Assembly (NCBI GenBank): GCA_027346135.1
Contig: DAIESS010000003.1
Location: 1 to 43,482 of the forward strand
Length of the DNA: 43,482 bases
From: Candidatus Saccharimonadota bacterium
Lineage (GTDB): Bacteria > Patescibacteriota > Saccharimonadia > Saccharimonadales > UBA4665
Direction: 5' to 3'
Every line of letters begins with the position of its first letter. The first letter of the stretch is position 1. Under the pieces are notes generated by a model, which was given only the letters and a program-made list of their open reading frames with translations, did not search any database and had not been told where the DNA came from. The translations under genes and the position numbers were made by a program. Positions 1 through 43,482 of the stretch are shown here, one piece after another.

Positions 1-103
1 AAGTAATGACTATCTTCGATATGATAATTGTTCTATTTCAACGTTGAGCATTATATTTGCGGGTATAAAATAATAAGCGTTAGCACATTATATAGGGGGA
101 TGC

Positions 104-1654
104 ATGAGAGTAAATATCAGGCTATATAGTTCTCTAGTTTTGAGTTTGATAATGATACTGGCTCTACTCACTGTCAATCCGCAGGTGCACGCAACGCCCA
201 CAATCACCGAATCATATATAAGCATCGGTTACAGTTCGACAAATCAACCCGATGAAATCGTGACAGGGTCAGATGGAGCGTTGTGGTTTAAGAATGGGAG
301 TGGATCATTTAGTTTAGGACGACTTACAACGGCAGGCGTATATACCGCGTACACGCCCAGTATAAGCGGTCCTTACCTTACCAAAGACTCAAATGGCGAT
401 ATGTGGGCTAGTTCGTGTGATGCCAACCAAATCAGTAAGGTAAACACTGACGGTACGATAAGTGCTGCTTATGCAATACCGGCTGGCTATACATGTCCTA
501 GGAACATAAGTGGGGACGCAAATAGCAACTTATGGTTTGTGGACCAAAATAGTACAGATGGCAGCTGGATTTTTGTTGCCAAAATGTCCCAAAGTGGCAG
601 TTTTACTACTTACAATATATCGGATTATGGTTATGACGTAGGTAATTTTGCCTCCGGCTCTGACGGTAATGTGTGGTTTGCTATGACAAAAAGTGGCAGT
701 ACGCCTAAAATAGCTAAAATTGATGCGTCGGGTATAATTACGAAATACACATCGCCATGCGGGTCATCAAGGATAGCTGCCGGCCCAGATGGAGCGTTGT
801 GGTATACGTGCGGGAACTACATCGGGCGCATAACTACAGGCGGAGTTATCACGACTTTTGCGCTTGCACCTAACTCCTATCCGGGATATATAACGCAAGG
901 TCCTGATGGAGCCATGTGGTTTACTCAAAGTAATACGGGCGGAACCTATGGTGGTAGTATAGGGCGTATATCTATGAATGGCACGATAAGCGTATACCCT
1001 CTGACGTCTACATCCTCTCCTTCGCCGCGTGGAATCACGACTGGCCCAGATGGAGCATTATGGTTCGCGGAGAGCTCTGCAAACAGGATTGGTAGAATTA
1101 CGATTCCATACCCATCGACGCCTACGAATCTAACTTTGGCGGCCCCGGTGACGAACGGGTCAGCTTCTTTGAGCTGGGACGCATCCGATGCGTCAACCTC
1201 ATATGACGTGTACCGTGACGGAGTAAAAATAGGCAATGTCAGCCAAACGCACTACTATGACAGTGGACTTGCGGAAGGAAGTTATAGCTACTATGTAGAA
1301 GGCGTTAATAGTAGCGGAACAAGTGCGGCCTCTAATACAGTCGCCCTTACTGTGGATAAGACAGGACCTGTTGTCCAGGTTGATAGCCCAGCGGACGGCG
1401 CTACCGTAAGTGGTACCGCCACATTTACGGGGAGTGTTACCGATCCGCACCTCGACTACTATACCTATTACTTAAATAACGATAGCAGTGTAGGCATACC
1501 GTCAGTTACGGTCTGGGCGTCAAAGAATAATGAAACTATCGCAAGTATTAATACCACGGCAGTGGCGAATGGTAACTATCACTTGACATTTGTCGCACGT
1601 GATATAGCCGGTAACTATAGTGTCACAGAGCGGCAAATTACTATAGCTAACTAA
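104..1654 (+). CDS. Secreted Vgb (virginiamycin B lyase)-like beta-propeller protein with C-terminal FN3/Ig-like domains
   Basis: N-terminal signal peptide (LVLSLIMILALLTVNPQVHA); repeated G-x-D/N-G-x-x-W-F motifs (SDGALWF, SDGNVWF, PDGALWY, PDGAMWF, PDGALWF); FN3-like SASLSWDASDASTSYDVYRDG segment followed by Ig-like VDSPADGATVSGTATFTG. GGGGG SD-like run before ATG. Confidence 0.8.
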   Translation: MRVNIRLYSSLVLSLIMILALLTVNPQVHATPTITESYISIGYSSTNQPDEIVTGSDGALWFKNGSGSFSLGRLTTAGVYTAYTPSISGPYLTKDSNGDMWASSCDANQISKVNTDGTISAAYAIPAGYTCPRNISGDANSNLWFVDQNSTDGSWIFVAKMSQSGSFTTYNISDYGYDVGNFASGSDGNVWFAMTKSGSTPKIAKIDASGIITKYTSPCGSSRIAAGPDGALWYTCGNYIGRITTGGVITTFALAPNSYPGYITQGPDGAMWFTQSNTGGTYGGSIGRISMNGTISVYPLTSTSSPSPRGITTGPDGALWFAESSANRIGRITIPYPSTPTNLTLAAPVTNGSASLSWDASDASTSYDVYRDGVKIGNVSQTHYYDSGLAEGSYSYYVEGVNSSGTSAASNTVALTVDKTGPVVQVDSPADGATVSGTATFTGSVTDPHLDYYTYYLNNDSSVGIPSVTVWASKNNETIASINTTAVANGNYHLTFVARDIAGNYSVTERQITIAN

Positions 1655-1798
1655 TGGCTTTTGCCTTAACGTAAAGATATTTTAAATATCGGATTTGCGT
1701 TCGATGGCTTATATTTGCAATAAAAAAGGGTAGCTCTAGCGGTTTAAGTTATTGTTTGGTACCATGAATCTAGCTTATTATTTATGAGGGAAATTAAA

Positions 1799-2788
1799 AT
1801 GATTAAACGCAGATTGTCTGCCTTGCTCGCCAGCGTAGTATTAATTGTAGCGATGGCCAGTAGTTCGTTAGTGCCAGCCTTAGCCGCCACAAGCAGCGTA
1901 GGTGGAAATGGACTAAAGATATCACCAGTCCGAACAGATATAACGATCAACCCAGGCCAGACTCAAACCGTTTCGGTAACAGTTCAGAACGTAACCAGTG
2001 CACCGGCAAGCCTACAGGTCTTAATAAACGACTTTGTGGCCGGAGCAGATGAATCGGGCCAGCCATCACTTTTGCTAGATGCCACCAAGTACGCTCCTAG
2101 CCACAGCCTAAAGCGTTATGTAGCACCAATCCCTGACATAACCCTGCAGCCCAACGAGCAAAAAGTCGTCAAGGTGGAAATCTCGATACCTACTAATGTC
2201 GCTGGCGGTGGTTATTACGGCGCCGTCCGTTTCGCGCCAGCCGGTACAACTCCCGACAAAAACGTGACACTTTCGGCCAGTGTCGGCTCACTAATCTTGG
2301 TCCGCGTACCTGGCGATGTTAAGGATGATTTACGTTTAGCTAGCCTGGACGTCCGTAAGGGCAACAGCGTCCGAGTGTTGTTTACTGACAACAAGGGCAT
2401 TAAGGCTGCTGTTCGTTTCGAGAACAAGGGCAACGTTCAGGAACAGCCATTTGGTAAGTTGCTGCTCAAAAAGGGTGGCAAAACCTTGCAAAGCATCGAA
2501 ATCAACAACACCGACCCACGTGGCAACGTCCTGCCCGACAGCATCCGCAAGTTCGAGGTTAACCTCGACAAAGTCGGTAGCTTTGGTAAGTACACCGTTC
2601 AAGGTAACTTTGGCTACGGCACCGCTGGACAACTCTTGAGCGGCCAAACCACTTTCTACGTTGTGCCACTGGCCGTTGTCGTACTGGCAGTTCTGGTAAT
2701 CCTGGCGATCTTGTTCTTCATCGTTGTCTTCCCGAAGATGGTTCGCAATTACAACCGCAGTGTTGTACGTAAAGCCAGCCGCCGCTAG
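1799..2788 (+). CDS. Secreted/membrane-anchored DUF916-like (Ig-fold) protein
   Basis: Signal peptide, Ig-like 'GLKISPVRTDITINPGQTQTVSVTVQNVTSAPASLQVLINDF', C-terminal TM with basic tail (RNYNRSVVRKASRR). SD GAGGG favours the ATG at 1799 over 1784. Confidence 0.75.
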   Translation: MIKRRLSALLASVVLIVAMASSSLVPALAATSSVGGNGLKISPVRTDITINPGQTQTVSVTVQNVTSAPASLQVLINDFVAGADESGQPSLLLDATKYAPSHSLKRYVAPIPDITLQPNEQKVVKVEISIPTNVAGGGYYGAVRFAPAGTTPDKNVTLSASVGSLILVRVPGDVKDDLRLASLDVRKGNSVRVLFTDNKGIKAAVRFENKGNVQEQPFGKLLLKKGGKTLQSIEINNTDPRGNVLPDSIRKFEVNLDKVGSFGKYTVQGNFGYGTAGQLLSGQTTFYVVPLAVVVLAVLVILAILFFIVVFPKMVRNYNRSVVRKASRR

Positions 2789-2807
2789 AAGAATCTTTTA
2801 AACAAGG

Positions 2808-2844
2808 GACAGTATCGATTGTCTACGAGACAACTGGTACTGTC
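2808..2844. repeat. Long imperfect hairpin downstream of the DUF916-like gene
   Basis: GACAGTA-TCGA-TTGTCT-ACG-AGACAA-CTGG-TACTGTC: two perfectly paired blocks with a symmetric internal bulge, no T tract. Confidence 0.7.
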
Positions 2845-2976
2845 TCGATTCATATATTGACATAAGCGCTATATACACCCGCTGTCAATGGGCGCCTTTC
2901 ATCTGTTACGACCGATACCGTGCTTGTCTTTTTGGCGCATATTGCATATGGTTAATAGTAGGAAAAGCCCTATAAA

Positions 2977-3861
2977 ATGAAAAAATTTAAACGTCTGCTT
3001 TCGGCTCTTGCATTATGCGCACTGATTGTTTTTGGTGGTGCCGTGCCGCAGGTTAGGGCTTTGGGGTCGTCGCAAAATCCGCAATCTGGTTCGGTTGGTC
3101 TGGAAGGCACCGTACCCGGGCCGCCGCCATCGACTGCCGCTACCATCAGTATTCCATCAAATGGCCAGACCTTTACGAGCACGCCAATTACCGTTAGCGG
3201 TCTGTGTACGACCGGCTTGCTCGTCAAGATTTTTTCCAATAACGTCTTTGTGGGCTCGACGATATGTACGAGCGGCAGTTACTCGTTAAAAATTGACCTG
3301 TTTAGTGGCGCCAATGACCTTGTAGCTAGGGTATACGACGCGCTTGATCAAGCCGGGCCGGACTCGGCCGTTATCCGGGTGACCTTTAACGATGCTCAAT
3401 TCATCACGTTCGGCACGCGCGTTACACTTACCAGCACCTATGCCCGCAAAGGTGCTGCACCCGGTCAAGCCTTAACCTGGCCGATCACCTTGAGTGGTGG
3501 ACGGGCTCCATACGCCATAACAGCCGACTGGGGCGACGGCAAGCCGGCTGACCTCATTAGCAAGTCTTTTGCCGAAGAGTTTAACATTTCGCACATTTAT
3601 GACTCAGCTGGTGTTTATAACATAGTTATCAAGGCGACCGATGCCAATGGCGTGTCGGCCTACTTGCAATTAGTCGGTGTTGGCACCGGACAGGTAACGG
3701 GCGGGGCCAACGGTAAGAGCGGTACGACCACAGTCGTCAAGACGCAAATCCTGTGGATTCCATTACTGGGCATTTTGCCACTGCTAGCCATCGCCTTTTG
3801 GCTGGGGCGTCGTCACGAGCTGTTTACGATTCGCAAACGTCTCGAACAAAACCGGCTTTAA
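2977..3861 (+). CDS. Secreted membrane-anchored protein with PKD/Ig-like domains
   Basis: Signal peptide, PKD-like 'ITADWGDGKPADLISKSFAEEFNISHIYDSAGVYNIVIKATDANG', C-terminal TM and basic tail. Confidence 0.75.
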   Translation: MKKFKRLLSALALCALIVFGGAVPQVRALGSSQNPQSGSVGLEGTVPGPPPSTAATISIPSNGQTFTSTPITVSGLCTTGLLVKIFSNNVFVGSTICTSGSYSLKIDLFSGANDLVARVYDALDQAGPDSAVIRVTFNDAQFITFGTRVTLTSTYARKGAAPGQALTWPITLSGGRAPYAITADWGDGKPADLISKSFAEEFNISHIYDSAGVYNIVIKATDANGVSAYLQLVGVGTGQVTGGANGKSGTTTVVKTQILWIPLLGILPLLAIAFWLGRRHELFTIRKRLEQNRL

Positions 3862-3928
3862 GATGGCTAAAATTGCCGGCCGGGCCTTTGTTTGTGTTGC
3901 AGGGCTATAAAAAAGAGCGTAATTTTGC

Positions 3929-3934
3929 TAAAAT
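3929..3934 (+). promoter_or_regulatory. -10 hexamer TAAAAT of mnmA, 9 nt before ATG
   Basis: TAAAAT-agacaggtt-ATG; no room for a conventional SD. Confidence 0.55.
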
Positions 3935-3943
3935 AGACAGGTT

Positions 3944-4990
3944 ATGGCAAAAAAAGTATTTGTTGGTATGAGCGGCGGCGTCGATTCGTCGGTTACGGCG
4001 GCTTTGCTAAAAGAGCAGGGCTACGACGTAACGGGCGTCTACATGAAAAACTGGAGTCAGGATTTGCCGGGCTTTGCTTGCCCGTGGAAAGAAGATTACC
4101 AAGACGCCAAGCGCGTGGCTGTGCAGTTAGGCATCGACTTTAAAATGTACGACTTTGAAAAAGAGTATCGCCATAAGGTCGTCGATTATATGATTGCCGA
4201 GTACCAGGCCGGCCGAACCCCGAACCCCGACATTATGTGTAACCAAGAGGTGAAGTTTAAACTCTTTTTGAATACCGCCCTGGAAGATGGTGCCGATATG
4301 ATTGCCACCGGCCACTACTCGAGGATCAAAGATGGTCAGCTTTTTACAGCCGCCAACGTCGACAAGGACCAATCTTATTTTCTCTACCGCGTAACGGCCG
4401 ATGCGCTCGAACATTCTCTGATGCCGATTGGCGATTTTAAAACCAAAGACGAAGTGCGGGCGGTAGCCAAAAAATTTGGCCTGGCTACGGCCGACAAAAA
4501 GGACAGTCAGGGCATTTGTTTTGTCGGCAAGGTTGGCATTCGTGAATTTTTAGAGCAATTTGTTACGGCCGAACCTGGCGATATTGTCGAACAGAACGGC
4601 ATAAAAATTGGCCGTCATGACGGTGCGCTGTTTTATACCATTGGTCAGCGCCACGGTTTGTATGTTGGCGGCGGCTTGCCGTACTACGTTGTCGGCAAAG
4701 ATATGGCCAAAAACGAAGTCTATGTCACGACCGACTTGCAAGACGAGCGTTTGTGGCGCGAAGAATTGCATTTAACCGATTTGCACTGGATTAATAACGA
4801 ACCGGAATCAGGGCGAAATTACCAAGTCCGGACGCGCTACCGGGCGCCTTTGGTTACGATTGAGGGCATGCAAAAAGATGATGCCGGTCTGCGGCTGAGT
4901 TTAAGCGAAGCTGTACGCGCCATTACGCCCGGCCAATCGGCTGTTATATACGACGGCGACCGCGTTTTGGGCGGCGGTATTGTTGTTTAG
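3944..4990 (+). CDS. mnmA: tRNA-specific 2-thiouridylase MnmA
   Basis: SGGVDSSV PP-loop, GVYMKNW, catalytic-Cys contexts PNPDIMCNQEVKF and SQGICFVGK, TIGQRHGL. Confidence 0.97.
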   Translation: MAKKVFVGMSGGVDSSVTAALLKEQGYDVTGVYMKNWSQDLPGFACPWKEDYQDAKRVAVQLGIDFKMYDFEKEYRHKVVDYMIAEYQAGRTPNPDIMCNQEVKFKLFLNTALEDGADMIATGHYSRIKDGQLFTAANVDKDQSYFLYRVTADALEHSLMPIGDFKTKDEVRAVAKKFGLATADKKDSQGICFVGKVGIREFLEQFVTAEPGDIVEQNGIKIGRHDGALFYTIGQRHGLYVGGGLPYYVVGKDMAKNEVYVTTDLQDERLWREELHLTDLHWINNEPESGRNYQVRTRYRAPLVTIEGMQKDDAGLRLSLSEAVRAITPGQSAVIYDGDRVLGGGIVV

Positions 4991-5247
4991 TCTCTAGTGT
5001 TGTTGAGATTGCAGGGTTGGAGACGTTCGACTTCGGGCGTATTAGTTCCCGGGCACAAAACCTCAACCAGGCCGAGCAAACTCATCATGGCGGCGTCTAC
5101 TTGAACCATGGAATATCGATGGTCACCAACCAATAACTCGCTGTCGGGTGGTAAATTATCGCTTTTTTCGCAGGTTTGTAGCAAGCTCATGCCCAAAAAT
5201 TCGCAGTTTTTGCATTTGTCCGGTATGTAATCAAATAATTTTGCCAT
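4987..5247 (-). CDS. Small Cys-containing hypothetical protein
   Basis: 86-aa ORF with CKNCEFLGMSLLQTC; convergent with mnmA, stop codons overlap (TAA/TAG within 4987-4990). Confidence 0.6.
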   Translation of the reverse strand: MAKLFDYIPDKCKNCEFLGMSLLQTCEKSDNLPPDSELLVGDHRYSMVQVDAAMMSLLGLVEVLCPGTNTPEVERLQPCNLNNTRD

Positions 5248-5306
5248 GATAATTGAAGATTAAATTATGGTAGGTGTAACGAAAAGTGAGCGGTGTATGG
5301 GTGGCT

Positions 5307-5353
5307 GGCACGGCCAGGGTAGCAGAGAAATTCCTCCGTACCATGGCCGTGCC
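5307..5353 (-). terminator. 47-nt long hairpin downstream of the 5364-5831 gene
   Basis: Perfect 10-bp outer stem GGCACGGCCA/TGGCCGTGCC with inner GGTA/TACC pairing; no U tract, so terminator versus other 3' structure is unresolved. Confidence 0.5.
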
Positions 5354-5363
5354 ACTTATCACC

Positions 5364-5831
5364 TCAGAAGTTGAGGTGCTGCACCCACGACAGGAACTCG
5401 GCTGCCTTGCCCGAGAGCCAGACGATCGCGTCTGCTGCCCAGCCCATCGTGAAGAACAGCACGGCGACGATGACCATCAGCCACTTCCATAGGTCGCTCT
5501 TCGAGCGCTGGTTGATGACGGCGAAGGCGATGAACGCGACGATGAGCAACAGGGTGAAGGTGAAGTTTCCTGCTGCCTCTGGAGCACCGTGCTCGACGGC
5601 GAAATTGTCGATCGCCTGGCGGAGGCTGGTGCTGATGTCGTGCAGGACGCCGATGTTGACCACCAGGATCCCGAGGATCAGCAGCAGCGCGGTCGACCGC
5701 CATGCCCCACGCAAGTGGAACAGGCCGTAGAGGCCGAGTGCCGCCAGGATGACAATCACGGCGGCCAGGCCGGTGGAGAAGGTGGTAGTGACCGCGGCGG
5801 GTGCCGTGGCCAGGCTGACAAGCGTGTACAT
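5364..5831 (-). CDS. Small polytopic membrane protein (about 4 TM)
   Basis: 155-aa ORF, multiple hydrophobic segments, GGAG SD before ATG (aacGGAGcgcgtcATG), strong G/C third-position codon bias. Confidence 0.75.
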   Translation of the reverse strand: MYTLVSLATAPAAVTTTFSTGLAAVIVILAALGLYGLFHLRGAWRSTALLLILGILVVNIGVLHDISTSLRQAIDNFAVEHGAPEAAGNFTFTLLLIVAFIAFAVINQRSKSDLWKWLMVIVAVLFFTMGWAADAIVWLSGKAAEFLSWVQHLNF

Positions 5832-5933
5832 GACGCGCTCCGTTCTGTGCCGGTTGGCACGGTCGGTGTTACCTGTGTTTCCGGAATTAAGGCGGAAGGC
5901 CTGGACCTCCCTTGCGGTTCGCCGCGAACGCTA

Positions 5934-5947
5934 GAGCAGCGCTGCTC
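5934..5947. repeat. 14-bp perfect palindrome GAGCAGCGCTGCTC in the leader of the 5364-5831 gene
   Basis: Read directly; next to a second inverted repeat GTTCGC-C-GCGAAC just to its left. Confidence 0.7.
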
Positions 5948-6047
5948 GAACTTTTCGTTACAAATATAACCATACTCTACAAACGTCAAAATGCACAATA
6001 TTAGTCTCGACAACCCTTTATGGATTTATGCTAGAAGGAATTTAGGC

Positions 6048-6145
6048 ATGAAAAAAAGCCGTCATAAGATACAAATTGGGGGAAGGTGAACAAAATGCTC
6101 GCCACATCCTTCTTATTCTCTTAAAACGGCTACCCTCCAGGGTCT
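6048..6145 (-). ncRNA. Structured element A (candidate 3'-UTR/sRNA with intrinsic terminator)
   Basis: Minus strand: ACCCTGGAGGGTAGCCG ... AAGGATGTG ... CCTTCCCCC ... GACGGCTTTTTTT; AGCCG pairs with CGGCT before a T7 tract. Alignable with 6808-6910. Confidence 0.5.
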
Positions 6146-6199
6146 GAATCACCATCATCGATGTGGTGACCAGCTTTCAGCTGAAGGGTTGTTCGTCGA

Positions 6200-6541
6200 T
6201 CAGACACGCCGGTAGCGGCGCACGCGCCAGAGCGTGTAGATCATCAGTCCGAAGGCCGCCGGTACCAGTGGGTCGTCCAATTGACCGAACACCGGTATGG
6301 CTTCGTCGGCGATGTCGAACGGCAGCCACAGTGTCAGGACCTTGGTGGCCAGTTTGACGAAGGCCGCCTCGCGCGGGTTTGCTTTGTAGAGAGCGTAGGC
6401 CTCTCCCCATGAGCGTTTGGTTGGGAGCGGCTCTCCTGCTCGCTCGACGCTCTGTGACTGAACGGGAATGGGCTGCACCCAATCCTGTCGGCCGACGTAG
6501 CCATCCTTGTCCCGGCCCGGGCCGGTCTGTTTGCCGAACAT
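6200..6541 (-). CDS. DUF1232 (YkvA)-like small membrane protein
   Basis: LPFDIADEAIPVFGQLDDPLVPAAFGLMIY resembles the DUF1232 core; SD AAAGGA before ATG; G/C-rich codons. Confidence 0.7.
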   Translation of the reverse strand: MFGKQTGPGRDKDGYVGRQDWVQPIPVQSQSVERAGEPLPTKRSWGEAYALYKANPREAAFVKLATKVLTLWLPFDIADEAIPVFGQLDDPLVPAAFGLMIYTLWRVRRYRRV

Positions 6542-6568
6542 GGTGGTTCCTTTCGGTTGACGGGGTGC

Positions 6569-6661
6569 TTACTGACCGCGTGAGCGGCTGAGGTACTTCT
6601 TGACCCTGAGGAACGTCAGGGAGAGGGCAAAGCCAGCCAACAAGAAGACCAGCGACATCAT
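6569..6661 (-). CDS. 30-aa single-TM microprotein (below the ORF-track threshold)
   Basis: MMSLVFLLAGFALSLTFLRVKKYLSRSRGQ*; near-ideal SD AAGGAG-ttcatc-ATG and a TTGACA-17-TATTAT promoter upstream. Confidence 0.65.
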   Translation of the reverse strand: MMSLVFLLAGFALSLTFLRVKKYLSRSRGQ

Positions 6662-6724
6662 GATGAACTCCTTAAGGATCGGAAGTGCGTAGCACTTCGG
6701 TGAGATTCTTGACGAACTGCGTGC

Positions 6725-6753
6725 ATAATATTCTGGCATAGTTAATTTGTCAA
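6725..6753 (-). promoter_or_regulatory. Sigma70-type promoter TTGACA-17-TATTAT driving the 6661 to 6200 operon
   Basis: Consensus -35 at 6748-6753 and -10 at 6725-6730 (minus strand). Confidence 0.75.
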
Positions 6754-6807
6754 TCTCGTTAGTATAAGCCTGCTTTATAGGACGGACCTATAAAGCAAAA
6801 TTTTGAG

Positions 6808-6910
6808 AATGAAAAAAGCCGCATGGTGAAGAAAGATAAGGGGAAAGATGCGGCCATAGCCAGCATCACATCACTTACTTTCCGCATATGCGGCTTCCCT
6901 CCGGGCCCAG
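6808..6910 (-). ncRNA. Structured element B (homologue of element A) with intrinsic terminator
   Basis: Minus strand: GGGCCCGGAGGGAAGCCGCAT ... GTAAGTGATGTG ... CTTTCCCC ... ATGCGGCTTTTTT; AGCCGCAT/ATGCGGCT stem then T6. Confidence 0.55.
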
Positions 6911-6983
6911 ACAAATCATCGTTGTCTATCTGAGAGTGATCCGGAAGGGAATTCGTCAAGAAGGTTTGGGGGTATGAAAACAT

Positions 6984-7229
6984 CTACTGTCGCTCTTGTT
7001 CGCGGCGTTGGGCCTCGTACTGGCGAGCCTTGCGGCTCAGCACGAACCCTGGCAGCAGGAACATGAGGGCCATGTAGCGCTCGGCATTTGTCATATCCAG
7101 CTTGATGGACATGACAAAGAAAACCGTCAGCACCAGCGATGCGACCTTTTTCCAGCCGTCGGTTATGTCAACCAAAGCGCCGCCCGCTAGGGCTCCGAAG
7201 GCCACGGCAGCAAACAGCAAGATCGTCAT
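6984..7229 (-). CDS. Small membrane protein (81 aa)
   Basis: MTILLFAAVAFGALAGG...; start overlaps the upstream stop as ATGA (7226-7229), indicating translational coupling. Confidence 0.7.
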   Translation of the reverse strand: MTILLFAAVAFGALAGGALVDITDGWKKVASLVLTVFFVMSIKLDMTNAERYMALMFLLPGFVLSRKARQYEAQRREQERQ

Positions 7230-7477
7230 GATCGTGTGTCTTTCTCTTCGGCCTTGTTCTGAACGGGGTTTAGTCCGTTTATGATCGCCTTGGCGAAGCC
7301 GTGAGCGGCCAGATATAGCGCAAAGCCGGTAGCGACCACCAGGGCCATCATGGCAAAGTAGTCCAACATACCGTGGGAAGCTAGGTGTGCGACGATACCT
7401 GTCGTGTAGACAACATCCATCCACACCAGGACCGCAAGCGCCACATAGGGCCATGCCGAAAACAGGTTCTTGTCCAT
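7226..7477 (-). CDS. Small membrane protein (MDKNLFSAWPYVALAVLVWMDVVYTTG...)
   Basis: SD TTTAGGAGaaacATG supports start at 7477 rather than 7555; two hydrophobic segments. Confidence 0.75.
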   Translation of the reverse strand: MDKNLFSAWPYVALAVLVWMDVVYTTGIVAHLASHGMLDYFAMMALVVATGFALYLAAHGFAKAIINGLNPVQNKAEEKDTRS

Positions 7478-7545
7478 GTTTCTCCTAAAGGTACGGAAAC
7501 GCTGTGACGCGCTTCGGGTCGGTTGTTTCTTGACGAAACACAAAG

Positions 7546-7574
7546 ATTCTATCATAGTATGTATAATTTGTCAA
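7546..7574 (-). promoter_or_regulatory. Promoter TTGACA-17-TAGAAT for the 7477 to 6984 operon
   Basis: -35 at 7569-7574 and -10 at 7546-7551 (minus strand). Confidence 0.75.
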
Positions 7575-7595
7575 TATCCACACATCTGTTACAAT
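7568..7595 (+). promoter_or_regulatory. Promoter TTGTCA-16-TACAAT for alaS
   Basis: -10 at 7590-7595, 7 nt before ATG (7603); its -35 overlaps the divergent -35. Confidence 0.7.
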
Positions 7596-7602
7596 AGACA
7601 TC

Positions 7603-9585
7603 ATGACTGCTCAGGAAATCCGCAACAAATATCTAGAATTCTTCAAAAACCGTGGCCATGCCGTGATTACGCGCGCGCCACTTGTCTTAAAGGATGATCC
7701 AACCACGCTCTTTACCGGGTCGGGCATGCAGCCGATGATCCCATACCTTTTGGGTGAAACCCACACCAAGGGCCAACGCATTGTCGACAGCCAAACTTGT
7801 TTACGCGCTCAAGATATCGAAGATATTGGCGACAACCGCCACACGACTTTCTTCGAGATGCTCGGTAACTGGAGCTTGGGCGACTACTTCAAGGAGCAAC
7901 AGATTGAGTGGATGTGGGAATTCTTGAGCGAAGTTGTTGGGCTCGACATGGGCAAGCTTTACGTCACCTGTTTTATTGGTGCGCCAGAATACGACATTCC
8001 AAAAGACACCGAAGCAGCCACGGTTTGGAAACGCTTGTTTGAGTCAAAGGGGCTGTCGGCCGGTGAGGCCGAAATCGGCAGCGAAGAGCAGGGCGCTACG
8101 CGCGGCATCAAGGAAGGCGAGCGAATCTTTTATTACGACGGCAGCAAAAACTGGTGGAGTCGTAACGGCAAGCCCGAAACAACGCCGGTTGGTGACCCCT
8201 GTGGACCCGACAGCGAAATGTTTTACGATTTTGGAACGCCGCACGACCCAGCATACGGCGAAAACTGTCACCCCAACTGCGACTGCGGCCGCTTTATGGA
8301 GCTTGGCAATAATGTCTTTATGGCCTACAAAAAAGTGGCCGAGGGCAAGTTTGAGCCGCTCGAAAAACCGAACATCGACCACGGTTCGGGCCTGGAGCGC
8401 ATTGCTGCTGCCAAATTGAACGACCCAGATGTGTTCAAGATTAGCGTCATGAAGCCTATTATCGACAAGGTCGAGGCTTTGAGTGGCAAAAAGTACGAAA
8501 GTCACACTGCCAGCATGCGCGTCATCGCTGACCACTTGCGGGCGGCAACCTTCCTGGCCGTTGACGGCTGCGTGCCTAGCAACAAAGAACAGGGTTATGT
8601 TATGCGCCGCCTCGTTCGCCGGGCTGTTCGGTTTGCCTTTGAATTGGGCATCGAGCAGAACTTCTTGGAGCACGTCGTTCCGGTTGTTGCTGATATGTTC
8701 CATGACGATTACCCGGAAGTGGCGGCTAAGCGTGAAGAGGTCGTTGCTGTGCTCGTAAAAGAAGAAAAAGCCTTCCGCCAGACCCTGCGCAAGGGCCTCC
8801 AGGAATTTGAAAGAATGATGGTTTATAAAACTCTTGATAAGAACGATCATGTCATGAAACAATTTTTTGCTGTTGGTGATGAAGAAGGAAACATTGTTCA
8901 GGAGGCAAAAGCTAAGCCGAAAATTAACGGCAGCGATCTTTTTAAGCTATATGATACCTACGGTTTCCCTGTTGAACTGAGTACTGAAGAGGCATTCAGG
9001 CGGGGCTTTGATTTAACCCAAAACTGGCGCAAAGAATTTGACGCCAAGATGTCCGAGCAGCGCGCTCGCAGCCAGACGGCGGCTAAGGGTACGTTCAAAG
9101 GCGGTCTCGGCGGCCAGGATCTGATTCACAAGAAATACCACACCGCGACACACCTGATGTACCAGGCACTCCGAACAGTGCTCGGTGACCACGTTATTCA
9201 GCATGGCAGCAACATCACAGAAGAAAGATTACGATTCGACTTTAGCCACCCCGAAAAGATGACGCCGGAGCAAATTCAGCAGGTCGAAGACATCGTTAAT
9301 GAGCAGATTGACGCAGATTTAACGGTGACCTGGGAAGAGCACCCGACCAAAGAAGCTATCGAGCAGTTACACGTTCTGGGAGCCTTTGGCGACCGTTACG
9401 GTGATGTCGTTAAGTGCTATCGCATGCAAAAGGACGGTGCCGAAGCGCCATTCAGTTTTGAAATTTGCGGTGGCCCGCACGTCGACCACACCGCTCAACT
9501 CAAAGAAGACGGCAAGCGGTTCAAGATTCTCAAAGAAGAAAGCTCGTCATCCGGCATTCGCCGCATCAAAGCCGTTTTAGCCTAA
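7603..9585 (+). CDS. alaS: Alanyl-tRNA synthetase, short form (catalytic + editing, no C-terminal C-Ala/DHHA1 domain)
   Basis: RNKYLEFFKNRGHAVI, LVLKDDPTTLFTGSGMQP, TTFFEMLGNWSLGDYF; editing-domain HTATH and CGGPHVDHT; ends at ILKEESSSSGIRRIKAVLA. Confidence 0.96.
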   Translation: MTAQEIRNKYLEFFKNRGHAVITRAPLVLKDDPTTLFTGSGMQPMIPYLLGETHTKGQRIVDSQTCLRAQDIEDIGDNRHTTFFEMLGNWSLGDYFKEQQIEWMWEFLSEVVGLDMGKLYVTCFIGAPEYDIPKDTEAATVWKRLFESKGLSAGEAEIGSEEQGATRGIKEGERIFYYDGSKNWWSRNGKPETTPVGDPCGPDSEMFYDFGTPHDPAYGENCHPNCDCGRFMELGNNVFMAYKKVAEGKFEPLEKPNIDHGSGLERIAAAKLNDPDVFKISVMKPIIDKVEALSGKKYESHTASMRVIADHLRAATFLAVDGCVPSNKEQGYVMRRLVRRAVRFAFELGIEQNFLEHVVPVVADMFHDDYPEVAAKREEVVAVLVKEEKAFRQTLRKGLQEFERMMVYKTLDKNDHVMKQFFAVGDEEGNIVQEAKAKPKINGSDLFKLYDTYGFPVELSTEEAFRRGFDLTQNWRKEFDAKMSEQRARSQTAAKGTFKGGLGGQDLIHKKYHTATHLMYQALRTVLGDHVIQHGSNITEERLRFDFSHPEKMTPEQIQQVEDIVNEQIDADLTVTWEEHPTKEAIEQLHVLGAFGDRYGDVVKCYRMQKDGAEAPFSFEICGGPHVDHTAQLKEDGKRFKILKEESSSSGIRRIKAVLA

Positions 9586-9589
9586 GTTA

Positions 9590-10600
9590 CTAGCGTGATT
9601 TGGCGTCTAGTATGTCTTTAGTGGCTCGGTGCAGTCGATTAAGAGCGCGAGACCCAGCAACTTGTGATTTCAGGAATCGTTGAAGCTGACCGGTGCCCAT
9701 TTCACGGCTTGAGAGCGAGACGGTTGATATAAGATGTTGAACTTGTCGTCCGCCAAGAAGGTCGAACCTATACTGTATTTGTTCCCCGATTGTGGCGACG
9801 ACGCCGGCAGTGGCACGAGTCAAAAAATCGCCCACCTCTAACCGATGCCATCTTTCGTAAGACTCTTGGGCATAGTCATTTGTGCCCAACGACTGGACGC
9901 CGAAAATATCGAGGTTGTAACGGCTGACATTACCACTCTTGGAGACCTTTAGAGCGGTACTACGTTCATACGGTAAAAACGTTTGGTCACCTAAACTAAA
10001 ATCGTATTTGTCTGTACCGTAGGTTAGTGTCTCCATACGGGTCGGGCGTCTTTTTGCTGCGACTTGTTCAAGAGTGTTAACGAGGCCATTTACAGAGAGG
10101 GGACGCTTACGCGGGTCAGTTGCTTTAGCGAATAGCTCATTCGTTTTTAGAACTCCGTCAAGCAAGTCGCCGACCGAATCGCCGTAACATACGTCGCTAG
10201 CTGGGGCGCCTGCTCGCTGCACCCAAAATGTTTTCTCGTGGACGGAGTCGGCTCGATTCGAATCAGTGGTTATGAGGGTATTTGGACTAAGACGACTGTC
10301 TTTCAGGGCTATTTGTAAGCTCGGGCTGTAATTGTGAGAAGGATTTTGAGCAATTGATACGTCCATTGTTTTATAGCCAACGCCCATTAGTCCTTGCAAC
10401 ATAAGTGGCACGCTACCGCTAAGGGCTACATCGCCAAGAAAAACATCACGGCGATCAGCGCAGTGATATCGCACTAAGCGATCACCGACCGACTGGATAA
10501 GGGCCTGGGCCGCCAGATGCTCCTTAGGGAGGAGTTCGAGGTCGGCTTCGGCGTGATTGGCCATGGGGTCATAACTCTGTAAAAACTCAGCAGAGACCAT
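9590..10600 (-). CDS. Conserved-looking hypothetical protein
   Basis: 336-aa ORF with TTTACA-17-TATAAT promoter and -10 9 nt from ATG. Confidence 0.7.
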   Translation of the reverse strand: MVSAEFLQSYDPMANHAEADLELLPKEHLAAQALIQSVGDRLVRYHCADRRDVFLGDVALSGSVPLMLQGLMGVGYKTMDVSIAQNPSHNYSPSLQIALKDSRLSPNTLITTDSNRADSVHEKTFWVQRAGAPASDVCYGDSVGDLLDGVLKTNELFAKATDPRKRPLSVNGLVNTLEQVAAKRRPTRMETLTYGTDKYDFSLGDQTFLPYERSTALKVSKSGNVSRYNLDIFGVQSLGTNDYAQESYERWHRLEVGDFLTRATAGVVATIGEQIQYRFDLLGGRQVQHLISTVSLSSREMGTGQLQRFLKSQVAGSRALNRLHRATKDILDAKSR

Positions 10601-10707
10601 AATATTATAATTATACTATAAATATTAAAAAATGTAAATAGCTTAAGTGGTTTGATTGTGCAATATCGACTTCAACCGCGTCTGCACTGTGCTAAAATAA
10701 ACCGTAT

Positions 10708-12054
10708 ATGCTTGATAAGTTCAAGAACCTCGGCCGTGACTACGCCGGCAAGGCGGCTGGCGCAGTAAGCCGAGCCAGTAAAATGGCTGCCGCCAAAGCG
10801 CGCGATACTAAAAAGCCGGCTAACACCGAGTATATTGTTGGTCTCGACATTGGTACGGAATATGTTAAGGCGCTGATTGGCCAAGTTTCACCTGTTAGCG
10901 GCACCATCGAAATCATCGGCGTTGGCCGTCAGCACCAAAATTTGACCGATATGCAGGCCGGTGCCATCAGCGATATTGCCAGCGTTGTCCAGAACTGCGA
11001 TCAAGCTTTGAGTGAGGCCGAAGAGCAGGCAGGCGTTAGTGCCCGGACGGCCGTTATCGGTATTGCTGGTGAGCTGGTTAAGGGTACAACCACGACCGTG
11101 CGGATTAGCCGCAAATTGGCCAGCAAGCCGCTCGACATTGCCGAAATGGAAAAGATTATCCGCCTTGTCCAGGAACGGGCCGAAGATAACGCCAAGCGCC
11201 AGCTCGCATCCGATCTTGGTGGTAAAGACGTGGAAGTTCGCCTGGTTAACAGCGCACTTGTGAGCATCGAAATCGACAATTACCCGGTTACGAACCCGAT
11301 CGGTTTTCAGGGTAAGGACGTTGTCGTTCAGCTTTACACGGCTTTTGCACCGATGATTCACATTGGCGCGTTGGAGCGAACCGCTCAAGAATTGGACCTC
11401 GATTTGTTGGCCGTGGCGGCCGAACCGTTTGCCGTGGCTCGATCGGTCATCGGTAACACGCCGAACCAGTCGCTTAGCACTATCTTGATGGACGTCGGTG
11501 GTGGCACGACCGATATTGCCGTTATCAACGACGGTGGCGTCCAAGGTACCAAGATGTTTGGCATTGGTGGCCGTGCTTACACACGCAGTATTGAACGTGA
11601 AGCACATGTTAGTTTTGAGCAGGCTGAAGAACTAAAGTTGGCCCTAGCGACCGACAAAGTACCGCCAGCTAAGCGAAAAGCGATTGAGAGCGCCCTGCAA
11701 AAGACTGTTGATGTCTGGACAAGCGGTGTCGAGCTGGCTTTGGGTGAATTCGACAAGCTCGACCACTTACCATACACTTTGCACCTTTGTGGCGGCGGTT
11801 CTAGTTTGGACATGCTAAAAGATAGTCTGGCCGAGTCGGATTGGTACCGCAATTTGCCGTTCACGCGCAAACCGGTTGTGCGCTATATTCGCCCCGACCA
11901 GGTTGTCGGCATCACCGATGCTACCGGCAAAGTCACTGACCACACGTTCATCACGGCAATGGGCTTGTTGCGCGTTGGCGTTGATACGTTGCAATATAGT
12001 GGCACGAGCTCTGGCTCGATACGTGAAAAGATTGATAGGATGTTACAGGTATGA
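10708..12054 (+). CDS. FtsA/PilM-like actin-fold ATPase
   Basis: VGLDIGTEYVKALIG, ISDIASVVQNCDQALSEAEEQAG, VAAEPFAVARSVI, TILMDVGGGTTDIAVI, HLCGGGSSLDML. Confidence 0.88.
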   Translation: MLDKFKNLGRDYAGKAAGAVSRASKMAAAKARDTKKPANTEYIVGLDIGTEYVKALIGQVSPVSGTIEIIGVGRQHQNLTDMQAGAISDIASVVQNCDQALSEAEEQAGVSARTAVIGIAGELVKGTTTTVRISRKLASKPLDIAEMEKIIRLVQERAEDNAKRQLASDLGGKDVEVRLVNSALVSIEIDNYPVTNPIGFQGKDVVVQLYTAFAPMIHIGALERTAQELDLDLLAVAAEPFAVARSVIGNTPNQSLSTILMDVGGGTTDIAVINDGGVQGTKMFGIGGRAYTRSIEREAHVSFEQAEELKLALATDKVPPAKRKAIESALQKTVDVWTSGVELALGEFDKLDHLPYTLHLCGGGSSLDMLKDSLAESDWYRNLPFTRKPVVRYIRPDQVVGITDATGKVTDHTFITAMGLLRVGVDTLQYSGTSSGSIREKIDRMLQV

Positions 12055-13751
12055 GCATGACCTCCGCCAATTCCGGCAAAGACACAGTTTACATAGATGT
12101 TGACGACGAAATTACGACAATTATCGATAAAGTTAACAGCTCCAGCCAAAAAATAGTTGCCTTGGTGCTACCTAAGCGCGCCACTGTTTTCCAGAGCATT
12201 GTTAACTTAAAACTGCTGAAGCGCAGCGCCGATAACGCCAAAAAGAATCTGGTTTTAATTACGTCCGAAGCCGGCTTGTTGCCGTTGGCCGGCACGGTTG
12301 GTCTGTATGTGGCTAAAAATTTGCAGAGCAAACCAGAAATCCCGGCCGTTCCAGGTGTAGTTGATGATGAAGTCATTGAGGAGCCTGACGACACGGCTTA
12401 TACAACTGAAAATGCCGGCGATCGGCCGATTGGCGAGTTAGCCGGTGCTGCCAGTGTGCCATTTGCAGCCGGTGGCATCGAAACATTAGACCTCGATAAT
12501 GATGATGAGGAAGAGGCCGAGCCAGTGGCCGCACCCATTGCTGCTAAGAGTACCGCCACTGCCTTAAGGAAAGACAAGAAGCTGAAGGTGCCTAACTTTA
12601 ACAAATTCCGAGTCTTGATCGCACTAGGCGTGTTAGCGATTGTATTGTTAATTGTCGGTTTGTACGTCGCGGCGAATGTATTGCCGAAGGCAACAATTTC
12701 GATTAAAACGGACGCCTCAGTCGTCAACACCAGCTTAGACTTGACGCTGGATACGGCAGCAAAATCGCTCAATAAAGCGACGTTAACGTTGCCGGCTCAA
12801 ACGGTCCAGCAGCAAAAAACTCAGTCAGAGCAAGTTGCCGCCACCGGCACTAAGAACAACGGAGACTTGGCGACGGGCAGTATTACGATGTCGGTTTGTA
12901 TCCCAGGTTTTACTGTTCCTAATGATGTTCCACGGGGCTCGGGCGTCAGCACTAGCGGCGTTACTTATATTACTCAGACAACCGCATCATTTAGTCCAGC
13001 TGGGCCGGATGCCGCTCACTCATGCTACAAATACGTTAGCGGATCGGTGGCCATAAACGCGCAAGCCGGCGGTACAAAATATAACGTTAGTTCGGCAACT
13101 TTTACCGTGGCAGGGCGCCCCGAAGTAACCGGTAGTGGCTCAGCTAGCGGTGGAACTGATAACATTATCAAAATCGTCCAGCAAGCCGACATCGACGGCG
13201 CTAAGCAGAACCTGGCCAAGGTTGCGGCCGACCCAATCAAAACTCAGCTAGCCAAAAACTTGCAGCAAGAAGGCTTGTACGCTCTTGTTGATACATTCGA
13301 CGCTGGCGACCCAACCGTTACTTCCAGCAGTAATGTTGGCGATACGGCCGACAACGTTACTGTTACAGCAACCTACACCTACACGATGTACGGCACAGAC
13401 AAGAGCAACCTCGATGCGGTTATAAACGATGACATTAAAAGCCAGGTCGACACTGGCAAGGAAACGATTTTGGACAATGGACTGGCAGCCGCTCAAATAC
13501 GGGTGACGGCATCGACGCCGACTAGCAAAAAGATCAATTTGCAGACTACCGGTACGGTTGGTCCTGACTTACACATTGATGACTTAAAGAAACAGACCGC
13601 CGGTAAGAAGACGGGTGAGGTTGTGCCAATGATTAAGAATTTGCCAGGAGTGACGGACGTTAACGTCAAGCTCAGCCCGTTCTGGGTAACCTCGGTTCCA
13701 ACCAATCCGTCCAAGGTCACTGTGGTGGTAGAAAAGCCCACCAAAAAATGA
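12051..13751 (+). CDS. Large single-pass membrane protein, baseplate J/gp47-like annotation class
   Basis: ATGA overlap with the FtsA-like gene; cytoplasmic N-terminus, TM (FRVLIALGVLAIVLLIVGLYVAANVLPKATISI), large extracytoplasmic repeat-like domain. Confidence 0.75.
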   Translation: MSMTSANSGKDTVYIDVDDEITTIIDKVNSSSQKIVALVLPKRATVFQSIVNLKLLKRSADNAKKNLVLITSEAGLLPLAGTVGLYVAKNLQSKPEIPAVPGVVDDEVIEEPDDTAYTTENAGDRPIGELAGAASVPFAAGGIETLDLDNDDEEEAEPVAAPIAAKSTATALRKDKKLKVPNFNKFRVLIALGVLAIVLLIVGLYVAANVLPKATISIKTDASVVNTSLDLTLDTAAKSLNKATLTLPAQTVQQQKTQSEQVAATGTKNNGDLATGSITMSVCIPGFTVPNDVPRGSGVSTSGVTYITQTTASFSPAGPDAAHSCYKYVSGSVAINAQAGGTKYNVSSATFTVAGRPEVTGSGSASGGTDNIIKIVQQADIDGAKQNLAKVAADPIKTQLAKNLQQEGLYALVDTFDAGDPTVTSSSNVGDTADNVTVTATYTYTMYGTDKSNLDAVINDDIKSQVDTGKETILDNGLAAAQIRVTASTPTSKKINLQTTGTVGPDLHIDDLKKQTAGKKTGEVVPMIKNLPGVTDVNVKLSPFWVTSVPTNPSKVTVVVEKPTKK

Positions 13752-14179
13752 CAGCCGCCACAGGGAAAATTCTAGCTCTTGATATTGGGACGGTGCGGAT
13801 CGGTTTGGCAATTGCCTCGACAGTGGCGCGTTTGAGTAGTCCGTATCGCACCATCGCGAACGACGATGCCGTCTGGCAGACGCTACGTGATATTTGCGCC
13901 AAAGAAGATGTCGTTCAGTTGGTTGCCGGCTTGCCGCGCGGCTTGGACGGGCAAGCTACCAACCAGACGGCCTATGCCGAGCAGTTTGTTGGTATGCTTG
14001 CGAGCGAGCTGAACTTACCGGTATCATTAATAGACGAGGCTGTGACCTCGCGCCAAGCCGAGACCGAATTGATGGCGCGCGGCAAGCAGTTTAGCAAGGG
14101 CGACATTGATGCTTTGGCGGCTGTCTACATCCTCGACGATTATTTACAAGAAAATCCTGTGAGAAACACTAATGAGTAG
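13748..14179 (+). CDS. ruvX: Putative Holliday junction resolvase RuvX/YqgF
   Basis: ILALDIGTVRIGLAIAS, GLPRGLDGQATNQT, LIDEAVTSRQAE; ATGA overlap with the upstream gene. Confidence 0.93.
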   Translation: MTAATGKILALDIGTVRIGLAIASTVARLSSPYRTIANDDAVWQTLRDICAKEDVVQLVAGLPRGLDGQATNQTAYAEQFVGMLASELNLPVSLIDEAVTSRQAETELMARGKQFSKGDIDALAAVYILDDYLQENPVRNTNE

Positions 14180-15224
14180 CTATACATTACGAAAAGCTGG
14201 CCGGCGCATTCCTCGACGACTTTTTATCCTAGCTGCCATCATTGCCCTTGTCGTTATAGGCGGCACTATCGTAGTGCGCCATGTCTATTATCAGAATCTA
14301 AGACCGGCGGGGAGCCAAAACGTGAAACAATACGTAACCATCACCTCTGGTTCGACTGTGAACGAAATTGCTACCCAGTTAGCGAACCTTGGTCTGATTC
14401 GCAGCAGCCAGGCCTTCGAGTGGTACATCAGTAGCCACAATTACCGCGATAAATTGCAGGCCGGCACCTATAGTATCGCTAAAAATGAAACTGTCCAGCA
14501 GATCGTCGACAAGTTGGTCCACGGTAAAGTTGCTACCGACCTAGTGACCATTTTGCCGTCTAAGCGTATCGACGAGGTGCGGCAGGCATTTATTACGGCT
14601 GGTTTTAGCCCGGTGGCAGTTGACGCCGCCCTGAAAGCTGATAACTATCGGGCTGATCATCCGGCATTGTCTGACAATCCGCCTGGCAGTGACCTCGAAG
14701 GCTTTTTGTACCCCGACTCATTCCAAAAAACCGCCACAACTGAGCCAGGTGTTATCATCGGGCAGTCGTTGGATGAGATGCAAAAACATCTTACGCCTGA
14801 GATTCGTAACGGCTTCGCGGCCCAAGGCCTGAGTGTTTATCAAGGAGTGACGCTGGCATCAATTGTTGAGCAAGAGGTGTCGAAACAGAGCGATCGTAAC
14901 CAAGTTGCCCAAGTATTCTTGCTTAGATTGCATAGCGATATGCCGCTGGGCTCCGATGTGACAGCGCGTTACGGTGCGATTCGGGCTGGCGTAACGCCGT
15001 CTTTGTCCTATGATTCGGCCTACAATACACTGCTGCACAAGGGCTTGCCACCCGGACCGATTAGTAATGTTAGCGACAGTTCGCTAAGGGCCGTGGCATT
15101 TCCGGCTTCGACCGATTGGCTGTATTTTGTGGCCGGTGACGATGGTACGACTTACTTCTCTCACACTTTAGCTGAACACCAAGCTTTGGCCGATAAATAC
15201 TGTCATGTCAAGTGTGGGCGATAA
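14172..15224 (+). CDS. mltG: Endolytic murein transglycosylase MltG
   Basis: N-terminal TM, YVTITSGSTVNEIATQLANLGLIRSSQAFEWY, LEGFLYPDSF, LASIVEQEVSKQSDRNQVAQVFLLRL, PLGSDVTARYG, GLPPGPISNVSDSSLRAV. Confidence 0.95.
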   Translation: MSSYTLRKAGRRIPRRLFILAAIIALVVIGGTIVVRHVYYQNLRPAGSQNVKQYVTITSGSTVNEIATQLANLGLIRSSQAFEWYISSHNYRDKLQAGTYSIAKNETVQQIVDKLVHGKVATDLVTILPSKRIDEVRQAFITAGFSPVAVDAALKADNYRADHPALSDNPPGSDLEGFLYPDSFQKTATTEPGVIIGQSLDEMQKHLTPEIRNGFAAQGLSVYQGVTLASIVEQEVSKQSDRNQVAQVFLLRLHSDMPLGSDVTARYGAIRAGVTPSLSYDSAYNTLLHKGLPPGPISNVSDSSLRAVAFPASTDWLYFVAGDDGTTYFSHTLAEHQALADKYCHVKCGR

Positions 15225-15432
15225 TTCGTCCTACCCCTGTTAATTATCGTAAAAATAGTGACAAAACCTTGCTCAAGGGCCTGATATTTGTTAATATGAC
15301 ATTCATAACGCGCTGAAGGTAAAGCTTATGCTAAATTACTTGCGGGCGTTACGCTTTTATCGAAAGTAGTACTGTTCCCCTGATTACACCACTAGAACAG
15401 CATAATATTCGTTAAAAGGTTGGCCACCAATC

Positions 15433-16587
15433 GTGTGGCAGGAGATTTGTATTAGTAATACAACCTTCCGTAGTGCTAGTTCACGCGCTCCATTCGGCCA
15501 ATTGGCTCACAATGGTGCTCTAATTGAATCAACCAAAGAAAAGTTAGGCCGTCGTAAATTGACCAAGAGTCAATTAGTCCGCTACGGCTTAGTGACTCTA
15601 AATATCGTTGTCGTTGCAGCGATTGCAGCGATTGTTATGCTCAACCCGCACCCTAGCCAGGCGATCCAGTCGAGCGCTCTTTCTAATAATGCCGCCGCTT
15701 CACCGGCTAACCCGCTCGACCAGTTAGCTTCGGCTAACATAGCCTTGACGGTTGCTCGAATGAGCGGCTTGTCGGAGACGGTCGCTATCAATAACCAAGC
15801 CGATACTCAAGCAGCTCAGCTGTCGATGGCATCGACGAGTGAAAGTGTGGTTGCTAAGCCTCAGGTCGTCACAACCGCTTATAAAACCAACAAGGACATC
15901 ATCGATTATGTAACGGTTGCCGGCGACAATGTGTCGTCTTTGGCGACGAAATTTGGCGTTTCATCCAGCAGCATTCGTTTATCTAACCGCTTGACAGGTG
16001 ATGGCCTTAAAATTGGTACACACTTAGTAATTCCGCCGGTCAATGGCATGGTTTACACTGTTGCCAGTGGTGACACGGCTGCCAGCCTGGCTACTAAATA
16101 TGGTGCGAATAAAGATAAGATTGTCGCCTTTAACGATGCCGAAATTAGCGGCCTTAAAGTAGGCGAACGAATCGTCATTCCAGATGCGACACAGCTGGCT
16201 CCCGCTGTTAAGGCTGCTGTTTCTTACGGTTTCGGTTGGGGCGGTAGCGCATCTTACGGCAGTAATGGTTATGACCCTGGCTACTGTACATGGTATGTTG
16301 CCAACAAACGTATTGCAGCCGGCAACCCATTGCCAAGTAACCTAGGTAATGCATCTACGTGGCCATACTGGGCTCGTGTTTATGGGCTGCCAACTGGCAA
16401 TACGCCGCAAGTTGGCGCGGCAGTCGTAACATCGACGAGTGGCTACGGTCACGTCGCCTATGTCGAGCGTGTTAACGCCGACGGCAGCATCTACGTTTCT
16501 GAAATGAATGCCAACTGGGTACTTTACCAAATAACCAATCGTACATTCTCGGCCTCACAAGCAGCGGCCTACACTTACATCTACTAA
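15433..16587 (+). CDS. Secreted LysM-LysM-CHAP peptidoglycan hydrolase
   Basis: TM/signal segment, two LysM motifs (TVAGDNVSSLATKFGV..., YTVASGDTAASLATKYGA...), CHAP core (GYCTWYVANKR...GHVAYVERVNADGSIYVSEMN). Start uncertain: an SD at ~15438-15444 points to an ATT at 15451. Confidence 0.88.
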   Translation: MWQEICISNTTFRSASSRAPFGQLAHNGALIESTKEKLGRRKLTKSQLVRYGLVTLNIVVVAAIAAIVMLNPHPSQAIQSSALSNNAAASPANPLDQLASANIALTVARMSGLSETVAINNQADTQAAQLSMASTSESVVAKPQVVTTAYKTNKDIIDYVTVAGDNVSSLATKFGVSSSSIRLSNRLTGDGLKIGTHLVIPPVNGMVYTVASGDTAASLATKYGANKDKIVAFNDAEISGLKVGERIVIPDATQLAPAVKAAVSYGFGWGGSASYGSNGYDPGYCTWYVANKRIAAGNPLPSNLGNASTWPYWARVYGLPTGNTPQVGAAVVTSTSGYGHVAYVERVNADGSIYVSEMNANWVLYQITNRTFSASQAAAYTYIY

Positions 16588-16627
16588 GGCTTCCGACGCT
16601 TCTTTTGCTAAAAACATTCTAAAATTG

Positions 16628-16633
16628 TATAAT
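16628..16633 (+). promoter_or_regulatory. -10 TATAAT of obgE, 11 nt before ATG
   Basis: TTGCTA-17-TATAAT then ttagataactt-ATG. Confidence 0.65.
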
Positions 16634-16644
16634 TTAGATAACTT

Positions 16645-17925
16645 ATGGCGTTTATAGACTCAGTAACCATCGACATTTGTGCCGGTAATGGCGGTAACGG
16701 CCGTGTTAATTTTCGCCACGAAAAATTTATCAACAAGGGCGGCCCTGACGGTGGTGATGGTGGTAACGGTGGTGATGTTGTCTTTGCGGCCAATCGCAAC
16801 CAAAACACATTGGCTCGTTTCCGTTTCGACAAGTTACTCCAGGCCGAACACGGCCAACCGGGCGGCAAACAACGCAAGCATGGCCGCAGCGCTAAAGACC
16901 TGATTATTGAGGTGCCAATAGGTACGGTTGTTACCAAAACCGATGGCGAAGTTCTGGCGGACCTAACGGCCGATGGCCAACAAGCCGTCGTTGCCAAAGG
17001 GGGTCGTGGCGGCTTTGGTAACGCGCACTTTGTATCGTCACGTCGCCAGGCACCCGCTTTTGCCGAGAAAGGCGAGGAAGGCGAGCAATTGGCCGTTCGC
17101 CTCGAGCTGAAGATGATCGCCGACGTTGGTTTGGTTGGGCTGCCGAATGCCGGCAAATCAACTTTGTTGGCACGCTTGAGCAATGCTCGCCCTGAGATTG
17201 CTGATTATCCGTTTACGACCCTAACACCAAACCTGGGTATGGTCGACATTGACGGCGACACGTCCGTGCTGATGGCCGACATCCCCGGCCTGATTGAAGG
17301 CGCCAGTGAAGGTAAGGGTTTGGGGCACGAATTTTTGCGGCACGTCGAACGAACGGCGGTAATTCTCCATCTCGTCGATGCTTATCAAGAGGACGTAGCC
17401 GCCACTTACAAGACCATCAAAAACGAGCTTAAGAACTATGCGGTTGATCTGTCGACGCGACCCGAGATTGTTGTTTTAAACAAAATCGAAGGGCTTGACG
17501 GCGAAATAATTGACGACCTCAAGAAACAACTCAAAAAAGCGGCTCCCGCCGGTACTAAAATATTTGCTATTTCCGCCCAAGCTGGCCAAGGCCTAAAGGA
17601 GTTGCTCTATGCCATTAAGGCGGAGGTTATGGCCGCTCGTGAGCGCCAGGCGGCGGCTGATGAGGCTATCGAGGATCATTTACCAATCTTGCGACTTGAA
17701 AACGACGAAGGTAGCTGGCAAGTTACGAAAGACAAGGGTCAGTTTATTGTGACCGGTCCAAAAATTGAACAGTTTGCAGCTCGCACCGACTTTACGAACG
17801 AAGAGGGTGTCCAGCGCTTGCGCGACATTATGCAACGTCTAGGAATTATGCATGAGCTGGTTCGCCAGGGTATTGAGCCTGGCCAAACCATATTCTTTGG
17901 CGACCGCTACCAGATGCCCTACTAA
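16645..17925 (+). CDS. obgE: GTPase ObgE/CgtA
   Basis: Obg N-terminal Gly-rich fold, GLPNAGKSTLL, ADIPGLIEGASEGKGLGHEFLRH, C-terminal OCT-like domain. Confidence 0.97.
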   Translation: MAFIDSVTIDICAGNGGNGRVNFRHEKFINKGGPDGGDGGNGGDVVFAANRNQNTLARFRFDKLLQAEHGQPGGKQRKHGRSAKDLIIEVPIGTVVTKTDGEVLADLTADGQQAVVAKGGRGGFGNAHFVSSRRQAPAFAEKGEEGEQLAVRLELKMIADVGLVGLPNAGKSTLLARLSNARPEIADYPFTTLTPNLGMVDIDGDTSVLMADIPGLIEGASEGKGLGHEFLRHVERTAVILHLVDAYQEDVAATYKTIKNELKNYAVDLSTRPEIVVLNKIEGLDGEIIDDLKKQLKKAAPAGTKIFAISAQAGQGLKELLYAIKAEVMAARERQAAADEAIEDHLPILRLENDEGSWQVTKDKGQFIVTGPKIEQFAARTDFTNEEGVQRLRDIMQRLGIMHELVRQGIEPGQTIFFGDRYQMPY

Positions 17926-17945
17926 ACAAGACCGGTCCATAAGTA

Positions 17946-17974
17946 TTGACAAAAACGTTAGTTTGTAGTATAAT
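17946..17974 (+). promoter_or_regulatory. Perfect consensus promoter TTGACA-17-TATAAT
   Basis: -35 17946-17951, -10 17969-17974, 7 nt before ATG at 17982. Confidence 0.85.
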
Positions 17975-17981
17975 GTAACAC

Positions 17982-18533
17982 ATGGAAAATATACCTAGAT
18001 CATCAGAGACTGGTATAGATAGCCTGGCTACGCCTGGGCTTATCCGGTTTGCTCACACGAAGGCTGGCCAGCTTTTGCATGCTGGTATTACGAGCGAGCC
18101 ATTCGGTGAGTTGAATGTTTGGGCCGACTACAACGACAAAGACAATGTCTATTGTGACTGGCAGGGCGGCAGGGGCTTAGTTAGGATTGAGCAAGATCAT
18201 CGAGATGGCAGCCTTAAGATTGCATATGGATCAAAAGTGGACGAGGAGTGGGGCTATCGTTTTGAGATGACGATTGTAGATATGTCCACTCAGGCGGCGG
18301 CCTTTTGGAAAGAGACTTGGGCGGCTGACGGTGCTCTTCGTGGCGAATCACAGCGATCGCCGCTTAGCGAGGCGCTTTATCACCAGACAATAAGTCGACT
18401 GACAGAAGTTGAGAGCTACCAATCCCGAACTTATTTGGGATGTACACCCAACGCCGAAAGTGAAATGCCGGCACGACGTAGTGGACGATTGAAGCGTATC
18501 GCTCAAGCGCTAATTCGTCCGATCGGCGAGTAG
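17982..18533 (+). CDS. Hypothetical protein (183 aa)
   Basis: ORF behind a consensus promoter; no recognised domain. Confidence 0.65.
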   Translation: MENIPRSSETGIDSLATPGLIRFAHTKAGQLLHAGITSEPFGELNVWADYNDKDNVYCDWQGGRGLVRIEQDHRDGSLKIAYGSKVDEEWGYRFEMTIVDMSTQAAAFWKETWAADGALRGESQRSPLSEALYHQTISRLTEVESYQSRTYLGCTPNAESEMPARRSGRLKRIAQALIRPIGE

Positions 18534-18549
18534 ACGCAGCCTGTTTTAA

Positions 18550-18585
18550 ACGACCACTAACCAGGGTCGTTTTTTAGTGGTCGTG
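18550..18585 (+). terminator. Terminator with two mutually exclusive hairpins
   Basis: ACGACC-actaaccag-GGTCGT-TTTTT, overlapping the longer ACGACCACTA...TAGTGGTCGT inverted repeat. Confidence 0.7.
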
Positions 18586-18602
18586 CTAAACTGGAAACAT
18601 CT

Positions 18603-20060
18603 ATGGCGAGCTCAAACCAACCGACTTTCTTTTTTTATGACCTCGAGACTACCGGCATTAGTTCGCGCGATGGACGCATTATGCAGTTTGCCGGGCAGCG
18701 TACTAACATGGAGCTCGAGCCTATCGGTGAACCGGTCAATATCCTTGTTAAATTGACGCCTGATGTATTGCCCGAGCCGGACGCCATCATGGTCACCGGC
18801 ATAACTCCCCAGGCAACGCAGCGGGATGGCGTTAGCGAAGCAGAGTTCGTGAAGATTTTTTTGGAGGAAATTGTTCAACCTAACACGATTTTCTTGGGCT
18901 TTAATACGGTACGTTTCGACGATGAATTTATGCGCTGTACGTTGTATCGCAACTTTGCGCCACCTTATGAGTGGCACTGGAAGGATGGCTGCTCACGCTG
19001 GGACTTGCTGGATGTCGTCCGGATGACGCGCGCCTTGCGTCCGGAGGGAATCGAGTGGCCGTTTGCGACGGATGGCAAGCCAACCGTACGGCTTGAGTAT
19101 CTTACTAAGGTAAATGGTCTTGACCACGAAAATGCCCACGACGCTCTTAACGATGTTGGGGCAACAATTGCCATTGCTAAACTCATCCGTCAAAAACAAC
19201 CCCGGCTGTTTGATTATCTGTTTAAAATGCGGGATAAAAAGGAAGTTGCTAAACTGGTCGAAAACGAGGATGTATTTGTTTATACGTCGGGCCGATACTC
19301 TTCCGAAACCGAAAAGACCACCGTCGCTACACTGTTAACCATGCATCCGGGCAAAAAGAATGCTTTGGTTTATGATTTGCGTCATGACCCGACTGAATTT
19401 TTGAAAATGACGCCAGTTGAATTGGCTGCTCGGTTAGCATGGGTTAAGGATACGGCTGAAGCGCCGCCACGTTTGCCCGTAAAACCACTGCAATACAATC
19501 GCTGTCCGGCCGTTGCCACGGTTAATGTATTGCATGACGATGAAACTTGGCAGCGTCTAAAGATTGACCGGTCGACAGTTGAAGCTAATCGCCAGAAGCT
19601 GTTGGCCGATCCGGGTTTTGCCCAGAAGGTTGTTGCCGCCTTCGACCTGCAAGACAAAGAACGTCAAACCAGCTGGCTGACCGATGATCAGGACGTGGAT
19701 TGCCAGATTTATGACGGCGAATTTTACGACGACAACGACTGTCGTTTGCTCGATGTGGTGCGTTCGGCCAAGCCAGAAGAACTGTCGTCTATGCAAGGTG
19801 AGCTACATGACAAGCGTCTGCAGACCCTCTTGCCACTTTACAAAGCCAGGAATTATCCGGCCAGTTTAAGCAGTGAAGAAAGAGAAGAGTGGGACGCCTT
19901 TTGTCGCCAGCGGCTCTTTGGCGGTGAAGCAAAAAGTCGGTTTGCTCGCTTTGTGAAGCGACTTGAAGAACTGTCGACCACTAAATTGACACAGAACCAG
20001 CAGTTTGCGCTTGAAGAATTACGTTTGTACGCCGAATCGATTATGCCAGTCGACTTGTAG
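18603..20060 (+). CDS. sbcB: Exonuclease I (SbcB-like)
   Basis: FFFYDLETTGISSRDGRIMQFAGQRT, DAIMVTGITPQ, FLGFNTVRFDDEFMRCTLYRNF, HDALNDVGATIAIAKL. Confidence 0.9.
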   Translation: MASSNQPTFFFYDLETTGISSRDGRIMQFAGQRTNMELEPIGEPVNILVKLTPDVLPEPDAIMVTGITPQATQRDGVSEAEFVKIFLEEIVQPNTIFLGFNTVRFDDEFMRCTLYRNFAPPYEWHWKDGCSRWDLLDVVRMTRALRPEGIEWPFATDGKPTVRLEYLTKVNGLDHENAHDALNDVGATIAIAKLIRQKQPRLFDYLFKMRDKKEVAKLVENEDVFVYTSGRYSSETEKTTVATLLTMHPGKKNALVYDLRHDPTEFLKMTPVELAARLAWVKDTAEAPPRLPVKPLQYNRCPAVATVNVLHDDETWQRLKIDRSTVEANRQKLLADPGFAQKVVAAFDLQDKERQTSWLTDDQDVDCQIYDGEFYDDNDCRLLDVVRSAKPEELSSMQGELHDKRLQTLLPLYKARNYPASLSSEEREEWDAFCRQRLFGGEAKSRFARFVKRLEELSTTKLTQNQQFALEELRLYAESIMPVDL

Positions 20061-20241
20061 CCGCGCGGGTTGCTCGCCAAGCCGATATGTAGATACTGGC
20101 TGTTAGCACCGGGCGTAAACGGACTTGAATGTAGTAGCTACCGACAATCTCGGCAACTAAAGCCAAGCATAATAACCAGACCTCAAATGATATTTGAATG
20201 TGGGTGCCTGGAATAAACCCCAAAAATAATAAATCGACCAT
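20041..20241 (-). CDS. Small membrane protein (66 aa)
   Basis: SD AAAGGGAG upstream of ATG, hydrophobic segment; 3' end overlaps sbcB by 20 nt. Confidence 0.5.
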   Translation of the reverse strand: MVDLLFLGFIPGTHIQISFEVWLLCLALVAEIVGSYYIQVRLRPVLTASIYISAWRATRAATSRLA

Positions 20242-20390
20242 GTAACCACTCCCTTTGTTGGTGATAATTATAAAACTATAATGGCGTAAATATCAAATAT
20301 ATTGTGTATGCTTATGCTTACAAAATTCCGATTACGCTTGTTTTTTTGTAGATACAGCGGTACATTGTGAATTAAAGAGAGGCATGAATT

Positions 20391-21173
20391 ATGAGCAGCA
20401 AACGAAGAACCGCGCAATTTGACGTCGGCTTGGCTAAAGATTTTCGAACGCCAACCGGGCCTGAAACACAAACTTACCCTGGCCATTACACTTGGCCCAG
20501 TTTGCGCGTAGCTCGTTTCGCTCTATGGCAGCACAAAGATAATCGTCCGTGGAATGATTATCTCAATGATCTGGCTAGTCAGAACCGCGGTTATGGTAGG
20601 GTACGTCCGTTAGGGGCCATGTCATGTAGCTTGTTAGCCGATGTCGAGTTGCGCCACATAGTTCTAGAATCGCGGCCTTCATTAAAGGGTAGCTTGTCAC
20701 GAACCAAGGAATACTATCATGCTCTTGGCAAAGAAATGACGCAGTTTATTCGTTCGTCTAGTACTACGCAAGATATATTAGTCCAGGATACTGTTTACGC
20801 AGAGCGATTCGGGCGGCATCCTAAAAAAATAAGTAAAAAAGAGGTTTGTGACCTCGATGCCGGCTGTGCTTGGAACGACTTAAAAGTAGATACCGATAAG
20901 CTAGAAGTCTATGGACGCAATTTGATCGGCATTGACTTGTCGTCAAGCCCAGAATTGCGTCACGAAAGAAATGAACTAGCAAAGTTTCTGCGTCGCGACA
21001 TGAAACTCGATACTTCTCATATGGACGATGAGTGGGAAGCTCATTTGAGCATATTTGAAGCGCTAGACCACCGACAGCCAGATGTAGATGCTCTTAACTG
21101 GCCTCGTCATCAAGTTATGCCGGACAGTATGCTACTATCGATGCCATACGCCCGTATCGAGAACACCAGATAA
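20391..21173 (+). CDS. Hypothetical protein (260 aa)
   Basis: Long ORF in an otherwise unoccupied interval; no recognised family. Confidence 0.65.
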   Translation: MSSKRRTAQFDVGLAKDFRTPTGPETQTYPGHYTWPSLRVARFALWQHKDNRPWNDYLNDLASQNRGYGRVRPLGAMSCSLLADVELRHIVLESRPSLKGSLSRTKEYYHALGKEMTQFIRSSSTTQDILVQDTVYAERFGRHPKKISKKEVCDLDAGCAWNDLKVDTDKLEVYGRNLIGIDLSSSPELRHERNELAKFLRRDMKLDTSHMDDEWEAHLSIFEALDHRQPDVDALNWPRHQVMPDSMLLSMPYARIENTR

Positions 21174-21214
21174 GCGCGTGCTATAATCAACTCAGATTAC
21201 GAGGATTTCCACAC

Positions 21215-22030
21215 ATGTCGCCAACGCCTTCAGGAGAGTTTACTACATTTAGCATCAGTCGCCGGGTCGTTGATGGACCTGGGGCACGACGTTTTTTGGC
21301 AAAAGTTCATGAAATTGGGCGGATTGTTATGCCGGGTGACAGAGCATTGTTGCCGGCATCGATTTTAAGTGAAGCCGATCGCCATGACCTCGAATATGCA
21401 AAAGATGATGACGAGTTTGGGCCGCCCATATTGTCCCATTTACTGGTCGGCAGTACACGCTTGCGGCTATACCAGCGGCTAGAAATGCCGATACTTGAGC
21501 GCACGGTGCCGAACGACATGAACTATCTTGGTCGATTCAACTGGGCGAGCAATCGTATGCGTGCCAACAAGCAGCGAGTAATACATCCCAAGCGCACAAA
21601 TGAGGAGGGCGAAGTAATACCAACTCGTACTCATATGATTCATCAAGAGTTGGAGAGGTCGCTGCTCGAATTTGATGGCTATGATCTTGAAAATACACCC
21701 GTTGGCTTTACGGGCATTACTTGGGTCAATAACCGAGCTCGCGGTTACGACGAACTTGCGCTTCAGCCCGACCCGGCCGAACCGGCCGTTATGCTGTGGA
21801 TGAGACAGGCTGATATTTGTTTTAATGCACTAGAGCGATTATCTAAAAAAGCAGCTTATCCTGATCAGCCTATGTCGCCAGCCGTGACATTTGCTCGAGT
21901 CCCGAAGAATGCATCGGTTGAAGACAGGGCTTACTTGGTCCGGTCTTTGCAGGATAATGCTTTGCCAGTATCTTTGCAGTTGGGTTCGATAAAAATGGAT
22001 GTAACCAACCGCTCCAGCCTCGGTTCATAA
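21215..22030 (+). CDS. Hypothetical protein (271 aa)
   Basis: Long ORF, GAGG SD-like motif, TATAAT upstream (ctataatcaactc). Confidence 0.65.
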   Translation: MSPTPSGEFTTFSISRRVVDGPGARRFLAKVHEIGRIVMPGDRALLPASILSEADRHDLEYAKDDDEFGPPILSHLLVGSTRLRLYQRLEMPILERTVPNDMNYLGRFNWASNRMRANKQRVIHPKRTNEEGEVIPTRTHMIHQELERSLLEFDGYDLENTPVGFTGITWVNNRARGYDELALQPDPAEPAVMLWMRQADICFNALERLSKKAAYPDQPMSPAVTFARVPKNASVEDRAYLVRSLQDNALPVSLQLGSIKMDVTNRSSLGS

Positions 22031-22089
22031 TTAGTTTTACCTTAGGATAGTAGAAAAAGTCTTAAAAAAGGCGTATACTATTCGGGCTT

Positions 22090-24900
22090 ATGAGTGACAA
22101 TATTGTTGTTAAAGGTGCCCGAGAGCACAACCTTCAGAACGTGGATGTAACGATTCCGCGCGACAAGTTGGTGGTGATAACCGGTTTGTCCGGCTCTGGT
22201 AAGTCGAGCCTGGCTTTCGATACGATTTATGCCGAAGGTCAGCGTCGTTATGTCGAGTCGCTCAGTAGCTATGCACGGCAGTTTTTGGGGCTTATGGAAA
22301 AACCCGATGTCGACCAAATCGACGGTTTAAGCCCGGCTATTTCGATTGACCAAAAATCAACCAGCCGTAACCCGCGCAGTACCGTTGCAACTGTCACCGA
22401 AATTTATGATTATTTACGTTTGTTGTTCGCGCGTATTGGCGTGCCGCATTGCCCAGTCGATGGAAACCCGGTTACACGGCAGACGACGGCCGACATTGTT
22501 GATAAAGTGACGGCTCTGCCAGCCAATGCTAGGCTGATGATTTTGGCGCCGGTTGTCATTGACAAAAAGGGTGCTTTTGAACATATCCCCGAGCAATACA
22601 TGCGCGTTGGCTTTGCTCGTGTTCGTGTTGATGGCGTGGTTTATGCCTTGGACGAATTTCCGGAGCTCGATAAGGCCAAGCGGCATCGGATTGAAGTTGT
22701 TGTCGACCGGCTGGTGAACGATGACCAGTCGCGTACGCGATTGGCTCAAAGTGTTGAGCAGGCTTTGGAAGTGGCTGAAGGTAAATTGGTAGTTCTTGAT
22801 GCCGACAGCAATGAAACTTGGAGTTTCAGTTTGATGTACGCCTGCCCGCAACATCCTGAAATAACTATCCCCGAACTTGAACCACGAACATTTAGTTTTA
22901 ACAGTCCGCATGGTGCCTGCCCGGTTTGTACGGGACTGGGTAACCGCTTGGAGGTTGACCCGGAGCTAGTTATACCAAACGGCCGTTTGACGATTGCCGA
23001 GGGCGCCATCCGGCCGTACAACCGCTTTAATGCCGATGCTTGGTACACCAAAAAATTGCAAGCGGTTGGCGATCGTTATGGCTTTAGTTTGCATGAACCA
23101 ACCAGCTCGATCAGTGCGGAAAACATCGAGCGAATTTTGTACGGCACAGGCAATGAGACTTACAAAATTAGCCTTGGTATGGGGCGCAGCTTTACTAGTA
23201 CCTACGAGGGTGTCATTCCTAATCTTGAGCGCCGGCATAAAGAAACCGATAGTGATTTTATCCGTCGTGACATTGAAAAGTTCATGCAAGAAAAGCCCTG
23301 CTACAAGTGTAAGGGTTTGCGTCTAAAGCCTGAAGTTTTGGCCATTACGGTGGCAGAAAAATCGATTATGGATGTATGTGTGCTGTCGATTGACGACACC
23401 ATTGAATGGTTTAAAGGTCTGCACTTGAGCGCCAAAGAGCAAAAAATTGCCCAGCTGATACTAAAAGAAATTGATGCTCGCCTGAAGTTTCTGCAGAACG
23501 TCGGTTTAAATTACCTGACCTTGTTGCGCAGTGCCACGACTTTGTCTGGCGGTGAAGCGCAGCGCATTCGCTTGGCAACACAGATTGGGTCAGGCTTGCA
23601 GGGCGTCTTGTATGTACTCGACGAGCCGAGCATTGGTTTGCACCAACGCGATAATGCACGGCTCATCAATACGCTGCAATTTTTAAAAAGCCTAGGCAAC
23701 ACTGTGATTGTCGTGGAGCACGACGAAGACACCATACGGGCTGCCGACTATTTGTTAGACATTGGTCCGGGCGCGGGTGTACACGGTGGTAAGGTGGTTG
23801 CTGCTGGGACGCCAGAAGAAGTAATGAAAGTACCGGGCAGTGTCACGGCGCAATACTTATCGGGCACTAAAAAGATCGCGGTTCCCAAAAAACGGCGCGC
23901 TGGTAATGGCAAAGAACTCGTCATTCGTGGTGCCCGCGAAAATAACCTGCAAAATATCGATGCTGTAATTCCGCTTGGTAAATTGGTCGTAGTGAGCGGC
24001 GTGTCGGGCTCGGGTAAATCGAGTCTAATCAATGATATACTCAGCAAAGAATTACTGGCCCGCTTACACCATGCCAACACGGTGCCGGGGCATCATGACG
24101 ACATCGAGGGTATCAAAGAACTCGACAAAGCTATCGTTATCGATCAGTCGCCAATTGGTCGAACGCCGCGCAGTAACCCGGCGACGTACACTGGTTTGTT
24201 TACGCCGATCCGCGAATTATTTGCTAGCGTGCCCGAAGCTAAACTTCGTGGTTATAGCGCCGGCCGATTTAGTTTCAATGTTAAGGGTGGTCGTTGTGAG
24301 AACTGCGCCGGTGATGGAATTATCAAGATTGAGATGCACTTTTTGCCGGATGTATACGTACCTTGTGAAGTTTGTCACGGCAAACGTTATAACCGCGAAG
24401 CGCTCGAAATCCATTACAAGGGCAAGGACATTAGCGATGTGCTCGAGATGACCTGCGAACAGGCCTTGGAGTTCTTCAAGAATATTCCGTCCATTGCTCG
24501 TAAACTGCAGACGTTGGTGGAAGTTGGTTTAGGCTACATTCGGCTTGGCCAGCCGGCAACGACCTTGTCGGGCGGTGAGGCGCAGCGCATAAAATTGAGT
24601 AGCGAGTTGTCGCGCCGGGCTACGGGCAAAACTTTGTATATTTTGGATGAACCGACGACTGGTTTGCACATGGCGGATGTCGACAAGCTGCTAAAAATGC
24701 TGCACGCATTGGTTGAGGCCGGCAACAGCATGGTCGTTATTGAACATAACTTGGATGTTATTAAGAACGCCGACTGGCTAATCGACATGGGACCGGAAGG
24801 TGGCGCTGGTGGTGGCCGCATCATGGCCGAAGGTACACCGGAACGCGTCGCTAAAGTCGCCGATAGCTACACCGGACAATTCCTCAAACATCTACTGTAA
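22090..24900 (+). CDS. uvrA: Excinuclease ABC subunit UvrA
   Basis: [60 protein letters not shown]; two ABC cassettes; Zn-finger [29 protein letters not shown]. Confidence 0.98.
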
Positions 24901-24903
24901 GCT

Positions 24904-25494
24904 TTAGATGTAGGATGGTGCTTTGTCTTGTGCGGTCACGGACGCTTTGACGAGTTGCTCGGCTAATTTTCTGAAGTCGTTATCGGTAGCACCGTTAGCC
25001 ACAAATCGATCTTCTTTACAAAAGAGATCGACATTGGCCTTGTCGGCTCCCAGACTAACTGGGACATTACGATAGGCCATTCTGATTTGACGTTGCGAGG
25101 TAGCGTCGTAGCCGTCAATGTTGGTTTCGATGTCGGCTTGGATGTGACCTTTGTCGCGACAATTAATGTCGATAGCTGAGCTTTTTATAGTATAGGTTTC
25201 ATGGGTAATGATAAGGTCGTAGACACCTGTCATATTGCTTAAGACATGAAAAGAACCGACCTCCCTCGTGTCGGTACTTGGCTGACTGGCGTCAAGCGAT
25301 GCAGTGCGTAGAAACTCTAGTTTTTCTGTCACTGAGGCCGATGGCGTCCCTTTTGGCGTAGCTGTTTTACTGACAGCTGGTTTAGTTGCCGGTGGGTCGA
25401 CCGGAGCGGCAGTAAACTCGGCAGAGCAGGCGCTAATGCCAAGTGATAAAATCACGCTTGATGCCGCAAGGCCGTAACGTTCAAATTTACGCAT
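24904..25494 (-). CDS. Putative lipoprotein
   Basis: Lipobox-like LSLGISAC after a short signal; SD GAGG. Confidence 0.7.
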   Translation of the reverse strand: MRKFERYGLAASSVILSLGISACSAEFTAAPVDPPATKPAVSKTATPKGTPSASVTEKLEFLRTASLDASQPSTDTREVGSFHVLSNMTGVYDLIITHETYTIKSSAIDINCRDKGHIQADIETNIDGYDATSQRQIRMAYRNVPVSLGADKANVDLFCKEDRFVANGATDNDFRKLAEQLVKASVTAQDKAPSYI

Positions 25495-25550
25495 TAATTA
25501 TTCCTCAAACTAAGGTAAAGTTTTATCACAAACTATCCTCTATAGCAAAT

Positions 25551-26213
25551 TTATTCGGATTCTGTAGAATCGGTTGTTTGACCCGAACTAGAACGTTTAA
25601 ATTTTGAGCTGATGGCCCGTCGATAACGTTTGTCTTTGAGAAGGTGATAAATTGTCGGCCCAAGGAAGGCGATGACGATAAGGATTAAAACGGGGTCGAT
25701 GTACTTTTGGATACCGGGAATACGACTGCCGACAAAGTAGCCTAATAACGTAACGCTAAACGACCAGGCAATGTCGCCGATAGCATCAAAAAAGATGAAT
25801 TGCTGACGGTTCATTTTGCCGGCACCCGCGGTAACTGGCGCAAAAGTTCGAACGACTGGTATGAAATGAGCTATTAGCATGGTCTTTGTGCCGTACTTTT
25901 CGTAAAAGGCTTCGGCGCGCATGATGTACTCGTGACGGAAAATTAAGCTATCTTTTTTACGGAATAAGCGTGGACCCAAGCTTTTGCCAATCTGATAACC
26001 AATGTTGTCGCCCATAATAGCCGCCGCCGAAATAACGGCGATAACGCCCCAGACGTTCACTGGCATTTTGCCGGCAGCAGCCAATATGCCTGCGCTAAAC
26101 AGCAATGTATCACCGGGGAAAAAGAAGCCAACCATCATGCCCGATTCGGCAAAAATGATGAGCGCCAGGACGAGTAGGCCACTCGACTGCAATAAAGTAG
26201 TTACATCAAACAT
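25551..26213 (-). CDS. DedA/VTT-family membrane protein
   Basis: ESGMMVGFFFPGDTLLFSAGILAA, GDNIGYQIGKSLGPRLF, HFIPVVRTFAPVTAGAGKM. Confidence 0.92.
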   Translation of the reverse strand: MFDVTTLLQSSGLLVLALIIFAESGMMVGFFFPGDTLLFSAGILAAAGKMPVNVWGVIAVISAAAIMGDNIGYQIGKSLGPRLFRKKDSLIFRHEYIMRAEAFYEKYGTKTMLIAHFIPVVRTFAPVTAGAGKMNRQQFIFFDAIGDIAWSFSVTLLGYFVGSRIPGIQKYIDPVLILIVIAFLGPTIYHLLKDKRYRRAISSKFKRSSSGQTTDSTESE

Positions 26214-26295
26214 CTTCTGTATGTTATCTGTTTATGGCTGCAATAGCTAGCCTAAAATGGTATACTGGTAAGACTTTAGGAGAGGTAACGACACG

Positions 26296-27042
26296 ATGTC
26301 AGAAGACACTATCAATTTACAAGTGCAGTCCCGTACCGTCACCGGCAAAGCAGTTAAGCATTTACGCCGCGAAGGCACGGTTCCAGCCGTAATTCATGAC
26401 CACGGCAAGGATTCGGTTAACGTTCAAGGTGTATACCTGGACATGGTCAAAACCTTGCAGAAGGCCGGCAAGCATCATCCGATCGAGCTAGCGGCTGACG
26501 GCCATAAGTACACAGTTCTTATTAAGAATGCGACATTTGAGCCAAAGAAAAACCGTTTGTCACACGTTGTCTTTAACGCTGTGAACAAAAACCAGAAGGT
26601 TGAAGCTGAAGTTCCGGTTCAACCAAGGTTCGATGAGGGTAACGAGGTTAGCCCGGCCGAGCGCAACAGCCTGATTGTTTTGCAACATTTGGAGACGGTT
26701 GAAGTTAAGGCTGTTCCAAGTAAGATTCCAGACGTTTTGGAATACGACGGTGAAAAATTAGTCGAGGTTGGCGACCAGGCAACCGTTGCCGACTTGAAGA
26801 TCCCGGCCGATGTCGAGTTGCTAACTGACGTTGAGCAGACCATTGCAACCGTCTTTGAACCTAGCGCTTTGGCGGCAGCCAACGATGCGGCTGGTGGTGA
26901 TGCCGAGGCCGAAGATGCCGAGAATGTTGCTAGCGATAACGAAAGCACGGCCGAGACCGGTACACAGGCCGACGAGATTCGTCCGGGCGGCAAGGAACAA
27001 AAAGAAAGTAAGGATCAGGGCCGTAACCCCGAGCAGCAATAA
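26296..27042 (+). CDS. rplY: 50S ribosomal protein L25/general stress protein CTC
   Basis: RTVTGKAVKHLRREGTVPAVIHDHGKDSVNVQ...; C-terminal TL5 domain with acidic low-complexity extension; SD AGGAGAGG. Confidence 0.9.
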   Translation: MSEDTINLQVQSRTVTGKAVKHLRREGTVPAVIHDHGKDSVNVQGVYLDMVKTLQKAGKHHPIELAADGHKYTVLIKNATFEPKKNRLSHVVFNAVNKNQKVEAEVPVQPRFDEGNEVSPAERNSLIVLQHLETVEVKAVPSKIPDVLEYDGEKLVEVGDQATVADLKIPADVELLTDVEQTIATVFEPSALAAANDAAGGDAEAEDAENVASDNESTAETGTQADEIRPGGKEQKESKDQGRNPEQQ

Positions 27043-27058
27043 TCGCTGATGATTTAAA

Positions 27059-27092
27059 AACCTCCGCGGCAGTAGCAGCGGAGGTTTTTTTA
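27059..27092 (+). terminator. Intrinsic terminator after rplY
   Basis: AACCTCCGC-ggcagtagca-GCGGAGGTT-TTTTT. Confidence 0.9.
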
Positions 27093-27128
27093 AAGCCAAG
27101 GCCTGACCAAACTTGTATAGTTAAGAGC

Positions 27129-27629
27129 ATGGTAACATTTTTTCACCCCAGAACATTGCTCGACAAAGCTTACGAAATTGGTATTTTCTTTAAGGGTTTT
27201 GACGGTGTACTCGAACTCATCGGCGGCACATTGCTACTAGTTCTGCACCCAGCGCAAATCGGTAAAATTACGGCGGCGTTGACTCAACATGAGTTATCGG
27301 AAGATCCGCACGACTTTGTTGCGACTCACTTGTTGCACTACAGCCATACATTGGCGGCCGGTCATACTGTCTTTGCGGCTTTATTTTTGTTGACTCATGG
27401 CCTTGTCAAAGTAGTACTGGTCGCATGTTTATTACTCAACAAACTTTGGGCGTATCCTTGGGCCTTGGCGGTACTGGGTCTATTTTTGATCTACCAAGCC
27501 TACCAGATGTGGGTTGCACCGTCCGTAGGCATGGGCTTTTTGACGGTTATCGACATTGTGGTGTTATGGCTTATTTGGCGGGAGTGGCAAAAGGTCAAAA
27601 CCACTCACGACCAGGTCGAAGCTGCTTAG
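27129..27629 (+). CDS. DUF2127-like membrane protein
   Basis: KAYEIGIFFKGFDGVLELIGGTLLLVL, multiple TMs. Confidence 0.82.
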   Translation: MVTFFHPRTLLDKAYEIGIFFKGFDGVLELIGGTLLLVLHPAQIGKITAALTQHELSEDPHDFVATHLLHYSHTLAAGHTVFAALFLLTHGLVKVVLVACLLLNKLWAYPWALAVLGLFLIYQAYQMWVAPSVGMGFLTVIDIVVLWLIWREWQKVKTTHDQVEAA

Positions 27630-27635
27630 GGTTGT

Positions 27636-29417
27636 CTATTCTTCGATGAAGCCGCCGCTTTGATGGGCCCAGAGCTTGGCGTAGGTGCCGCCTTTGGCGA
27701 GTAACTCTTGGTGGCTGCCTTCTTCGACGATAGCTCCGTGGTCAAGCACTAGAATGCGGTCCATTTTTTGGATGGTGCTCAAGCGGTGAGCGATCACGAT
27801 AGCCGTGCGTCCCTCCATTAACTTCCAGAGTGCAGCCTGAATCAAGACTTCGCTTTCTGAGTCGAGGGCGCTAGTTGCTTCGTCGAGCACCAAAACCGGA
27901 GCGTTCTTAAGCATGGCGCGAGCGATGGCAATGCGTTGCCTTTGACCGCCCGACAATTTTACGCCACGCTCACCAACTAACGTCTCGTAGCCAAGCGGTA
28001 AGTCAACGATGAACTCATCGGCATGCGCCATTTTGGCGGCAGCGATGATTTCTTCGTCTGAAGCGGCGTTGTGACCATAGCTGATATTCTCTTCAATCGT
28101 ACGGTGGAATAGCATTGGTTCTTGAGGTACGTAGGCAATGTTGCTGCGTAAATCATCCTGGGTGATGGTGGCAATGTCCTGACCATCGATGCGGATGTGA
28201 CCGGCCTGAATGTCGGAAAAGCGTTGTAGAATACGAGTTAGCGTTGTTTTGCCGGAACCAGAATGGCCGACCAAACCGACCTTTTCACCCGGTTTTATGT
28301 GCAAATTTAAGCTTTCAAAAATGGTGTCGGCCGAGCCGTCATGTTGAAAGCGGACGGCATCAAAAACGATATCTCCGCGATTGATTCGAACCGGTTCGGG
28401 TTTTTTGGGGTCGAGAATTTCCGGCGTGGTTCGCAAGATCTCGATCATGTCGCCAGCATCGCCAATCGCGCGGTTGTAGTTGCGCAGGGCATTGTTGCTA
28501 AACATGAAAAGCTGTTCGGCCACAACTGCCGTGTAGTTGAAGATCAGGAACGTTGTCGCAATGTTGGCGCCGTAAACCATGACACCGACAACGGCCATAA
28601 CGAGCGAAAGGGCAGAAATAGTCCCCAGTAGGCTGCCGAAAAATAGCTGCTGTTTTTGGTGAGCTATAGCGAAACGGCGCAAACTTTGCTGAGTTTCGAG
28701 GGTAGCTTTTTGGAACCGTTGCTTCTCGTATTTGCGACCAGCGAAACTTTTTATGGTCATTATATTGGTGATGGCATCGGCTAAGTAGCCGGTCTGCTTG
28801 CTCTCTAGCTTGCCGTGCTCAATGCCAAGTCGGCGAACTTTTCGGGTGACAAACACGGCACTGACAACGTAAATAATTGCAAAGCCAAACAAAACTATGG
28901 CGTACCAAGGCGCCAAGCGCGCCAGAATTATGACCGAAAAAGTTACGCCAAAAAATAAAGGCAAAACGTTGAAGAGAGTAGTGTCCTGGACGCGTATGTA
29001 GCCGCCCAATAACTTATTCGACTGGGATACGAGTGAGCCACCGAAGTGATCGGCATGGAAGCGTGCGCTCTGGGCTGTGACATGACCAAAAACTTCCTCG
29101 GCGATATCTTTACTAACATTCGACTCCAAACGCCAGACAAAAAAGTCGGTAACACGCCACAGGACGCTGGTACCTAAAAAGACCATTACGGCATACCAAA
29201 CCAACTGTGTACCGAAACTATGCCAGATTTGGTGTGGTATGTAGTCGTGGTGGCTCAGCCTGTTTAAGACGCTGGCAAGAATAATCGGCGGCACGATTTG
29301 ATTTACAAGTACGGTAACCGGTAGCGCGGCGACTATGGTAATAAAATTGGCTTTGTACTTCCAGACATGCTGCCAGAAATAGCGAATAGTGTATTGGGCT
29401 GTTGATTTACGGGACAT
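27636..29417 (-). CDS. ABC transporter, fused permease/ATP-binding protein
   Basis: GLVGHSGSGKTTL Walker A, LSGGQRQRIAIARAMLKNAPVLVLDEATSALDSESE; start at MSRKSTAQYT more likely than 29501. Confidence 0.93.
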   Translation of the reverse strand: MSRKSTAQYTIRYFWQHVWKYKANFITIVAALPVTVLVNQIVPPIILASVLNRLSHHDYIPHQIWHSFGTQLVWYAVMVFLGTSVLWRVTDFFVWRLESNVSKDIAEEVFGHVTAQSARFHADHFGGSLVSQSNKLLGGYIRVQDTTLFNVLPLFFGVTFSVIILARLAPWYAIVLFGFAIIYVVSAVFVTRKVRRLGIEHGKLESKQTGYLADAITNIMTIKSFAGRKYEKQRFQKATLETQQSLRRFAIAHQKQQLFFGSLLGTISALSLVMAVVGVMVYGANIATTFLIFNYTAVVAEQLFMFSNNALRNYNRAIGDAGDMIEILRTTPEILDPKKPEPVRINRGDIVFDAVRFQHDGSADTIFESLNLHIKPGEKVGLVGHSGSGKTTLTRILQRFSDIQAGHIRIDGQDIATITQDDLRSNIAYVPQEPMLFHRTIEENISYGHNAASDEEIIAAAKMAHADEFIVDLPLGYETLVGERGVKLSGGQRQRIAIARAMLKNAPVLVLDEATSALDSESEVLIQAALWKLMEGRTAIVIAHRLSTIQKMDRILVLDHGAIVEEGSHQELLAKGGTYAKLWAHQSGGFIEE

Positions 29418-29625
29418 GCGGGACTCCTTGCCGCGTCGATTATGAGATAAGAGTAGTTTTAAAGTTTTGAAGAGGTTAACGCTGGCCGCCGGCCACAACA
29501 AAACATGGAATATACAATGTGATCATTTTGGCCGTCTCCAGGTTAATTTGATATGATTACTGCTTATCCTATCGTACTCTGTTTGCGGACGCAAGGTGTT
29601 TTCTTCTATAATTAAAGCCTAAACT

Positions 29626-31194
29626 ATGGAAATACATCCATTTAATCATTCTGGACCTGAACAATCGCCTACCGAAGAAGACGCCGAAGGGGATGATTCG
29701 TCGTCTAAAAAGAAAAAGAAAGCCGCCGCATCACGAGCGGCTTTATTCGGCGAGTCTAGCGAAGAAACGGGCGATAAGTCTAGTGAAAAACCGGCTGCTG
29801 CCGGTGAAACGCTATGGCGGCGATTGTTAGGCCAAGCGCCTGTCGAGGAGGCTAAAACTGAGACCGCTACCGAGGGCGAAGAAGCGCCTGTCGAGGTTGA
29901 GGCCGGGCCAGAGACGCCAGCCGAAGCGCTACCGCTGACGGAGCTTAGCCCGGAGGAACAGGCGGTGGTTGCTCATGAGTACATCATTGCTCGTCAGACC
30001 GCGCTAATTGAGGAGCAAGCCAGTGCGGTTGAGGCCGACGATCAGGCTGCAGTAGCGGAACGTGCGGCCGACATTGCGCTGCTTGATGCTGCCCGCCAAT
30101 TGCTCTTAGAACAACCCGATCAGCCTTATGAAGAGCCGATTACTGCCGCTTATCAGCAGACGGCCCGCCAGTTTGTGCCGCCGGCTGAATCTGTCTCGGT
30201 AAATCAACCGTCACCAAGTGAAGCGGCAGCTTGGATGTCGCCGTCGCAATCGGAGCAGACAGCCCCGGTGGCTTTTATGACGATGACTGAGAGACAAACG
30301 CCCAGTGTGGCTTCCGGCGCCGAAACGACCATTGCATCGCCCAAACCAGAAACAAATGAGATTGTTGAAAACCGAACCGGATCGGCTTTGCTGGTGGGTG
30401 GTATTGTTGGTTATTTGGTGGGTCGCCGCCGTGGCCGATTGAAGGCCGAAAAGCAATACGCTCGCATTGAGAAAAAATTGCGCACTGAAGTGCAAACAGT
30501 TCAGGCTAAAATTGCCGAAAAGGAGCAGCAGATTCGCGTTTTAGCACGCGAAAATTACCAGCGAGTCGTTACTTCGACAGCTGAAGGTGAAAAACCTGAA
30601 CGAGCGCCAGCCAGCCTACCGAGCACCGAAAAAATCGGTCTTGTCACCATCAAGGCAGTTGAAAAGGCACCCGAACCGACTCGCCAAAGAACTTCGGTCG
30701 AGCGTCCAGCCACCAAACCTAGGTCGAAAAAGCACGCCGAAACTTTGCCGCGTCCACAACTACTTGAGGCTGCTGCGGCCGTACCGGTTGGAGCGACCAA
30801 CTTACGGCGTGTTTACGAAACCAATTTGATTTCCGAACAAGGATTACGTCGGCTGATGGTAGAACATGAACGGGGTGGTGACGTCCAGCGCTCACTTAAG
30901 CGCGAGCTCATCGAGAAAGAAATGAGCTACGAACGCGATCCTCGTATGCGCAACACGAGTATTGTTGGAGCAATGGCAGCCGGGGCCGTATTTAAAACAC
31001 CGACGAATGCGCCAGATGACAATCAAACAGCCGAACCGTCCCATAATGATTCAGGCTCTGCTATCGATCGGCCGCGCTATAGCCAAGTCGCGCAAGCTTC
31101 TGCTGTCGGTTCTCAGGTAGCAGCGCTCGCAACCGTCATAACTCTGCTGCTGATCATCGTCGTCTTGCTCTACCTATTGTTCACTTCGCGTTAA
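29626..31194 (+). CDS. Acidic, largely disordered membrane protein (glycine-rich TM + coiled coil + C-terminal TM)
   Basis: E/A-rich N-terminus, SALLVGGIVGYLVGRRRGR, coiled coil, C-terminal LATVITLLLIIVVLLYLLFTSR tail anchor; TATAAT 13 nt upstream. Confidence 0.7.
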   Translation: MEIHPFNHSGPEQSPTEEDAEGDDSSSKKKKKAAASRAALFGESSEETGDKSSEKPAAAGETLWRRLLGQAPVEEAKTETATEGEEAPVEVEAGPETPAEALPLTELSPEEQAVVAHEYIIARQTALIEEQASAVEADDQAAVAERAADIALLDAARQLLLEQPDQPYEEPITAAYQQTARQFVPPAESVSVNQPSPSEAAAWMSPSQSEQTAPVAFMTMTERQTPSVASGAETTIASPKPETNEIVENRTGSALLVGGIVGYLVGRRRGRLKAEKQYARIEKKLRTEVQTVQAKIAEKEQQIRVLARENYQRVVTSTAEGEKPERAPASLPSTEKIGLVTIKAVEKAPEPTRQRTSVERPATKPRSKKHAETLPRPQLLEAAAAVPVGATNLRRVYETNLISEQGLRRLMVEHERGGDVQRSLKRELIEKEMSYERDPRMRNTSIVGAMAAGAVFKTPTNAPDDNQTAEPSHNDSGSAIDRPRYSQVAQASAVGSQVAALATVITLLLIIVVLLYLLFTSR

Positions 31195-31270
31195 TACCTC
31201 GTTTCGTTGGGCCGGACCACTAAACTCACCTTAAGCTGCGAGGAAGAATTTGTTATACTACTTGTCGCAC

Positions 31271-32170
31271 ATGCAAAAGATTATTTTATTCTATAAATTT
31301 ACGCCGATTGCCGAACCGGAAGTTATGAAGTTATGGCAAAAAACCCTGGCCGATAGTCTTGGACTAAAAGGCCGCGTCCTGATTTCGACTCATGGCATCA
31401 ACGGTACTTTGGGTGGTGAAATTGACGCCGTTAAAGCCTATGTAAAGGCCACAAAAATGTACGGACCGTTTAAGGATATTGTTTTTAAGTGGAGTGATGG
31501 TTCTGATCAAGACTTTCCTCGCTTGCAGGTAAAGGTTCGTGAAGAAATTGTTAGTTTTGGCGCTGCCGATGAGCTTAAGGTTGACGACAAGGGCGTTGTA
31601 GGTGGAGGCAAACACTTAAAGCCAAAAGAGGTTAACGAACTGGTCGATCAATATGGCGACGACGTAGTGTTCTTTGATGGCCGTAATGCTTATGAGGCGG
31701 CCGTGGGTCGTTTTAAAAATGCCGTTGTCCCGGCTACTCGTACTAGCAAGGACTTTGTCAAAGAACTCGAAAGCGGCAAGTATGACGAGCTTAAGGACAA
31801 GAAAGTCGTAACGTATTGTACGGGCGGTATTCGCTGTGAAATCTTGTCATCACTCATGAAAAACCGTGGTTTTGAGGATGTTTACCAGATAGACGGTGGT
31901 ATCGTGAAATATGGCGAGCAATATGGCGATGATGGCCTGTGGGAGGGTTCACTTTACGTATTCGACAATCGTATGGGCATGAAATTTTCAGACAAGGCCA
32001 AAGACATTGGCACTTGTGTTCGTTGTGGCTCGAAAACCAGCAATTATGAAAACTGTGCTTTAAAAAGCTGCAATGATTTAGTTTTGCTGTGCACCGATTG
32101 CGCCAAACAATCAATGTATTGTTCAGAAAAATGCCAGCAGACTGCCCAAGCTCAACCCACCACGGCATAA
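31271..32170 (+). CDS. trhO: tRNA uridine(34) hydroxylase TrhO / YceA rhodanese
   Basis: [56 protein letters not shown], Cys-rich C-terminus. Confidence 0.93.
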
Positions 32171-32316
32171 TTTACGCGCTAGACTCTATTTGACACTATG
32201 GAGAAATAAGGTGTAGGCTGCAAATCAGCAGTTGTTTCTTCCGTGCAACATACATGTGCGCAACCGCGCAGATGTTTTCGTTTACCCGCATGTCGAGGAA
32301 GCTTTTGCAGTTCTTC

Positions 32317-32330
32317 GACAATGCAATGAC
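32317..32330 (+). repeat. Left arm of 14-bp inverted repeat (GACAATGCAATGAC)
   Basis: Exact reverse complement at 33567-33580. Confidence 0.8.
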
Positions 32331-32340
32331 AACCTGAGAG

Positions 32341-33501
32341 GTGATCGAAGTGTCCAACGTTACGCAGACCCCTGGCGGGTCGATCGAAGAGGAGCTTGGT
32401 TTTTCCGACCAAGACCCTCAGGTGCCACCAACGACGCCAATCCGGCCGTACGCCAACGCCAAGCCGCCTCGCCGCCACACGGTTCGCCGCTTCGTCCGTG
32501 GGCTCGGCAGGGCAGCCAAGGTGATCGTGCCGTCGCGTCCTCACGTCGACGTTCACGTCCCGGGCGTGGTCAAGCGCAGTGGCAACTTCTACGCAGCGGT
32601 CTTGCGCGTGCTCGACCCCATCGCCGGTGCTTACAACTTCGGCGTCGCCGTCGCCCTGTTGGTCTGGGCTCACTTTGCCCGCTTGACCTTCACGAGCGAG
32701 GGTGTCGCCATGGGCGTCGCGCTGGTGCTGGTCGAACTCGTCTTGTTCGCGGCCATCCACAAGCTGTACCGCGAGGCGACGGCCAACAGCATCAAGAACC
32801 TGTTCTTGATGGGCTTGACCGCCCTGGTCGGCTTGGGCTTGACCGCTTACGTCGTCTACCGGTGGACCGATCTGGTGCCGTCGATGCTTCTGGTCTCCGG
32901 TATCTTCATGACGGTGCCGGGCCCATTGGTCGCGGTGGAGGACCAGTACATGCAGCAGACTCGTGACGAGGAGGCACAGCGTCAGGCCGACGCCAAGGTC
33001 GCCCGCGAGGTGGCACGGCTGAACGAGGCACAGCGTCAGGCCGACAGCGTGCTCGGACATCTCGTCCACCTGTCCGAGAGCCTCGAGAGGACCACCGGAA
33101 ACGCGCTCGGAACGCTCGACAAGGCAACCTCGCACGCCGCCTTCGTCTTCGATGCGGCCGGTAACCTCAAAACTCACATCACCAACGAGGGGGCTCAGGA
33201 GCTCAGCCGGCAGCGGACCCAGCTCGACACCGAGGCGGCCGCCACCAAACAGCGTCAGGACGCTCGTGAGGCCGACCTGGCCCGTCGTGAGCGCAACCTC
33301 AACGAGGAGGTGGCCCAACGGGTTCAGACCATTCATGGCGCCCTGGTGGCCGAGCTTCAGTCGCTGAAGGCGGCTCACACTGCGCCTTCGGTTCCGGAGC
33401 AGCCGCGCCCATCGCAGCCGGTGGCATCCGCCTCTCCGGTGTTCAACCTCAAGGACTTCCCCCTGACGGATCCGACCCAAGGAGGTCACGACGAGATCTG
33501 A
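32341..33501 (+). CDS. GC-rich membrane protein with long coiled coil (GTG start at 32341 or 32350)
   Basis: Pro-rich N-terminus, several TMs (e.g. ALVLVELVLFAAIHKLY, LMGLTALVGLGLTAYVVY), Q/R/E/A coiled coil; strong C/G-ending codon usage. Confidence 0.75.
   Translation: MIEVSNVTQTPGGSIEEELGFSDQDPQVPPTTPIRPYANAKPPRRHTVRRFVRGLGRAAKVIVPSRPHVDVHVPGVVKRSGNFYAAVLRVLDPIAGAYNFGVAVALLVWAHFARLTFTSEGVAMGVALVLVELVLFAAIHKLYREATANSIKNLFLMGLTALVGLGLTAYVVYRWTDLVPSMLLVSGIFMTVPGPLVAVEDQYMQQTRDEEAQRQADAKVAREVARLNEAQRQADSVLGHLVHLSESLERTTGNALGTLDKATSHAAFVFDAAGNLKTHITNEGAQELSRQRTQLDTEAAATKQRQDAREADLARRERNLNEEVAQRVQTIHGALVAELQSLKAAHTAPSVPEQPRPSQPVASASPVFNLKDFPLTDPTQGGHDEI
32971..33045 (+). repeat. Two exact copies of a 21-bp direct repeat (gaggcacagcgtcaggccgac) in the coiled-coil coding region
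   Basis: Copies at 32971-32991 and 33025-33045, encoding EAQRQAD twice. Confidence 0.85.
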
Positions 33502-33514
33502 GGGCACTCGAGTG

Positions 33515-33544
33515 GCGATGTCGCTGTAGTTTCAGCGACATCGC
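33515..33544 (+). terminator. 12-bp perfect hairpin after the coiled-coil gene
   Basis: GCGATGTCGCTG-TAGTTT-CAGCGACATCGC; no T tract. Confidence 0.55.
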
Positions 33545-33566
33545 TGCTCCCCCTCACCCCATAGCC

Positions 33567-33580
33567 GTCATTGCATTGTC
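33567..33580 (+). repeat. Right arm of 14-bp inverted repeat (GTCATTGCATTGTC)
   Basis: Exact reverse complement of 32317-32330. Confidence 0.8.
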
Positions 33581-33658
33581 AAAATCACAATATTACTAAA
33601 ACTAACTAAACACAGAGAAAAACTTTATTGACTAAAAAACAAAATACTGAAAAGATAT

Positions 33659-33687
33659 TTGACTTTACGAATATAGCCCGCTATAGT
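33659..33687 (+). promoter_or_regulatory. Promoter TTGACT-17-TATAGT of the 33.9-42.3 kb operon
   Basis: -35 33659-33664, -10 33682-33687. Confidence 0.7.
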
Positions 33688-33693
33688 CCAACC

Positions 33694-33914
33694 TATAAAG
33701 GGAATCAGCCTCTTGGCTGCATGACCAGTCGGTACGAAACGTCGCACTCACTGGTCATGCAACGCACTTGGCCTTTCGCCAACCACGCTGCATGATGGAC
33801 ATCTGGCCACTATGTCTGCGCGAGCGCGGCGAGCGGACAGCTGTCTTAAGTAAGGAACTCGAGTAAAGCTCGTGCTGTCGTTATTTATTATCTTAAAAAT
33901 AGGATGTAAGGCAT
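33694..33914 (+). ncRNA. Long structured 5' leader (candidate cis-regulatory RNA)
   Basis: 12-bp stem TGCATGACCAGT(33718-33729)/ACTGGTCATGCA(33750-33761); TTGGC-CTTTC-GCCAA (33768-33782); GACAT...ATGTC; GCGCGAGCGC; CGAG-TAAAG-CTCG. Confidence 0.5.
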
Positions 33915-34907
33915 ATGGGCGTTGAAAAGTTGATACCTGGCGTGGCACAAGCCGAGGCCGCTGGCCATGTCGGGCTGTGGTTATTTAGAAGCCGAGCCGG
34001 CCAATTGGCGCTGGGTGGACTAGCCGGCGGTGCGATTGTTGCTCTTGGTGGCATCAACGGAGTTTATGGAGTAGAGCAGACTGTATCGGCCAGTGGTGGC
34101 CATGGAGAAGTTACTGATGTACGCGCCATCCTCCCCGAAGAATGTCATGCCGCGTACACTAGCAATATTCAAAACGCTCAGGCCGAATACAATGTACAGC
34201 TTACGGGCGACCTCGGCCCTATTCACCTAAAGGTTCCGACCGGCATTAGTGACCGTGAAGATTTTAGCGGAAATATAACCAGTAAAGTCTGTTCAAAACC
34301 GTTGGATTATACAATTAGCGTTGACCCATCAAATGGTACGGCAGAGGCCGATATACCTGCTAGCGCTTTTATTACGACTGTTTACCAAACAGATATGACA
34401 GTCAACCCGTACCATACGGTTCAGAATGGCCCGACAGAATGGATTGCCAAAGCTTTAGAAGATGGTGCCAAAACCTTACCAGGCGTTAACTTTAACGGCA
34501 AGGCCGAAGATATGGTTGGTAAGTTGCGTGGCTATGCCTTCTTATCGGCTCAGAGTACGCAAGCTGAAGCATGCGGTTCGGCTGCTTGGCCAGCTCTGAA
34601 GCCCATCATAAACAAAGCGCTACAAGAGTCTTTGGCCAAAGATGCCGATATCCAGGTGCCGATGGTTAAGGCCGGTAAAGAACCACTACGTCCCGACCAG
34701 ATAAAGATTAAATTACCTGACAATATAGCGTTTACAACCCAGTATACCGACCAGCTTAACGGACTTAAGGGCCAACTTAAGAATGATCACGTAACTCTTA
34801 ATGCTCCAAAAGCTGGCACCTGCGAAATGAGCCCGGAACTCAAGCAAAAAACAGCTGAATTACAGTCATCTGCAAATACGTCAACAGGCCCGACGGTAAA
34901 CGGATAG
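33915..34907 (+). CDS. Membrane-anchored extracytoplasmic protein with four-Cys pattern
   Basis: N-terminal TM (LALGGLAGGAIVALGGINGVYG); Cys in EECHAA, KVCSKP, EACGSA, GTCEMS. Confidence 0.7.
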   Translation: MGVEKLIPGVAQAEAAGHVGLWLFRSRAGQLALGGLAGGAIVALGGINGVYGVEQTVSASGGHGEVTDVRAILPEECHAAYTSNIQNAQAEYNVQLTGDLGPIHLKVPTGISDREDFSGNITSKVCSKPLDYTISVDPSNGTAEADIPASAFITTVYQTDMTVNPYHTVQNGPTEWIAKALEDGAKTLPGVNFNGKAEDMVGKLRGYAFLSAQSTQAEACGSAAWPALKPIINKALQESLAKDADIQVPMVKAGKEPLRPDQIKIKLPDNIAFTTQYTDQLNGLKGQLKNDHVTLNAPKAGTCEMSPELKQKTAELQSSANTSTGPTVNG

Positions 34908-34916
34908 GTACGAATA

Positions 34917-35975
34917 ATGTCAAGGCGACCTTACGAACAAGACCCGGAACTATTAGGAGATATGGGGTTGGGTGATAGATACCCTTATGGTGGTCGGTTG
35001 AGCGCCGAGACGGAAGTGAATTATGACGATCGACTCCCGGTAGCCGAGCAGCCAGAAGAAGGAATCGTAACGATAGACGCTATAGCCGGGCGGCTTGTGG
35101 CAATTGGTTCTAGAAGTGAAGTATTTGATATTGCACCGGGTGAAGATCCTTATGCTTTTCGGTTGTTGGAGGTCCGGCTAGAGAATGATTGGCCAGTGGC
35201 TGTTTGTAGCCATGGGGGCATGCTTTTTAAATATCCCCTCGAAGCCGAACAGTATGTACGGATACATGAAGCCCTAACCAATCCTGATACTAGTACCGAA
35301 GCTACGGGCTATCATCCTGGATATTCGGCAACTTACTCTATGTCACCGGCAACTGACGTAGCCGAATCGCCGGTTGGTTCGACAAGCTCGAGTGATCCAC
35401 GCGAAATCGGTGTCTCTCTAAGTCTAAAATATTATGGCAATACGCCCGATCTTGAGCTTGACGCTCAAGCGCTAGCGCGTAATGTCCTCAATGGTTTGGG
35501 TGATTTGGCTTCTGCGGGCGGTACTGGTGTGGCCGTTAACCCGGGACGTCAGTCTAGCCAGCGCGGATATAGCGCCGGCCCGGTAGAAGCAAGTTCGATG
35601 CCAGTGGATCGATCGCCTTCGAATTATCATAAAACGGTCGTGGTACCACCAGCTAACACTCAAGCATCAAACAGACCGGAACGAAGCGAGGAATCTGCTG
35701 TTAACGCCGGGAGCGTATCCGAAAGGGCGCGCCGTATCGTACTCAGCAAATGGGGCAAGGGGCTTGCCAGAGTAATGATTGGCGCAATGATTATGGTGCC
35801 GACTGCCCATACGGCTGCCGAGTGGGCGGGCGGTAAGATACCGTTTGTTAAGCTGAACCAAAACGATCCCCGAGCCTTTAGCGGTGATATGCTCCACAAC
35901 GCTAAGCTTATTATCACTGCACCGGCCGAACTGTACCACACGGGCATGGTCTTGATAGGAGCGGAGGATAAATAA
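34917..35975 (+). CDS. Hypothetical membrane-associated protein with C-terminal TM
   Basis: ORF in the same operon; stop overlaps the next start as TAATG. Confidence 0.7.
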   Translation: MSRRPYEQDPELLGDMGLGDRYPYGGRLSAETEVNYDDRLPVAEQPEEGIVTIDAIAGRLVAIGSRSEVFDIAPGEDPYAFRLLEVRLENDWPVAVCSHGGMLFKYPLEAEQYVRIHEALTNPDTSTEATGYHPGYSATYSMSPATDVAESPVGSTSSSDPREIGVSLSLKYYGNTPDLELDAQALARNVLNGLGDLASAGGTGVAVNPGRQSSQRGYSAGPVEASSMPVDRSPSNYHKTVVVPPANTQASNRPERSEESAVNAGSVSERARRIVLSKWGKGLARVMIGAMIMVPTAHTAAEWAGGKIPFVKLNQNDPRAFSGDMLHNAKLIITAPAELYHTGMVLIGAEDK

Positions 35976-37489
35976 TGGAACGCGACAACTACCCATACCG
36001 CGGCATATTCGACCCTCTAGTTGACCCATCTGCTGAGCAGCCCAAAATACCAACGCCACCACAAGCAGCAGCTGCGCCAACTTCACCAACAGAGGCAACA
36101 GCACCCCCTCAGCCTCAACAATCTTTTGCCCCAGCTGAGGAGTCTCGATCGGCATCGGAGTTTCCGCCTGCCTCTACTCATCGGCCACGCCCGGTAGTTG
36201 ATCGGCCAATTAGTCGTCAGGAAGATTACGAGCGCTTTATGAGACGCATGCGCGGCGACCGAGTTCAAGACCAAACTCAAGACCGAGATACCGTTGCGCC
36301 CATAGATGTACTGCCCGTACCTCAAAGCTCCTTGTTTGGTATAAGGATTGATCCCAGGGAACGATACACATCCGAGCTGCCAGCCATTAATAGTAAGCCT
36401 AACTTAAGTGACGGTGAACGACAGCCTACGCTCAATGATTCTGAGGAAGATGACGACGTAACCTTGCCATTAGAAGAGGACGCTGAACCATGGAAATGGC
36501 ACGAGGTGGTTATGGTTGCGCTCCGTCGTCGTCCCATTATCATAGCCGGTATAGCTGCTGTAGCTCTCACCGGCGGAGTCGTGGGCGGCAAGACTTTCAT
36601 TGACCATAATAATGAAGTGGCAATGCAAATGATTGAGGCACACCCTTCGTTGACTAACGAATGGTTGCCAGAATGTGGCACAGGAAAAAATGTCGAAGCC
36701 ATTACACTTAGCGTTTCTGGAACCGCAGAGGTAAGAATCCCGGTACAGCTGGCTAATGCCGCGCAGGGCCACAGCGCTTATCTACTGGCTCAGGCAAGCC
36801 CTAATCTGTTCGTTAAGGCTGGCCTGTGTGGTGAGCGTGGCTCCGATCATAAGCCGCGAGATCTCGCAACTTTCAATCCTGACTCAAACAGTTACGAGAT
36901 TAATCGTAAGGCCGCCGGCCTTTATACTCCCGCTACAAGCAGTACGGGAGCGCCTAATATAACCGGTAATCCTGGTTTAGGCCGACCGAACTCTCTCTAT
37001 GTTGATGGCAAGAAAATTGACGACCCAACTAAATATCCCTTTTCAGATGCTACAAACAAAATGCTAGCTACACTTATTACTGTTAATACCGATCCGAAGA
37101 CCAAGCAGGCTAATGGCATGTCATATACGCAAGCCATGAACACCCTATATGGCACTAAGCTGGTCGAACAGACTTTTGTAGAGATGGAGAGCCAGTGTTC
37201 TTCATTATCGGCAGGAGCGGACAAATTTTTATCTCGTAAAATAGCCGCCATGGCTTTAGAAGCGGAATCAAGTAGCCAAAAGGCTGATGCGCCAGTTTTT
37301 GCCGATGGCAGCCGATATGGTTCGATGGCTTATGCTTTTCAAAGTGAAAAAGTTAATAAGCCGTATCTTGATAGCAAGACCATATCCGTCGACAACTTGA
37401 CCATATCATGTAGTTTAGCAAGCCCACCGCCATCATCAGCCACCCCACGCCAATCAAGTCAAACCACAACTAACGGAGTAAAACCATGA
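35975..37489 (+). CDS. Membrane protein, disordered cytoplasmic N-terminus, one TM, four-Cys extracytoplasmic domain
   Basis: TM PIIIAGIAAVALTGGVVGGKTFI; Cys in PECGTG, GLCGER, SQCSSL, ISCSLA. Confidence 0.7.
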   Translation: MERDNYPYRGIFDPLVDPSAEQPKIPTPPQAAAAPTSPTEATAPPQPQQSFAPAEESRSASEFPPASTHRPRPVVDRPISRQEDYERFMRRMRGDRVQDQTQDRDTVAPIDVLPVPQSSLFGIRIDPRERYTSELPAINSKPNLSDGERQPTLNDSEEDDDVTLPLEEDAEPWKWHEVVMVALRRRPIIIAGIAAVALTGGVVGGKTFIDHNNEVAMQMIEAHPSLTNEWLPECGTGKNVEAITLSVSGTAEVRIPVQLANAAQGHSAYLLAQASPNLFVKAGLCGERGSDHKPRDLATFNPDSNSYEINRKAAGLYTPATSSTGAPNITGNPGLGRPNSLYVDGKKIDDPTKYPFSDATNKMLATLITVNTDPKTKQANGMSYTQAMNTLYGTKLVEQTFVEMESQCSSLSAGADKFLSRKIAAMALEAESSSQKADAPVFADGSRYGSMAYAFQSEKVNKPYLDSKTISVDNLTISCSLASPPPSSATPRQSSQTTTNGVKP

Positions 37490-38850
37490 GCACTAACCCA
37501 TCCAACCCAAACAACATATCATTTGCCATGTGGGGGCAACCTATACCGTATCCCGGTGGTCAACCTGAAACCGAAGCCGTAGCAAACTTTGAAGTACCAG
37601 TGCCAATGCCTCCGACACCCTATGATTTGCCCGTAGAGCACGATGGTGCGACCTTGGTTGCTCAAGAAGATCACCATGATGTCATGGCACTAGAGACACC
37701 CACAAGTTTGATAGGCCAATTGGAAGGTATCCAGGTACCGCCGCGGCTTAAAAATATCCTAGATTTGGCACGACAGACAGTTGTCGATCAAAACATTCCG
37801 GTCGATGACAGAAGCCTGGCGTCTTTGGCATATTTAGAGGGTCAGCGCCGGGTTGATGGCGAAGAAAGGGCTGAGATAGGGGCCGTCTTAGAGGCAGTTG
37901 CTCAGGTGCTTGCAAATCGGGCCGAGGCTCAGCAGCGCCGAACCTCTCAGCATGCTTTGGATGAAGCTACTATTCTTGGCCGTAACATCACTGTTGAAGA
38001 AAGGCGGCGTGATAGTTCTCTTGCCGCACAACAGTACACCGTAACGCGTATGGCCGTTGAGAATCTTCAGCGCGATACTAAGGCCGATCATGCCGCCTTG
38101 CAAGACGCCCGGGTTATGCGTCAAGAGGCGGTTAGACTTCGCAACTTGCATCAAGAAACACTCGACAAATATCAAGCCGTCATCGATTTGTATACAACTA
38201 GAAGCCAAGAACTCGCTCTTGGCTTAGGCGGACCGCTTACTGAAGACGAGATCAACTTCTTCATTTTGGGTGATGGTAATGAGCGTGGAAGGGTAGGTGG
38301 CACTGAACCTGGCCTATACGACTACGTTCAAAACCCTGCGGTAACCGTTAGTCGCGTGGTGGCACTTATCAATGAAGCTTACTTGCCGGGTTGGCGTGCT
38401 CAAATGGAAGTGACAAAATCCAAAATCGAGGCAAAACGCCAGGAAATTGAAGAACTAAATGCCAGAGTTGAAGCTCTTCAGGCGCAAGAGGAACGTAAGG
38501 AAGAGTGGGACTTAACACTTCAGCAGCGCGCCCGAGAAGAATATTTGCATCAAGAAGACACGGCTCTTATATTTGGCCGCGAGAGAGAACTTCGCGACGA
38601 AGCAGCTGCAGCAGTTTTTGATCATGAAACAGCTCCGCGAGTCTCATTTTTGCAAGAAGTGATTGACGTAATGGAAGCAAATAGGCCATCATTGGCTCAG
38701 GCTAGATCGGTGGAGAATCGACCTGAAGAATTGTCCGGCCCAAGGAGTAGGCGCTTGACGCCAGAGAACAGGACTGGAGACGACAGGCCGCATCGTATAA
38801 CGCCTAGCACGTTGGCTAGAGCGGCCTTTCGGGGAATAACGGGTAAGTAA
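37486..38850 (+). CDS. Coiled-coil hypothetical protein
   Basis: ATGA overlap with upstream stop; long K/E/R/Q heptad-rich segments (KSKIEAKRQEIEELNARVEALQAQEERKEEW). Confidence 0.7.
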   Translation: MSTNPSNPNNISFAMWGQPIPYPGGQPETEAVANFEVPVPMPPTPYDLPVEHDGATLVAQEDHHDVMALETPTSLIGQLEGIQVPPRLKNILDLARQTVVDQNIPVDDRSLASLAYLEGQRRVDGEERAEIGAVLEAVAQVLANRAEAQQRRTSQHALDEATILGRNITVEERRRDSSLAAQQYTVTRMAVENLQRDTKADHAALQDARVMRQEAVRLRNLHQETLDKYQAVIDLYTTRSQELALGLGGPLTEDEINFFILGDGNERGRVGGTEPGLYDYVQNPAVTVSRVVALINEAYLPGWRAQMEVTKSKIEAKRQEIEELNARVEALQAQEERKEEWDLTLQQRAREEYLHQEDTALIFGRERELRDEAAAAVFDHETAPRVSFLQEVIDVMEANRPSLAQARSVENRPEELSGPRSRRLTPENRTGDDRPHRITPSTLARAAFRGITGK

Positions 38851-38892
38851 AATAAGTACTGACGAGCATAAGCTAAAACGGAGGAAGAAGAA

Positions 38893-41800
38893 ATGTCATT
38901 AGTCAGACGATCAGAGCAACTACAGGTTACACCAATAGTCCCAGAAGGTTTTGATGATTATCCATTCCTTGATCGTGACGACTTAATCCTTTACATGGAG
39001 CACATGCCCGTACTAGTTGCGGCTATGGACGAAGAGCAGCTAGTGAACCGTGCCAACGACAAGGATTATGAAACTGAACTAAGGCAATACGAATATGGTT
39101 GCCTGTCGCCAAGCGGACAGGACATACCTGGCGCGTTTGAACGACATGCCGTTAATTTACTTTATGCAAATCGTGATCAAATAAATGTCTGGCGTCAAAA
39201 TAAGGTTAATGAGCTTTGTGGGTCGGGCGTGACTTTTGATAACGCCAGGCAGCAGGCGGACCAAATGGCTCAAAAAGAAGCAATTGGTCGTGTGATCACT
39301 ATATTTGAGCCTCATGTCCAGAAAGCGATTAGTCACGAGGTACTACGTCGAGCCCAAAAGTTTGCTAGTACTGAATACCCGACGCATCGGTTTGAGACTT
39401 TTAAACAATATCTAGAGGCTTACCATGCCGACGACGCTCGTTATCCGCTAACGGTAGCTTACGGCCTATTTGACAGCTACATGAGTGCCGGTAAGCGAAC
39501 TAGCCCACAAACGCGCGAACGTCTATTTGAGGCTTTTGTGGCCGTCGATCAGAAGGGCAGTGACGGTCGCGTCTTTAAGGCTATGGCTTACAGTGACATA
39601 CCAGAACGTGTGACTATGCTTGATGCCAAAGTCAGTCGGGTTTACCGAGCTCGTGAGGCAGAAATTAAAGCCTCGGCTCGGGGTGGACGAACACCTGACT
39701 ATGGTCGAATTGCTGATAAATATGGCCCTATGTTCGAAGCGCTCGGTTGCCCGTACCCAGAACCAGGTGCCCAGCCGGAAACTCTCCTACTTAAGACACG
39801 TCAAGTTGCCAGAAATATTGGCCGCCAAACTGTAGAGTCAGCTGGTGCTCTGACGGATACCGTAAAAGAGAATGCTGTTTCGGCTGGTAGAGCCGCCGGT
39901 GTAGTGGCGGTTGCAACCGGTATTGGTCTTAGCACGGTTGGTGGGGCGGCTTCTTCGGCTCGTGCTGCAGAGTTACATCCTCAAGTTGTCGCTACACAGC
40001 TAGTTAGTTTTGAGACGAAAAGTCATGAAAAAACTCTTGATCCGACCCTAATCAGTAAAACTTATCAGGCGATGCTGGCTGAAGCCAAAAAGAGTGGAAA
40101 TGATGCCGAGTGGCGCGCTGTCCACATCATGCAGTTCCTGACATCAAAAGGACTTAACCAGGCTTGTGCAGCTACGCTTGCGCCGGTTTGCGAAGCTAGT
40201 TTTATTGGTAACTTCGACGTCGAGAGTGCCGGCACCTTCAGCCCAACACTTAAACAGTTTGGCGGTGGTCCAGGCCGAAGCTTTGGCCAGTGGAGTGAGG
40301 GCGGTCGATTTGATGCCTTACTACGCTTTGCTAAAAATAATAACTTGCAACCCTACGCCCTGGGCACGCATGAATCCTTTGTTTGGCAAGAATTGACGCA
40401 CGGTTACAAATTTGTAAAAGATAAACTAGATGGCTCAAAAACCGTTGCTGAGGCTACTGCCATTGTTGAGCGTTATTACGAGGCCCCGGCCAACTTTTCT
40501 TCTAGCTACCATGAGCGTACCAGGCGCGGTGAGCGGTACTTTAACTGGTTTATGACCACCTACAACCATTTAGCATCTGCTCATTCTTCGGTGAATAATA
40601 GCGCTCCCGCGCCAGTACCTAGTGCGCCACACAACACCGCGCCAGCACCTGTTGCTCCGTCTGCGCCAGCCTCTCCGCTGACGCCAGAGGCACCGGCAGT
40701 ACCGCCCATTTCGCCTATCGCCGGTTCGTCACCCGACACTCAGGCTCCAGAAGTACCGATGCCTGCTTTTAGCAATGCCGCTTTTTGGAGCGTAATCGAT
40801 TCTACAAATGCTCCGTCGTCAAGTTCGGCCGAGTCCCAGCCCGCTATGAATACAGCTTTGTCGGCCGATCAACTTCAGTCGCTTTTGTCGGCGGCCGATA
40901 CTTCCCAAGTAGCACCAGAGAACTTGCTTCTGCCTTCGACTAGCGATAACTCGGCGGCGAACATGGCGCCCGCTACCCAAGATTCTGTCTCAGCTGGTTC
41001 GAGTGAAAGTGTTCAGGCCGGTACTCCTGCTAGTGGTGATGCAGCACCTACTTCACCAGTGGCCGACACAACGGTAGGGGACAGAATATTGCAGCAGCTA
41101 GCTCAATTTGGTGGTCCAACCAGCCCAGATACAGCACCTTATAGCCCATCAGCCGCAAGTCAGACACCCGATACTGCGCCCAACCAACAAGGCGACGTGA
41201 TTTTGCCGAACCTCCCGCCTAGCCAAACAAACGCCAACTCGACACCAAACGGAGCAGATATTTTGAACGGCGCATTACCGCCAACTGATTTTGTCGGTGG
41301 TGGTCCTGTCGGTTCGTCGGACGCTCAGCCTGCCATGCCTGGCGCCACTTCTCCAGATGTAGCTCCGGCAACGCCAGCCAACCCATCGCAGCCTGCTGGA
41401 TCATCTAATGGTCAGTCAACAGCTCCCTCGGCTTCAGCGGTTCCTTTGCCATCATTCTTGTTTGGAGCATCTACCGCTCCAGAGCAGTCATCGAATGGTT
41501 CTAACCAGTCATCAGCTCCTGTGGCATTGCCTGGTGCCGTAACTAGTGATGGTGCTCCACAGGCTAATGTCGACCCAGCGCAAAATGTCGCAATCTTGCC
41601 GTCCAGCCCGAGCGGAGCCGATCAGTCACCAGACCAGAATAATTCAAACAATTCTATCTTGTCACCAAGTACGCCGACATCGCCGTCCGCCCAAGCCCCG
41701 GTTACGCCACAGCCTGCACCTTCTGCCCCCAAGCATGAAGCTTCACCTAAAAGTAATCAGCCAAACTCAAAAGCCGATTTTGCCCAAGCTCTTGGTGTCA

Positions 41801-42300
41801 GTACATCCGATCTAATACCTAATAGCGAAGGTATATACTTGTCTAAAAGTGCCGAGAAGAGCCTAGGCTATTACCGTAAGTTGCACGATGCGTATCGCAA
41901 GGCCTATCCAAAGGACGGTGCTGTCGATAAATGGGGCATGTACACCGGACAATGTGTGTCCTGGTCGGCCTTCCGAGTATCAATGGATGACAAACCAGGT
42001 GCCGCCCCAGTTTGGGGAGGTAGAGGTAACGCTAACCAGTGGATTCAAAATGCACGCAGAGCTGGCTACAAAGTTGATAAGACACCTGCTGTTGGAGCGG
42101 TCCTAGAATGGGACAAGGGCGCTCCGCATCACGAAGAATTCGGACACAGCTCTTACGTTGAAAAAGTTTTCGACGACGGCTCGGTCTTAATTAGCGAATA
42201 CAATAACGTTGCTCCCAATACATTCTCGATGCGTATCATTCCTCGTGATCAAATTAACAGTTACATGTACTTCATCCACTTTGAAGCTGGCAGGTCTTAG
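38893..42300 (+). CDS. Giant putative muralytic effector: N-terminal domain, TM, phage-tail-lysozyme-like domain, P/S/A-rich linker, C-terminal CHAP
   Basis: FIGNFDVESAGTFSPTLKQFGGGPGRSFGQWSEGGRFDALLRFA (tail-lysozyme-like); CHAP GQCVSWSAFRVSMDD...GHSSYVEKVFDDGSVLISEYN; SD GGAGGAAG. Confidence 0.82.
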   Translation: MSLVRRSEQLQVTPIVPEGFDDYPFLDRDDLILYMEHMPVLVAAMDEEQLVNRANDKDYETELRQYEYGCLSPSGQDIPGAFERHAVNLLYANRDQINVWRQNKVNELCGSGVTFDNARQQADQMAQKEAIGRVITIFEPHVQKAISHEVLRRAQKFASTEYPTHRFETFKQYLEAYHADDARYPLTVAYGLFDSYMSAGKRTSPQTRERLFEAFVAVDQKGSDGRVFKAMAYSDIPERVTMLDAKVSRVYRAREAEIKASARGGRTPDYGRIADKYGPMFEALGCPYPEPGAQPETLLLKTRQVARNIGRQTVESAGALTDTVKENAVSAGRAAGVVAVATGIGLSTVGGAASSARAAELHPQVVATQLVSFETKSHEKTLDPTLISKTYQAMLAEAKKSGNDAEWRAVHIMQFLTSKGLNQACAATLAPVCEASFIGNFDVESAGTFSPTLKQFGGGPGRSFGQWSEGGRFDALLRFAKNNNLQPYALGTHESFVWQELTHGYKFVKDKLDGSKTVAEATAIVERYYEAPANFSSSYHERTRRGERYFNWFMTTYNHLASAHSSVNNSAPAPVPSAPHNTAPAPVAPSAPASPLTPEAPAVPPISPIAGSSPDTQAPEVPMPAFSNAAFWSVIDSTNAPSSSSAESQPAMNTALSADQLQSLLSAADTSQVAPENLLLPSTSDNSAANMAPATQDSVSAGSSESVQAGTPASGDAAPTSPVADTTVGDRILQQLAQFGGPTSPDTAPYSPSAASQTPDTAPNQQGDVILPNLPPSQTNANSTPNGADILNGALPPTDFVGGGPVGSSDAQPAMPGATSPDVAPATPANPSQPAGSSNGQSTAPSASAVPLPSFLFGASTAPEQSSNGSNQSSAPVALPGAVTSDGAPQANVDPAQNVAILPSSPSGADQSPDQNNSNNSILSPSTPTSPSAQAPVTPQPAPSAPKHEASPKSNQPNSKADFAQALGVSTSDLIPNSEGIYLSKSAEKSLGYYRKLHDAYRKAYPKDGAVDKWGMYTGQCVSWSAFRVSMDDKPGAAPVWGGRGNANQWIQNARRAGYKVDKTPAVGAVLEWDKGAPHHEEFGHSSYVEKVFDDGSVLISEYNNVAPNTFSMRIIPRDQINSYMYFIHFEAGRS

Positions 42301-42324
42301 GACTGTAGCTGCTACACTTAAAGA

Positions 42325-43482
42325 GTGAACGAACCACTCACTAGAAAACTGCAAGAATTACCTAAAGCACCCGGCGTCTACTTTCACAAGGATGCTACCG
42401 GGGAGATAATTTACGTCGGCAAAGCGGCGGTGCTTAGAAATCGCGTCCGCCAGTATTTTCAGAAATCACGAAGTCGCGATCAAAAGACCGAACTGTTGGT
42501 AGCCGAAATTTTCGATACCGACTGGATGGTAGTCGATAGTGAAATCGAAGCACTGTTTTTAGAAGCGGAAATGATCCGCCGTTACATGCCGCGCTACAAT
42601 ATTTTGCTGCGCGACGACAAGGCGCTCAGTTATATTCGAATTGATCTCGACAGCGACTTTCCGACCGTCACGACGACGCGTCGGCCGCTTGATGACGGAG
42701 CACGCTATTTTGGACCATACTTTAGCACCTATGCCGTTCGGCAAGCCTTGAAGATGTTGCGACGTATCTTTCCTTTTTCGACTCGCCGCATTAACGGTCA
42801 AAAACGAGCCACGCTGCATTATCATCTTGGACTCGATCCGGGCCTGGAAGAGGGCCGGACAAGCCTGGAAGATTACCGGGCCAACTTGCGTAAACTTATT
42901 GCCATCATCGAGGGCAGGCGAAAAAGCATTGAGCGAGACCTCGAAAAGGAGATGAAGCAATACGCCAAAACACAACAGTTTGAGGCGGCCGCCAAAGTAC
43001 GCAACCAACTCCAGTTGCTGCAAAGCTTAACACGTCAAGTAATTTTTAGCGACAAAGAATTTTTGGACATTGCCAAGGACCATGCTCTCACAGAAATGGT
43101 TAACATGTTAAGTATTGAAAAATACCCCCGCCGTATCGAAGGTTACGACATTAGCCATATGTCCGGTACAAATGTGGTTGCTAGCATGGTCGTCTTCACT
43201 AATGGCGTTAGCGACAAGGGCGAATATCGTAAATTTAAGACTAAAATCGACCACAACAACGATTTTTATAATATGCACGAGACGATATCACGCCGCTTAA
43301 GCGATAAAAACCTCAAGGCTTGGGGTAAGCCGAGCTTAGTTTTGATCGACGGTGGTAAGGGGCAGCTTGATGCCGCTATTCGTGCTCGCAACGAACGCGG
43401 CCAGCAGAACCTCCCATTTATCGGGCTAGCCAAACGCGAAGAGCAGGTCGTTATTCATAATCGCGAATCCAAGGTGACGCTT
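42325..43482 (+). CDS. uvrC: Excinuclease ABC subunit UvrC (3'-truncated by window end)
   Basis: GTG start: NEPLTRKLQELPKAPGVYFHKDATGEIIYVGKAAVLRNRVRQYF (GIY-YIG); EGYDISHMSGTNVVASMVVF; IDGGKGQLDAA. No stop in window, so absent from the ORF track. Confidence 0.93.
   Translation, partial: MNEPLTRKLQELPKAPGVYFHKDATGEIIYVGKAAVLRNRVRQYFQKSRSRDQKTELLVAEIFDTDWMVVDSEIEALFLEAEMIRRYMPRYNILLRDDKALSYIRIDLDSDFPTVTTTRRPLDDGARYFGPYFSTYAVRQALKMLRRIFPFSTRRINGQKRATLHYHLGLDPGLEEGRTSLEDYRANLRKLIAIIEGRRKSIERDLEKEMKQYAKTQQFEAAAKVRNQLQLLQSLTRQVIFSDKEFLDIAKDHALTEMVNMLSIEKYPRRIEGYDISHMSGTNVVASMVVFTNGVSDKGEYRKFKTKIDHNNDFYNMHETISRRLSDKNLKAWGKPSLVLIDGGKGQLDAAIRARNERGQQNLPFIGLAKREEQVVIHNRESKVTL

What the first reader, a model, noticed from the sequence alone, without database searches (positions are those of the whole stretch)
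6661..7551. Shared structured 5' leader at two small membrane-protein operons
The minus-strand leaders of the 6661 and 7477 genes align. Each has 8 nt after the -10 and then exactly TTCGTCAAGAA (6706-6716; 7527-7537), then CCGAAGTGC-TAC-GCACTTCCG or CCGAAGCGC-GTCACA-GCGTTTCCG (7-bp stem; second copy keeps pairing with a G-U and compensatory changes), then CCTTAAGGAG or CCTTTAGGAG and the ATG. The SD sits in a small CCTT/AAGG self-complementary context. Identical promoter spacing plus a covarying stem suggest a cis-regulatory RNA (riboswitch/thermosensor-like) or, less likely, a DNA operator at +2 to +12.
Basis: partly seen in the sequence, partly recalled or inferred. Interest (0 to 1): 0.82.

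Follow-up and report, generated by a model that had tools for sequence, protein, structure and literature searches.

The report
Structured leaders of small-gene RNA units
Two neighbouring small-gene operons in a Saccharibacteria genome share a promoter, a structured start of their mRNA and a structured end, and appear to be compact relatives of a previously undescribed, order-restricted class of small-gene units whose mRNAs begin with a conserved folded leader and often end in a hammerhead ribozyme.

Summary
Leaders A (6753-6659) and B (7574-7475) share a promoter, the same 8-nt spacing, TTCGTCAAGAA, a 7-bp hairpin and CCTTNAGGAG. Two copies alone prove little: one compensatory pair, fold z -0.4 to -1.7. 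Two further findings change the picture.

(1) Both operons also share a 3'UTR element (E1 6959-6891, E2 6199-6127) with z -4.8/-3.8, eight compensatory pairs and a terminator. A similar element stands at the syntenic alaS-side locus of another genus.

(2) Following the promoter/leader into relatives exposed a new leader RNA: YUUCG-UY-GAG..CUC-CGARG-YACNUUNACARGC. About 100 copies occur in 49 of 396 Saccharimonadales genomes. It starts at a promoter, covaries strongly (0/500 shuffles) and precedes small GC3-rich ORFs. In 19 cases a type III hammerhead ribozyme lies 0.5-1.5 kb downstream on the same strand. Rfam has no match. The window's own genome carries one such unit on contig 15.

A and B resemble this family (block order p about 0.005 and 0.001) but do not match its covariance model. 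I call them probable compact relatives, most likely 5'-end stabiliser/translation-gate leaders. Riboswitch, thermosensor and DNA-operator readings are not supported.

The parts
6725..6753 (-). promoter of unit A (TTGACA-17-TATTAT)
6659..6716 (-). leader A: TTCGTCAAGAA 6716-6706, hairpin GAAGTGC/GCACTTC 6698-6682, CCTTAAGGAG 6677-6668, ATG 6661
   Evidence: block resemblance to the family leader
6569..6661 (-). 30-aa ORF of unit A (one predicted membrane segment), GC3 0.84
6200..6541 (-). 113-aa ORF of unit A, weak DUF1232-like match, GC3 0.75
6127..6199 (-). 3' element E2 (P1 ACCCUUCAG/CUGGAGGGU, P2 with loop ACAUCGAUGAU)
   Evidence: fold z -3.8; R2 model hit (built from it)
6052..6131 (-). 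terminator hairpin of unit A (AGCCGU..ACGGCUUUUUU)
   Evidence: fold
7546..7574 (-). promoter of unit B (TTGACA-17-TAGAAT, TGn extended -10)
7475..7537 (-). leader B: TTCGTCAAGAA 7537-7527, hairpin GAAGCGC/GCGTTTC 7515-7496, CCTTTAGGAG 7491-7482, ATG 7477
7226..7477 (-). 83-aa membrane ORF of unit B, GC3 0.67
   Evidence: no convincing homologue among 95 family genomes
6984..7226 (-). 80-aa membrane ORF of unit B (overlaps the previous stop), GC3 0.75
6891..6959 (-). 3' element E1 (P1 UCCCUUC.GG/CCGGAGGGA, P2 with loop ACAACGAUGAU); its 5' edge UUCUUGACGAA (6962-6952) is the exact complement of the leader 11-mer
   Evidence: fold z -4.8
6811..6896 (-). terminator hairpin of unit B (AGCCGCAUAUGCGG..AUGCGGCUUUUUU)
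   Evidence: fold

Best explanation
The two operons are stand-alone small-gene transcription units of a kind restricted, as far as searched, to Saccharimonadales: strong promoter, 5'-terminal folded leader, one or two small GC3-rich (mostly orphan or membrane) ORFs, and a folded RNA at the 3' end (hammerhead ribozyme in many relatives; E-type element plus terminator here). The leader starts at about +1. In the family its first bases (YUUCG-UY-GAG) form the 5' strand of a helix closed by CUC-CGARG, followed by YACNUUNACARGC. In A and B the same blocks recur in altered form (UUCGUCAAG .. CCGAAG .. CCUUNA), with the CCUU fused to the SD. Most likely mechanism (inferred): the folded 5' end and the folded or ribozyme-made 3' end give a defined, nuclease-resistant mRNA, and the CCUU segment lowers access to the SD, so expression is set after transcription starts. 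Shown: the units, the shared 5' and 3' elements, covariation in the wider family, the same-strand hammerhead link. Inferred: that A and B descend from the family leader, and the effect on stability or translation.
For: The pattern promoter-TCGTYRAG gives 33 sites against 6 reversed-pattern controls in 95 family genomes, several per genome, most of them before small GC3-rich ORFs. Leader model R3: 49 of 396 order genomes, and in a phylum-wide sample of 389 only genomes of the order. A strict GTDB scan gives 16 sites, 14 in Saccharibacteria; IMG/VR gives none. Helix P1 in 58 distinct leaders: 97.7% paired against 88.9% shuffled, 43 against 13 double-change cells, 0/500, and it falls when slid; the 19-sequence alignment gives the same result. 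R3 leaders of 125 nt fold at mean z -4.1. Hammerheads: 17 of 26 genomes; 19 of 62 lie 535-1525 nt downstream of a same-strand leader, with one opposite-strand pair within 3 kb. The own genome has a leader-hammerhead unit on C15. Window link: distance from the -10 to the Y position 7, as in 37 of 55 R3 leaders. Ordered block score beats shuffles, 23/5000 (A) and 5/5000 (B) reach it. Syntenic leader in G029 with CTCGTCAAGAG. E-like 3' element in G105 at the same locus, z -4.9. GC3 of window ORFs 0.67-0.84 against 0.52 for its long ORFs.
Against: R3 does not score A or B even with filters off. The GAG/CUC part of the helix is absent in both, and the UUCG/CGAA part competes with their own hairpin. 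The window proteins have no convincing homologue in the family. R2 finds no strong E homologue outside the window (the G105 match is 12.1 bits, E 0.36, accepted on context). No hammerhead lies in the window. Block 1 was chosen after seeing A and B, so the block p-values are somewhat optimistic. No expression data exist.
Confidence: 0.5

Rival explanations
1. The two leaders are simply an old duplication of one promoter/leader segment (or of the whole unit with replaced ORFs); the hairpin is an ordinary weak stem with no regulatory role and the link to the family leader is coincidental.
For: Leaders not better folded than shuffles; only one compensatory pair; R3 does not match A/B; first 11 nt of both promoters identical.
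Against: Spacers between shared blocks have diverged while blocks and pairing are kept; the 3' elements differ by eight compensatory pairs, so the copies are old and their structures were kept; block-order and spacing tests; G029 synteny.
Confidence: 0.22
2. A metabolite riboswitch or RNA thermometer that gates the SD through the hairpin and the CCTT/AAGG context.
For: SD partly paired in UCC/GGA (unpaired probability 0.01-0.27 for the central bases in A); a conserved unpaired block YACNUUNACARGC in the family.
Against: Genes under the family leader are diverse orphans with no common pathway; no Rfam match; stems next to the SD only 2-3 bp; no clear expression-platform alternation seen.
Confidence: 0.13
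3. TTCGTCAAGAA is a DNA operator at +1..+11 for a repressor (dyad-symmetric; third copy inverted in the 3'UTR).
For: Dyad TTCnTnAnGAA, 8 of 10 positions around the centre; G029 carries CTCGTCAAGAG with the dyad kept; a third exact copy in inverted orientation.
Against: In the family the same position reads CTTCGTYGAG, which is not a DNA palindrome, and pairs with a downstream RNA segment with compensatory and G-U changes.
Confidence: 0.1
4. 5'-3' panhandle: the leader UUCGUC(AAGAA) pairs with GACGAA at the 5' edge of the 3' elements and closes the mRNA.
For: E1 begins with the exact 11-nt complement, E2 with a 6-nt complement GACGAA.
Against: Not kept in G105, where leader and 3' element are not complementary; based on two units of one genome.
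Confidence: 0.05

Closest known systems
Hammerhead ribozymes that flank single genes or short gene blocks in prophages (Perreault et al. 2011, PMC3088659)
   Same: Hammerheads at the ends of small gene blocks of varied content, on the coding strand, proposed to make single-gene mRNAs
   Different: Here in Saccharimonadales genomes, paired with a conserved folded 5' leader and an own promoter per unit; the window units themselves carry E-type elements and terminators, not hammerheads; no match of the leader in IMG/VR contigs
5'-terminal stabiliser hairpins of bacterial mRNAs (ompA type; from general knowledge)
   Same: Folded RNA at or next to the 5' end, long-lived mRNA expected
   Different: Conserved sequence blocks and a bulged helix, a lineage-wide motif rather than a single hairpin
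Structured 5' leaders / orphan riboswitch candidates catalogued in Rfam
   Same: Covarying cis-element upstream of genes in one bacterial lineage
   Different: No Rfam 15 family matches; genes downstream show no shared pathway

Membership tests
Saccharimonadales leader family (model R3, this work) | Starts 7-8 nt after a TTGACA/TANNNT promoter | tested here: met
   Window distances 7 and 7; 50 of 55 family leaders 7-8
Saccharimonadales leader family (model R3, this work) | YUUCG-UY-GAG...CUC-CGARG helix | tested here: not met
   A/B keep UUCG/CGAA but lack GAG/CUC; R3 gives no match at these sites with filters off, E up to 5
Saccharimonadales leader family (model R3, this work) | Ordered blocks UUCGUYRAG, CCGAAG, ACCUUNA | tested here: inconclusive
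   Only 23/5000 (A) and 5/5000 (B) shuffles score as high, but block 1 was defined with A/B in view
Saccharimonadales leader family (model R3, this work) | Small GC3-rich ORFs downstream | tested here: met
   GC3 0.67-0.84 in the window units; family unit ORFs 0.75 against 0.58 for long ORFs
Hammerhead ribozyme (RF00008) | CUGAUGA / GAAA core with cleavage site in the 3' region of the unit | tested here: not met
   No hit in 5300-8600 up to E 5; present in other units, including own contig 15
Metabolite riboswitch | Ligand-binding aptamer plus expression platform, pathway-coherent genes | not testable with these tools
   No Rfam match; gene content incoherent; ligand binding needs experiment
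RNA thermometer | SD occluded by a marginal stem that melts with temperature | tested here: inconclusive
   Only a 2-3 bp mini-hairpin at the SD
Transcription-factor operator | DNA palindrome conserved at promoters of several genes | tested here: inconclusive
   Dyad in A/B and G029; the family consensus is not palindromic

The most novel reading that the evidence does not exclude
Saccharimonadales carry dispersed units built like mRNA capsules: conserved folded 5' leader, ORFs with Actinobacteria-like GC3 and, where recognisable, host-type proteins (ErpA, stand-alone RNA polymerase alpha CTD, actinophage-like orphans), and a ribozyme-made or folded 3' end. The most novel reading is that these stable mRNAs, or their products, serve the interaction with the actinobacterial host, possibly even acting inside it.
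Probability: 0.08. Interest if true: 0.95.

Novelty: new variant of a known kind. Interest (0 to 1): 0.74.

Why it matters
A new covarying leader RNA, restricted to one order of host-dependent ultrasmall bacteria and tied to hammerhead ribozymes, would define a whole set of otherwise unannotatable small genes. The role of the type IV secretion system of Saccharibacteria is unknown and effector delivery to hosts has been speculated (PMC11665869); the leader gives a direct handle to list and test the genes of these units.

Tried and rejected
Exact leader patterns in 60 and 396 genomes: only own copies. The loose leader pattern in IMG/VR: 110 stretches, read as about chance level and not pursued. 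Protein homologues of the 83-aa ORF: only two weak matches inside much longer frames, rejected. Phage collection with the 2.3-kb locus: none. E elements as divergent or permuted hammerheads: core boxes are not in a usable order, rejected by eye; Rfam also negative. The conserved tail as a general marker (CTTNRACAAGCNGAC): 13 sites against about 9 control sites, not useful. High GC3 as mere high expression: GroEL in a related genome has GC3 0.53 (L141), so rejected. PHROGs: no match for 10 unit proteins. Papers on hammerheads with Saccharibacteria or candidate phyla: none relevant.

Full report
Check of the observation. The two minus-strand leaders are as described: promoter, 8 nt, TTCGTCAAGAA, 7-bp hairpin, CCTTNAGGAG, ATG. 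The 11-mer occurs exactly three times in the window, the third time inverted at 6952-6962. On their own the two leaders give little proof of RNA structure: one compensatory pair, one G-C to G-U change, and fold energies within the range of shuffles. The SD sits in a 2-3 bp mini-hairpin.

What else the two operons share. Downstream of each stop codon lies a second shared element, E1 (6959-6891) and E2 (6199-6127), followed by a terminator hairpin. These fold far better than shuffles (z -4.8 and -3.8). In a common structure of two helices, eight pairs differ on both sides between E1 and E2 while pairing is kept; this structure was fitted by hand to the two sequences. The genes between are small and have GC3 0.67-0.84, against 0.52 for the window's long ORFs. 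They have no clear family, and the 83-aa ORF has no convincing homologue in 95 family genomes.

From the window to the family. A covariance model of the two promoter-leader regions (R1) drew weak hits in relatives. Two were in one genome with the same start CTTCGTTGAG, and one lay at the syntenic place between alaS and mnmA in G029, with CTCGTCAAGAG. A promoter-anchored pattern then found 33 sites against 6 reversed-pattern controls, several per genome. Read in full, most share a leader: YUUCG-UY-GAG-n-CUC-CGARG-YACNUUNACARGC, then a long variable hairpin, SD and a small GC3-rich ORF. In 19 sequences the helix is 93.7% paired and covaries. In 58 distinct leaders found by the model built from them (R3) it is 97.7% paired, with 43 double-change cells against 13 in shuffles, 0/500. 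That alignment was fitted to the structure, which favours it, but the slid controls fall sharply. Fifteen leaders fold at mean z -4.1.

Distribution. R3 matches 49 of 396 genomes of the order, up to 10 sites per genome, and in a sample across the phylum only genomes of the same order. A strict pattern over GTDB gives 16 sites, 14 of them in Saccharibacteria and two at the ends of tiny contigs of a Spirochaetia MAG, which I take as mis-binned. IMG/VR gives none. Rfam 15 has no family for it.

Hammerheads. Rfam scans of these loci returned type III hammerheads below the curated cut-off but with intact core boxes. In 26 genomes there are matches in 17, up to 17 per genome. Nineteen of the 62 best lie 535-1525 nt downstream of a same-strand R3 leader, and only one opposite-strand pair lies within 3 kb. 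In three cases a hammerhead ends 42-75 nt before the next unit's leader. The window's own genome has such a unit on contig 15 and two further hammerhead matches, one of them weak. Hammerheads around single genes or short blocks are known from prophages (PMC3088659); the pairing with a conserved leader is, as far as I could search, new.

Gene content. Unit ORFs have GC3 0.75 against 0.58 for long ORFs in the same loci (Mann-Whitney p 3e-8). Most have no Pfam or PHROG match. Exceptions are an ErpA-type Fe-S protein (best plasmid-collection matches Nonomuraea 65%, Microbacterium 62%), a stand-alone RNA polymerase alpha CTD, and a protein with relatives in Streptomyces phage Gilgamesh. This suggests, without proving, an actinobacterial or actinophage source.

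Do A and B belong? For: same promoter spacing, the three blocks in order above 99.5% and 99.9% of shuffles, a GC3-rich small-gene unit, G029 and G105 synteny, and a G105 unit whose 3' element repeats the E architecture with the loop ACAACGACGAU. Against: R3 does not score them, the GAG/CUC part of the helix is gone, and their own hairpin uses the CGAAG strand. I therefore call them probable compact relatives and do not file them as members.

Mechanism. I favour a post-transcriptional role: a folded 5' end and a folded or ribozyme-made 3' end that define and protect a small mRNA, with the CCUU segment near or fused to the SD tuning translation. The fold, positions and co-occurrence are shown; protection and translation effects are inferred.

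Noticed in passing
window 5829-5960 and 5364-5831 (-): A third small GC3-rich unit (155-aa membrane protein, GC3 0.88) with its own promoter-like site and a long leader without TTCGTCAAGAA, and a plain hairpin downstream.
   Followed up: partly
window 6952-6962 (+): Third exact TTCGTCAAGAA, inverted: on the minus strand an 11-nt perfect complement of both leaders at the 5' edge of E1.
   Followed up: partly
L275 (own genome C18) 3381-3439 +; L276 (C9) 4440-4489 +: Further hammerhead matches of the own genome at the 3' ends of small GC3-rich ORF units with related but different leaders (e.g. GUUUUG-U-GGCA..UGCC-CGAAAC-CCUUAACAAGC).
   Followed up: partly
L204 9598-10008 (-) and L244 5087-5476 (+): Units encode a stand-alone RNA polymerase alpha C-terminal domain and an actinobacterial-type ErpA.
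   Followed up: partly
L238 (G266 C4) 3440-19830: Four leader-to-hammerhead units on one strand; one hammerhead ends 42 nt before the next leader.
   Followed up: partly
L243 8151-8226 (-): Weak RAGATH-10 match just downstream of a unit leader.
   Followed up: no
L249, L261: R3-type leader at positions 35-70 of two tiny contigs of a Spirochaetia MAG; probably mis-binned.
   Followed up: no
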